A stretch of 64,000 nucleotides of DNA, from contig CP126193.1 in the NCBI GenBank assembly GCA_030272155.1, positions 5,704,001-5,768,000 of the forward strand, read 5' to 3'. Below, one piece after another: positions 1 through 64,000 of this stretch. The number at the start of each line of letters is the position of its first letter. The stretch's first letter is position 1. Both the position numbers and the translations under genes were made by a program. Below the pieces are notes generated by a model. That model ran no database searches and was not told the DNA's origin. It saw only the letters and a list, made by a program, of their open reading frames with translations. Source of the DNA: Tetradesmus obliquus (taxonomy: Eukaryota; Chlorophyta; Chlorophyceae; Sphaeropleales; Scenedesmaceae).

Positions 1-2368
1 GCTCTTGCATGTATGTCGGGCGGCGCTCTTTGGTGCAGTACAACCGCAGCATTGATAGTGCATGTGCTGCATGTGACTACCCAGCAGTGTCGTATGGTGG
101 TTGTGCGGTGCTGTGCGATGCCTGCAAGAAAGTTGCCTGGCAGCTATATTGCAGCTGTCTGCAGCCAGATTTTGCCACCTCCTTTATGTATGATGTTACA
201 GTTGATCTCTGGCGTCCCTCAGGGACGCTGGTTCTAGCACTGTTGCGCATTGCAGGCGGCTATTGCTTGAGCTCAACCTCTCCAGTCTGTCGCTGGCCTG
301 GCAGCAACAGCTGGGCTGCAACACTCTTGCAGAATGAGACTGTTCTGGCTGGCCAAGGACAAGCTGACAGTGCCGACATTCAAGCATTATCGTTCATCTT
401 GAGGTTTCATCCTTCAAGTTCGGGTTATCAAGACCTCCCAGCCATAGTTTCGACCAGCCCCAGCATTGCAGTGCAGCATCAGCAGCATCAGCTGGTTGTG
501 ACCGCCACTAGTACCCCCTACAGGTTCTGCAACTTCCAAAAGGCGGAACAACATCAATTTTAACCATACACTGAACCTTTTGCCTTCCCACCACGACCAA
601 AGTAATGGCGCCAAAGTGACGTGGCAACCATGACCTCGTCGATGTAACATACCATCTGCTCGCCAGGGTACATCAGCCGTTCCCGCAGTAATCTTCTTCG
701 CAGGCGGGGTTAGTGTACAGTCTTGTCCACTGTGCACTCGATTCCGGCTGTCGAATCCTAGGACGCGTCCGACACTGTGGTGGCGGTGTGTGGAAATTGC
801 GCCCTCTCCACGGATGCACCCTAAGTCTAGTTCCCGAGCGGACTGGATGGCAACGAGGCTATACGCCTCAGGTGTAGACGTTGTGAGTGGAGGGTAATTG
901 TTCTTGCTGAACTGGAGTCCTGTTTTGTCAGCTTCTGTTCTGCTGTTCTTCTGGGTGGGATGGCAGGTAGCTTTCAAGCTCTCAGGCTGCTGCTGCAGCT
1001 TCTGCGGATGGTGCAATTTGCAGCACACACGCTAGCAATATTTTGAAGCAATTTGTCGGGCTAGCAACATATAGTTATAGTGGAGCATATGCTCCAGCAT
1101 GCATGCTGTCAAAACACTTCACAAAACTTCACATGCGACGATTGCAGCTGGAGCTGCAGCATCCAGGAGTCCGCATCCCCACATGCAAGGATGATATGTG
1201 ACAGCAATCGAAAAGGCAGCAGCTGCTGCAGCTTTGAACAGCATACAAGCACCGCGTGTGTTTGTGCACATGGAGCACACCCCACCAAGTGCTCCTGAAT
1301 CTCATAACAACATGCCTTTTTATAGTGCAGTAACCATTGTGCTGCTGAATGGCAGGTGGACACGGCGCCCCTTTCCTTGTGGCTGACCTTGCAATGCAGC
1401 AGACTGCGCTCCTTGCATTTTGAGGCATGCAACAAAGCTGCACAGCGGCATACCAGCCTGAACATATGCCTGGCCTGCTGCTGCTGGAGCTGGTCCAGCA
1501 CACAAAAGGCTGCAGCATCTCCTGCTGCCAGTGCAATGAACACGTGAAACACCACCTCACAACACCATGCAAGTCCTTCTAAAACCACCCCTCTGTCGGC
1601 CAAAGTGTCTTGCTGTCACATCTCCCACAAGCCAGGTGCCTTGGGTGGTAGTTGGCCCCAAGCGGGGCACTGAACACAAAGCAGTGCAGCCAATGCAAAC
1701 GCAGCACATCATGTGTGACAGGTTGCGTCCGCAAGGAGCGCAACACCTGCCACGCACATCAAACTAGCTGCCAGAGCTCATCATCTACCAATGTCACCCA
1801 TGTTTGGACTAGCGCATGCAACGCCTGCATGTGCCTGTATGGCACCATGTGCATGCGCACAACTGAACGCACCAAAGTGCTTGACAGTTCAACTCTTCTC
1901 CTCCTGCAAACATCAGCACTGCTGCCAGCACTGCTGTTGCTGCAATCAATGTAGCTGCTAGCCCCACAGGTGAACCTCACCCTGGCTCCAGATCAGTGTC
2001 ATATTCATGATTGTAGAACAGATGGGGTTTCCCAACCATCTGCTGACTGGAGTATGCGGCACACAATAACACAACGGATTCACAGAGTCACTCCTGGGCA
2101 CATGGGTGCAGCACTGCGCCAGTCTGCCAGCGGCCACCAATGTGTATATGTGTGCATCAATCCATGTCACCGCTACCAGTGGGTTGTGTTTGCATTGCAG
2201 ACAGCACACAAGCAATTGCTGCTGCCACCAGCCCTGAGCATACAAGCAATTGCTGCTGCCACCAGCCCTGAGCGTGAATCCATTGTGAAGACACCACTTA
2301 ATAAAGCTATTGCACAACTGGTTTGTGACTGCTGCCGCGATTGTATGCAATGGTTGGCAGCAAAGCTC
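1..2368. other. Non-coding region downstream of the first Cys-rich gene
   Basis: I see no convincing gene; the open frames are short and low-complexity. About 1650-1890 resembles about 5775-6030, the region just downstream of the second Cys-rich gene, so this stretch belongs to the 4.1-kb duplicated unit. A 32-bp direct repeat lies at 2208-2239 and 2242-2273. The minus-strand frame at 414-1028 has less repetitive sequence than its surroundings but matches nothing I know; a mobile-element remnant is possible. Confidence 0.5.
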
Positions 2369-3978
2369 TCAGCAACAGCCAGAGGCTGGTGTCTGTTGTG
2401 CTGCTCCAAGCTTTGCCCGGTTCCTCGCTCGAGCTTGGCACCAACGCCAGGTGCCATACCCCAGCACTCCTGATACTGCTGACAAGATTGCACTGACAAG
2501 GCCTGCTATCTCACCAGGAGTCAGCTGACTACCTCCTGCTTTTGCCGGCGCAGGTGCTGCTGCTGCTGCTGCTGCTGGGTCTGCGTGTCCCTCCGCTGCT
2601 GGATTTGCAGCAAGTGACGCAGCAGCATCCGTGGAACTGCGAGCAGCTGCCGCAGCAGGTGTTGCAGCACCCTCGGTAAGGTTTGTAGCTGCAGAAGTTG
2701 GCACACCACTAGCAGCAGCAGGGGTGGCGGTGGCATCCCCTGGCCCTTGCGTGCCTGCAGCGCTGCATTGGGCCTTCCTGCCTGCTTCAAAAATGTCATC
2801 TGGGCAGGAGTTCAGTGTTGACGCAAGCGACCTGCCCAGTTCTTTCAACATCTGCACGGAAACAGGCAAGGAAGCAGCACTTCAACACCAGTAGGATGCA
2901 CATGCATCGCAGCAGCTTGAGTACTGCAGGCAAGTGCAAACATTTGGATGGGAGACACGGAGAGCAACAACTGGTGGCCCTGGCGGCACGCAGGCGCTTG
3001 CAATGCTCCTGCATTGCGCCTCGCTTCACTTCATGCACATGAAGTAACGCACGCATAGCAGCACCCAGGACTGCACTGCACTGCACTGCAGCACACACAC
3101 ACACACACACAGCCTGGCCACACCATGCATAGCATTCCACCATCACTCACTAAAGCAGTGCTTCAGCGCCTTACCTCGTCAGCCAAGACCTCCCCGCACT
3201 TGTCCAGCAGGTCGTCAAGAGCTTGATCAGACAGGTCGCTCACGCGCACCCCATACACGCGGAAGTTTGTGCGTGACCAGCCAGAGGCCCTGGCGGTGTT
3301 TGCGGCACAGAGGCAAGAGTAGCAGAATGCACGGCCAGAGAGCCGCTTAGTGTCTGCAGGGCAGGCATGCAGCAGCCAGCAGCGAGCAGCAGGTATCTTT
3401 GTTGTTGATGGTGGTCGCTTTTGCGTGGGGTCTGCAGCGGCAATAAGCAAAGGAAGCAATTGTTTGAGGCAGCAGAGCCGCCATTTATGACAAGCTATGC
3501 ATGCCAGCCAAGCCCCAGGCTTCTCAAACACAACCTTTCGCTGGCTGCTTGCCAAGCCATTTATTTACTGCAACAGGTCAACTGAGCATGCAGGCTGCAG
3601 CTGCTGCTCGTGGACTAGCATAAGCCTGCTGATGGCCGGCTGTCCAGCCATGCTCACCGCATGCTGTGCGCAGCGGCGTCCAATCCCAGAAGCTGAGGTT
3701 TTCAGGGCTCAGCGGACAGCCGCCAGCCTTTGCAGCAGCCGCAGGCGCTGCAGCAGTTGCAGGCGCTGCGGCGGTCTCATCATTAGCCGGCCTGCTGCTA
3801 GGGGCTGTAGCAGGAGCAGCAGATCGTGCTACTCCTGGTAACTGTCATGCGGCATTTGCTTGCCACGTCTTCTTCAGTCTGTTGAACTGGGCACTTGGGC
3901 AGTGCGGCAAGAGCTTGTGGGCCCAGGAAACCGGATGCTACCATCTTCAGGGCAGCAGGCGAGGCAGGCATGTGTAGA

Positions 3979-4023
<45 letters not shown>

Positions 4024-4760
4024 TTAAGTTTAAGTGCACTGCAGCTGATACAACACTGCAGGCACAGGCGTGGGAGTGGCAGTTGCAACTGCACACCGGT
4101 CCTTGTGATGCTCCAGAGATCTCAGATCAGATCTCAGATCATCTAGATCTGCCACGCTTCATTGATTCTGCCAGAGCTCTACAAGCACAGCAGCACCGCG
4201 TCATACTCCAAGACGTACTCACAGCCTGGCAACAGCCCAGCGCAGCACAGCAATCTGCAGTCTGTGACTTCACTCACCTCAACGGTCAGGATGGAGCTGC
4301 AGCTATCCATAACTGCACGAAAGGTTTCATCTTTCAGTTCGCGGAGGCGTAGGCCGTTGATCAGCACACCAGCGCGGTCAAAGCCGGACAAAGTGGTAGT
4401 GGCGACAGCACACGCGCAGGAGGTGCAGAAGTCACGGCTGGACAGACCTGCACGGCAGACATACATAGCAGCACATAACTGGCCATGGGTTGCTGGGTGG
4501 CAAGTGGTCGCTGGTGCCTGGAGGTCAGGGCTGCAAACATGTAACTGAACTCTATGACGTTTGGCTGGCCAGCCATGATGAAAGCAATGCTTACCACAGG
4601 CGGTGCGCAGTGGCGTCCAATCCCAGTACTTGAGATCTTCAGAGCGCAGTGGACACTTGTTATTGTCTGCTGCTGCTGCAGCAGCTTGAGCATGGGCCAA
4701 ACGCAGCTGCGCCAGCAGCAGCAGAAGTGCAGCCGTGCCAAACAAGGCCACCTTGTACAT
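2369..4760 (-). CDS. Secreted/membrane Cys-rich two-domain protein (copy A), one apparent frameshift
   Basis: I do not recognise the family. Five exons are read on the minus strand: 4760-4595, 4447-4278, 3944-3658, 3353-3175 and 2851-2369. The ATG opens a signal peptide (hydrophobic run to about residue 27). Two domain copies follow, each split over three exons: a CPL..E(N/D)L..WDWTPLRTACG start, a middle with LS.R.FC.SC.CA and a conserved DxC or DKC, and an end with CP and KC-like motifs. An Ala/Thr-rich stalk leads to a C-terminal transmembrane helix and a short basic tail ending in CC, suggesting a cell-surface protein. Exon phases fit except in exon 3 (287 nt where 3n+1 is needed). The frame that reads VASKCRMTVTR must shift to reach the second CPLSPENL motif, so an indel lies near 3835-3850. 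The gene may be decaying or the base call wrong. Confidence 0.6.
3981..4022. repeat. (CAG)14 microsatellite in an intron of copy A
   Basis: Fourteen uninterrupted CAG units lie just upstream of exon 3 of the Cys-rich gene, inside the intron. Confidence 0.9.
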
Positions 4761-6120
4761 TTTGTCGTTACGCACAACGTGTGCGGGGTGTCCGTGGCAG
4801 AACGTTGCTGTTAGCAGGCGATGCTGGCGCCGCTTTTACGCCCAAATTGGGGTCGGATCGTGCCGCAGGTATACATGAAATGCAATAGAGTTTGATTTAA
4901 GAACTTTGACTGCTCCGGGGGCGCCATATGGGCTGTGCATAAGCAACAGGAGCGAGATGCAGCTGCCTCGGACGTCGAAACCCTGCCTCGGTGAGTTTGA
5001 CACACTGATGTCCATCTCGCCAGTGACTAAGCCAGGTAAAACGTATGTCAGTGAGATTATCCAAGTGCCTGCGCAGGCTCGACGCTGCTGCTAGCTGGAC
5101 GTGAAAGGAAGGGTAGGCCCGTGAACATGTTGATTGCACCAGTTACACACACATCTGCAACTGAATAAGGGCGCTTAATATCTGAAAAATTATTTCCGTG
5201 CGGACTGCTTTGCCTTTCAAAAGTGCTGAGTGTTTTACTCAGCGAGGACCGGTGGCGCTGACATATGTCAGCGCTGTGCTAGAACAAATGTTGTGCACTG
5301 TGATATGCACTTAGCAGCAACGCCAAGTGCTTTTTGAGGCCCAACAACAGCTTCAAATATATCACGCGCTACAAAGTTAACAGCTGCTGTATGAACATGA
5401 CACACTGCGCTCTTTCCAAAGAGACATGCACTTGCATGCGTGCCGCCACTGCTGGCAGAACAGCTGCTGGGCTGAAGCGGCAGACCTAGCACTGCAGCAG
5501 CACACAAGGAAGCTGCTACGTAGACTGCTGCACCATGATATGTAGACAAACTCCTGTATCATGTAGCTGATATGAATGCTGCCAAGTCACCATTGACTTG
5601 ATCAAGACATCACAGCAAGTGCCTTGTGAACAATTGTGCATAGGTGGTGAGCCAGCTACTGGCTCCAGCAGGATTCCGTCCCCCCTGGTAACAAAAAAAG
5701 GTGTCTTGTGATCCCTGCTGACGAGAGACACCTCTCAAAGTACCAGCGCGATTCACTCATGTAGTGTGTTGCATTGTCTGTAGCCCAAAGCGGGCATGAA
5801 GCAGTGCAGTCAACACAATCGTTGCAATTGCACTGTTAAACACACTGCACATCGTCACAACCTACGGTATTGCGAAACCAAGTCAGCTGGATCACATGTG
5901 GGAAACAACACATGTAGCGTGCACCACTATGTACTGTTGCGAATTATGTTGATATTCGTGCCTGCATGCGTATGTCTGTGTGGCGCCCAGTGCATGCGCA
6001 CAACTGATTGCACCAAACTCCAGCTTGGGTGTTCAAGAACGATCTGCAACCTCTGACTTCAGTGCCGCGTCCTGCTGGCTGAAGAGGCTCAGGCAGCTCA
6101 CCCCTCTCCCTGTGTGAGCA
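4761..6120. other. 5' flank of copy A and 3' flank of copy B
   Basis: No gene is supported. About 4800-5000 is homologous to about 8900-9130, the matching 5' flank of copy B, and holds a strongly conserved block at 4956-4991. A stem-loop with a 7-bp perfect stem and 5-base loop lies at 5225-5243, and a 20-bp perfect palindrome at 5255-5274. About 5775-6030 resembles the flank at about 1650-1890. Confidence 0.55.
4956..4991 (-). promoter_or_regulatory. Conserved upstream block of Cys-rich gene copy A
   Basis: This 36-bp block differs by a single base from 9091-9126. Both lie about 200-220 bp upstream of the ATG of their Cys-rich gene (4760 and 8872), while the sequence around them has diverged more. 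It may be a promoter element or 5' UTR exon; strand is assigned from the gene it precedes. Confidence 0.45.
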
Positions 6121-8872
6121 TCACACTGCCACCAGCGCTGCTGCTGCCAACAGCATGGCTGCTAGTGCCCCAGGTGCAGCAGCAGATGCGGAGCTACGAG
6201 CAGCTGCCGCAGCAGGTAGTGGCACAGCACATGGCTCAGCAGCATCCACGGAACTACGAGCAGCTGTCACAGTAGGTATTGCGGCACCCTCAGTAACGTC
6301 AATGGCAGCAGAAGCCCATGCACCACCAGCAGCAGCAGCAGGGTCAGCGATGGCACCCCCCGGCCCTTGTGTGCCTGCAGCGCTGCATTGGGCTTTCCTG
6401 CCTGCTTCGAAAAGGTCATCTGGGCAGGCCAGCAGTGTTGTTGCAACCCGTACGCCCAAATAGGTCACGGCCTGCAGGAAGAAGACGAGGCAGACGCACT
6501 TCAGTCACCACCGACATGCATCGATGCATTGCAGCAGCTGGAGCACTGCAGGCAAATGCAAGCATTTGCCTGGGAGAGAAGAGAAGCATGCATTGAAGAG
6601 ATCTTGATGCGCTTGCGGCTGCACACAGGCATTTGCAATGCTTCTGAACTGCGCCTCGCTTTACTTCATGCAGATGTACAGCCTGTGCACCAAGGACTAC
6701 ACTGCACTGCAGCATGGTCATGCACACAGCATGGGCACAGCCTTGTGCAGCATAGCATTGCGCCGTCAGCCGTGCTTCAGCGCCGCACCTTGCTATTCAA
6801 GACTTCTCCGCACTTGTCCAGCAGGTCGTCAAGAGCTTGATCAGACAGGTCGCGCACGCGCGCCCCATTCACGCGTAAGTTTGTGTGGAGCCAGCCTGAG
6901 GCCCTGGCGGTATATACGGCACAGAGGCAGGAGTAGCAGAATGCACGGTTGGAATCCGGACGCGAGCTCTCAGATAGCCGCGTAGTGTCTGCAGGGCAGG
7001 CGTGCAGCAGCCAATAGCAGCAGGTGTTCTGGTTGTTGATGGTTGCGGGTGCGAGGAGGCTGCAGCAGCAAAACAACAAAGTGAAAACCAAAGCATAACC
7101 GCCACCTCTGCTGATAGATTGCTGCCGCCTCTGTACTGCAACAGCACATCAGCATGAAGAGCTCATGCCCCATCACAGGCCTGCTAACAGCCTGCTGCCA
7201 AGCAGTTTCTTACTGCATGCCGTGCGCAGGGGCGTCCAATCCCAGAAGCTGAGGTTTTCAGGGCTCAAGGGCAGCCAAACTTCTCATCAGCCGCAGCTGC
7301 TGCAGCATCCAGCGCCTTGGCCAAATCACCAGCAGAAGGGGTTGTCGCGGAGCGCGCTGGCGTTGCGGAGCGCGCCGGTGTTTCCGATCGCGCTGGTGTT
7401 GCGGAGCGCACTGGTGTTTCCGATCGCGCTGGCGTTGCTGAGCACGCTGGTGTTTCCAATCGCGCCGGTGTTTCCGGTCGTGCTGGTGTTGCTGAGCGCG
7501 CCGGTGTTTCCGAGCGCGCTGGCGTTGCTGAGCGCGCTGGTGTTGCTGAGCGCGCTGGTGTTTCCGATCGCGCTGGTGTTGCTGAATGCGCTGGTGTTGC
7601 CGAGCGGCCTGATCCAGGTGCGCTGGCAACATCGAGGCGGCATCGGCTTGCAACATTCTTTGGGCACTTGCGCCATGCATCAAGGTCTTCCGAGCTTATG
7701 GCACCAGAGTTCATCATCTGCAGGGTAGCAGGCGAGGCATGCAGGTGCGGCAGGCAGGCAGCAGCTGCTGACCCCAAGTTACAGTCGGGATGCATTGCAG
7801 CTGCTGCAGCAGTGCATGTAAGCACAGGCAGCCGGCTCAGAGGCATGCAGACGCTGGCAATTGTGGCTGCTCACAAGCAAGAGATGCTCATGAGCTTCTC
7901 TTTGCTTCATCCATGCTGCCAGAGCTCCGCAAGCATAGCAGCGTGCTTGCACAGTCACTGGGAGAGCTGTACTGTACATCAGCAAAGGCTCACAGCATGG
8001 CTACAGTGTAGTGCAGCACTGGAAGCTGCAGTCTCAGAATTACTGTGCATTGACACACCTCTCTTGAAAGAATTGGGCTGCAGCTGTCCGTGAGTGCACG
8101 AGTTGTCTTTTTGTCTAGTTCGATGACGCGCCTTCCTTTGGTGGGCACACCGGCGCGGTCAAAGCCAGACCAAATTGTGTCAAGTGTAGCACACACGCAG
8201 GATGAGCAAAAGGCCCGGCCGGAGAGGCGGGACAGGTCTGCACAGCAGGCACACAGCCAGCACTCAGCAACCCTAGGGTTGCCGGTTGTCACATGGCCAC
8301 TGGTGCCTTTGGTCTCCAGGCTGAAGATCGGTGCCACACAAGTCGCAACAGCACCTGCTGGGGGTTTGGTGGAGTTGGGGAGCACATTTGGTGGTCAACT
8401 TGGAAGAGAGCAAAAGGGCAGCAGATCTGCTGGCGGCTCTAGATCTTCAGCAATCATACAATCGTACAGCAACTGCAGTTGCAAGCAAAACAACAAGGCA
8501 CAGCAACCCAAGTATGTTGCTGCTTACTGGTGCGGTATGTTGTCTGCTGACTGCTTGCCATGCCAATGTAATGGCCGCTCCATATATCCATATTCGTCAT
8601 GAGAGTGATTACCTTGACCACATCAGGAAGCAGGCTGCTCACGTCAAAGCACCGGCCTGTTGATGCCTAGCTGTCAGGCAGTGCTCACCGCATGTTGATT
8701 CTAGTGGCGTTCAGTCCCAGAAGCTGAGGTCCTCAAAGGTGAGTGGGCAGTCTGCAGACTTTGCAGCTGCATTGACAGGCACTGCTGCTGCAGCAGCCTG
8801 TGCTTGGCAACAGTGCAGCTGCGCTAGCAGCAGTAGCAGTGAAGCCACGCCAGATATCAAAGAATTTTGCAT
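6121..8872 (-). pseudogene. Cys-rich two-domain protein, copy B, with nonsense codon and frameshift
   Basis: Tandem paralogue of the gene at 4760-2369 with the same five-exon layout: 8872-8689, 8237-8059, 7717-7214, 6988-6789 and 6471-6121. It has a signal peptide from ATG 8872, two Cys-rich domains, an S(A/E)TPAR-repeat linker inside exon 3, and a C-terminus that is Ala-rich and ends in a hydrophobic stretch with no basic tail, like a GPI-anchor signal (copy A has a transmembrane helix instead). Two lesions are visible. The conserved WDWTP motif of exon 1 reads WD-stop-TP because TGG is TGA (8713-8711, codon 54). In exon 3 the second CPL motif loses one base near 7266, so the exon is 504 nt instead of 3n+1. 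Splice sites remain good, so decay looks recent. Sequencing error could explain one lesion, less easily both. Confidence 0.6.
7341..7607. repeat. 18-bp minisatellite encoding (S[A/E]TPAR)n
   Basis: About 15 units of 18 bp alternate between two main variants. On the minus strand they code a Ser/Thr-Pro-Ala-Arg hexapeptide linker in copy B; copy A has only a short Ala-rich linker at this place. The array is open in several frames on both strands, which creates spurious ORFs. Confidence 0.85.
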
Positions 8873-9567
8873 TTTTCGTTCTCTGCAACGTGTAATGAGC
8901 CCGTGGCGTGAAGTTGCTGCTATCAGGCGATGCTGTCGCCGCTTTTGTGCTGCGGGGCAGATGGATGTACCAGCCCCCGAGGTGGTGGACAGTGCCGCAA
9001 ACGATCGTATAATTCAGCTAACTTTGCTGCTGTCTCGCAATATACTTGATGGCCAGGGCGCCGCTGGCTATGGATCCGTAGCAGGAACAAGATGCAGCTG
9101 CCTCGGACATCGAAACCCTGCCTCGGTTGAATCGACATGTTAACATCACTCGGCAGTAATTGAGTATCTATAGCGATTTGAACAGTGTCATTGTACTTGT
9201 GCAGGCGATGTGCTTACAGTATCGCAGCCGCTGTGCTGCTGGCCCGCCAACACCCGCCAATTGACCAGCAGGTACAACAGAGATCATGCTTGGTAGCAAT
9301 TGACGTTTACAGCTGCTCTATGGGCGATTGGTACTATGATTTCCGTGTTGATCTTCGTCGTCAGTGGCAGATGGCTTTGATGATTGTAACTGCACTTAGT
9401 CTGCCAGCAGTGCAAGCATAGTCTGCCAGCAGTGCAAGCATGCTCGCCCCTGGACATACCAAGTGCACCTTGAGCACATGTGCTGTGCTGGCATTGAACT
9501 ACGAGACAGTTGACTTGATCTATGCTGCAGACTGGTGCAGCCGACGCATGCATGCAGGGCGCGTCTA
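8873..9567. other. 5' flank of copy B and 3' flank of the PAZ-OAS copy 1
   Basis: No gene is supported. The part nearest copy B resembles 4790-5000. A short direct repeat (about 20 bp) lies around 9400-9440. Confidence 0.5.
9091..9126 (-). promoter_or_regulatory. Conserved upstream block of Cys-rich gene copy B
   Basis: Partner of the block at 4956-4991 with a one-base difference, about 220 bp upstream of ATG 8872. Conservation above its surroundings suggests a regulatory or 5' UTR role. Confidence 0.45.
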
Positions 9568-12500
9568 CTAATGCTCAAATGCCTCTACAGCAGCACCCAG
9601 TGTGCAGCTGCTGCCCCTGCACAGCGCCTCCCATGCAGTGCTGCCACCACCACTGCTGCCAGCTGCACCCGCCCTGCCCCTGCCTTCTAGTGCCTGCTGC
9701 AGCTGCTTGTGCAGCTCTCCCGCTGCTGCTGCCAGCTCGTCCCACTGCCTGAAGGGCTGCCAGGCTGTGCAGTTGTAGGTGGGATCAACAGGGTTGATGA
9801 TGGCAGGCCGGTACAGCAGTCCAGTGCCCCAGCACTGTGTTATTGCTGGCAGCAGCGCCTGCTGCTTGGTGTAATACAACTCAAGGATGATGGGCTCACC
9901 ATGCTGCTGCTGTTGCTGCTGCTGCTGCTGCCCTGGTGGATCGCTGCACCTGAGGCGCTGGGATGCAGCGTGCATCACATCCATGAACAGCTCAAGAGGC
10001 TGGCCTGGGTCATACACGCAGCCCTGCTGTGTCTGTTGCTCCAGTACGTACAGCACAAACACCTCCCACAGTTAGCCTGGGGGAGGCTTGGCATCGTCTG
10101 CTGCAGCACCAGCAGCTTTCAGCGCCACAGGAAGGCCGAACTTTGACCAGGCTTTGACCGCACGGATGACGTCAGTGACAAGCCGGCCGTACCCGTGGCG
10201 GCCGCGCTGCTTGTAGAGCTCGTTGACGCCTCTGATGACAGCTGTCTGCGACTCCGACAGGTCAGTGACGCGGCGCCTGCTGGCTGTGATGCGCTCGGGA
10301 TCTTCTGGAACCCGTGCTGCAAATGCTGTGTAATTTCCCAGCTCCACGTGTTCCCATTCCTCTGGGTATTGGTCACCCGGGTATACGTCAGGCTCTAGCT
10401 GGAGGTTAACACCAGTACTGCCTGCGCTGGCGCCTGCAGCAAGCTGTGTCCTCCTCCGCGCTTCTTCTGCCTTTGCTGCTGCTGACCTTGCTGTTGCTTT
10501 TGCTCCTGCTGTTTCTGCTGCCTCAAGCAGCGGCTGCAGCAGGTGCTGCCGCTGCTGCTCCTTTGTATCGGCGTGGTACTTGGCAACCTGCAGACAGCAC
10601 GGCATACGTTGCTGCTGCAAGATCTCTAAAAGATAGTGTCATCTGTGCGCAACGCCGCTCATGCAACCGCGTGACCCGAGCTACTGATGCTACTGCTAAG
10701 ATGACAGCTGCTATTGATATCTGCTGTCTTGCCATATGTGGTGCCAGCATGAAAAACCGATGATGAAACTCCGGCTGTTGACTACAGCAGGCTCACCTGG
10801 AGGTCCAGCTGCAGCTGCAGCTGCGGGTGATGCAGCCGCAGGAAGTGCTCCGAATGGCAAGCCTTCAGCCGCCAGCCTGCGCCAGCTGCCGTCATGATTG
10901 CTGCACTACTGGTGCCAGCAGCAGCAGCAGCAGCAGCAGCAGGAGCTGGCCTGCACAGCTGCTGCTGCACTGCTGCCAGCAGCTCCCTGCGGCAGCTGTC
11001 AAAGCATGCGCCCTCAAAGCACATCATCTTCAGCACCACGTCCAGGTCACCGCTGCAAAGGCATGCAGCAGTGCCGTGATGTGACGCAGGTAAGCGTCAG
11101 TATCCTCCAAGCACAACAGCTGGGCAGCGGCATGCATGTCAGCGTGCCAGCTTAGGCGCGTCTGCGCAGCTAGACTGCAGCATGGGTTGCGCAATACATG
11201 TGCTCTAGTAGTGTCGCACTTGGCACACTTGATGTATCTTTCAAGATAGGTGAATACCTGCAGTTTGAGATATATGGCCGAATGAGGAACATCATGTTAA
11301 AGGCATGCTACCATCAACAGTGCAACAGTGCTCACTTGCGCCTCAGGCCTGTCGACTTGACAAAAGAACCAGCTTTGTTCACACTCGCAACGTTCCAGCG
11401 CATGCCAGCATCCGGCGTGTCCAGCCGTATCTGCTCACACGTGCGGCTCACAGCATTTAGGGTTTGCTTCATGACCATTTTCTCTTGAGACGTTGGCCGC
11501 AGAGTGCTGATGAACACTCTGAAGCCCTCATGCATCTGGATGGCAGCTGCTCGCTGCCCTGCCTTGGTGCGGCCAGCTGCTGCTGCTTCTGCCGGTGTTT
11601 CTGCTGAGGGCTCTGGAGCTGGCAGGTTCTCCTCGGCTCTTGTTTCTGGCAGCTGCGCCAGCTGCACGAATGTGGGCCCCTCTGCATTGCCCTGTGAGCG
11701 ATCGATGCTGGTGGATTCACTGCTGCGGCAGCTGCTGGCAAGCACTTGTTTAATCCAAGGAGGCACCTGCTGCGCTGCACTGCTGGGGGTTGCTGCCAGA
11801 GGCTGCTGAAAGATTGGCCAGCCAGGAGGGCCTTTCTTTATCTTTCCATGCTCAAGCCTGCAGCATCACCCGCCAACGTGTTGATACAGACATGATATAA
11901 AAGAAGGCAGCACTTGCACACTAACAAGGGCAGGCAAATACACACTGTGCACTGTACATGTGCCATGCACCATCAGTAGGCGCATGCCATCAGCGCCTCG
12001 TGTGGGTTGTCATGACGAACATTGACCTTCTAGATGTGAAGGCGAGTTAAGGTGGCACCTGGCACTTGAAGCTACATTGGCCTCCAAAAACTTTTGAGCT
12101 GTGTGTGCTGCAATGCTGCAGCAGCCCTTGCCACTCTCAAAGTCCCGTGCTAGCTGTTGCACTGCAGTCCCCTCACGCGTTGTTTGCACCCCAGACCCAT
12201 CGCCAGCTGTCCAAACATGGTGAACGTGAGTTACACCAACACCCTCACAATCTGCTGAACCCCAAGCCCCTCACCAGCACATCTCCACGGGGTAGCTGAG
12301 GTAGCAGCCCTCCAGACTGCTGCTGTTGCCGGCCGCTGCTGCCGCTGCTGCTGCTGCTGCACCCGGGCGCAGCACACCAATGCACGGCAGCAGCGGCTGG
12401 CCCGCTGCGTCACACAGCAGCTCATCTGTGTTGTGGAGGTTCTTCAGCTGGATGTAGTCAAAGCAGCTGATGGGTTGCATGTCACCTGTTGGGGCTGGCC

Positions 12501-13224
12501 GCATGATCTGTGCTAGGCTGCGGGGGTCCAGGTAGGCTATGCTGTATCTGTTGACGCTGCTGCCAAGCTTGGTGCGCACCTGTAAGCAACAACAGTGTGA
12601 GCATGTCTTGAGTCTGAACAGCTGCTGGAAGGGCAGGCGGAGCAGGCCAGCCACTCTTGAATTGCTGCTGCTTTCTTGTCTACAGCCAGGGTGTTCAGGA
12701 GCAGCAGCAGCAGTTCCACTCATCGAGCTGCCATCTCCTGATAACGTGTCAGGCCGCAATACTTTGCTGCTGCCTGTTTGTGGTTGCAAAACTGTTGCCG
12801 TTGCTGCTGCATCAGCCACGCATGGCACCCCACCTTTACACCCCGCAGCTGCTCATTGAGCCACTTGTAGACCTGGTGACCCAGGACATTCTGCTGCAGG
12901 TTGGATGCATACATTAGCTGCATGGCATGCTGCTGCTGCTGCTGCTCCTGCAGGTCAAATATGATAAGGTCTTGCAGCCTCTCCTGCTGCAAGTAGTGCA
13001 GCAGCAGCAAGTAGTGCAGCAGCAGCAAGTAGTGCAGCAGCAGGTCCTGCATGTGGTGCACCAGCGGCTTGTGCTTGGTGTCGTGGAAATTGCGACAGAG
13101 AGCAGAAGCCGCATCTCTGCTGCTGCTGATGCCTGCTGCAGCTACACTTGCGCGCCTGCTGCCTATTAGTGATGGTAGTGCACGCCATGCCTTGGTCAGC
13201 TCTGGCTTGTGCGGGCTGACGCGC

Positions 13225-13296
<72 letters not shown>

Positions 13297-13391
13297 CTGC
13301 TACTGCTGACTAAGCACACTGCTGCTGGGCCGAGGCAGTGCCGCCTGGCACCGGCTCCCACACCAGGACATGTATGCTGTAGTGACCACAT
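9568..13391 (-). pseudogene. PAZ domain-OAS-like nucleotidyltransferase fusion, copy 1 (premature TAA)
   Basis: Five exons: 13391-12834, 12579-12275, 11857-11336, 11052-10797 and 10587-9568. Summed coding length stays in frame (887 codons). Exon 1 starts with a low-complexity poly-Ser region, then opens a PAZ-like domain (KHKPLVHHM helix, LRGVKV). Exon 2 continues it (Y.IAYLDPRS, CFDY, LPC.GVL) and exon 3 ends it (YPVEMCWLEHGKIKK). This order matches Argonaute PAZ domains ending in LPxEVCxIxxGQRxxKKL. The nucleotidyltransferase follows: an N-terminal helix, GSFVKSTGLRR, then across the splice NGDLDVVL (OAS GSxxKGTxLxxxxDxDLVVFL; the metal-binding Asp pair), a third Asp in LQLDLQ, and an OAS1_C-like domain with NPVDPTYNCT. 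The PPPGY motif of that domain reads PPPG-stop (TAA, 10074-10072, codon 719), cutting off about 168 residues. A proposed antiviral or RNA-sensing role is inference. Confidence 0.7.
13228..13294. repeat. CTG microsatellite coding poly-Ser in PAZ-OAS copy 1
   Basis: About 22 CTG units, read as AGC (Ser) on the minus strand, near the N-terminus of the copy 1 protein. The same position in copy 3 carries the tract at 19421-19500. Confidence 0.9.
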
Positions 13392-13800
13392 CTTCACGTC
13401 AAACAATGCACAATCGTGTCCGCGACTGAACGGTCATGAGGGGCACCAGCTTCACCAGCTCTGCAGGACCCCGCCACAAGGGACTGCGAAAACAGCAGCT
13501 ATACGTTTCAAGTGACGGAAATACTAGTCAACGTGAGCATTTGCAACTGTCAGACGAGGGTGGTTGTCTTGAAGCCTTGGACCAACGTAGAAGAGCGACG
13601 ATCCAGCTGCATTGTTGTGTTGGTGACACACAAAGCTGTACGTACGACGCTGCACAGATCCAGTTGAGTCGTTGCAAACGTGTTACTGGCGACGTGCATC
13701 GCTCGCAGCGCCAGCATGCCCCTAGCAGCAGCCTAGGATGCAGGCCAAGGATATGTTGCACTTCAAATCAAGTTGCCAGTGCTGCAACAGTCGCAACAAG
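13392..13800 (-). other. 5' flank of PAZ-OAS copy 1
   Basis: Homologous in inverted orientation to the flank of copy 3 (19100-19337). The two share a block at 13572-13608 and another next to the start codon at 13392-13442. No other gene is seen. The 3' end of copy 2 begins immediately to the right. Confidence 0.55.
13572..13608 (-). promoter_or_regulatory. Shared upstream block of PAZ-OAS genes (copy 1)
   Basis: Near-identical to 19115-19154 on the other strand, apart from small indels. Both sit about 180-220 bp upstream of the aligned start codons of copies 1 and 3. Candidate promoter element. Confidence 0.5.
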
Positions 13801-14164
13801 TCATGCTGCAGGACGATACAACATCAATTCACAGAAACACAGCAAATCTGCTACTGGTTGAAAGCCTCTACAGCAGCACCTAAATGTGCAGCTGCTGTCC
13901 CTGCACAGCGCCTCCCAAGCAGTGCTGCCACCTGCACCGCTGCCAGCTGCCCCATCTTGCAGTGCCTCCTTCAGCTGCTTGTGCAGGGCCCCTGCTGCTG
14001 CTGCCAGCTCGTCCCACTGCCTGAAGGGCTGCCAGGCTGTGCAGTTGTATGTGGGATCAACAGGGTTGGTGATGGCGGGCGTGTACAGCGGTCCAGCACC
14101 CCACAGATGCCTGAAGAGCAGCGCCTGCTGCTTGGTGTAGTACAGCTCTAAGATGATGGGCTCA

Positions 14165-14166
<2 letters not shown>

Positions 14167-14262
<96 letters not shown>
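14167..14262. repeat. (CTG)32 coding poly-Gln in PAZ-OAS copy 2
   Basis: Thirty-two perfect CTG units, read CAG (Gln) on the minus strand, in the OAS1_C-like domain. Copies 1 and 3 have shorter interrupted tracts at the same place, so length is evolving fast. Confidence 0.95.
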
Positions 14263-14263
<1 letters not shown>

Positions 14264-14400
14264 GTCGTCCCTGGCGGCCCGCTGCACCTGAGGAGCTGTG
14301 ATGCCGCCTGCATTACATCCATGAACAGCTCAACGGGCCGTGACTGGTCATACACGCGGCCCCGCTGCGTCTGCTGCTCCAGCACATACAGCACAAACAC

Positions 14401-14463
14401 GGGCGCGGTTGCCGATGCCGATGACAAGGTATGGCTTACAAGAACACTATTATTATTATTATT
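14401..14463 (+). mobile_element. 63-bp insertion with 11-bp target-site duplication and (ATT)n tail
   Basis: Aligning copy 2 with copies 1 and 3 shows 63 extra bp inside the conserved YLWEVFVL codons. The insert is flanked by exact 11-bp copies AGCACAAACAC (14390-14400 and 14464-14474); only one copy exists in the paralogues. On the plus strand the insert ends in five or six ATT units directly before the second copy. A microsatellite tail plus a target-site duplication is what a severely 5'-truncated non-LTR retrotransposon or SINE leaves. The parent family cannot be named from 63 bp. Confidence 0.7.
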
Positions 14464-15245
14464 AGCACAAACACCTCCCACAGGTAGCCGGGAGGAGGCT
14501 TGGCGTCATCTGCTGCAGTGCCAGCAGCGCGCAGCGCCACCGGCAAGCCAAACTTTGACCAAGCTTTGACCGCACGATTGACGTCAGTGACAAGCCGGCC
14601 ATACCCCTTGAACCCACGCTGCTTGTAAAACTCGTCAACGCCTGTGACGGCAGCTGCCTGCAACTGTGATAGGTCAGTCACATGGCGCCTGCTGGATCGC
14701 ACACGTCGTGGGCGCTGCAGGACTGCTGCTGCTGTTGGCCTGCCAGTATAGACGATCTCTTCACTGCTGTCAGAATCTGAGTCCAGGTCTGAAGGCAGCT
14801 TGCAGCCACCCGTGCGCACAGCATGCTGCGGCCTGCCTGCCCTCTCTGACACGGCTGCTGCTGCTGGTGCTGCATTGAGCAGGCGTTGCAGCAGGCACTG
14901 GCGCTGCTGCTCCTCTGTGTCACCATGATACTTGGCCACCTGCAGGCAGCATGGCATCCCATGTGCATGAGTCATCAAGTGATCATCATACTGCACACTT
15001 GCACCGCTGGTTATTGTTGTTGCAGGTGGCTGGCAGCTGCTGTAGCTGACAGCGGTACGTACTTCCGCGTTGCTACGCAGCAAAGGCATAGCAGGCAGGT
15101 GACAAAATCAACCGCCAAGCTGTTAATGCGCACCTGAATGTCAAGCTGCAGCTGCAGCCGAGGGTGATACAGTCGCAGGAAGTGCTGGCTGTGGCAAGAC
15201 CTCAGTGCCCACCCAGCGTCAGCGCTGGCGACTGCATCACTGCTG

Positions 15246-15287
<42 letters not shown>

Positions 15288-15921
15288 GGCTTGCATAGCT
15301 GCTGCTCCACTGCTGCCAGCAGCTCCCTGCGGCAGCTGTCAAAGCTGGCACCCTCAAAGCACATCAGCTTCAGCACCACGTCCAGGTCGCCACTGCAGAG
15401 GCATGCAGCAGGCGTCACAACCTGAGTTTCCACAGTTTCACAGACTTACAAAGTAGTGTCATCAACACTGTTGCGGAGCTGTCGGTAAACTTCCCTGAAC
15501 ATCGGGCAGCACGAGGTCTGCAAGCACATGTTTAGAATGTTGGAGACCATGCAGTGTCAACTGCTGTGTTTAGCAGCTGCCCAGCAGTCAAACTTGGTCG
15601 AACCTGGTCAACCACAGTCAAAGTGAGCCATAAATCCACCACGCACGCACTCACTTGCGCCTCAGGTTAGTAGACTTGGAGAAGCTGCCAGTCTTGAACG
15701 CATTTGTCACCTGCCACCGCATGCCAGCGCCAGGTGTCACCAGCCGTATCTGCTCACAAGCACAGCACACAGCATCCAGGGTTTGCCGCATGACTGCTCC
15801 TTCCTGCTGTGTTGGGTACAGAGATCTGACCAACCTCCTGAAGCCTTCATTCAGCTGCATGGCAGCAAACCCGCCATAAGCTGCGTTGAGGCTAGGCGCT
15901 GCTGGCGAGGTTGCAGCTGCC

Positions 15922-15959
<38 letters not shown>

Positions 15960-16218
15960 ATCAACAGGCGTCTGCAGCAGCCCCGGCATGCTTATGTTTG
16001 TCAGGCCTGCTGCTGCAGCTGCGTCTCGAGGGCTGCAGTTGCTGCTGCTGGAGCTGCGCTGGCCAGTGCCGGGCTGCGGGGCTGCTGCCTGGCTGCATGT
16101 GCCTGCAAACGATGCTCCTGCTCCTGCTGCTGCCTCTGATGCCGTCGCAGCACCTGCGTTGAAGCCACCACCCACCACCGGCAGCTCTGCAGCTGCTGGT
16201 GCCACACTGCAGCAGCAA

Positions 16219-16221
<3 letters not shown>

Positions 16222-16296
<75 letters not shown>
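16222..16296. repeat. (CTG)25 coding poly-Ser in the copy 2 linker
   Basis: Twenty-five perfect CTG units inside the large exon 3 of PAZ-OAS copy 2, read as AGC (Ser) on the minus strand. Confidence 0.9.
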
Positions 16297-16297
<1 letters not shown>

Positions 16298-16823
16298 GCT
16301 CGCCCAGCTCACCAGCAGTGTGCAGCACACCCGGTTGCTCAAACTGCAGAACTGTAGTGCCTGCAAGCTCAAGCCCTTCTGCAGCCGCTGCCAGCGCCGC
16401 TGCTGCAGCGCTTTGAGCATTCACACCAACGCCGCGCGCCTGCAAGCCCGCCAAACTCTGCACAGCAGCAGCTGCTGCTGTCCCAGACCACCCATTGGCA
16501 TCTACCACACAGCATGCGGCAGATGCTCCTGGGTCTGATGTGCCTGCCGGCGCCACAGCTGCTGCCGCAGCTGCTGCAGCAGTCACAGCTGCTGCTGCCA
16601 CATCTTCAGCCCAGCCAGCTTCTAGCATTGTATTGAATGCTGCTAATGCCGCAAACCACAGGGGTGGAGCTGCCCCTGCAATGTCTAGCGCTGGTTGCTG
16701 CTGGTGCTGCGCCTGTTTCCTGTGATGTTGCTGACCACAGCTTGTGCAGAGCTGTGACTGGGATGATGTGACACTGGTTGATACTGCTGCAGCAGAGCGT
16801 GTTGCTGCGGGTGCACTGCAGCG

Positions 16824-16872
<49 letters not shown>

Positions 16873-17410
16873 CCAGTGTGCTGCAGCAGTATGTTGACGG
16901 CTGGAAGGGTCGCAGCAGCAGTGGCAGCAGCAGCATGTGGGCATGTGTCGCTACAATCTTTGCCAGCTGCTATTGTTTGCGTGTGCATGACTGGTGCTGT
17001 GAGGCTGACAGCTGCTGCTGGCTGGAGCCCAACTGGAAGTACAGCAGCAGCTGCTGCTGCTGTTGGCATGTGCAGAGACAGCTGTGAAAATGTTGCTGCA
17101 GCCTCAGCAGCTGCTGCTGGCAATGCTGCCGCAGCTGATGGTGGTTGTGTGGCTGCCAATAACGCTGCTGGCGCAGGTGCAATCAGCGCCGCTGCTGCTG
17201 CTGCTGCTGTGGCCGTTCCTCCTGTTACAGCTCGTCCTGTCGGAGCTGTCATGCGCGCGAGTGTCGCTGCTGCTGCTGTGGCAACTGGCGCTGCTGTAAC
17301 TGCTGTCACTTCCTGCTCTCCAGCAGGAGCTTCAACAGCCGCCGCTCTTCTTGCTGCTGCTGCTCCTGCTGCTGCTGCTCTTTCTTGCTCTGCTGCTGTT
17401 TGGGGCTCAC

Positions 17411-17444
<34 letters not shown>

Positions 17445-17559
17445 TATTACGTCTTCGATGCAGGCTGGCACTTTGGCTAAGCCACCACGGCACTTCTTGG
17501 CCTTGCCATCTACCAGCCTGCAGCAGCAGCAGAAGCGTGGCATGCTGACATAGCTCATT

Positions 17560-17650
17560 GTTGATAAGTGTTCCAGCATGCCTGCGCGATTGCAGCATTG
17601 TTGATAAGTGTTCCAGCATGCCTGCGCGAATGCTGTTCTGCAGCATTGGT
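17560..17650. repeat. Tandem direct repeat in intron 2 of PAZ-OAS copy 2
   Basis: Two copies of a roughly 38-44 bp unit (beginning GTTGATAAGTGTTCCAGC) lie side by side in the intron before exon 3. Confidence 0.8.
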
Positions 17651-18881
17651 GAGCAGAACTGCAGCCTAGGCGGTGCATGGCTTCTCTGCTGCAGCGTAAG
17701 CCTGCAGCTGTATAAGCTCGCCTACAGCGGAAGCAAGAAGCCACTGAGAAAATCAGTCTGCTTAGATGTGGCTCGCATGTCAAAGCAGAGGCATACCCAT
17801 CTTCCTTCCTCTTCTCTTATCTCTTTCTCTTATCCCTCTGTCTCCAATCTCGTTACGCAAGGACGTGTCACACAGTTGATCTTTTCTGTTGTCGGTGGTG
17901 CCTGCTGCACATGTAACGTCACCAGCAATGCCACAAACCAACTCACTTGCAGGCCTCAACAGGGTAGCTGAGGTAGAGCCGCCGGGCATCATCGCTGCTG
18001 CCACCCGCTGCTGCTGCTGCCACTGCTGCTGCTGCAGCAGCAGCAGCATCAACACGCGGGCGCAGCACGCCAATGCATGGCAGCCGCGGCTGGCCCGCTG
18101 CATTGAGAGTCAGCTGCCGCTCGCTGCCAGTGTACTTCCGCTTGTTGTATTTGAAGCAGCTGATGGCCTGGAGGCCACCTGTTGCGTCTGGCAGCAGCAT
18201 GATGTCTGCTGGGCTGCGCGGGTCAAGGTAAGCTATGCTCCAAGTGTGGCAGCTGCTGCCAAGCTCGGTGCGCACCTGCAGACACACCAGCCCCAGCAGC
18301 ATGTTGACTTGCACAGCATGCTGTCTCTACAGTGCCAGATGTACGCATACTGCTAATTGATCTCTACTCCAGGCAGGTTGCAAGCAGGCCGATGCTACAG
18401 CATGCGTTTTATCCTCTATGGCAGCTTGGCCAGCAGCTGCCTGTGATGTGAGACGCAGACAGTGCAACTGCTGCAGACAGCAGCACGCATTTGAGAATAC
18501 AGCCATGCATGCTTTGCAAGCTGGAAAGATTGTGCAAGCTCAGCATGGCGTTTGCCTTATTGCAAGGCACACAAGACATATGCAGATTGTCGCACTCGCA
18601 CGCATGTGCTGGTTAATGCAGGTGGAGCGCATGGTGTCGTACGTATTTGTGCCTGCATGCTGTTGTGGCCTCACCAACAGGCCTGCCAGCTGGCTGTGCA
18701 GCCACCTGTACACGTGTGGGTACTGCAGCAGGCTGGATGCATGCAGCAGCTCAGTCAGCTGCTGCTGCTGCTGTTCTGGGTCTGGGCAAAGGGCTTCAGG
18801 ATCGTGTTGCTGCAGGTAAGCTAGCAGGAGCTCACACATGTACTGCACCAGCGGTTTGTGCTTGCTGGTTCCTGAGTTCAT

Positions 18882-19337
18882 GGCTGACGTGTTTTCTTGG
18901 CCGGCAACGGGGCTTAGAGTGTGGTTGCTGTCACCATGGCTGCTGCTGGAGTTGCTGCATAGACATGCACACTAGGCTGCTGCTGGTGCCTGCTGCTGGC
19001 GCTGCTGCTGGTGCTGTGGATTGTCACGTTCCCCTGGCCAACGTTTTGTAATCAGTTATAATTGCAAGTTAGCAGCACGTTATGCCCTGCTACTATGGAG
19101 CATTGCACAGAAGAAGCTGGATCGCCGCTCTTCTACGGCGTTGGTCCAAGGCTTGAAGGCGACTGCCATCGCCGGCCAGCCGTACATGCCCTCCTGAACT
19201 GATTATCGCATGACAATAAATGCATAGCGTTTGAAGTCGTGCATCCTTGTGCGTAGTCGTGCAGTGCTAGTCCCAAGCTGGTTCCACTCATGAACGTTTA
19301 CTTGCGGACACGACCTGCAAGTTTGACGTGACCGTCG
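18882..19337. other. Divergent intergenic region between PAZ-OAS copies 2 and 3
   Basis: The two genes point away from each other. The part near copy 3 carries the shared family promoter blocks (19115-19154 and 19287-19337). I found no second set pointing toward copy 2, so copy 2 either shares this promoter or has lost its 5' end. Confidence 0.5.
19115..19154 (+). promoter_or_regulatory. Shared upstream block of PAZ-OAS genes (copy 3)
   Basis: Matches 13572-13608 in reverse orientation. It lies about 185-220 bp before the copy 3 start codon. A second shared stretch, 19287-19337, runs up to the ATG and matches 13392-13442. Confidence 0.5.
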
Positions 19338-19420
19338 ATGTTGCCCTCGATATATACATACTCTGCTGCGGGATCATGTGCCAGGCTGTGCAACCTCGGC
19401 CCAGCAGCAGTGTGCTCAGT

Positions 19421-19501
<81 letters not shown>

Positions 19502-20083
19502 GAGCAGCAGACCCTATATGCCACAGCTGATCACAACACAGCGTGCAGCATCATTAATCAGCAGCAAGCGCACAAGCGTAGTTGCAGCAGGCATCGTGAG
19601 CAGTAAAGATGCTGTTTTTGCTCGTTTTTGTCAAGGCAGCAGCAAACACAAGCCTCTGGTACAGCACATGCAGGAGCTGGTGAAGCAGTACCTGCAGGAA
19701 AAAGGGTTGCTTGATGCCATCAGTGAGGCCGAACAAGAGCAGCATATCATGCAGCTACTACATGCGTCCATCCTGCAACAGAAACAGAACGAGGATCTAT
19801 ACTTCTGGCTCTACCAGCAGTTGCAGGGCCTCAAGGTGGGTGCGCAATGCAATGCCGTTCACCCTGGGCGATGGCACTACCCCTGCAGCTGGCATCATCA
19901 TCACCAAACCCATCAAGCTATAGGAATAACGGCATCGGTGCCGTGCGCCACTGGAGCGGCAAAACAGACCCACAGCAGCTGGCATTTAACAACCTGTGAA
20001 GCAGAGCACCAGGGCCCTGATGCAGCGATGGCAGCACGCTGTGTTGTTGCTGCTGCTGGTGCTGGTGCTGGTGCTGGTGCTGG

Positions 20084-20118
<35 letters not shown>

Positions 20119-23100
20119 TGGTGAACCCCCTGGCAGCGAACTCTGGGAGGCGCGATCGGCCTCCATCCCTTTGATCTGCACGTAGCTTCCCAATACTGCA
20201 ACCGTTTCTTGCTGCCACGTTGCTGCTGGCAGGTGCGCACTGTGCTTGGCAGCAGCGTCCACAACTACAGCATAGCGTTCCTGGACCCCCGCAGCCCAGC
20301 GTTCATCATGGCAGACCCACTAGACAACACGGGCAAGACCAGCTGCTTTGACTACAACAAGCTGAATTACCCTGGCAGCACAGATGATCTGCTCCTTGAT
20401 GCAGCAGGACAGCCGCTGCTGCCGTGCATTGGTGTGCTGCGCCCGGGTGCAGCAGCAGCAGCAGCGGCAGCAGCAGCGGCCGGCAACAGCGGCAGTCTGG
20501 AGGGCTGCTACCTCAGCTACCCTGTGGAGGTGTGCTGGTGAGGGGCCTGGGGTTCAGCAGATTGTGAGGGTCTTGGGGTTGAGCAGATTGTCAGGGTCTT
20601 GGAGTTCAGCCGCTGGTGAGAGCGGGAGGGTGCAGCGGCTGCCAAACCGTGTAATGGATAACACGTACCATCCGGTGTTGTGAACCCTGCTGCACAGGAC
20701 CTGTTAAGATTACACAGGTCATACGGCACAGAATGAGTTGTGCATGTCTGCGCATGCAGCAAAATGCATGCTGGGACCTGGGCAAGGGCAGCGACGCAGT
20801 GCGGACCTGTACGCCAGTCACCTTGTTGACATGTGTGCATAGGTCCTGGCGTGCCCTGCGCTCGCGGCAGATGCACAATCTAGCTTATTCCAAGGCATAT
20901 ACAGTCTAGGCATGTCAACTGCTGCTGCTGCTGCAGGCTGAAGCGTGGCAGGGTCAAAAAGGGCGATCCTGGCTGGCCACTGCTTAATCTGGCTGCAGCA
21001 GCACCCCCCGCAGTGCAGCAGGTGCCCTCATGGATTCGAGACGTGCTTGCCGGCAGCAGCAGCTGCTGCAGCACTGACAGGGCAAGCAATGAGGGCTCAC
21101 AGGGCAATGCAGTGGCGGCGCCAGCTCTGCAGCTTCCACAAACAGACGCAGATGAGGAGATGACGATGCTACCAGAGCCTGCAGCAACAGCAACAGCAGC
21201 AGCAGCAGCAGCTGACCGCGCAGGTGCAGCGCAGCGAGCAGCTGCCATCCAGATGCATGAGGGCTTCAGAGTGTTCATCAGCACTCTGCTGCCAACACAG
21301 GAGGAAAAGGATGGCATGGGTGCGCTCTAGATGCTGTGAGCCGTGCCTGTGAGCAGATACGGCTGGAGACGCCTGACGCTGGCTTGCGCTGGAACGTTGC
21401 GAATGTGATCAGAGCTGGTTCTTTTGACAAGGCAACACGCCTGAGGGGAAAGTGAGTGCACGGCTGGTGGTGGTAGACACTTGGTTGTCTTCAAGCAGCT
21501 GACAGTGATGGTAGCTTTGGATGTGGTTTGACCATGTTTTAACATCCGACTCACACACAATTGTTGACGTAAGCATTCAATGTATCGAGTGTGACGCCAA
21601 AAGATGTTACAAGGCAGCGTATGTGAATGTACTCCACCCTGCAACTTGGCTGCGCACACCTTACTCAGGCGGGCGCTTCAACTCATCATGTCCCCAAATG
21701 CTGTTCTATTGCCATACTTACGCTGGCTGAGTCATTGCATTGTGCGGCACCGGCCTGCAGTGGTGACCTGGACGTGCTGCTGAAGCTGATGTGCAGCGGG
21801 GCCGCCAGCTTTGACTGCTGCCGCGGGGAGGTGCTGGAGGCAGTGCGGCAGCAGCTATGCAGGCCTGCTGCTGCTGCTGCTTGTGGTGGTGGTGGTGCAG
21901 CTGACAGCGCTGGAGCAGGCTGGCAGCTGCAGGAATGCTATGCAGACAACTATCTGCGGCTGCACCACCCGCAGCTACAGCTGCAGTTGGACGTCCAGGT
22001 GCGCCTGCAGCCAACTGCTGAGGGGTTTGTCACCGCATGCGCAATGTTCACACCCAACACAGCTAGGGTGTCAGCTTGTCAAGGACAGCAGAACTTCACA
22101 CAAGCGCTAGCAGCAGCACCACAGGGTTGACAACCAGCGACAGACTTGTGCGACTGTCATCAAGGACAAAAGCTATCTTGCTAGCAGCTAGCAGTATCAA
22201 ACTCAATGACATGCTGCCTGCAGGTTGCCAAGTATCATGGTGACACAGAGGAGCAGCAGCGCCAGTGCGTTCTGCAGCAGCTGCTAGATGCAGCAGCAGC
22301 AGCGGTCCTGCCAGGTCCAGATTTCTTTGAGGCCAGCGGGCGCCGTGTCATGGACCTGTCAGAGTCCCAATCTGCGGTCATCAAAGGCGTGAACGTGCGG
22401 TACAGGCAGCGCGGCTATGAAGGCTATGGCCGGCTTGTCACTGACGTCATTCGTGCGGTCAAAGCCTGGTCAAAGTTTGGCCTGCCGGTGGCGCTGCGGC
22501 GGGAGCAGCAGCGGCAGGAGCAGCAGCAGCATGATGGCAAGGATACTACACCTCTGGACCAGGAGCCGCAAACGGCGCAGCAGCAGCTGCGCGCTGCAGG
22601 TGCTGCCGCAGACACTGTAAAGCTTCCCCCAAACTACCTGTGGGAGGTGTTTGTGCTGTATGTGCTGGAGCAGCAGACGCAGCGGGGCTGTAGGTATGAC
22701 CAGTCCCGGCCTCTTGAGCTGTTCATGGATGTGATGCAAGCGGCACCACAGCTCCTCAGGTGCAGCGGGCCGCCAGGGACGACCCAGCAGGCGGCTGATC
22801 CTCAGCAGCAGCAGCAGCAGCAGCAGCAGGAGCAGCAGCAGCAGGAGCAGCAGGAGCCCATCATCTTAGAGCTGTACTACACCAAGCAGCAGGCACTGCT
22901 CTTCAGGCATCTGTGGGGTGAAGGGCCGCTGTACCGGCCCTTCATCATCAACCCTGTGGACCCCACCTACAACTGCACCAGGTTTCAGCTCTTCAGGCAG
23001 TGGGACGAGCTGGCAGCAGCAGCAGGGGCCCTGCACAAGCAGCTGAAGGAGGCACTGCAGGGCAGGGACAGGGCAGGGGCAGCTGGCAGCACTGCATGGG

Positions 23101-23162
23101 AGGTGCTGTGCGGGGACAGCAGCTGCACACTGGGTGCTGCTGTGGAGGCATTCAGGCAGTAG
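19338..23162 (+). CDS. PAZ domain-OAS-like nucleotidyltransferase fusion, copy 3 (one 1-nt frameshift)
   Basis: Five exons: 19338-19835, 20233-20537, 20937-21451, 21761-21998 and 22224-23162 (about 832 codons). The ATG aligns with that of copy 1. The PAZ-like domain spans roughly residues 100-280: KHKPLVQHM helix, LQGLKV, YSIAFLDPRSPA, CFDYNKLNYPG, LPC.GVL, an Ala-rich insert, then YPVEVCWLKRGRVKK. The nucleotidyltransferase core has EGFRVFIST, GSFDKATRLRG, NGDLDVLL (DxD metal site) and a third Asp in LQLDVQ. The C-terminal part has YGRLVTDV, KLPPNYLWEVFVLYVLEQ and NPVDPTYNCT with a WDELA helix, as in OAS1_C. Coding length is one base short of 3n before exon 5, and the reading frame breaks between EEKDGM and DAVSRACEQ near 21318-21330. 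This is a 1-nt deletion relative to both paralogues, or a sequencing error. Likely reaction by family: 2'-5' or cyclic oligonucleotide synthesis from NTPs; unproven. Confidence 0.72.
19421..19500. repeat. (CAG)26 coding poly-Ser in PAZ-OAS copy 3
   Basis: About 26 CAG units read in the AGC (Ser) frame close to the N-terminus. Confidence 0.9.
20543..20610. repeat. Short tandem repeat at the start of intron 2, PAZ-OAS copy 3
   Basis: A 27-28 bp unit containing TTGGGGTTGAGCAGATTG is repeated about 2.5 times just after the exon 2 donor. Copy 1 has a single unit at the same place. Confidence 0.7.
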
Positions 23163-25396
23163 CAGCTGCACTGTGGCCGAGTGGGAACAGTGAAGCATGG
23201 TTGCAGAAGAGCTTTCAGTTCCATCAGCAGCTTGGATGGCTCGGACGGATCAGCTTTCTACGCAGGTGCTGGCCTGCATGGTGCAAGCGGGCCAGGACCC
23301 TTGGGTGATACCGCAACAGCCGCCCCTTGTTACTGTTACGTTGTGCCTAGTCTGCGGCGGCCAGCCTTTGTAACATAGTCGTGCTCTTGATGCAGCATGG
23401 CAGCTGCTAACTGCATTCAGATGCAGCTGTAGCTGCTGCGGTGGCCGTTGCACGTGGTAGATATACATCAAGGTTGGTAAACCTGTGCCGTCCACCATTG
23501 CCGATGTACATCTCATCAAGGTGTCGACACTGTTACAAGGACACACATCCTATGTACAGAACAGATGTGTGTACAGATGCACCGTGCTTCACATCACAGA
23601 TACGTACAAAGCATTGCAAAAGAAAGCACACCAAACACCTCGCAGGCCTTCATCTTCGTACATGTACGTGGATGCCCTTGGAGTGCAAAGCCAGGCAACA
23701 ACCGCCCAGCAAAACACACCATGCACTGCTGACAGATTGGCAGTACCTGTGACACTTGTGTTACGGTTGCACTGGGCAGCATGCTGTGCAATGCCACCAG
23801 AGAATGAGACCCATCCTTGTGAACAATAACACAACACACCATGTAACCATAGCTATGACACAGCAGAGCAATCCAAACAAAGCAAACAGCGCTGCTAGCA
23901 TACATGGCAGTACAGCCAGCAAGTCGGCTCCACATGTAACTGCATGCTGGCTTGCAAAGCCTGCTGCGCAGCTGTTGCTGTGTGAAGCACTTGAGACACC
24001 AGCTAGGTAAGGCCAACACTACACAGTAGGTTGCCTACAGCATACAGCAACGCCGAGGTAAATCCCCCCCGGCACCTTGCTGTCTGCCTGCAAGATAATG
24101 CTCAAGCGTTTGCCTGTGGTGACTCGACTATTATGACATGATGGTGCGGCAGCTGCACGGGTGCAAGAAGCGTGCTCTGCTTCAATCACGCAGCTCTCAC
24201 CACAGATGGCTACATACCCATACATGGCATTGGTGGTGGAACTGTGAGCAAGCATTCCACAGAGGCTGCTTGATCACGCCTGCACTCGCCACGTGGTTCA
24301 TGCGTACATGTCCACACCCTGACAGTGTCAGCCACTTGTGGACGTACCACATTGCACTGCATAGACAAGCAAAAGGTACAGCTGTACACAGCCCGCACCG
24401 CTAAGCTCAGGCATTAAACCTGCTATCATTTGCGAATAAGAACCATTTCAATCACAGCCTGAAGGCCACCGCAACAGCTGGCGCACGCAACTTGCGCTGG
24501 TGTTGGGTCGACCATGAAATGCCTGGTTGGCATGCACGCAGGCGAACACAGAAAGCATGTCACAAGTGACACTGGAGGCCAATCTGCCACAGCAGTTGCC
24601 AACAGCAGTGAGCCAAAGAACCTACGCCCACAGCACACCGCAGCTGACACAGCTGCTTCGCTACGTTAGACATACACACCTCACTGGTAAGACAAGGTTC
24701 ACGGGCACCAAGCAAGCCACCCGCATGGGTTGACTGTACAAACCTCACTTGCCAGCTGCTGGCTTGAAAAGTACGAACCTTATGGAAATTGTAAGAACAA
24801 AACAGCTAGACGACAAAGAAAACAGCACGATCTGAAGTAGGCACAGCTGGCAACATGCCAGCCAGGCAATTAGACCCAAACATTAAGCACGTCCACTATG
24901 TTTGACTCTGCATCCTTGCGACAATCGACAAGTGGCAGGTGGCCCATCCCAGCCTCCCTGTTTGCTGGCAAATCATCTAGCCAAATACAAGCTGCAGCCA
25001 AACAGCACAGCAGCTTGAGCGGTGCTGCCATCAACAGGCAAAGCAGTACGTTGTGCAGCAGGCGTTGCAGCTGCAACGGCAGCAGTCTGTGATGCAGCTG
25101 GCGCCTTGCTGCTAACCAGCCAGTGTGTGCAGGAGGTCAGCGAAGGCCTGCTGTGCCTAGATGAAGACAGTACAGCTAAAATCAGGTCAAAGTCAACCCC
25201 ACGCCTAAGCACCTCCCAAACGCAATCATAGCTCAGTGCCGCGCCATCACACACCCAAATCATTAACAGTCCTGTCACAAGTCATGCATGAGACCACTGC
25301 AACTGCAGCACATGGGATCGGCCCTGCTGCAGCTGATGCGTATGCTGCGGACCATGCCCGGGCTCCGTCTGACTTGCAGCAACACGCTATTGATTC
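23163..25396. other. Intergenic region, no gene recognised
   Basis: This is 2.2 kb between the convergent 3' ends of PAZ-OAS copy 3 and the CAX gene. Frames are short, without splice-linked homology to any family I know. Confidence 0.5.
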
Positions 25397-28184
25397 TCAG
25401 CTCTTGTACAGGAACACCAGCGCAATGATCGCATAGTTTGTGATCAGCGCAACGCCCATCAGCCAGTGGCTCAGCGCATCGCTGGTCACAAAGTTGGCGT
25501 GGATGACGCTCACAGTGAGCGCCAGTGTTGCAAAGGGGTCAAAGTCAAGCGTGAAGTCATGGCCTGTAATCCAGCCTACGATGACGACAAAGGGAATTGC
25601 GAAGATTGCGATTTGAATGGATGAGCCGACAGCCACGCCCAGGCTGAGGTCCATCTTGTTCTTCATGGCCACCACCACAGCTGTCGCCAGAATTTGAATT
25701 GTGTTACAAATGGAAAATAACAAGCAGCAGCGCAGCCAGAACAAAACTGCATGTCAGGAGGCATGGCTTGCTAGAAAAAGTGGGCGTGTAGAATTGCATT
25801 TGTACTGCAGACTTGCATGCATGCAGGCACTGGCTGCCACTGCTGTTCAAACAACAAACAACGATTACAGCAACTTGCAAGTCGTGCTGGCGCAGCATGC
25901 ACAGTGCCGCGTACCTGTGATGTGTTCGCAGGCGTTGCCGGCTATGGGCAGCACGATCATGCCCAGGAAGGCCTGGCTGAGCCCCGTGCTGGCGCTGAAC
26001 TCCTCTATCGAGCTGCACAGGAACCTGCAGGGCAGCAGGACAGCACCACCAACGGCAGCACCAGCATGTGGAAGAATGCCCACTTGCGATGGCTACACAG
26101 TGCAACGCGTGGTGCAATATTTGTCTTTGGGACAGGCCAGCAGCACAGCCTCACTCCAACATGGTGCCTATACACGTGCGCATGCGCGCGCTGCGTACAC
26201 CATGCAACCCTCAGTGCAGTACAAACCGGGCTTATGGCCAACGACACATCCCCAACTACTACTTTGAGCAGGCCGCCCAAGTCACACCATCTACATGAAA
26301 CACTCGTACATGCACATGTGCACTCCTCAGTACATGCAAGGCAGGTGTGCAACAGGTATGCAGCAGCGCAGCTCCACTCACTCCGAGCAGACCGCCACTG
26401 TCACTGTGATGCCTGCCAGCGTGGTGAGCGCCCCCGCAAAGGTCATGATGGGCTCCTCCTCGCCGTCATCGCCCTTGAACAGGTCGTGGTGCGTGTGCAG
26501 CTGGAAGCCCAGGTAGCTCAGGTAGCTGCAGGATTGGATCCAAACAGAACAGAATGCACCAACACATAAAATGGGTTGTCAGCTTTTACGTTGAAAAGGA
26601 CCCTGTCCGGCCCGCAGGACCCACTGCTTCTCTACAACAGCATTGTGCTGCTGTTGCTGGTCAACATACACGTGATGTCCTGCTCTCAAAACTGGCAGCG
26701 CCACACACCGCCTGTTCTGCATTTGCTAAGGCTGTGACAAAACATCAAGCGCAGCAGCACAAGCAAGCCACATAACCGGAATGCCATACTCACACAAGCA
26801 GCATGATGACGGCGGTGCCCCTGCTGATGTTCAAAAGGTCTGACGATGACACCTCGCCGCCGTCAGCCAGCTGCACTGCTGCTGTCGGGATAATGATGCC
26901 GATGCAGGACAGGAACAGCAGCGAGCTGGTGGCTTGATTTGCTACTGCGTTGAAGGCCTGCGTCTTGAACTTTATGCCGCCAAACAGGAAGCAGCAGCCT
27001 GCAGGAAAAGCATGCAGCAGGCCAGAGACATGCACACATGTAAAGAACTGCAAGAAGCACGCCTTTGCAAAAGCAATATGCAATATAATGCTCACTCTCA
27101 TGTCCACATGGCACACGTGCGTGAGCAGAGCCGCATGCAGCAGCAGCCGTGCACTGCACATTCGAACCACATACTATTCACCTCATGGTTCTGCTGCCAG
27201 CAAAGCACAGCCAGCAGAATGGCTCCCTCTCACTTCACCCTTGCAGCCCTCTGTGCTGTATCTGTGCTGCACCTGCTTCTACAGTTTTTAACATGTTTGA
27301 ACTCATCCAGCACCAGCAGCAGGTTGGGCAGGATGCTGCCCACCTCATCGCTCTGCTGCCAGCAAAGCCAGCACAATGGCTCCCCCTCAACTCACACGCA
27401 CAGCTCTCTGTGCTGCACCTGCTTTGACTGATCAAACTCATCTGCGCTGATTCAAACTCATTCAAACTCACCCAGCACCAGCAGCAGGTTGGAGAGGATG
27501 CTGCCCAGCAGCGAAGTCGACACAACAGTGTACAGCCCCTGCTGCAGCGCCGCAATGCTCAGGATCATCTCAACCACGTTGCCAAAAGTAGCGTTGAGCA
27601 GGCCACCCACAGTGTCACCAAAGCGCACAGCCAGGTCCTCTGTCACATCGCCCAGCAGCAGCGCCAGCGGGATCAGCGCCAGGAAGTTCTGCGGGAAGAA
27701 AGGGGTTGCAGGAAAACATCAGTCTGTGTTGGTTGCGAGTTGACGATATACTTGAATGAGTACAAGCATTTGCAAGCAGCGCACGGCCAGGTCCTCAGTG
27801 ACATCGCCCAGCAGCAGCGCCAGCGGGATGAGCGCAAGGAAGTTCTGCGGGGAAGAAAGCAGGAGTTTGCAGGATGGACTTTCCTTGGATGCATCTTTGC
27901 AGCCACAGCTTGACGAAGTATTTGAAGAAGTGCAAGCACACGCAAGCAGCTTACTGCTGAGGATACAGCTGCGCTGCCGCTGCAGCTGCGCAATATAGGG
28001 ACGCTGCACTGCTGCTATTTGCTGTCAACCCTTGCTTGCAAAAACAGCAGGGGCTGTTGCAGCAGCTCACCAGCAGAAAGACTGCTGTGGCGCCCCACTG
28101 CGCCATGTGCGCTGCAATCCCCAGCGGTACGCACAGCATGAGGATGTTGATTCTGCTGCCTAAGAGCATCTCCTTGACTGTGCA

Positions 28185-28238
<54 letters not shown>

Positions 28239-29379
28239 CAGTGGCAGCAGCAGCGGTGAAGGCACGCAAGAGGAGAGCAGAGTCCGACAGGTAGCACACT
28301 GACCATACAGAGTGGGATGCCCAACAAACCACAAGCCTAAGTCTGTCTGAATGCTGTGACGCAGCAGAAGCGGCCAGGGCTGCATTTGTCGGTGGAGGCA
28401 GCGGAAGGCAAAGCATCAAAGCAAGCACGTTACTGCTCCTGGCTGCAGCCGCTCGTTGCTCCGTTCCGCTCATGCTGCCTCATAAGCAGCTGTCCATGCA
28501 CGCTTCATTGCTTCATAACATCATACAAAAAACAACAACGGCACATGATGAAGACAAGTCTCGACAAGCCGCTCTCAATGACGACTCCGCCGCACAACCC
28601 ACCAGCAATGATGTCCTTGGTGTACCAAGGCGGCGGCGGCATGTGCGGACTGAACGCGCCAGCGCGCAGCGACGCTGCAGCTGAGTAGAGGCTGAGGTCA
28701 GACAGCGGCGTGATAGGCCTGTTGGAGCGCGCTGAAATGGGTGAGCCGCCATGCAAGCTCTCTGAGTCGAGTAGTGAGGCGGTGAGCGTTCCTGCAAGCA
28801 GCAGTTGAGAGCAGGCGCGAGTGATGTGTAAGAGGTTTGGTTGTATGCAGACAGTGGCGTTGCATGCAAGACGCATGGTTGCATCAGGCACGTGTGTTGC
28901 AAGCAAGCAGTGTTTGTGTGCGCAGACATGTGCTCGGCATGCAAGCTGCGGTTGTGCATGTGGCTTGAGTGCAAGGGACGCAGCAGGCGCGGATGCGGGC
29001 AGCAGCAAGGCTTGCAAGGCGAGGCAAAGCCAGGGCGTGAAGGTGTGTGCGCTGTGCAAAATAAAGATCAGGGTGAACGCAAAGGCTGCAGCCATTGGGC
29101 ATCTAGAAGGGTATCACCGTCTTTGCCTCCTGCATCACAGCGCGCATCAGTGTGCATGCCTGCCGCCAAACCAACTGCTGTAAGGCAAGTGGGGGGATGA
29201 TGGGTTTGCTGCCGTCTCTGCTCACAGTGCCGCCTACCTGCACCTCCCTCGACATCGGATGTCACACCATTCTCAGCTTCAAAAGCAGCCGCTGCTGCCA
29301 GATGCTCCCTTGCATGTGCTGCCAGCACCTTCAGGCGTGCAGTGGCCTTGACCACTGTCAGGGCTTGTGACCTGTGCAT
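25397..29379 (-). CDS. CAX: Vacuolar-type cation/H+ (Ca2+/H+) exchanger, CAX family
   Basis: Eight exons: 29379-29238, 28791-28603, 28177-28071, 27688-27472, 26998-26794, 26525-26382, 26024-25915 and 25680-25397. They sum to 1398 nt, giving 465 residues, a normal CAX length. Both diagnostic repeats are present: GNVVEMI in the first half ([15 protein letters not shown]) and GNACEHI in the second ([14 protein letters not shown], followed by [10 protein letters not shown]). An acidic loop (GDDGEEE) separates the halves. The N-terminus is a non-conserved cytosolic tail of about 115 residues; some plant CAX proteins carry an autoinhibitory region there, but no motif shows it here. Expected role: antiport of Ca2+ or other divalent cations into the vacuole or acidocalcisomes against protons. 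Exon 4 is flanked by partial copies of itself in both neighbouring introns. The exon 2 donor (GTGGGT at 28602) was chosen by phase. Confidence 0.92.
27307..27342 (-). repeat. Echo of the 3' end of CAX exon 4
   Basis: Partial copy of the exon 4 tail (real donor end 27472), displaced 165 bp into the downstream intron as part of a roughly 165-bp tandem duplication that also repeats intron sequence (27180-27290 against 27345-27430). The copied donor has lost its GT: the plus strand reads ACTCAT instead of ACTCAC. Confidence 0.8.
27777..27844 (-). repeat. Echo of the 5' end of CAX exon 4
   Basis: Copy of the first 68 bp of exon 4 (real acceptor edge 27688), displaced 156 bp upstream, with its acceptor CTGCGG context kept. 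It translates as [22 protein letters not shown] and then diverges. The following intron stretch is duplicated too. Confidence 0.85.
28188..28234. repeat. CAG microsatellite in CAX intron 2
   Basis: About 15 CAG units directly upstream (in gene direction) of the exon 3 acceptor. Confidence 0.85.
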
Positions 29380-30419
29380 GCTGTTGCTGTTGCCGCTCCA
29401 GGTGCTGCAGCTGCAAAGCGCCGGTGGCTACAACGTCAAAGTTGCCGGCCTGACAGAAAGGCTGCTGATGCTTGTTTCAGCAGCAGCTGCTGCGTGAAGT
29501 TTGAATCACAGGCTGCAGCAGTACCTGGGCCTGTCGAACAGAGGGAGGGAGGGAAGCGCGTCGTTAGCTTTGAATTTGCTGACGCACACATGCACATGCT
29601 TGCTGTTTGCAAGATTTGCTGCTGAATTTGCTGACAGGCTGTGCTCAAGGGTAAGGGTGATTCTGGACAGTGTCTGGCAAAACAATTTGACATGCTGGCT
29701 GTTGCTGCTGCTTGCTGCGCTGCTGTCATTGACTAGCAGTGCTGCCAGTCGCAGTACTACAAGGCACATGGCACTTCGATCTTTGCTTTCAAGAGGTGCC
29801 CGATCCATGATAAGCAGGAGCTACTCGTGCAGCACTGCAGGTGCACTTCCCACCTGCCTGAGGGGGAGTACCGAGGGTTGTTGTTACGACTGTACCAGCT
29901 GAACAACAGCAACCAAAAACACTTCAAATGATGTTGTTTGTGTACTAAAACGTAGTGAAGGCGAACCGTCCGCGGCCGTCCGGAATCACTGTAGCAACGA
30001 GGTTGTGCAAAAATACTGCACAGAAAGCACCATACCATTGCTGATAGTAAGTTTGTTGGTTTTTGTACTGTGATCACCTTGCGTTCTGCGTCACCGCGCC
30101 ATCACAACAGCATCTCCGGGTGACCCATATTCCTGTAACACTGTCATCTATTGCTCAAATTTGATGTCGATTCAGCGTAAAGCAATCGGTGTGGCAAAAT
30201 ATCTCAGTTTGAAAGCTACAAGAGCCGCCACAGGCGGTCACTTACGGACGGCATCGACACCAGAACCAGAATCCACAGCACACAGCACACTGTTTAGCCC
30301 CGCATGCCAAGCACTTGCAGGAGACCTGCTGCCCAGCAAGCTTCTGCTTCATACCACATTAAGCTAAAACTTGCCCCTGCTGTTAGTACTCACGCGGCAT
30401 GGCGCATGCACCTGCACAC
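29380..30419. other. Intergenic region between CAX and GT92 genes
   Basis: Holds the CAX promoter and the GT92 3' flank (both genes run on the minus strand). No further gene is recognised. Confidence 0.5.
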
Positions 30420-32764
30420 TCATACAACCGCCACTACTTGATCTGGCGGCGCCCACGTGAAAAACACATGCCCCCCGTACAAATTGGCAATTGCTGGGTC
30501 ATTGCTAGCCCAGCTGTCAGTTCCAGCAAACGTGCCAGCTGCTGTCATGGCCGCTACATCCGTACTTATGCGCTGCAGCAGCTGCTCGCCAAACCTGCTG
30601 CAAAGTGTCAAGTCCTGCTCCATAGCCGGTGAGCGCATGGCAGAAGTTCTCACAGAGCCGCACACTTCACAGTCACTGCTATGTGACGGCCAGGCTGGCA
30701 AGCCCTGCAGACCCCCAATGTCTACTGGCTCATCAAACATGCCGGCAGCTGTCGATGCGGCTACCTGTCCGATGTTTGCTTTCAGCAGCGGCAGCATGCG
30801 CGCTGCAAACGTGACGTTGCCCTGATGGATGTCATGCACACGATCATGCAGCTTGACAGCTACGTCTTTTGGCACGATCACGATGCCGCTGACCAGACCA
30901 AAGGGGGAGAACGCTGCTGTAGAGTGCACATGCGCCTGCCCAACTGCAAGCGGGTCCACTATCGTCTTCTTGTAGTCACTTGGCAGCCCAGGCTTGCTGC
31001 AGAGCAGCGTGCTTGGCCAGGTGATGTGATGGAAGCCAATAGTTGGCGGCTGCTTGCAGGCAGGTGGCACACTGCTTTGTTCTTGCTGCTGCTGGATGCA
31101 GCCAGAACACATCTTTACTCCACTGAAGCTGTACTCTGCAGCTGCTCGGCCTCCATTGCTCTGGATCAGCTGCTGCAGCAGCGCAGACCAGTTTGTGGCG
31201 GCGGCTGCCTTTGGCACGATGTACTCATCAATGTCCAGCACTGCCACCCAGCGGTGCTTGGCTGCCATGGCGCGGTACACGCAGTCCTGGATGGCCAGCG
31301 TCTGACCCCAGTGGGCGATGGCGTAGTTGTCCTGCAGGTGCAAGCAGAGCAGTGTGCGCAAGTGTCCAACAGCACAGCACAGCGCAAATCACTTGGCTGG
31401 ACCACTGCAGCTCTTTGTCAAAGGGTTGTCGCATTTTTGCAGGATGCAATGCTTGTTGAGCCGAATGTCACGCTGCCTGGCCATGGTGCATTTGTACAGC
31501 CGCTTGCAGGAGCATTTGCTGGCAGCAATTTGCTGGCTCATCTGTGGCCCATTGTGATCAGTCTTTAAAGCAGCTGCGCTGATACTACAATATCCATGTC
31601 TCCTTTCACCTGGTGGTATGTGCACTTTGGTGAGCCGTAGCGCTCTCGGGCTGCTGAAGCGTGGAAGAACGGCAGCAGGCACTGCTGTTGCTGGCCCTGC
31701 AAGATGCTTGCAGGAATGATCCACTCGTGCACCTGAGCTGTGCCTTGGGACTCGTAAAAGTCAAGCAGGGGCTTGATCAGGGGCCCAGGGTTGAATGAAT
31801 AAATATACACCTGCTGCACGCCCATCTGCTGCTGGAAAGCCTGTCAGGCAACCAGCGTAGATGCATATGCATCCGTGTGCACAGGCGGTGCCCACACTGC
31901 TACTGACCCCTTGCCTGCAGGGTAGGCTGCCTGCTCTTCAAGAGTAAGCCTGGGCACAGCTTCCACAGGCACCCACAAGTGCGATTGCTGTGTTATAGCT
32001 GCTGCATCTGGCGAACTGCCTGCAGGCCCTATCACCGTCATCATCAGCTGCAGCTGCTGTCCGTCCCTGCTACTGCTGCTACCCTTCAACAGCTTTTCCT
32101 GCAGGTCGTGCGGGAGCTGACAGACAGCTGTCGAAGCCTGGAAGTTGAAAAACTTCTCATTATTGCCCACAGTGTAGCGCACAGTCAGATCCAGTGCTGT
32201 GCGGCTGCTTGCAGGAGCTGCCTGGCTGCTGCCACCGTCATCAGTGCTACCAATGTTGTTGCTGTCCTCTAACTGCAACAAGCACCTCCAGCCTTGAGGG
32301 GTTACCCGTTTGTCGATTGCCATGATGACAGCTACCTCTGCAGCTTGTCCTATCATCATGGGCCTGGTGTCCAAAAATGCCGATACCAAGTAAGCAGGCG
32401 CCTGCCCAAGAGCAGCACGGCCACCGCTGCCACTGCTTCGTTGGCTGCTTGTTTGAGACAGATGGTGACGAGCACGCCAAGGCAGTGGCTTGCTGCTCAA
32501 AGCACCCTTCCGCCGCTGTACCTGCTGCTGTCCCTGCTGCTGCTGCTTCTCAGCAGCTTGATCATGTTGTTGCTGTCTGCTGTGCTGCTCTGCTTTGACG
32601 AGCTTGCGTGGCAGGTGGGCTTTGCCAGGGTACACATGCGGCTGCACAATGCCTTCAAATGCTAGCCTGATGCTATCAGGCCCTGTTGGGACTGCCTGCA
32701 GCATACTGCTTGAAGGCAGGAATAGTTCTCGATGTATTGCTCCTGCTCGCGCCATTGATGCCAT
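30420..32764 (-). CDS. Glycosyltransferase family 92 (DUF23-like) with an in-frame TGA
   Basis: Two exons: 32764-31610 and 31331-30420 (phase 0 junction, 689 codons including the internal stop). GT92 landmarks in order: YLVSAFLDTRP (about residue 140), VAVWAPPVH near residue 285, QMGVQQVYIYSFNPG (about 313), AHWGQTLAIQDCVYR and RWVAVLDIDEYIVP (about 415, carrying the DxD-type acidic motif), then GFHHITWPS and CSKPG. Likely a Golgi sugar transferase acting on N- or O-glycans; substrate unknown. Codon 307 is TGA (31846-31844) between STLVA and QAFQQQMGV, where GT92 proteins usually have an aromatic residue (LvEW/F). Removing a 42- or 66-nt intron around it would delete the conserved domain start, so I prefer a nonsense change. 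A splice acceptor just 5' of Met1 (CTAG before GCAGTTATC) hints at a missing upstream exon with the membrane anchor. Confidence 0.72.
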
Positions 32765-34017
32765 TCCAATGATAACTGCCTAGGGAGGAAAAGTTTTGCA
32801 CCAGGCAAAGCAGCATACAGTTTTTCAGCTGCAGGACCTCCGCATGGTCCAAAAATGCATCAAGATCTGCACTGCATGAAATAGGCATCTAAAGTTGCAT
32901 AGTAATTCTGATTTTCATTCCATCTGACAGTCAGCACTTAGCATCGGTGCTGTTGCATGCTGTTGTGCATTGGTCTCTCTTGCTTCAAAAGGTGGGCCGG
33001 TGGCCAAAGATCCACCTGCCACACATCGAATGGGCACTCACATGCCATCGCAAGCATAAACAAGCACAACTCCACAAACTGGTCTGTGATAAGCTGGACA
33101 TTGCCTGCCTCTGGCTGTGCGATTGCCGGGGCCGGCGAGGGAGCATCTGTTTCCTTCTTTCCCAGCCGATTGCCTCTTAGCTTCCCTGTGTTCAGCATAT
33201 GGGACTTAAATAAGAGGCATCTAAAACTTAAACAAGCTATTACATAAGTTGAAGCCAGGTGTTGAGGTCAGCGGTGTGCAGTCAACTCGTCGATCCCGCG
33301 TACAGACTGGACGTCGAGCACAGTTGTATCATGTCAAGCGTTTAAGAATGCACGATCTGGTCCTACTTACTCTTCTAGAAGTCATGTCTTTAGCTTTGCA
33401 CCGTCGTGCGTCATGGCACGGTTAAACCCTGCAGGAAATGCCAGTGCTGAAAAAAGACTTTGTGAAGAGTTGCAGGTACCACACGTTGCACAATGCTCAC
33501 TCATATGTCTAGATAGTGCCCCGGCACAATGCCTGCAAGTCCTCAGCCCCAGATGTCTGCTCTGCTTCACCTGCTACTGCACTGCTGTACGTCATGTGCA
33601 AGTCCTGCAAGCGCATAGCTTGGTTACATCCTATGTTTCTTACACAAAAGCAACATGAAGCCTGCGCCAGCCTGTTTTAAACAGCCTGTAGGCACTTCCT
33701 GTAACACCATGGCTTATGCAAAGTAAACAGCGGCCCTTGAACCTGCACGGCAGCAAGGCTGCCACATCTCAGCAGCACCTGCCGCACAGACATGTGTGCA
33801 GAGTAGCACAGAGCAACCACACAGTGCAAGCAGCATACGCCCAGAACACAGCACTGCACCTGCCAGGCAGTGCAGACGCCACATACCCGACCTAAATCGC
33901 CATATTGGGATTGCAGATACGAGCAGTGCAAGGCCGCCAGTTGGGACCCGCAATCAGGAACTTCCGATAGTCACCAGTACCTACCAGCATTGCACACAGT
34001 CAATCCACTCAGCGCCT
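32765..34017. other. Intergenic region, possible 5' exon of the GT92 gene
   Basis: An upstream GT92 exon may lie here, since a good acceptor precedes its first Met, but I could not identify it. No other gene is supported. Confidence 0.4.
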
Positions 34018-37000
34018 TCACACTGCTGCGCGAGAGCACACTGCGCAGTTGACAGGACACCGCAGCACCTGCTGCAGACTAGGATGCCCGCCCGCCAACT
34101 CATCAAGCAGCTCATGCAGCTCTGCTGCTCCTCCCACACCGCCAAACTCTGCAGGGTGTGCACTCACAGCTGCTGCCAAGCCACCGCCGCTGCCGCTCCT
34201 GCTGCTGCTGCCACTCCCCATGCCGCCGCCAGCTGCAGGGTTTGTCACAAGGCTGCTGCTGCTGCTGCTGCCACCATTGCCACTGCCGCTGTCAGCTTTA
34301 GGGCCAGTCAGCACATGCTGCACATCCAGCTTGGTCAGTGCAGGGCACGCCACCGCTGCCCGCAGCATGCCATACATCGGCAGCGCACGGCACGCCTGCA
34401 GGTGCAGCGTCAGCAGCAGCGGGCAGCGCAGCTCCAGCACCCGCAGGTAGCTGCAGCTGCTCACATCCAGATGTGCCAGATTCGGCAGCGCCAGAGCCAC
34501 CACCTGCACACCTGACAGCCCTGCCCTCAAGCTAGTCAGGCCTGAGACAGCGCTCGGCACTTCAACCCAGTCATAGCTCGCCTGCCGCGCATGCAGCGAG
34601 GCACGGTCGCCACTGAGCAGGTAGTGCTTCGGCTGCAGCACCTCAACCTGCCCTGAAGCGGGCAGCAGGCCCAAGCAGAGGCTCTTCAAATGGCTGCAGC
34701 GCACCAGGCTCAAAGACTGCAGCGCACTCCCGCTGCTACTGCTGCTGCCACCTGGCAGCAGCTGCAGCGCTGACTCAGCACCAGCAGGCGCCAGGTGGCC
34801 CTGTGCTGCTGCCAGCTGCGCCAGCTGCTCTGACTCCAGCTGCCTCCACAGCGCATCTGTCACAGCAGCGCAGCCGTTCAGCGCCAGGTGCTGCAGCCTT
34901 CCGCAGCGGCTCAGCAGCTGCGGCACAAGGCCCTCATCTAGCTGGCAGTAACTAACATCTAGTGAGGCCAGCTGCGGCAGCGCAGGGCTGCCAGCTGCCA
35001 GCAGCGGTGCCAGCGCATCCGCCGCCAAGCTGCCACATGAGCTGAGGCTGAGTGTGCGCAGCTGCGGACAGCTGGCAAACACCGGCCGCAGATCTGAGAC
35101 CTCGGTATACGAAAGGTCCAGCTCTTGTAACGTCGAAAGCGCCGACAGCGCCTGCAGGCCGCTGCTGCCGACCTGGCAGCACACAGACAGTACCAGCTGC
35201 GTCAGCGGCGGCGCGTTTGCAACTGCTGAGGCCACGCCTGCATCGCCGAGTTCGCTGCAGAAGGTTGCGTCCATGCTGTGTAGGCCTGGGCAGTCCAGCA
35301 GCAGCTGTGTGAGCTGCCCACAGCCCCGCAGGTCCAGCTTGTGCAGGCTGCTGCTGCTGAGCTCCAGGCCGGTCAGGCCGCTGCAGCCGCCCAGGGAGAG
35401 GCTGGGCAAGCCAACCTGGGGCAAGGCGGGAGGGGAAAGGCAGCAAGAGGAGGCAGCAGCAGCAGCGCAGAGGGAGATAGTGCTGTTCGATTGGCTAAAA
35501 GCTACGAGAGGAGCAGGCGGACGGAAAGTACACGCACACAAAGTGGCTAGGGTTGAATGTCTGACGCAGCACGCAAGGCCTCAGACAGTGTTGAGCCTTA
35601 CGCAACTACCAGCCAATCTGCCTCAGCCCCGCTCTTACATCAGCTTATCTCCCACCCACACACACCCAACCACCACCACCACCAAAACCGCCACTTCCAA
35701 AACCCTAAGCCCTCACCTGCTGCAGGCTCACTGCTGCCAGGTCAGCCACCTCATCCAGCTCCAGTGCAGCCAAGCTTGGCGCAGACACCACCAGCTGCCC
35801 CAAGCTGCGGCAGCCGCTCACACACAGCGTCTGCAGCCGGCTGTGCTTCAAGCTCAGCCGCCGCAGGCCGTCGCAGCCCTCCACGCGCAGGACACGCAGC
35901 GCAGGCACGCCGCCACCGCCGCCGCCAGCCGCAGCAGGCGGCCTCGGCGGCTGGATAGGCATAGGAGGGCCGCCGCCGCCGCCACCACCACCACCACCGC
36001 GGCCGCCGCCGCCGCCTAGCCCGCCAGGACCAAAGCCGCCGACAAGGAAGGCTGCTGCAGCAGGTGCTACTGCTGCTGCTGCACCTGAGCGGCCAGTTGG
36101 GTGCGCCACATGCGCGTGCTGCGGTCCTGCACTGCCGGCTGAGGCGGCAGCATACATGCTGGCCCCCTGCCTGCGACTGACCTGTGGAGGCGCAGCGCTT
36201 GCTGTTGCTGCTGCGCTGCTGCTGCCAGCAGCTGCGCTGCTGCCCCAGGTTGGCAGCCTCAGCAGCGACATGAGCCCCCCACCTAGTGCACGGCCACTCC
36301 TGCTGCTGCTTGCTCCGGCAGCTGGCGCCTGCGGCTGCTGCTGCTGCTGCTGCTGCCTGTTGCTCACTGGCTGCATTTCAGCTGCGGCCTGGCACCGCCT
36401 AGGAAGTGCCCGCTGCCGGGTTGTTGCCCTGTTTGTGCTGCGCATTGCATACCAGCGCTGCTGCGGCCGCTGCTCCTCTTCCTCCATTGCTGCTGGGCCT
36501 TCGTCAATAGCCATGACTGCCACTGCATCATCAACATGGCCGTCAAACGCTGCTGCTGCTGCTGCCTCCTGCAGGTTGCCCTGCGGTGCTGCAGCAGCTG
36601 CTGCTGCTGCTGCTGGTGCTGCTGCTGCTGACGGCTGCTCATCGTCATCAGCTGCTGCCAGCCACGTTGCTATACCCGCATCCTCAGCGTCAGCATCATC
36701 CTCATCAACAGCAGCAGCAGCAGCACCTGCCGCGCCTTCTGCCATCGCCACATCCTCCTCCTGTTCAACCTCAACATCCGCATTGCCCCATGCAGCAGCG
36801 TCAAGCACACGCAGCATGCGCAGGCTATCCGCATCCTCCTCACCCAGCCTCCTCCTGGCTCTGCTAGGTGGCGCAGGCCAAGCTGCTGCTCCCCGCAGTA
36901 CCTGAAGCCTGCTGCGGCTGCTGCCAGGACCAGCAGCAGCAGGGGCTGCGGCAGCTGCCGGCCTTCCAGAGGAGCTGCCAGCCAAAGCAGACGGCCCTGC

Positions 37001-40000
37001 AGCTGCTGCTGCTGCAGCAGCAGAGAATGACGCCTGCTGATGTTGAGGGCTCCTGCTGCTTGGCCCGGCAGCAGCTGCCGCCCTGCTGCTAGAAGCCAAT
37101 GGCAGCCGCGGCTCAGCTGCAGCGCTGCCGGGAGCAGGCCCTGCCCATGTGCGCTGCCCAGCACCGCGCAGACGCTCAGCTGCCGATGCTGTCGATGCTG
37201 CTGCTCCACTGCTGCTGCTGGGGCCTGGCCCGCTGACAGTAGTGGCCCTGTGGCGCCGAGCAGCAGTGCGGCGCGGCTCCCACAGCATTGCATCATCACT
37301 GCCTGCCAGCTCAACAAAGTCAAACACTAGGCCAGCGTCTGCAGCTGCAGCAGCAGCAGCTGCGTTGCTGCGCCGTGCAGCAGCGCCGCGGCTGCTGCCC
37401 GCAGCTGCACCTGCTGCAGCTGCTGCAGCAGCACCTGCACTGCCTCTGCTGCCCATGCCTGCGCCGGTTCCCCTCGGCTGCCGCCTTCCTGCAAGCAGCC
37501 TGTCCATGGTCCTAGCTGCTCCTGTAAGGCCTCCTGCAGCCGGCCCACCGCCCATGTCATCGTCGTCATCGCTGTCGTTTCCTGCAAGCCCTAAACCCAG
37601 GCCAAACCCTGGCAGCAGGCCGTCGCCGTAGCGATGAGGCATGCCAGCCTCGTCATCCTCATCCATTTCTAACGCTCCTGCAAACAATGCCACGTCAGCA
37701 TCTGCCTCATCCTGCAAGGCCCGCCACAAGCCCGCCTGCTGCTGCTGCAGCCGGTGCTGCTGCTGATGCAACGAGCCACCCCACACCCCCGGCGCTCCTG
37801 CTGCGCCTAGCCCGGACACAGCTGCAGCATCTGCTGCAGCGCCTGACGTTCCCGCAAGCAGACCAGGTGCTGCTGCTGGTGGTGCTCCTTTGTCTCCCAG
37901 GGCCTCTAGTGCTGCTGGTGTGATGTTGTCACACTCCCGGATGGTCAGCTCTGTCAGGTAAGGGCAGTTGAGCTCTAAGTGGGACAGCTTCCTGCAAGCA
38001 GCAGCACAGCCAACCACCATAAAAGGGTGAGTGGCAGCAGCCAGAAGAACCAGTACCCGACATGCACACTGTCCATACACAGCAGTGAACAAACGCATAC
38101 ATGTGAGAGCTGCATACTGCACGCAGCAAGCTGCACCGAAACATGAATATATATCCCACTACCGCCACCAGCAGCAGCAGTAGCAACACACCGCAGAAGC
38201 CCCCATCCGCGTACCACGCCGCACCCCAGCCAGTTTTCCCACCTGCACTGCACCCACTCCATGCGCCGCAGCGCCCCACTGTTCAGCGCCAGCCGCTGCA
38301 GGGTGCTGTTGCCAGGCGAGCCGCTTTGAATGGGCCCTAGGCGCAGCGTGGCCAGGCGCCAGCAGTTGAGGTCCAGGTCGCTGAGCGCGACACAGCCGCG
38401 CAGGGAGATTTCCTGCAAGCGAGGAACGCAGGTTTGTGGCGCAGAACAGTGTGAGTCGGCAAGCTTAAAACATAATAAATTGAGAAAAGAAGATGCAGAG
38501 CCGTGTGCATGGCAAAGAGAGTGAGAGAGAGAAAGAAGCAATGCCTAAGCACGCACAACCTTGTTTACCGATCCATCCATCACGCAAACTAGCAGCAGGC
38601 GCCCTACCTTCAGGTGTGGCATCGTCAGCTTGAGCGTGGTCAGCATGTGGCAGCCGTCCAGCAGCAGCTCCTCAAGCTGCTCGCAGCTCTCAGCAGCAGG
38701 CTGCAGCGCAGCAGGTGTAAGGCTCTCGCAGCGGCTCAAGTCAAGCAGCCGCAGAGATGGGAAGTCCCGCACGTTGCTCAGGGACAGGCCAGGCGTATCT
38801 GACAGCACCAGCTTGGTCAACACAGTCAGGGAGGATGCCATCTGTGCGAGGGCACGAAACAGAGACGTGCAGGAAGGCATAAAAACACGTGAGGGGTGTG
38901 AGGCAGGCAGTAGTATGTGAGCCGTTGGTTGAGCATACGCAACATATATTTGCAGCTATAACACGCTGAAACCACGAAGAAGGCAGCAGCATCGGCACAG
39001 CCCGTGTCCATGCCGACATACACCAGAAAGTCAAACATCAGTCAAACGTCGGGCAAACGCACCTCGCGCACAGTGTCGTCCGTGACAGGCACGCCCTGGC
39101 CCATGGTCAACTCCTGCAAGCCGGTCAAACCTGGCAGCGCTGCGCGGATGCTGCTGTCCTGCAGCTTCTTGCAGCCCCGCACATCAAGGCTAACAAGGGC
39201 AGGGCATGCCGCAAGGCCAGGCAGCCTCTGGATGTTGCTGCTGGCCAGGCTGAGGCGCTGCAGGCTGCTGCAGCGCAGGCTGCCGACTAGCGCATCGCTG
39301 CCTGTGAGCAGCAGGCTGGTGAGGCCGGGGTGGCTGATGGCGCAGCTGGCGGTGGGCAGCCCTGCAACAGCATGCGACAGGATGGCGGGAAGGCATGAGT
39401 ATAACACCAAGGCCGATGCTTAGGCAGCACAAGCAAGATAGATATCCTAGTGCTGAGCGCATGCTTTGGTGTTCTCGGCTCTTCCGTTTGTGGGTTTCTT
39501 TGCTGATGGTCAACGCCTGCAAACACCTTGCATCAAGCAATCTAATACTGCTCAGCCGTACTTGGCAAGCGCTGCCTGCGCTCATCTCACCTGACACCAG
39601 CATGCCATGCAGGCTGAGCACGCGCAGCGCAGGAAGCTTGCTGGACAGCACCCCCAGCACGCGCTCCATGGTGTGCTGGTCTGTCACGCTGTGCTTGCTG
39701 CAAAAGCGCAGCTCGGTCAGCTGCTGCAGGCATGGCGCGATGCGCGCGAGCAGGTTGGGGTCGCTGAGGCCGCATGTGAGCCCCGAGAGGTCCAGCAGCT
39801 GCACGCAGCGGTGGCGCCACAGCAACGCTGACACCTGCGTTTGTAGTGATATGAGTGGGCGGAGCAGCAAGACAGATGTTGGTTGTGTGTGCCGTGGGTG
39901 GTGTTGGCGTTGTGGAAGCAGTGGTATGCAGCATGCCTGCTGCGCAGCGCAACAAGAGGGTAGCCTATGACCAGCAGCATGACCAGTGTGTGGTAGCATC

Positions 40001-40212
40001 AGTGCCGTTGTCAATGTTGGATCTGAACATGGCCATGAGTGGATGTGACTGCTGCAAACCCAATCCACTAGCTGTGCACTGGCGCCGCGTGCGGCAACAT
40101 GCCGCTTCACTGCTGCACCAGGTGCTGCAGAACTGCTACCCTGCACGCGTGTGGATTACCGGCTGCCTGCCTGGCAGCGTGAATCTGCTGCTGCTGCTGC
40201 TGCTACTGCTAC

Positions 40213-40250
<38 letters not shown>

Positions 40251-40791
40251 GCTCTTGTGTACCTGGTGCGGGTAGACCAACTTGTCCTTGAAGCTGACCT
40301 CCTTCCAAAAGTCCTCAGAGCTGCCAACCTGCAGCATACAAGCGAGACAGGAACCATTCAGTCTGACACATAGACACAAGAAAGTCAGGCAGTGGCAAAA
40401 GTGGTTTCGCATTTTGGGCTGCGCTGAACAGCAGAGGTGCTGCGCAGGTTGCGTCGCTGTTGCATTCAGGGAGTGCTGTGTGCAGCTGACTGCTGGCTTT
40501 TCATACCCATGTGACAACTAAAAGGTAAGTGATGCAGCTGCCAGCAGCCATACACCACAGTGTCCGATATTTGCTGCCTAGGAATGAGCACTGCTTCAGC
40601 AATCAGCAGCAGCAGCCCACCTGGTTCCACAGGCTGCACACGCAAGAGGCGCTGCACAGATCCCTGATGTCCAGACGATGGAATATGTCTTTCAGCAGGT
40701 TCTGGTCGCTGCATACTGCAAGCACGGACTCTGCTGGCTGTGGGTTGGTGTCCACTGCTGCTGCACCCGACAAGCCCTCTTCCATCGACAT
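34018..40791 (-). CDS. F-box/leucine-rich-repeat protein, FBL15/SLOMO-like
   Basis: Eight exons: 40791-40621, 40328-40263, 39834-39591, 39361-39063, 38841-38608, 38412-38243, 37991-35717 and 35415-34018. They sum to 4857 nt, 1618 residues, exactly in frame. The F-box is at about residues 30-57 (NLLKDIFHRLDIRDLCSASC, CSLWNQ), followed by FWKEVSF. Cys-containing LRRs follow in many copies (LDVRGCKKLQDSSIRAA, LDLSRCESLTPAAL, LDVSYCQLDEGL). The order F-box, LRRs, interruption, LRRs recalls Arabidopsis FBL15. Expected role: substrate adaptor of an SCF ubiquitin ligase. Exon 7 inserts about 650 residues of Ala/Ser/acidic and poly-Gly sequence between LRRs, far more than plant relatives have. The start Met is the first before the F-box in a short N-terminus; an upstream Met is possible. 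Confidence 0.85.
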
Positions 40792-42339
40792 GCCTGCATG
40801 GGTGCACATAGGCGGCCACAAACACGTTTGATGTATAAGAATACTGTGGTTACAGCAACCCTTTTCCATCCAGCGGCTGGCCTGAAAGAGAAAGAGCATC
40901 ATAAGATGCGCCACCCAGCTCACCTTCAAGAACAACGTTCGATAATGCTAGTTTATGGTTGTTTGCTGTGTTGAAGCTCTTCACGCGCTTTCCAGGCACC
41001 ATGTTGTTGAAAGAGAAGGTGTGCTGGACTGGCTGGCTAGGCCCGCCATTCGCTTCAATGAGAAGCAGGCTTATGCGTGGTGCCCTTATAACTTATCGGT
41101 GACATTGCTGAGTTGGGAAAGGAAGCTGCCCAGAGCCAGATCAGAGTCAGACCTGCTGCCAAGAAAGAGGATACACAGCTGTTTTGCGCTGAGCGAAAGT
41201 CAAGCTTGTCTTGAAAGCATACCGAGTTGTTCCAGAGCCCTTGTTGTGAGCATTGTGATGAGTAGAGAAAGCCCCAGTTACGGACAGCACGGGTATAAGG
41301 GTTGTCGTTGCCGCGCCGGGCCGGTGCACAGGTTGTGGCAGTAGCTCCAGCAACAATTCCAGATAAAACGCAATCCAATGCATCAAGCTGTTTTCAGCTT
41401 GTGTGCGGCCTTCCATGATCCATGGCAGAGAGGGAGTCAAGACATTGCCAGTGCCAGGTTCTTCCAGTGCCTGTTGTGCCGGTCTGCCAGGCTGGTGTTG
41501 CACCTCCCATTCGCCACTGGTGGCGCTTGTTCAGCACCCACCCATAGCATATAACAACACTACTCGGGTAATTGCATCATTCAGGTGCCTGTTCGTACCT
41601 CTGCTGTATGCTGTGCGGCACTATGACGCCAGCTCAGCAATGCTGCCCAACTTGTGTATGATACAAAGCCTGCAGCACCATAACCAATGCAAGTTGATCG
41701 AAGGTAGTTGCTATTGGCGAGCACCCAAACGCACGACCACCCCTACTCAATGCACCCACTCTTAAACACACGCGAATACTTGTCTACCTCGAGAAATATC
41801 AATCACTCACAGCGCTCAAGCATCGTGGCAGCCAGCAGATCCTGGACAAGAGCTGCAGCATACCACGTGCCACATGGCATTGCTCAGCTCAAGAGTTGGG
41901 TTGAGACTCACTCCGCAGCAGCCCATCTCTGTGCAGTTGTGCAGGCCTGCCAGGCCGCAGTGCGGGTCACCTGTCACAATGCGACACCAGGAGCCAGCCT
42001 GACAGGCCTGGCAACGTGCACCGCCGGCAAGTTGAAGCTGTGATACAAATCTGGCTGTTACATCTGTGATTGATGCTGATTGCAGCAGCGTACTTTCCGT
42101 GGCTGCTGACACAAGAACCCTCCGTGGTTCAGGGTTGCAAGCCAGCCACTGTCACAGCCAGGTTGGCACTGGGGTTACTCCTACGGGAACACCCGGTCAC
42201 TAGCGCAGTTGTGCAAGCGCCGAAGGCTTGGTTAGCTGTTGCTCTTTCCACGTGTCCTAACCTGTTCGGCCGCGGGCTGACGCATTGATCGCTTTGTCGC
42301 TCGACCGTCCGCAACAGCAGCCAGTTCTACTGCTTCATT
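40792..42339. other. Intergenic region with unresolved possible exons on the minus strand
   Basis: Some minus-strand stretches look coding: 42110-41960 (ITDVTARFVSQLQLAGGARCQ), 41480-41340 (ALEEPGTGNVLTPSLPWIME, then FYLELLLELLPQ) and 41152-41086 (SDSDLALGSFLSQLSNVTDK then TAA). I could not join them in phase and do not recognise the product. It may be a small gene divergent from the tRNA methylthiotransferase. Confidence 0.25.
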
Positions 42340-42587
42340 ATGTTGCTGAGCACCTCAAGAGCGTGGGATATGTTAGCAGCTAAGTTGTGTGCTGTGGCAC
42401 GCGTCCTGGCTCCGTACAGCAGCGATGCAGCAGCAGCAGCAGCAGCGCTGGCAGCAGCAGAGGCACCAGCAGCAGCTACTGCCAGCACAAGAAGGAGGCG
42501 CGTGCCTGACGGACCAGGGCTCGAGGAGTTCATCGCTGGCTCTCAACTTCAACATCTACCAACTACTGGTCAACCAGGTCATCCCGC

Positions 42588-42618
<31 letters not shown>

Positions 42619-42776
42619 TTGAAGTCAGTGCTGATAGAGACATATGGCTGCCAGATGAATGTGTCAGACTCTGAGATCATTGGCAGCGTGCTGGCAGCAG
42701 ACCGCTACAGCAAGGCGGCGTCTGTGCAGGAGGCGGGCGTGGTGCTGCTCAACACGTGCGCCATCAGGTGGGCAAT

Positions 42777-42807
<31 letters not shown>

Positions 42808-43200
42808 GAGTGCAGCAACAAAAGTACTCGGCAATGCACGCCTGTGTAAGTAAAGAACCTGCTAGAACCAGGTGCTGGTTTGCTCTGTGAGCGGCAACTG
42901 GCACAACACATCCTTCTGCTATGTTCCCCCCAACAAACATCATGTCGCAAACATCATGTAGCAGACATGCTGGCTGAGGGTTGCTCAATCTCAGCCAGAT
43001 CCCTGGCTTCTGTGTGAACGTATGCACTGCTGCTGCTGCCTCTGCTGCTGCTGCTGCTCCTGCTGCCACAGGGAGAATGCTGAGGCGCGCATCTGGGGCC
43101 GGCTGGGCGAGCTGCAGGCGGAGAAGCGGCGCCGGCGCGCAAGCCAGCAGTGAGCAGCAGCGCTGGTGCAGCGCATGCGTATTGGTTGTGCCGCTATTGT

Positions 43201-43231
<31 letters not shown>

Positions 43232-46200
43232 TTGTCAGCCGGCCAACTCTGCTGACAGGCACAGCCGTCAGGCCCGCCGCGTCTGCCTGGTGTAAAAAAT
43301 CTAGTACAACCTATTGCGAACAGCATTGACACAAACAAGCCCGGCACACCCGTGCAGTAATTGACTGAATTGTACTCATGTTACTCTGAACCCTACCTGT
43401 GCGGTCCTGCTTCCTCTTACCCCGCGCTGCTGCAGGCCGCCGCTGCTGGTGGGTGTGCTGAGCTGCATGGTTGAGCGGCTCAACGAGTGAGCTTTTGAAG
43501 GAACTTTTTTGACATTGCTGCTCTCGTGTGCTGTGCTGCTGCAGGCCGCCGCTGCTGGTGGGCTGCATGGCTGAGCGGCTCGACCGACAAGCCTTCAGAA
43601 TAAACCTTTGTGGCTTTGCTGCTGCTATATGCTGTGCTGCAGGCTTCCGCTGCTGGTGGGTGTGCTGGGCTGCATGGCTGAGCAGGTCAATCGGCGAACC
43701 TTCACAGTACACCGTTGTGACGTTGCCACATGTTGTGTGCTGTGCTGCTGGCCGTCACTGCTGGTGGGTGTGCTGGGCTGCATGGCTGAGCGGCTCAGCA
43801 GGCGAGATGTCAACATAACCTCTTCGCCATTGCTGCCTTTCGTGTGCCGTTTTGTGCTGTGCTGCAGGCCGCCGCTGCTGGTGGGCGTGCTGGGCTGCAT
43901 GGCTGAGCGGCTCAAGGCGCGGCTGCTGGACAGCGCCCGCCTGGCCGACCTGGTGGTGGGGCCGGACGCGTACAGGGACCTGCCACGCATCCTGGCAGCA
44001 GTGCAGGTAAGGCTTCTCGTTTGGCTGGAAAGTTAAAAATTTGTGTTGTTGGTGCGCTGTTGATGCGTACAAGGGCCTACCCCCAATGCTGACAGCACTG
44101 CAGTTGGGAGGATTGCTTCATGGTGGACGAGGATGTGGTGTTGGTGGAGTGGGGCACGCAGCGCCTGGCCGACCTGGTGGTTGGGCCGGATGCATACAGG
44201 GACCTGCCGCGCATCCTGGCTGCAGTGCAGGTGATGCTGTTCGTCTGGCCGGATCTGATTCATTTGGGCTGCTGGCACGCTCTTGATCCCTGCAGGCACC
44301 TGCCGCACATATTGACGGCAGTGCATGCGGAGGGAAGTGCTTTTTGGTTGACTAGGGTTTATTGGATTGGTTAGGGTGGCTGGACTGCCAGTGCCTGGCC
44401 GACCTGGTGGTGGGGCCCGACGCATACAGGGTCCTGCCGCGTATTCTTGCAGCAGTGCAGGTAAGGCTTCTCGCTTGGCTGGAATTTTTGATGTTTGTGT
44501 TGTTGGTGCGCTGCTGGTGCATACAAGGGTGGGGAATTGCTTGCTGGTGGTTGATCAGCATTTGGTGTTGGGGGTGTTGGGACAGCGCCCGCCTGGCTGA
44601 CCTGGTGGTGGGGCCGGACGCGTACAGGGACCTGCCACGTATCCTTGCAGCAGTGCAGGTGAGAGAGTTTGCTTTGAGTCGACTAGGTTCTTGGGCCAAC
44701 CATCAGTGCACTGAGTTTATCTCGACACTGGCGCAGCCTGGGTTCTTGATTTGGTGCTTGCTTGCTGCTGGTGGTCATGCGGGGCAGCGGCAGAGTGCCA
44801 AGTGCTCCAGCTGCGCTGTGCTAGGCCGTCATGCCGCAGTGTGCATTGCTCAGCCTTGGCTACACATACCACCGTAACGCGTTACCAGCCCCTGCCACCT
44901 CATGTCAGCCAAACTGGCTACAGCAGCCGTTTGTCTGCAATAACAATGAATTGCCTGCATTTTGCAGTGTGCTGCAAACTGCAAACTGTTGCTGCAGGCT
45001 GGCGAGGCGCAGAGCAGTGCCGCCATGATTTTCTCTGATGCTGACATGCATGCGGTGCTGCATTTGACATTGCACACCCGCAGGCGGGTGAGGCGCAGGG
45101 CAGTGCCGCCATGATTTTATTTGATGCTGACATGCATGCGGTGCTGCATTTGACACTGCACAACCGCAGGCTGGCGAGGCGCAGGGCAGTGCCGCCATGA
45201 ACGTGCAGCTTTCTCTTGAAGAGACGTACGCAGACATCATGCCTGTGCGCCAGGACGCCAGCAGGACGTCCGCGTTTGTGTCCATCATGCGCGGCTGCAA
45301 CAACATGTGCGCCTTCTGCATCGTGCCTTTCACGCGCGGCCGCGAGCGCAGGTGGGCAGGGACAGCAGCTTTATGCAGTAACAGCTGTTCTGCAATGTGT
45401 TTGCTGGCCGTAAGGTGTGGGAAGAGCGCAGGTGGGCAGGGACGGCAGCTGTATGCAGTAGGCCTGCAGCTGTGTGTGTAGTACTTCGTTGATGCCTTTG
45501 CCGGCTTTAGGTGGAGGGCGCGAGCGCAGGTGGGCCAGCTGTGTGTGCAGTAGCAGCTGTTCTGCGATGCGTGTGCTGGCTGCAAGGTGTGGCTGCGAGC
45601 GCAGGTGGGCAGGGACAGCAGGGTCTGCTGCAGCAGCTGTGCAGTTCAAGTGGCTCTCCTGTGCCACAGCAGCTGCTGTGTAGGGCAGACTCGACACAGA
45701 CAGTGGTAGCTTGTGTTGCAGGTGGGCCGATGTTGCGAGCTGTCTGTGCGCTTCTGCAGTGCATGCTGTTGCCTTTTGATCCCGCTGCAGCAGGCAACCG
45801 GTTTGGGCCCTTTCAGCCACTACATCTCCTGCTACAACCGCAACATGCCAAGGAAGCTGGGTTCACCAAGCATCAGCAGCTCTGCATGCAGGCTGTGTGC
45901 CTACTGTAGCGCTTCATTGACCATCCCTGCTGTCACCATTGTGCTGCTCTGCTATTGCTCTGCTGCTGCTCTGCTGCTGCTTGGTCTTATGTCACCAACC
46001 GCAGCCGCCCGCTTGACAGCATCCTGCGTGAAATGGAGGCGCTGTCGGAGCAAGGCGTGAAGGAGATCACTCTGCTGGGTGAGGCGCCAGCAACACAGCA
46101 GGCTGTGTCAGGCTTTACTGTACACAGAGGCTTTACTGTACACAGAGGCTTTACTGTACACAGAGGCTTTGCTGTACACAGAGGCTTTATTGTACACAGA

Positions 46201-46463
46201 GGCTTACGTGATGCAGCTGTGAGTCTGATGCAGAGGTCAGGCGGGCAGCTAGGGCCTTCAACAGATGCCATGTTGTGCTGCCGCACCACTGCTTTGAGTT
46301 GCTGCATGTGGTCATTCGGCTAACTGGCAGCTGCAGTCTTGCTGATTGTGCTCGCAGCAGCATCTGTGTTGTGTACCGGCGTGACAAGCAGTGTCTGATT
46401 TGTACCGCCCTGCTCGCCAAACTGCAGGCCAAAATGTCAACAGCTATGCAGACTTCTCACACC

Positions 46464-46494
<31 letters not shown>

Positions 46495-46545
46495 CGCATC
46501 AAGCAGCCAAACCGACCAGACCGCCCAGCAGCACCATGCCGACCC

Positions 46546-46601
<56 letters not shown>

Positions 46602-48224
46602 GGGTGCTCAGCTACTATGCGCCTGGCTTTGCCAGCGTCTACAAGCCGCAGCGCCAAGGCGCAACCGGCTTCGGCCAGCTGCTTGAAAAGGTGGCACTTG
46701 TAAACCCGGAGATGCGGGTTCGCTTCACAAGCCCTCACCCAAAGGACTTCACAGATGACGTGTTAGGTGTCATTTCGGAGCACCCGAATGTGTGCAAGTA
46801 CCTGCACATGCCGGCGCAGTCTGGCAGCAGCAGCATGCTGGAAAGGATGAAGCGAGGCTACAGCAGGGAGGCATATGATGGCCTGGTGGAGCGGGCGCGG
46901 CAGGTACTGCCAAATGTGGCGCTGTCTACGGACATCATTGCAGGTGGGTTGGTTGGTGTGGTGCGACAGGTGGCATGTGCATGACAAGTGCGAGGGTGTG
47001 TTGCAGCAGGAAGGCGTATGCTGCTCCGGGTGCTGCAGAGTGTGGCTCTGTCTACAGACATCATTGCAGGTGCGGGTGCGGAGCAGGTAGAGTGGCGGTG
47101 CAATGGAGTGGGTTTGTTGTACCTTGAGTGGGGGTGTGCTGTGCATGTTGAGGCCCGTTAGTGGCTGGCATGTGCCTTGCTGCATGAAGTGGGGCTACAG
47201 CAGGCAGGCATGTGATGCTGATGGAGAGAGCGAGGCAGGCACTGCGGAACGTGGTGACGTCTTCAGACATCATTGCAGGTGGTTGGGGTTGATGGTGCCG
47301 TAGAATTGGGTTTATTGAACCTTGGTGAGGGTGTGCACGTGCTTTACATGTTCAGGCGTGCCTGAGCATTCATTGGTCAGTGACGGGGCCGGCTGTAGCT
47401 TGGCTTTGGACTTCCGGCAGCTGCCCACACCACTGCTGCACACTACGCCTGCACGTCACCGCTGTGCGTCACTGCTGCACGTCGCTGCTGCCTCACACAA
47501 CCGCCGTCTCATTCCATTGTTACACAATGCTGCTGCACTCGCAGGCTTCTGCGGCGAGACAGACGAGGAGCACCAGGCGACAGCCGACCTGCTGCGCCGC
47601 ACACGCTACGACAACGCGTTCATCTTCGCGTACTCGCAGCGCGACAAGACATACGCAGCACGCCACCTTGCAGACGACATGCCGCCAGAAGTCAAATCAC
47701 AGCGGCTGGCTGATCTCTTTGCAGCGTACCGGCAAGGCCAATCAGAGCTCAACCAGTTAGAAGTGGGCCGCATCCATTTGGCGCTGCTAGATGGCCGGCC
47801 GCGTAGGGACGGGCAGCATTCGCTGCAGGGCAGGAGCTGCAGTATGAAGCGGGTGATTATCCCGGAGCAGCCAGTGCCTAGCAGCCTGCGGGCGCTGCAG
47901 CAGCACTGCGCAGGGCTGCGGCTTGACCCTCAGCAGCAACAGCAGCAGTTGTATGCGGGGTCGGTTAGCAGCTTGGGCACTGGGGACTATGTTGCGGTGC
48001 TGGTGCAGCAGGTGGTGGGGAGCAGCACGCTGCTGAGTGTGCCGCTGGCCAGGACAAGCATCCAGGAGTTTGCTGCTGTGCTGGGGAGCACTATTGTTAG
48101 TGCTGACCAGGCTCCTGCCTGGCTGGTGCAGCAGGGCGCAGCAGCAGCAGCGGCAGCAGCAGCTGTGAGTGGTGGTGCTGCCAGTGATGGCGAGTCTCAG
48201 CAGGTGCTGGTGGCTCAAGGCTAG
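42340..48224 (+). CDS. CDK5RAP1: tRNA-2-methylthio-N6-dimethylallyladenosine synthase, CDK5RAP1/MiaB type
   Basis: Seven exons: 42340-42767, 43072-43149, 43868-44006, 45170-45351, 46005-46078, 46428-46943 and 47545-48224 (2097 nt, 698 residues). The N-terminal UPF0004 domain has [19 protein letters not shown] and [10 protein letters not shown] (three cluster cysteines). The radical-SAM CxxxCxxC is CNNMCAFC within [73 protein letters not shown] and a C-terminal TRAM-like part follow. Role: 2-methylthiolation of i6A37 in tRNAs read from UNN codons, in mitochondria or plastids by family. The N-terminus is Ala/Arg-rich and could be an organelle transit peptide. A poly-Gln insert of about 55 residues follows QNVNSY. 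Introns 2, 3, 4 and 6 and the 3' flank are packed with partial copies of adjacent exons; the exons chosen are the only set that stays in frame. Confidence 0.93.
43436..43800 (+). repeat. Four echoes of the 5' end of methylthiotransferase exon 3
   Basis: Copies of the exon 3 head ([15 protein letters not shown] and variants) begin at 43436, 43545, 43643 and 43751, before the true exon at 43868; spacing is 98-117 bp. The first three keep an upstream CAG or AG acceptor (the fourth reads CTG), and the intron segments between them are related. The second lacks 12 nt. This is a decaying tandem array covering the acceptor boundary. Confidence 0.88.
44161..44658 (+). repeat. Echoes of the 3' end of methylthiotransferase exon 3
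   Basis: Copies of the exon tail ([22 protein letters not shown]) occur at 44161-44230, 44391-44460 and 44580-44658, each followed by a GT donor (GTGATG, GTAAGG, GTGAGA). The true exon ends at 44006. A more degraded copy lies at about 44286-44336 and perhaps another near 44067-44115. Spacing is about 200-230 bp. Confidence 0.88.
44998..45169 (+). repeat. Two 86-bp echoes of the acceptor side of methylthiotransferase exon 4
   Basis: Copies start at 44998 and 45084, then the true exon at 45170: exact 86-bp spacing. Each carries about 30 bp of exon ([10 protein letters not shown]) plus intron with its CAG acceptor. Confidence 0.88.
45352..45604 (+). repeat. Echoes of the donor side of methylthiotransferase exon 4
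   Basis: The exon end GAGCGCAG followed by GTGGGC recurs with copies ending at 45431, 45529 and 45604 after the true end at 45351, each with related intron sequence of 75-98 bp. Confidence 0.8.
46111..46200 (+). repeat. 18-bp minisatellite in methylthiotransferase intron 5
   Basis: Five near-identical units of GGCTTTACTGTACACAGA, intronic, no exon match. Confidence 0.9.
46453..46602 (+). repeat. Poly-Gln CAG tracts inside the radical-SAM domain coding region
   Basis: Two CAG runs code Gln stretches separated by [18 protein letters not shown]. They sit between the conserved QNVNSY motif and the [10 protein letters not shown] helix, so they form a surface insertion absent from other MiaB proteins. 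Confidence 0.85.
47000..47278 (+). repeat. Two echoes of the 3' end of methylthiotransferase exon 6
   Basis: Segments ending at 47069 and 47278 repeat the exon tail that truly ends at 46943 (STDIIA then CAG). The second (47183-47278) covers about 96 bp and its donor is GTGGTT; the first is more diverged and has GTGCGG. Confidence 0.85.
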
Positions 48225-48540
48225 TGCGCTCTGCGCACGTGTGTTTGTGTTGCTGATGGGGGTGTAAACAGGATCGCGAAGAACAAAAAAACATATGAGC
48301 TGGCTTTTTGGGCGGCACTGTTACCAGCGCTGACAGCGCTCCTGCCTGGCTGGTGCAGCAGGGCGCAGCGGCGGCTGCAGCAGCAGCTGTGGGTGGTGAT
48401 GTCACTGAACTGTGTTTACTTGCCTATGCAAGCTTTTTACTGATGGCGAGTCTCGGCCAGTGCTTGTCCTTAAGGCTGGTGCTCTCTGCGCATGCGTTTT
48501 GTGAGTGGTTGATGGCGCTGCAAACAAGATCGCGAAGAAC
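48225..48540 (+). repeat. Echo of the 3' end of the methylthiotransferase gene; poly(A) signal
   Basis: 48305-48530 repeats about 48080-48300: the [17 protein letters not shown] coding stretch, the stop region and the 3' UTR up to GATCGCGAAGAAC. The first copy has a TGTAA chlorophyte-type poly(A) signal at 48263-48267, 39 bp after the stop. The second is non-coding and diverged. Confidence 0.75.
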
Positions 48541-48702
48541 ATTGCATCGCATGAGCTATCTCTTTGAGAACCGAGCAAGATGGAGCCGCTGCAACTTCGT
48601 CACACCAGAGCGCCCGCTGCAGCCGCACACAATTTTGTCATTCAATGCACGTTACAGCAGCAGGCAGCGCGCCTGCCCACAGCAAACAGACGCCACAATA
48701 GC

Positions 48703-51700
48703 TCACTGCATTCTGCTGCATACCTTCTTGTGCTGCTTCCAGTGCGCAGCCTGGCACTCCCTGTTGCAGTACACCACCTGCTTGCAGCCGGAGCAGTTGC
48801 GCAGCTTCACGCCGCTTGCACCACAAGCTGCACAGCAGCCCTTGCTGCTGCTGCTGGAACCTGCGCCATCTTGCGCATGTGCCTGCATGCTGCTGCTGGC
48901 TTTGCCAGGGCCACTGCCGTGCGCCTCCTGGGCCCTGCTGGTGGCTGCAGCAGCGCTGCTTCTGACGTTGCTGCTGCTGCTGCTGCTGCTGTCTCTGCTG
49001 GGGCCACTGCCGTGCCCTTCCTGTGCCCTGATGGCTGCAGCAGCGCTGCTTCTGACGTTGCTGCTGCTGCTGCTGCTGCTGGAGTTGCTGCTGCTGCCGC
49101 CTGTCGCACTGCTGAGTGCGACACCACCCATGCAGCGGCGCAGCTCCAGGTATGCAGGCACCAGGTTATGCACCGCGCACTTCACAGGAAGCCACTCCTG
49201 CGGCAGTTGTGCTTCAGCTGCCTTTGCCGTGTTGTACAGTCTCTGAGACCTGTTGATAACATCCGCAATTGGCAGACCAGGCTCACCCACAGCCACGCCT
49301 TCATTCAAGGGGATGAATGCCAGGTAATACAGGGCAGCAGGCTTGGAGCGGTGGACTTCTGGCGCTGCGTCCAGGTAGCGCTGGTATGCTGCTACTGCCT
49401 CTGCTGCTGCTTGTTGCCTGCGGGCTAGCTGCTGCTGCTGTGCACTGCTGCTGTTGCTGCTAAGAACTGCCGGATGCTCAGCCAATGGGTCATACTTGAC
49501 CGCTTTCAGAGCCTGCAGAGCAGCAGCCATGCAGCAGGAGCCGCAGTCGCAGGCTGCGTCAGTTGCAACAAACCTAGAGCCGCGGGCCCCCAGCAGCTGG
49601 TAAAATACACATGGCATGCAGCATGTTGGCATTTGCAGGAGCACTTCCTGGAAGACCATCGCACGATACCTAATCAGCATCCGCGCGTTTTACGCAAGGA
49701 CAGTGTGGCAACCCTAGCTGTGGCGCAGCAGCAGCAGCAGCAGCACTGGCAGCAGCTCACCCATGCCCGCATGAACAGCAGCTCAGGGTGCTCCAGCAGC
49801 AGCAGCAGGCCAGCTTCTGCATCATCCAGTGCTCCTGGCGGCAGCAGCAGCAGCAGCAGCAGCAGGACAGCAAGCGGGGTACGGTCAGCTGTGTGGTGCG
49901 CACACATGGTCGCAACATACATTGCATGCCCTCGATGCAGCTTTGGCAGCAAGCAACGCAACCACCGGAGTACGTTGGGTTAGGTACGTCTAGTCGTTGC
50001 TGCTTGCAGAGCACCAGTACGTTGATGTGCCTTGTAGATGCGCCCACCTTGCCACTTGTCCTGTGTATCAGGGGCACACAGCCATCCGCTGCGCGCCAGC
50101 AGCAGGAAGCCCTGCAGCACGGGCTGAGGCACTTTCGGTATAACACCCGCCAGCTCTTGTGCAATCCACTGCAAGCTCCTGCTGTTGCCCTCAATGAAAG
50201 TGTGCACAATCTGCCCATAGCCGCAGCCTGGGTGTCGCTTGCTGTACGCGCGCGCGGCTGCTTGCAGGATACTCAGGCCGTCAGGTCCCGGCAGCCGCAT
50301 GCCTTTTGGGTAGAGGGCGTAAGCTGCGCAGGCAGTTACGGTACAACATCCAGGCAGGAACCTTAAGTCAGGTTGTATTAGGGTTTGCACTGCTGACTGT
50401 GTAGGCATTGGTCAGGCCGCGTGTACCACAGCGGCTTTGCTGCAGGCAGCGGCAGCTGGCAGCCACAGGCGGGAGCCCACGTGCGCACCAACGGCTGAGG
50501 GGTGTCAATGCCTAGCGTTCAAGTTCAAGTGGTGATGGTGGTTCAACAGGTTCATGTAATCATGCGCCTCCTGGAATTGTCTGTGAACGCACAGCAACAC
50601 CATTGCAGTGCACAGGCTTCTCAGCGATTGTGCCTGAAGAGGCGCCGCACCTGCAGCCAGAGCTTGAATGCCACCCTCCCAATCATCCAGGCCAGTGATG
50701 ACATCCCAGCAACACCGCTGCAGCTCGCTTGACTTCGCCTGCCTCTGCAGCTCTCCTGCAAGCTGGAATGAGCACAGATCAGCAAATAAGGCGGTGATTG
50801 CAGCTCGGCTGCGCAGGTTGCCTTCCGCGCTGTTTGCGCCACCGAGCACCTTGGCCAATTCAGCTGACGATGGGTATTGCTGCTGCTGCTGATGGTTTGA
50901 TGGAGCAGCAGCGCCTGTGCTGCTGCTGGTGTCTGCTGAACTTGCTGCTGCATCTGAGGGCGGCTGCTCGCAGGCACTCTGTGCAACAGACATCACAAAC
51001 GACATGTATCGCCGGCGGTCCCTTTCAGTAAAGTCGGGGTCGCTGCTGACAGCCTCAGCCACACAGCGCCCTGCAGGGCGGCAGGCACCAGCAGCACGTA
51101 CCAGATTGACAAAAGCAAACAGTACGTCAGCAGGAACCCACATATTGTGAAGTACTGCAGGTTGAAACTGGGTGCGCGGCGCGTGTGTGTGCCCAGGTGT
51201 GAGGTTTGTATTCCACCAACAACACCTTAGTCAGAGGCTTGAACAGCTGCACATTGCACAACTTGCACACACCGCTGAGGTTTCCAGCACAGCCTCAAAC
51301 TGTGCCTATGGACTGTCACGACAACAAAACAAGCAGGAGTGCAGCTCATGATCACAAGCATCACACAGCAACACATGCCATATCAGGGTGCACTGGATCG
51401 TTATGCTACCCAACACACGCTGCTGGCACCGCCTGTACGCACCTGCACCACCATCCTGCAAAGACTCCCAGCTATGCTGCACTGTTGCCCGCCAGTGCTC
51501 CTCCCCACTGCAGCATCTTGCCCTGCACATCTTGCAGCATGATGTGTGCATCGCGCTTTGCTTCTGCATCTGCTGCGGCATCAAGCGCGCGCCGCGCCCA
51601 GAGCTTGGCCTTGCTGAGGCTTGCTGGGGTGCCGGCGCCAGCCCTGCGCAGGTCGCATTGCGAATGTCGCAGCGGTCAAACATGGTCAAACTTTGCTAAA

Positions 51701-54700
51701 CAGGTTTGAATTTTGCGCACAGTCGGTGTCGCGGCGCCCATACATCATGTGCACATACAAGCTCTAGTGTAGGCGATGGCAAAGACAGCAGCTAGCATCA
51801 TCGTGCTGCTGACTTAGACACAGAGCTGTTGACTTGCCCTCAGGTATGCGTTGGTGGCTTGTGAGTACACTGCGCAGCAATGCATCCCAGCGGAAACTCC
51901 CCATGCACCCTATGATAGCTGCACCGGCCACAAACTGTCTCAACATCAGGTGACACATGCCCTGTCTATGCTGGCACTGTAATCTCTGCCCTCCAGCACA
52001 AACTGTGTTGCGAAGCATTGCATACACCACTCAACTGCAATGATCGCAAGCTGCAGGCTACCATGTCAAAGGCAGGTTCTGCAGCTGTGCATGCGCTAAG
52101 CGAGCAATACCCAGCACCGACTCACAGGTGCGCCCCAGCTGCCTTGTACATGGCCGGCTGCACACCCAGATGCGCTGCGTGTTCAAACAGCCGAAGCGCT
52201 TTGCCGGGGTCACTTGCTACGCCCCAGAAGCCGCCTGCGTATGCGTTGCCCAGGTCGTCCAATGCTTCCGGCCATCCTTCTTGCAGTGCTGCCTGCTGCA
52301 GCAGCTGCATCCCCTTGGCATGGTCCCTACAGAGTTCAGGCAGCAATCAAAGCCATGTGTGTGCAAGAAAGACAAAGAGGAGGGTGGCCGAGCTGCAACG
52401 CAAGTAGGGAAAGGCAGGCATAAACGTCGCCATGCGCCATCTCCTGCAAGAGCCACGATGCCAGCACTGCACGCAGAACCGTGTGTGCACGCACCTTCTT
52501 CAGAGTCTGGGGGCACAGCCCGCACTCTAAACAGGTGATCAGCAAACAGAAATGGAACCAGCAAGGAGGCATGCCCAGATACGCGGTTCTGCACAACGCA
52601 CCTCGGCAGCCCGTGTAGGCCATATGCATATGCCAAAGCCAGCGCCAGCAGGCACTCAGGATGCCCATCTTCCTCGACTGCCTCCTGCAGCAGTACAGCT
52701 GCCTTGCTGGCGTCTTCTTCGAGCGTTCCTGCAAGCGCCTTAGCTCTCGGCAGCCCGTGCTTTGCAGCTTTCATCGCTGCAAGCAGTGCTGCTCGCTTCT
52801 CTGCACGCACCATGGTGCCTGAGTCATCATTTTTTATCGCCGCTGCGAGCAGCTTGGCTAACCCCAGCTCGGCCGCACTGTACTGCTCATTGGCAGCCTT
52901 GCTGTACCACGTCAGAGCAGCCTCCTCATTCCCCTGCATCTCTTCCAGCCTGCCAATCCCAGCAACTGCTGGCGGTAGGTTTGCCAGCTGCACAGCTTTC
53001 TGGTACGCCTGCATAGCTTCCTGCAAGCTGTTGCTGGCTGCAGCTGTACCCCACAGCCCGGCACAGTGCAGGTCTCCTGCAAGCACCCAACTCTCAGGCA
53101 TGCCCACATTGACCACAGTCAAACACGTGCGGGCGGGCTCCTGCAGGGGCAGGTTGAGCAGCAGCTCCTGCTGCATGGCTTGCTCAATGAGCTGCTGCGC
53201 TGCCTGGCTGTTGACTGCGGTAGATCCATCTGGAAGCAGTACATCTGCCAAGCCCAGCCGCAGCAGCTGTGCATAGTGGAACATGCCAGCTGCACAGCCC
53301 AGGTCTGCTGCTAACTTTTACTGCCTTGCTGCCTCTGCACACTGCTGCTTTGCTGTATCCAAGCTGCCGCATGAGGCGCCCGCTGCAGCAGCACACAGCG
53401 CATCGCCCTTAGCTACAGCATCATATGCTTGCAGCAGCTGCGTCCCATTGCTGTTGGGGCGCATCTTGTGGCAGTGCAATTGGAGGGTGCTGCGTGCTTC
53501 CGCTGTGCTGCGGTGCATGAACTGCGTCAGCGGGTCAAAGCGGCCAAGGCAGAAGGCGCGCTGCTGGCGAAGGCTATCCTGGCACCTGCAGGAACAGTTC
53601 ATGTTGCATTACATGTTATGTTATGTTATTTATGTTATGTTATGAGTCATGGTGAGACACACGTTGCATCATGTGTATGACACAACAGGCCATCCACTGT
53701 AGCAGGACATCCTGGAGGCCTAACGCACAGCCTGCAGCTGTAGCTGCACAGCAGGCATGCTTCCTACCCCATCGCTACAACAACCGTCGCGCGGGGAAAA
53801 TGAACCTGCAGCTTATCTCAGCCACAGCAAATGACACACAGCAACACAGCAGTGCTGCTGCGTGTCCGCTCACCTGTGCAGTGCCACAGCCACCTGCTGA
53901 CTCAGCTCCAGCTGTACGGCTGTTTTCAGGCACTGCACGGCCTCACTGAACCTGCCCAGGCGCTCAAGCGCAAGGCCCCTGCAAGCACAAAAACGTTTAC
54001 ATGACATTGCTGAAAATTCGAACCACACACACCAAATGGCGCCAGGCAGCACTGGCTGTGCGCCAACATCAGCTGCACGCACACGCAGCATGTGGCGAAG
54101 CTAAAGCGGGGCACTGTAGAAGCCAAGATTGAGAGCCGAGAATCGCTTGCAACTGCTTACAACCCGCATATGCTGGGTGCTGCTGCTGCGGCAGCACGGT
54201 TGAGTGCTGCTGCTGCTGCTGCTGCCCCTTGCTGCTGCAGCAGGGTTGCACCTGTAGTAGTGTCCCTTCAGCCAGCGTGGGTCAAGCTGTATGGCTGCCT
54301 CTGCATCAGCCGGCACATCCCTCATCAAGCCACCCCTGCAGCAAGCAATAGTTTGTGTGTAGGATCTGGCGATTGTCATGAATGCAATGGCACTGTGCCT
54401 GGCAGGCAAAGCAAGGCGGGAAGATGCCTGCTGCATGGGCAAAGCCTCTGGTGGCCGCTAGTATCAGCTGGCTGTGTGCAACTGGGCGACTCTCTGCTGC
54501 TAAAGCCCACCTCAGCACCATTGGCGTGCAAGCAGATACATGAACTAGGGATTGCAGGCAGCTGGTGTTGACTGCAGGTTGCTGTGTGCTTGCATCAGTA
54601 GCCGGCACAGCATGTGGCATACTGCACTCATTTTGCTGTGTCAGCAGCTCACTTCCATAGGGCATTTGCCCTGTTGGTCCGGAACTTTGCCACAGATGCA

Positions 54701-54801
54701 TCTGCCTCAATGGCCTTGGTGTAATGATCTGCTGCCTCTTGAAACTTGCTGTTTTTGTAAGCAGCGTTGCCGGCTGCGTTGTGGCGCTCTGCAGCTGCCA
54801 T
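48703..54801 (-). CDS. TPR/Sel1-repeat protein with C-terminal MYND zinc finger, two in-frame stops
   Basis: Ten exons: 54801-54653, 54335-54252, 53978-53874, 53585-52602, 52326-52126, 51643-51483, 51154-50489, 50323-50048, 49834-49761 and 49647-48703. Every junction is in phase, total 1215 codons. The N-terminal TPRs read GNAAYKNSKFQEAADHYTKA, then DAEAAIQLDPRWLKGHYYR and LALERLGRFSEAV. Sel1-like repeats follow (LAADLGCAAGMFHYAQLLRLG; ALRLFEHAAHLG). The C-terminal MYND finger has CxxC, CxxC, YCNRECQ and HWKQHKKVC. Probably a protein-protein adaptor; no enzymatic domain is seen. In-frame stops: TAA at 53320-53318 (EAARQ-stop-KLAADLG) and TGA at 50507-50505 (LNARH-stop-HPSAV). The second could instead end a shorter gene, leaving the MYND exons as a separate gene, but the phase chain across it holds. 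Readthrough, allelic nulls or error are alternatives. Confidence 0.68.
53615..53644. repeat. TTATG pentanucleotide repeat, intronic
   Basis: About six GTTAT/TTATG units with one interruption, in the intron between exons 3 and 4 of the TPR-MYND gene. Confidence 0.8.
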
Positions 54802-55957
54802 GTCACCTGCTGCTGCTGGATGCTACCTACTGCTGCAGAAGTACTCTGAAGAGGGCATGTCTACTACCTCAGTGATGCTGGCAAAAGCAGTGCTGCTGCT
54901 GAACTCTGTCTGATGCATACAGAGCTAGACTCCTCCCCACAGTGCTACACATTGTGTTCCTGACAAGGATCTGCCAAGCGGGCGATAATATAGCCAATGA
55001 GTATATTAAGTTTCTTGTTGTTGTGTTGGAGCCGTTGCGCGGTGGTAACCCGCTCTTCGACCTCAAACCCTACACCTTGTGTACCTTGTTGCCTGACGAA
55101 ATTCTCCTTCGCGGTTCAAAGTCTGAGTTTGCGACCCATGCGGCGATCAGACGCATGCATTGTTGGGTTACCATACACAGATCAGCAATGTCTCGACATC
55201 AAGCAGGGAGGGGTGCCGCTGCTGAGTCTGAAACTGCTGGCCAGTCTGCATACTTGCATCACTACTGCCCCAACAGGCGTAGCTTGCACATGATGGACAT
55301 CTGCCTGGTCGTGATATAAACTGATGCAGCGAACAATAGGCCTCAGCAGTGTGACAGCGCAGCGTGCAGCAGCACGTGCGCAGAACACGCTGAACACACT
55401 GACAAGGTGTCTGCGCTGACGAAAAGGATTCAGAGCGGGTGGGAAACATGCACACCACTCTGCCTGTGCCCCTCATGCATCACACGTACTGTTCTGTATA
55501 TCAGGGACCCTCCAAAACCCTACAATGGAGATATGGTTGCTGATCACCTGCTGCGCCACAGCAGCCACAGCAGATTCACTGATGAAGACAAAGCATGCAC
55601 AAAGATTTGTGCAGTGCAGCACAAGTCCAAACTGGAATTTGCCGCTGCAGCATCTGACGCCAGTTGCTGCAGCCCTTTTCGCAGCTGCTGGGTGACGTGC
55701 CTGCCGGTGCACCGCACGACTGTATGCACTGCAGCACATAGAACAATTGTGTTGCACGCAGTTGCTTGCTGCTCAGTTGGCTTGCCTCACACTGTGCTTG
55801 CCTTCTGTCTGCCTGCAGCTGCTGCTGCTGCTGCTGCTGCAATAGCTGTGCACACCTGCTGGTGCCATAGCTATGCCTAGGCTTCTGCAGCAACTGCTGA
55901 TGCAGCCGTCACTTCGATATGCAGCAGCCGCTGCTGCCGCTGCCTGCTGCTGTTGAT
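54802..55957. other. Intergenic region between TPR-MYND and zeta-COP genes
   Basis: Holds the 5' flank of the TPR-MYND gene and the 3' flank of the zeta-COP gene. The plus-strand frame at 54942-55319 is moderately diverse in composition but matches nothing I know and has no splice partners. Confidence 0.45.
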
Positions 55958-56408
55958 CTACTTGAGCAGTGAGCGCGCCAGGTGCTCCTTCGCTGACGCA
56001 AACGCCTGCGAGAAAGTCTGCAAGTACAAGCAGCAGAGGCGCATGCGCAGTGTGAGCTGTTGGCATACATGGGTTCATTCGGTACAGAATCCTACTGTGC
56101 AATGAAGGAAGCAATGCTGCACCATAACTCCGGCAGCTGCATATGTGGATGAACTGCTCCAACCACCCTTTGCCTACCCACGTCTGATGCTCCCACAAGG
56201 TCAAGTTACAATGGAGGATGTCTGCTGCAGGTGGTTTGGAAGTGGCTACCTTTATGTTTTCACCTCTTGCTAGGCTAACAGTGATTCATGTCTGCTGCGC
56301 TGCAGCGCACCTGCTCTGTGATGGGCACCTCGCCATCTGCCCCCCGCATGGTCACCCGCGACGCCACCGTCTGCGGGTCTGTCTCCAGAATCAGCCTGTT
56401 GTGACGCC

Positions 56409-56442
<34 letters not shown>

Positions 56443-58059
56443 GTGACCTGTGAGTAGAGCAGGCACGCCACACAGCACTCTGATGCAACACTGAGCAGGG
56501 CAACACAACAGACTCTTGACGATCCTGCAAGCATGTAGCCAGCTGCCTTTGCTGAAGGTGGTCAACTTGCTCTCAAAGGGGCACGCCGTCGGCTTCCCTC
56601 GCAAGCTGCAGAGCTGCAGCAGGCCCCCCACGCACTGCCGCTGCACATTCCAGTTGTAGCAAGCCGAATGCCAGTGCACCTCCAACTGCTGCGCTTTGCA
56701 GCTGCATGCCGCTGCTACAGCCGTTGCCTGGTAGTCGCCACATCTGCATGCTGCGGCAGCAACTGCGTGCTGCCTGAAACATCAGCAGCAATGCTGCTGA
56801 TGTTATTAGCAGCGATGCTGCTGGCAAGCAAATTTGCAGAGCGGCTGGTCCTCACCCGCCGTCCACGATCTCGTCCATCACCAGCAGCAGCAGGTCCAGG
56901 TTCTCCAGCACCGTCTTCTTGTCCACCTGCTGCCTGCAGGACAATCACGCAACAGTCAAACAGCAGTCAAACACAGCAAGCGTGCCACATACACAGCGAC
57001 AGCCCAACTAACAACTATACACAGCAAGGAGGGGCGAGAGGGCTGATAGCGTCCATGCCATGACTTGGTCTGCACACATGTACGCCACGCGCAGCTACAG
57101 CCGCTGCCCCTCCATCAAGTGCTCGTGGGGCAGAGCTGCACTGCGCATGCTCCGTGCTGATGCTGTCTACTGCTCTTGAAGCAGGTGCACTGTTCATTGC
57201 TGAACTGGCATAGGGCTCCTCTGCTGTGCCTGGCAGCAGCTTCAGCTGTGTCATTGCTCCTCCAGCCCCTGCTAGATTCATCTTGCTGTCCTTCTGCTGC
57301 TGCACGTTTTGGAGCTGCCAAGCTGTCTGCACGAGCGCGGTATGCGCGCTGCTTCTTGCAGCAGCAGCAACTTGGCTGCTGCCACCACAGCAAGTCCTGG
57401 CCGCACCTCAGAAGTGTGGAGGTTGCCTCATAGAAGGCTTGCAGCACTGAGTACAGGATGAGCTCGTTTTCGTTCAGCGAGCCCGTCACGTAGAACATGA
57501 GGTCGCCTAGGCACTTGTACACCACCAGGTAGTCGTCAAACATGATGATCTCGGCTGCAGGAAACGCCAGCGTTTGGTTGGTAGGTGTGCAACAGCAGCA
57601 GGGGAAGCATGTGAGGGGCGTGGTGGAGCATAGCGCGGCAGCTGTCATCTCTGGACAGCCCGCAGAGCGCCCACGGCAATGGCCTCAACAATGGCAAGAA
57701 GCATAGCATGCAACGGAGAGTAGACATGAGCCAGGCTGCTGTTGATGGTTCAGACAGAAGGCCTCCTTTGCTGCTGCTTGTGCTGCAGCGTGACTGCTGT
57801 TACCTTCCCCTCGTGCGTTTGTTCTGCTGGTCTTGGCAAACACAGACTTCTCATAGTTTGCTTGACTACTGACGGTGCCCCTGTGGTGACAGCATGGTGT
57901 GTTGGATTGAAGGCTAACGGATTGGCGTTGGCAGTTGAGGCGGAGCAGCTGCTGCTGCTGGGCTTCTCACCATTCTGGTGCGAAGTACTTGACTGCTATG
58001 CGCCTGCCCTCCGAGTCTAGAACTATAAGGCTTTTTACTGTGGGGCAGGTGGTGTCCAT
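55958..58059 (-). CDS. COPZ: Coatomer subunit zeta (zeta-COP)
   Basis: Six exons: 58059-57971, 57880-57804, 57554-57407, 56933-56856, 56395-56311 and 56017-55958 (537 nt, 178 residues, the usual length). The order is that of zeta-[102 protein letters not shown] and the C-terminal [12 protein letters not shown]. It is the small longin-type subunit of COPI that pairs with gamma-COP; COPI coats vesicles for retrograde Golgi-to-ER traffic. The ATG is followed by [10 protein letters not shown] as in plant homologues. It lies head-to-head with TOM20, sharing a 373-bp spacer. No lesion is seen. Confidence 0.95.
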
Positions 58060-58432
58060 TGTGACCGCTTCGTTGGTAGAGTCTGTACAAACAGCAGGCA
58101 GGACAGCAGTTCTGGCCAAAGGCAGTGATTGCGTGGTTCAAAGTGCACTAGAATGAGTTGATCAGGCTAATATGAAAACGACGGTAATCCAAACGACACA
58201 AGTTTGCGAGGGACGGAGTTCGCAGGAGTGGTTTATCCTCTGGCAAAATGACAGCCCTTTTCTGACGCACTCAGGAGGCATACACGTACGTCTCGCATCA
58301 ACGCTCATTGAACCACGGCTGACAGAGACCTTGATCAAGACAAGCGACCTGACGTTGCCTGCGTCTGAAATTGCCTCCAGCCTTTTGCTGCTGATCTGCC
58401 TGTCTGATCCCTTCTTTATTCCAACAAACAGA
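58060..58432. promoter_or_regulatory. Bidirectional promoter region, zeta-COP / TOM20
   Basis: 373 bp between the two divergent start codons, containing both 5' UTRs and core promoters. No specific element is recognised. Confidence 0.6.
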
Positions 58433-60602
58433 ATGTTCGCAGACGAATCAGAGAGGTAAACCTCGTCAGGCAACGTGCACTTGGTGCGCCCTGCACGTAA
58501 TAGTGACTTGGAGGCTCACTTGCTGCCTGGGGCCCTGCAGGGAGCAGTTCTTCGAGGTCGCTAAGGCGCAAGCGCAGAAAGACTTCCAAGAAGACCCCAC
58601 CAATGCACACGTAGGTGCCTGCAGCAGTGGTCACATGCATGCCATTCTGGCAGAAATCATGCTGCTACTGCTGTCAGGTCACATGGCACGGGGTGCTTCG
58701 CATGCTTGAGCACCTGCTGTTCTTGTGTGATGTCGACTATGCTTGCACATTGCTTTTCCTGCAGGCTTTGGTGCGCTGGGGAGGAGCGCTGCTGGAGCTG
58801 GCACACTTCAAGCAGGGGTCCGATGCAGACAAGTGCATCTCAGATGTGAGTGGCAGCAGCTGCAGCGCCCAAAGACAGCAGCAGACCAGGAGACCAGGCA
58901 GGCCTGCATGCTTCACATGCTGTGTGGGAAGATCTGCAAGCAATTGCAGCGCACATCAGCTGCCTGAGCAGCCAGCAAGCAGCATCACAAATGGCGCAAT
59001 CGCCTGCCAGCAATCCGGTTCGTGCCTGACATTCTTGGGCTGTGCTGCTGCTGCTGCTGCTGCTGCTCTTGCAGGCCATCGCCAAGCTAGAGCAGGCGCT
59101 GTCGATTGATCCAGAGCGCACAGATGCAGAGTGGTGCCTAGGCAACGCATACACATCCATGGTGCGTGGATCGCGTGCAGCAGCTCGCAGCTCGCAGCTG
59201 GCAGCAGCGCGCGATGGGCGCTGTGCAGTTTGGCATCACATGGACTGCATGCATGCCGCAGACAGTGGCATGCAAGCATACACATGCATCTGGAGCTGCT
59301 GCTGCTTTAGCGCTCCTTGCCAATGGCAGCAGCTGCATTGGCTGTCTGGCTGCCGTGCTTGCCGCCACAAAGGCATGTGATTGATGGAGTTGATGCAACT
59401 TCCGCGCAGCTGAGCAGTTATCAAGCGCGCGATGCGCACTGTGAGTGTGCTTCAATGCTGAATTTGTTGTTGCTGCTGCTCCCGCAGGGCTTCCTGGCAG
59501 CGGACCGCAAGACAGCGCTGCAGCACTTCAACAAGGCCGAGGACTACTTCAAGCACTGCAAGGAGAAGGTGCGCCCGGCAGCAGCAGCGCCAGCTGGTGT
59601 TGTGCAGTGGCAATGTGCAGAGAGGCAGCAGCAGTGCGCACAGCCACACTCGACAGTGTTGAGTGGCTCGCCCGGCAGCTGCTTAGCACAGGGCAGTCGA
59701 AATGTGCAGCGCAGGTGCATGCACACAACGTGATCAGCACGTGCACTGCCATGCCTGACGCCACTGGGCAGTGCAGCATGCGGTGCGGCGTGCAGCAGTC
59801 GGCTCACCGCTGGCATGCGGGATTTGGGTAGCACCGTAGGATGGGACGCGGCGGCGCAGCAACTCACACCTGTCCTCATGTCTTCTTGCTTCTGCTGTCT
59901 GTTTTCTGCTGCAGGAGCCCAGCAATGAGACCTACAAGAAAGCGCTGGAGATGTGCAAAAAGGTGCGCCCGCAACGCAGCGTGCAGCTTCCTGCTACCAA
60001 TGGTGTGCGGCACGTGTGTATGGTGTAGTTCATAACAGGTTGGAAGGGGCCACTTCCAGCCCATGGCCCTGAAGGAGTCTGCGAACATGTGCTATATGAC
60101 CGCAGTTCACGATGTATATCAATTAAACGATCCCCCTTGAACACCTCCCGCCTGAACACCGTGCCTGGGATGCTGTGCTGCGCAGGCTCCAGAGTACTAT
60201 GATGAGATTCAGTCGCAGCTGCAGCAGGTGAGCAGGGGCCAGACTAAAGCCCTCGACTGGGGGCAATGCAACATGTTACTCGCAGTGTACGGAAGCCAGA
60301 GGCTGCTGCATGTGTAGCTAGCTGCTGCTGTTTTTCATTTCACCGCAAGTTTTAGATCACAAATGTTCTCCGGGCACCTGTTATTGCACTGCTCACCCCC
60401 TAAGCCTACTGCACAACATGTGCCGATGTGTTGCCGATGTGTGCAGGCGCAGGCGGCGGGGGCGGTGAGTGGCGGCGGCTCCGGCAAGAACGGCGGCGAG
60501 GCCAACGAGTTCTGGTGGGACGTGGCGGGCTGGGTGACGCTGGGCGCCATCATCGTGGGCGTGCTCATGCTCTCCAAGGGCGGCAGCCCAGCCAAGGCCT
60601 GA
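58433..60602 (+). CDS. TOM20: Mitochondrial import receptor subunit TOM20, plant type
   Basis: Eight small exons: 58433-58455, 58541-58610, 58765-58845, 59075-59161, 59488-59568, 59915-59962, 60186-60227 and 60447-60602 (588 nt, 195 residues). The plant TOM20 plan is clear: an N-terminal acidic start (MFADESEREQFFEVAKAQAQ), LVRWGGALLELAHF, AIAKLEQALSIDP, EWCLGNAYTSM, ALQHFNKAEDYF, EPSNETYKKALE and a Gly-rich linker. A C-terminal transmembrane anchor follows (FWWDVAGWVTLGAIIVGVLM), ending in SKGGSPAKA. Role: binding presequences at the mitochondrial outer membrane. The anchor at the C-terminus, not the N-terminus, marks the plant/green-algal form. The end of the last exon is duplicated downstream at 60648-60729. 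Confidence 0.94.
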
Positions 60603-61813
60603 AATGCAGCAGCTTGCAGGAAAAGTGCAGAGGATTGCGGACAAGGGGGCAGAGGGCTGGGTGACCCTGGGCGCCATGATCGTGGGTGTGCTCATGCTCT
60701 CCAAGGGCGGCAGCCCAGCCAAGGCCTAAGCAGCAGCAGCAGCAGCGGCGGCAGCAGCAGCTTGCAGAAAACGTGCAGCGGCTTGCAGGAAGGCCAGCAG
60801 TGCGGCCAATGCCTGGGGCTCAGCAGCAGCAGCAACAGCAGCTGCAGCAGCAGCAGCTTGCAGGCATGCTGTCCAAGGCAGCAGCATGGCCAAGGCCCGG
60901 TGTAGTAAGCGCAGCAGCAGCTGCTTGCAGAAAACAAGTGCAGCGGGCAGCAGCAGTAAAGCTGCGTAGGCCTGGTTGTGTCAGTCTCTGCAGGCTGCCA
61001 GTGTCTGTCTTGCTTGCTGCTTCAGTTGAAGGGGAAGTAGGGTGAGTTGCGAAGAGAGTTGATGTACGCACACATGGCAGCGCGCCAACCCATTTTTTGA
61101 TCTGGTCTATTTGTGTGTTACGAGCCTGATGAAGGATATGTGCGGGGTTGGACACACGCACCTGCCAAGGTGTTGGCAGCGCACAGCATTGCGACGTTGT
61201 CCATTTTTGCTGTCGGTCGCTGCAAGGACACATCCAGTTGCCATAACTATTCTTGTGTTGGTTGTTTTGCCTGTGCTCACACTGCTGTGGAAGTCTGATG
61301 TTGCAGTGAGACGCTGCACAGCATGCCCTGCTACTTGTGTTCGCGCAGTGAGAGGTGATGTTACAGCTTGCGCACAGTGTATCTAGCTGCCTCTGCCAGG
61401 GTCGGCGGCTTCATATGCTTGTATTACGTTGCAGGCTTAAGTTTGAATGTCGTCATGCTCTGCGGCTGGCAGCTGGCGTGCAGGTTCTTCCAGGGACATG
61501 TGCACCAGCACTCAAGTGCAATTGCATGGGCGGGTGCGCGCTTGTAATGCAGCAGGAACTTCTGTATGGCCGTCTTCAGCTGTCAACGGCTTCTTACGGG
61601 GGACTAAATGCTGGATGGTTTCAAACGTGTTTCGAAACCTGTCAGTTACACGAATGGGGTGGTTGTTGTCTCGGCACGCGGCCAGGCTGGTTCCGCAATC
61701 TCAAAATCAGTAGTCAGCATCCCGTGTTGCTGAACATAACACTCAGCATCCACTGCTAGAACAACCTCAGCCAGCATTGTTGCGTGTGCCCGGGCGGTGT
61801 TGATCTCGCCACA
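60603..61813. other. 3' flank of TOM20 and 5' flank of the DEK-like gene
   Basis: Contains echoes of the TOM20 tail (60648-60729 and a degraded one about 60865-60900) among CAG-rich sequence. Beyond that no gene is recognised. Confidence 0.5.
60648..60729 (+). repeat. Echo of the TOM20 C-terminal coding end
   Basis: About 80 bp repeat the codons for GWVTLGA.IVGVLMLSKGGSPAKA with a stop, nearly identical to 60527-60602 but with TAA instead of TGA. It lies in the 3' flank, probably transcribed as 3' UTR. Confidence 0.88.
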
Positions 61814-64000
61814 ATGGCGGAAGTAGAGGCAGCACCTATGGAACTAGACACGAAACAGGCCGATAATGATGCAGCAGAGGCGCAGGACGCACCCGAGGCA
61901 GCGGAGCAGCAGGAGCAGCCCAAGGAGCACAAGGAACCGGCAAAGGGCAAGAAAAAGAAGCAGGAGCAGGCGGAGCACGATGCAGATGAGGACAAGGATG
62001 GAAGCAGCCCTAAGAAGCAGCCGCTGCTGCATCTGACAGTTGTGGAGGGCAAGCGTGAGAGGAAGAAGGTGGGTGTTGGGCTTTGCTGTGTCGCTGCTGC
62101 ATGCTGTACTTGTGTAGCATCATACCAACCAGCCAATGCTTTGAAGTGCATTGCCTTGTTGCTGCTTCATCCGCCATGTAAGAATGGTTAGCATGGAATG
62201 GCTGTGGCTGTTGCAGTTCCCAGCTTGCTGGCTGTACTGCTGTAGTGCTGCCAGCAGCTGTTGTTCCACAACCTGCAAATGTGCACACCGCTTTTGCAAG
62301 CAAACCTCTTTAACTACGCATTTGGGTGTCGATGTATTGCAGCCGGAGGTGTTCATGCCAGAGGCAAAGCAGGCGGTCACCAAGACAGCACCCAAGGAGG
62401 TGCGCACCCACCCTGCTCTGCACAGCATGTGTGAGGGCTGCTGCAATTCCTATCCAGTGTTATGATGCCTGTGCTGTCCGTTGCACGTGCGCGGCTGGCG
62501 CTAGGCGCACCCCAGCGCTCATGTGCTTATGTCAGTGCCAGCAGAACTATCAGCAGCAGCACTAAGACGCGGTATTCAAAGGCACCATCCATTATATGCT
62601 CTCCTACAGCTGCGTGTTGCCCGCTGGTGTGCTTTTTCATAAGTTGTTGTGCTCCTGTGGGTGCTTGCAGGGTGCTGGTGAGAAGCTGGGCGACATCCCC
62701 AATGTGAGCGCGCATTTTCAAACTGGTGCAGCTACAGGATAAAGCAGCGCACAGCAGCAGCAAATAGCTCCGGCAATGACGCTGCCAGCAACACCGTACC
62801 ACATCTCTGGATTCGTGCTGGGCAAGCCCTGCTGCACTCTACACAGCCACAGCCCTACTCAGGCCGTGACGTCTTACTTGGGTGCTCTGGTTATCAGCAG
62901 TGCTGCCTGCCTGCCTCAGCAGGGCAGCCCTTCCTGCTTCTGTTCCTGCGCTTGTTCAACAAGCCTTGCTGCTGCTGCTGCTGCTGCTGCCGCTGCTGCT
63001 GCTGCAGGTCAAGTTCAAGCTGGGCAAGATCAGCGGCAAGGATGACACCATCCGCGGCCTGCACCGCCTGCTGTTCAACCGCGACGGCACGGTGAGCACT
63101 TAGGAAAGCCTGCTGCACGTGCAATGCAGCAGGTGGTTCTACCAACTGTTGCTTCAATCAAGCACCGCCTGCTGTTCGGTCGTGACGGCGTGGTGAGCAC
63201 AGCATGCAGCACTGCAGTCTTGCAGCGACGTGCAGGGCTTCAGCCATTGTTGTTGTACACAACACCACCTGCTATTCAACCACAATGAGTACATCAGACT
63301 GGCTGCCGCACTTCCGACACTGCACTCTGCACATGCTGAACAGGGGCTGGTCCTGTGCATGTCGTTCCTTTTGTTGCCTACCTCATGTGGCTTGCATTTG
63401 ACGTGTATCTTCTGCATCAACTGCATCGAATTACTTCCGTGGTTACCTGCAGGTGCATGAGCGCAAGCGCAACATCTGGGCCTTCTCAGGACTGGTCTAT
63501 GAGGGCGACGAGGTGCGGCGGTGCTGTCACAAGCATTTCGCTCAAAGCACATGCCATCAGCAACAGCGGCTTTGATGCACTAGAGCGGCTCACATTCCTG
63601 CAGCGCAGCATATGTCTCGACACTTAGCCGGCAACAAGCAGCTGTGCAGCCAAACCTACCGCGCGCTCGCCCCTGCTGTGCACATCAAACACCAGCCAAT
63701 AAGTTGTGCCAGCCTGTTGTCGCGATAGCAACAGCAGGTGTGCCAGGCTGCACTTGCAACGATGTGCACCTGCTGCGCGCCTGTTCTGCAAAAACTGACG
63801 TGCTACACACCTCCTTCTTCTCACCCCTTTTGTTTGCTGCCATGCTGCAGGCGGCTGAGCGGGCCAAGGTGGCCGCCAAGCTGGGCGGCTGGCAGGTGGC
63901 GGCGCTGGGGGAGCTGCTGGACGCCTTTGACCTGCCAAGGCCCAGCGAGGGCAACAAGGAGCGCAAGATTGAGCGCATACTGGAGTTCCTGGAGAAGCCG
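61814..64000 (+). CDS. DEK: DEK-like chromatin protein (3' end outside the window)
   Basis: Exons: 61814-62068, 62343-62399, 62671-62703, 63008-63091, 63453-63512 and 63851 to the edge. The N-terminus is acidic and Lys-rich (KGKKKKQEQAEHDADED). The DEK core follows: GEKLGDIPNVKFKLGK, GLHRLLFNRDGTVHERKRNI, WAFSGLVYEGDE, then the SAP-box region AAERAKVAAKLGGWQVAALG, LLDAFDLPRP and ERKIERILEFLEKP. DEK proteins bind DNA and histones and act in chromatin organisation and, in plants, stress responses. The ATG at 61814 sits in a good context (ACAATGG); an in-frame ATG at 61784 would add 10 residues. The C-terminal DEK_C domain is expected beyond 64000. Echoes of the exon 4 tail lie in intron 4. Confidence 0.88.
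63163..63191 (+). repeat. Echo of the 3' end of DEK exon 4
   Basis: Twenty-nine bp repeat the exon tail (HRLLFxRDGx) with donor GTGAGC, 100 bp after the real exon end at 63091. A weaker third copy follows at about 63263-63292, again about 100 bp further. Confidence 0.8.

What the first reader, a model, noticed from the sequence alone, without database searches (positions are those of the whole stretch)
9568..23162. PAZ domain fused to an OAS/cGAS-type nucleotidyltransferase, in a three-gene cluster
Seen: all three copies have, in order, landmarks that line up with a full PAZ domain (KHKPLV..M helix, LKV, Y.IA.LDPRSPA, CF.YN, LPC.GVL, YPVE.C followed by a basic G-K/R-K segment) and with a full OAS-type enzyme (GSF.K.T.LR, then NGDLDVVL across an intron, a third Asp, PP.YLWEVFVLYVLEQ, NPVDPTYNCT, WDELA). 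Known: PAZ binds 3' ends of small RNAs in Argonaute and Dicer; OAS/cGAS enzymes turn RNA or DNA sensing into nucleotide second messengers in innate immunity. Inference: a one-protein link between small-RNA or 3'-end recognition and nucleotide signalling, perhaps antiviral or anti-transposon. I know of no described PAZ-OAS fusion.
Basis: partly seen in the sequence, partly recalled or inferred. Interest (0 to 1): 0.95.

Follow-up and report, generated by a model that had tools for sequence, protein, structure and literature searches.

The report
Argonaute PAZ domain fused to OAS-type enzyme
A green alga carries a small gene family in which an RNA-end-binding PAZ domain, apparently taken from an Argonaute gene, is joined to an enzyme resembling the OAS immune enzymes that make nucleotide signals; the three copies in this window look broken, but a fourth copy elsewhere in the genome is intact and a relative exists in another alga.

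Summary
Three related five-exon genes (A, B minus strand; C plus strand) encode a PAZ-like domain followed by an OAS/CD-NTase-type enzyme. All three are disrupted. A fourth copy, D (C1:6587138-6591344, 1018 aa), has the same exons and intron phases, is open throughout and keeps GSF...DLD...QLD. A Scenedesmus protein, P0001, carries the second half of the PAZ core plus the whole enzyme; P0002 is a partial relative.

Enzyme: 10 of 10 solved-structure hits of an enzyme-only profile are OAS, NF45 or CD-NTase, best 3.4e-6. PAZ: 27 of 28 hits of a PAZ-only profile are Argonautes, best 2.6e-4; two other PAZ alignments did worse. Strongest for PAZ is gene structure: its core exon starts (phase 0) and ends (phase 2) at matching places in A-D and in this genome's three Argonaute loci.

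Structure prediction did not confirm the PAZ fold. Function is inferred: an RNA-3'-end-gated nucleotidyltransferase, most likely a sensor making a nucleotide signal; an RNA-tailing enzyme remains possible. My searches found no described PAZ-OAS fusion.

The parts
12834..13391 (-). Copy A exon 1: polySer leader, then N-terminal PAZ helices (KHKPLV..., WLNEQLRGVK|); start codon is a guess
12275..12579 (-). Copy A exon 2: PAZ core (VRTKLG...LPCIGVL...YPVEMC), starts phase 0, ends phase 2
11336..11857 (-). Copy A exon 3: end of PAZ (LEHGKIKKG), linker, start of nucleotidyltransferase (GSFVKSTGLRR)
10797..11052 (-). Copy A exon 4: catalytic GDLDVVL and third Asp (QLD)
9568..10587 (-). Copy A exon 5: OAS-type C-terminal helical domain (PPP..LWEVFVLYVLEQ, NPVDPTYNCT, WDELA); in-frame stop at 10072-10074
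18675..18881 (-). Copy B exon 1: N-terminal PAZ helices (start codon is a guess)
17947..18275 (-). Copy B exon 2: PAZ core
15655..17517 (-). Copy B exon 3: end of PAZ, about 500-residue low-complexity linker, GSFSKSTNLRR
15134..15392 (-). Copy B exon 4: catalytic GDLDVVL and QLD
13851..14939 (-). Copy B exon 5: OAS-type C-terminal domain, interrupted by a 74-base insertion (14474-14401) and a frame slip near 13885
19338..19835 (+). Copy C exon 1: polySer leader and N-terminal PAZ helices (WLYQQLQGLK|); start codon is a guess
20233..20537 (+). Copy C exon 2: PAZ core
20937..21451 (+). Copy C exon 3: end of PAZ, linker, GSFDKATRLRG; frame slip at about 21315-21330
21761..21998 (+). Copy C exon 4: catalytic GDLDVLL and QLD
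22224..23162 (+). Copy C exon 5: OAS-type C-terminal domain, open to its stop

Best explanation
This is a small chlorophyte gene family, PAZ-OAS. SHOWN (sequence): one gene encodes, in order, a low-complexity leader, a domain with the sequence marks and exon boundaries of an Argonaute PAZ, a low-complexity linker, and a nucleotidyltransferase of the OAS/CD-NTase type with its catalytic residues and C-terminal helical part. INFERRED (evolution): the PAZ core exon was copied from an Argonaute gene and placed in front of an OAS-type gene in an ancestor of Scenedesmus-like algae; the family then went through duplication and loss, leaving one intact copy (D) and three broken ones (A, B, C). INFERRED (mechanism): the PAZ binds the 3' end of an RNA, for example the 2-nt overhang of a Dicer product or a small RNA, and that occupancy gates the fused enzyme, which makes a nucleotide product (2'-5' oligonucleotide or related signal) as an antiviral or anti-transposon response. 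Rough probabilities: fused architecture real 0.9; active nucleotidyltransferase in D 0.75; RNA-gated nucleotide signal 0.45.
Against: PAZ scores stay under Pfam's curated cut-off (20.6 vs 28.8 bits); PAZ pieces of B and C alone hit nothing (A's was not scanned by itself). Exon 2 of C as query found A, B and C but not D in the own genome at E <= 0.001. Profile A5 (with copy B and the exon-1 helices) found no Argonaute in the PDB; D+P0001 alone reached Argonaute only at E 0.41, 1 of 6 hits; D's PAZ piece as single query found none. AGO-a against the five sequences is weak, z 2.4-3.2, and AGO-c vs P0001 is 1.5. Structure prediction of the PAZ exon failed (pLDDT 54.3; no PDB match); Foldseek on P0001 gave nothing at E <= 0.001, and its VIA row 15, an unrelated protein, ties with row 14. 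OAS1_C is only E 0.077 in D's enzyme part. The best NCBIfam match of P0001 is archaeal CCA tRNA nucleotidyltransferase, E 1.3e-5 but 24 bits against a cut-off of 281, which leaves RNA tailing open. No RNase L-like effector was found: the one KEN-domain match looks like IRE1; the STING search was empty with empty controls. No transcript, protein or activity data.
Confidence: 0.6

Rival explanations
1. RNA-tailing enzyme: the PAZ holds the 3' end of a small RNA and the fused enzyme adds nucleotides to that same end (3'-5' or 2'-5'), marking small RNAs for decay or protection, with no diffusible messenger.
For: PAZ would deliver exactly the substrate such an enzyme needs (established knowledge of PAZ). 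P0001's best NCBIfam match is the archaeal CCA-adding enzyme at E 1.3e-5; D's enzyme part also touches PF22600 MTPAP-like palm at E 0.0055.
Against: No terminal uridylyl- or poly(A)-polymerase among the 10 PDB hits of the enzyme profile; all are OAS, NF45 or CD-NTase, and the C-terminal half carries OAS-type landmarks (PPxYxWE, NPVDPTxNC). The CCA match is far under its cut-off and covers 84 of 410 positions.
Confidence: 0.25
2. Catalytically idle binder: like OASL or NF45, the enzyme part is a scaffold and the protein works by RNA binding alone.
For: A weak match to DZF_N (E 0.0032 in P0001), the family of NF45/NF90, which are not active enzymes (recalled). NF45/NF90 are among the closest folds.
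Against: GS, both Asp of DLD and the third Asp are invariant in D, P0001, A and C.
Confidence: 0.15
3. The whole family is decaying in this alga and has no present role there; it is interesting only as a fossil fusion.
For: Three of the four copies found are disrupted, each differently.
Against: D is open over 1018 codons with intact splice sites; the Scenedesmus relative is retained; exons 4-5 of A-C show constraint, dN/dS 0.35. Indel lesions could also be assembly errors; the stop in A is less likely to be one.
Confidence: 0.12
4. The PAZ call is a chance resemblance; the N-terminal region is some other small domain.
For: Sub-threshold scores, dependence on the alignment used (vs 85), failed structure prediction.
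Against: Two exon boundaries with the same position and phase as in the Argonautes of the same genome, shuffle z up to 10.1, 27 of 28 PDB hits.
Confidence: 0.07

Closest known systems
OAS superfamily of CD-NTases (2'-5' oligoadenylate synthetases and OAS-like proteins across eukaryotes)
   Same: GS...DxD...D active site, co-linear N-terminal, PPxY and (N/D)PxDPTxN segments, helical C-terminal part; best solved-structure matches
   Different: Carries an Argonaute-type PAZ in front; low-complexity linkers; OAS1_C profile score below cut-off; no RNase L-type partner seen
Argonaute PAZ domain (human AGO1 PAZ, and AGO-a, AGO-b, AGO-c of the same genome)
   Same: Order of elements from the [K/R]G.K|V segment through the invariant Tyr and LPC.xV to YPLE.C; same exon boundaries and phases
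   Different: No Piwi match in the protein or at these loci. Of the recalled 3'-end pocket positions, the His of VTHC and the Phe of HQTF in AGO1 are not kept, whereas the aromatic positions of KYR and QYF are (read by eye from the alignment; residue roles recalled, from no call)
Bacterial CBASS CD-NTases (CdnC, CdnE)
   Same: Catalytic core by profile and C-terminal helical fold
   Different: Eukaryotic gene with introns and a PAZ in front; matches are weak and cover only the core

Membership tests
PAZ domain (PF02170) | Profile match over the curated cut-off | tested here: not met
   PAZ piece of D 20.6 bits, E 4.5e-4, cut-off 28.8; whole D 16.3 bits; P0001 14.5 bits; pieces of B and C none. 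AGO-c's own PAZ core exon also scores only 26.2 when taken alone
PAZ domain (PF02170) | Family profile finds Argonaute PAZ among solved structures | tested here: met
   27 of 28 hits at E <= 10 are Argonautes, best 2.6e-4, many near-identical AGO2 entries; alignment-dependent: none, best 0.41
PAZ domain (PF02170) | Gene structure shared with Argonaute PAZ exons | tested here: met
   Same phase-0 start and phase-2 end of the core exon in A-D and AGO-b; AGO-a and AGO-c: acceptor and end, phase-0 donors at VKGMR| and VKGAK|, picked by eye
PAZ domain (PF02170) | PAZ fold | tested here: inconclusive
   Exon-2 model pLDDT 54.3, no match; N-terminal part of P0001 almost wholly under pLDDT 50
PAZ domain (PF02170) | Binds RNA 3' ends | not testable with these tools
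   No binding data
OAS superfamily (CD-NTase) | GS motif and three catalytic Asp | tested here: met
   Invariant in D, P0001, A, C; also present in B
OAS superfamily (CD-NTase) | OAS1_C (PF10421) over cut-off | tested here: not met
   Enzyme part of D 13.0 bits, E 0.077, cut-off 19.9
OAS superfamily (CD-NTase) | Closest solved sequences and folds are OAS/CD-NTase | tested here: met
OAS superfamily (CD-NTase) | RNA-dependent synthesis of 2'-5' oligonucleotides | not testable with these tools
   No biochemistry
Argonaute | Piwi domain in the same gene | tested here: not met
   No Piwi match in D; the 9 Piwi matches of the genome lie at three other loci
CCA-adding or terminal nucleotidyltransferase | Full-length family match over cut-off | tested here: not met
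   TIGR03671 24.2 bits against 281.3, 84 of 410 positions; PF22600 17.2 against 27

The most novel reading that the evidence does not exclude
Green algae have built a new immune receptor type by exon shuffling: an Argonaute PAZ that reads the 3' end of Dicer-type duplexes or small RNAs switches on a fused OAS-type enzyme, so that RNA interference products directly trigger a nucleotide second messenger.
Probability: 0.35. Interest if true: 0.93.

Novelty: new variant of a known kind. Interest (0 to 1): 0.8.

Why it matters
RNA interference and OAS/cGAS signalling are two great nucleic-acid-based defences of eukaryotes and are usually treated as separate. A single protein that joins the RNA-end-binding module of the first with the enzyme of the second would show that they can be wired together, and would give a green-algal OAS-type receptor with a ready hypothesis for its ligand. 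The intact copy and the Scenedesmus relative make it directly testable. It also documents domain capture through matching intron phases.

Tried and rejected
Family searches of the whole genome with PF02170 and PF10421, exon by exon, did not pick up the copies: single exons are short and divergent; the PF10421 search had no ringing control and shows nothing. SMODS (PF18144) gave nothing, with two ringing controls; STING (PF15009) gave nothing, with none. The KEN-domain gene was considered as a possible RNase L and set aside: around it lie a PQQ-like part, a transmembrane stretch and a kinase, as in IRE1 (read from ORFs by eye). Scans of IMG/VR and GTDB with A1 gave 35 and 68 pattern matches, none confirmed. 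The third protein search, P0001 residues 155-402, found only P0001 itself among 4693 candidates; the first two scored 7993 and 7994 candidates, a capped list, so relatives in other algae may be missed. Single-sequence PDB searches of D gave no Argonaute and only OASL at E 0.71. One search listed 13 matches; besides the three copies and D there are two weak ones (C10, C6; E 3.4e-4 and 9.4e-4, each with a stop) in the Gln-rich stretch, not followed. P0002's only NCBIfam match (E 0.037) lies in its terminal poly-Cys and is taken as chance. A profile control on the Argonaute loci (A5, 404 ORFs) gave no significant hit. The 74-base insertion in B was examined as a possible intron: no GT...AG pair that keeps the frame was seen by eye. 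Organism: a search for a matching published assembly led nowhere; I take it for a chlorophyte near Scenedesmus only because P0001 is the nearest protein.

Papers: searches. Passages were seen of PMC10732462, PMC9262622 and PMC7955037; all others are search listings only. 'No described PAZ-OAS fusion' rests on the listings (20 of 59 papers listed; 1 of 1; 1 of 1; 1 of 1; 15 of 46; 12 of 72), in an open-licence library.
Full report
WHAT IS THERE. The window lies in a 104.7 Mb genome of 17 contigs. Between 9568 and 23162 there are three related genes: A and B on the minus strand in tandem, C on the plus strand, head to head with B. Each has five exons. Exon 1 carries a low-complexity leader (A, C) and helices ending in a motif such as WLNEQLRGVK; exon 2 the segment V...LDPRS...LPC.GVL...YPVE.C; exon 3 a basic segment, a linker and GSF.K.T.LR; exon 4 GDLDV.L and, at its end, QLD.Q; exon 5 the C-terminal part with PPxYLWEVFVLYVLEQ, NPVDPTYNCT and WDELA.

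ALL THREE WINDOW COPIES ARE DISRUPTED, each differently: a stop in exon 5 of A; a 74-base insertion flanked by an 11-base direct repeat, and a later frame slip, in exon 5 of B; a frame slip in exon 3 of C. Assembly error cannot be excluded for the slips.

A FOURTH COPY IS INTACT. A search of the own genome with exon 5 of C found a relative on contig C1, 42% identical over query residues 77-304. Reading around it gave copy D, C1:6587138-6591344: five exons, introns GT...AG, phases 0/2/2/0 as in A and B and, past its slip, C; 1018 codons without a stop. Its PAZ part reads more like an Argonaute than those of B and C: it alone of the pieces scanned reaches PF02170. Exon 2 of C did not find D's exon 2 at E <= 0.001, so the PAZ parts have diverged far.

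RELATIVES ELSEWHERE. Three searches of 5.8 billion proteins found two: P0001, 'hypothetical protein COO60DRAFT_6714 [Scenedesmus sp. NREL 46B-D3]', 626 aa, E 6e-176, and P0002, 341 aa from a JGI metagenome, E 1.1e-102, without a PAZ part. P0001 holds the second half of the PAZ core and the whole enzyme in one predicted protein. Its first residues read like the wrong frame of the PAZ exon (compare D's other frame), so its model probably starts too late. Gene models of that genome were chosen on homology and transcriptome support (PMC7955037, passages); whether this model had transcripts I do not know. Nothing was confirmed in the viral or prokaryote collections.

THE PAZ, BY PROFILE. PAZ piece of D 4.5e-4 on PF02170, whole D 0.0096; P0001 0.034; pieces of B and C nothing. 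The four-row profile A1 (D, P0001, A, C) hits 22 solved sequences at E <= 10: 11 Argonautes, 7 OAS, 2 CD-NTases, 2 NF45. A PAZ-only profile of the same four hits 28, of which 27 are Argonautes, best 2.6e-4; many of these are near-identical AGO2 entries. Two other alignments did worse: with copy B and the exon-1 helices (A5) no Argonaute; D plus P0001 alone, best Argonaute 0.41, 1 of 6 hits. On 404 ORFs of the three Argonaute loci, A5 gave nothing significant, but its first and third ORFs (E 0.15, 0.28) are the PAZ exons of AGO-b and AGO-c. The fold could not be confirmed.

THE PAZ, BY GENE STRUCTURE. This genome has three Argonaute loci with PAZ and Piwi matches. In AGO-b the PAZ core exon starts after QQLKGVK at V, phase 0, and ends after YPLELC plus two bases, phase 2. 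A, B, C and D have the same two boundaries and phases, with similar exon-1 tails (WLNEQLRGVK, WLHSQLAGLL, WLYQQLQGLK, YLNEQLQSIR). AGO-a and AGO-c share the acceptor at V and the phase-2 end, and have phase-0 donors at DTVKGMR| and RDVKGAK|; these two donors were chosen by eye from lists of GT sites, so they are likely rather than proven. Shuffle tests on these exons, which share both ends by construction: AGO-b vs D z 10.1, P0001 8.2, A, B, C 5.6-7.3; AGO-c vs C 7.0, A 5.1, D 4.5, B 3.9, P0001 1.5; AGO-a vs all five 2.4-3.2; for comparison AGO-c vs AGO-b 5.3 and vs AGO-a 6.6. AGO-c also has the LDPR motif of the copies. I conclude that the PAZ is homologous to Argonaute PAZ and was probably acquired with its flanking introns.

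SELECTION. Over the codons shared by A, B and C outside low-complexity runs, dN/dS is 0.35 (0.26-0.48) in 222 codons of exons 4-5 and 0.85 (0.50-1.45) in 77 codons of exon 2; the difference was <= 0 in 7 of 2000 bootstraps. Exons 1 and 3 were not used; the last few codons of B lie behind its slip and can only raise the enzyme value. So the copies were probably under constraint for much of their history, and the PAZ changes faster. That fits an arms-race sensor, but also a relaxed PAZ.

HOW IT MOST LIKELY WORKS. Shown: one gene, two parts, catalytic residues kept in D and P0001. From established knowledge: PAZ binds RNA 3' ends (PMC9262622, passages); OAS makes 2',5'-oligoadenylates that activate RNase L, and OAS-like genes occur in 8 of 12 eukaryotic supergroups (PMC10732462, passages). 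Inferred: 3'-end binding gates the enzyme and the product is a signal in defence. The effector is unknown; the only KEN-domain match looks like IRE1.

NOVELTY. My searches found no description of such a fusion (the longer listings were seen only in part). The parts are known, the combination is not known to me: a new variant of a known kind. If the signalling reading proved true it would be a new receptor type.

Noticed in passing
window 14401-14474: 74-base insertion in exon 5 of copy B with an AAT repeat and an 11-base direct repeat (GTGTTTGTGCT) at its ends, looking like a small element with target duplication.
   Followed up: partly
window 15655-17517: Exon 3 of copy B keeps an open frame of about 620 codons, most of it Ala/Ser/Gln-rich linker, where A, C and D have about 130-175 codons.
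   Followed up: no
L022, L023, L024 (C10 and C1): Three Argonaute loci; the PAZ core exon is bounded at the same phase-2 end in all three and by a (likely) phase-0 start, and AGO-c carries the LDPR motif of the PAZ-OAS copies.
   Followed up: yes
L030 (C3:5285500-5295400): Single KEN-domain match with PQQ-like, transmembrane and kinase parts upstream, probably IRE1 (read by eye).
   Followed up: partly
window 48703-49689 (-) and 34018-38158 (-): An ORF ending in a MYND-type zinc finger, and long leucine-rich-repeat ORFs with extreme Ala runs (recognised by eye).
   Followed up: no
P0001 residues 1-24: The deposited Scenedesmus gene model seems to start in the wrong frame of the PAZ exon, so the public protein lacks the first half of its PAZ.
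   Followed up: partly
L014 (C10:4622113-4622274) and L016 (C6:1356581-1356754): Two weak matches to the Gln-rich stretch of exon 5, each with a stop; probably low complexity.
   Followed up: no
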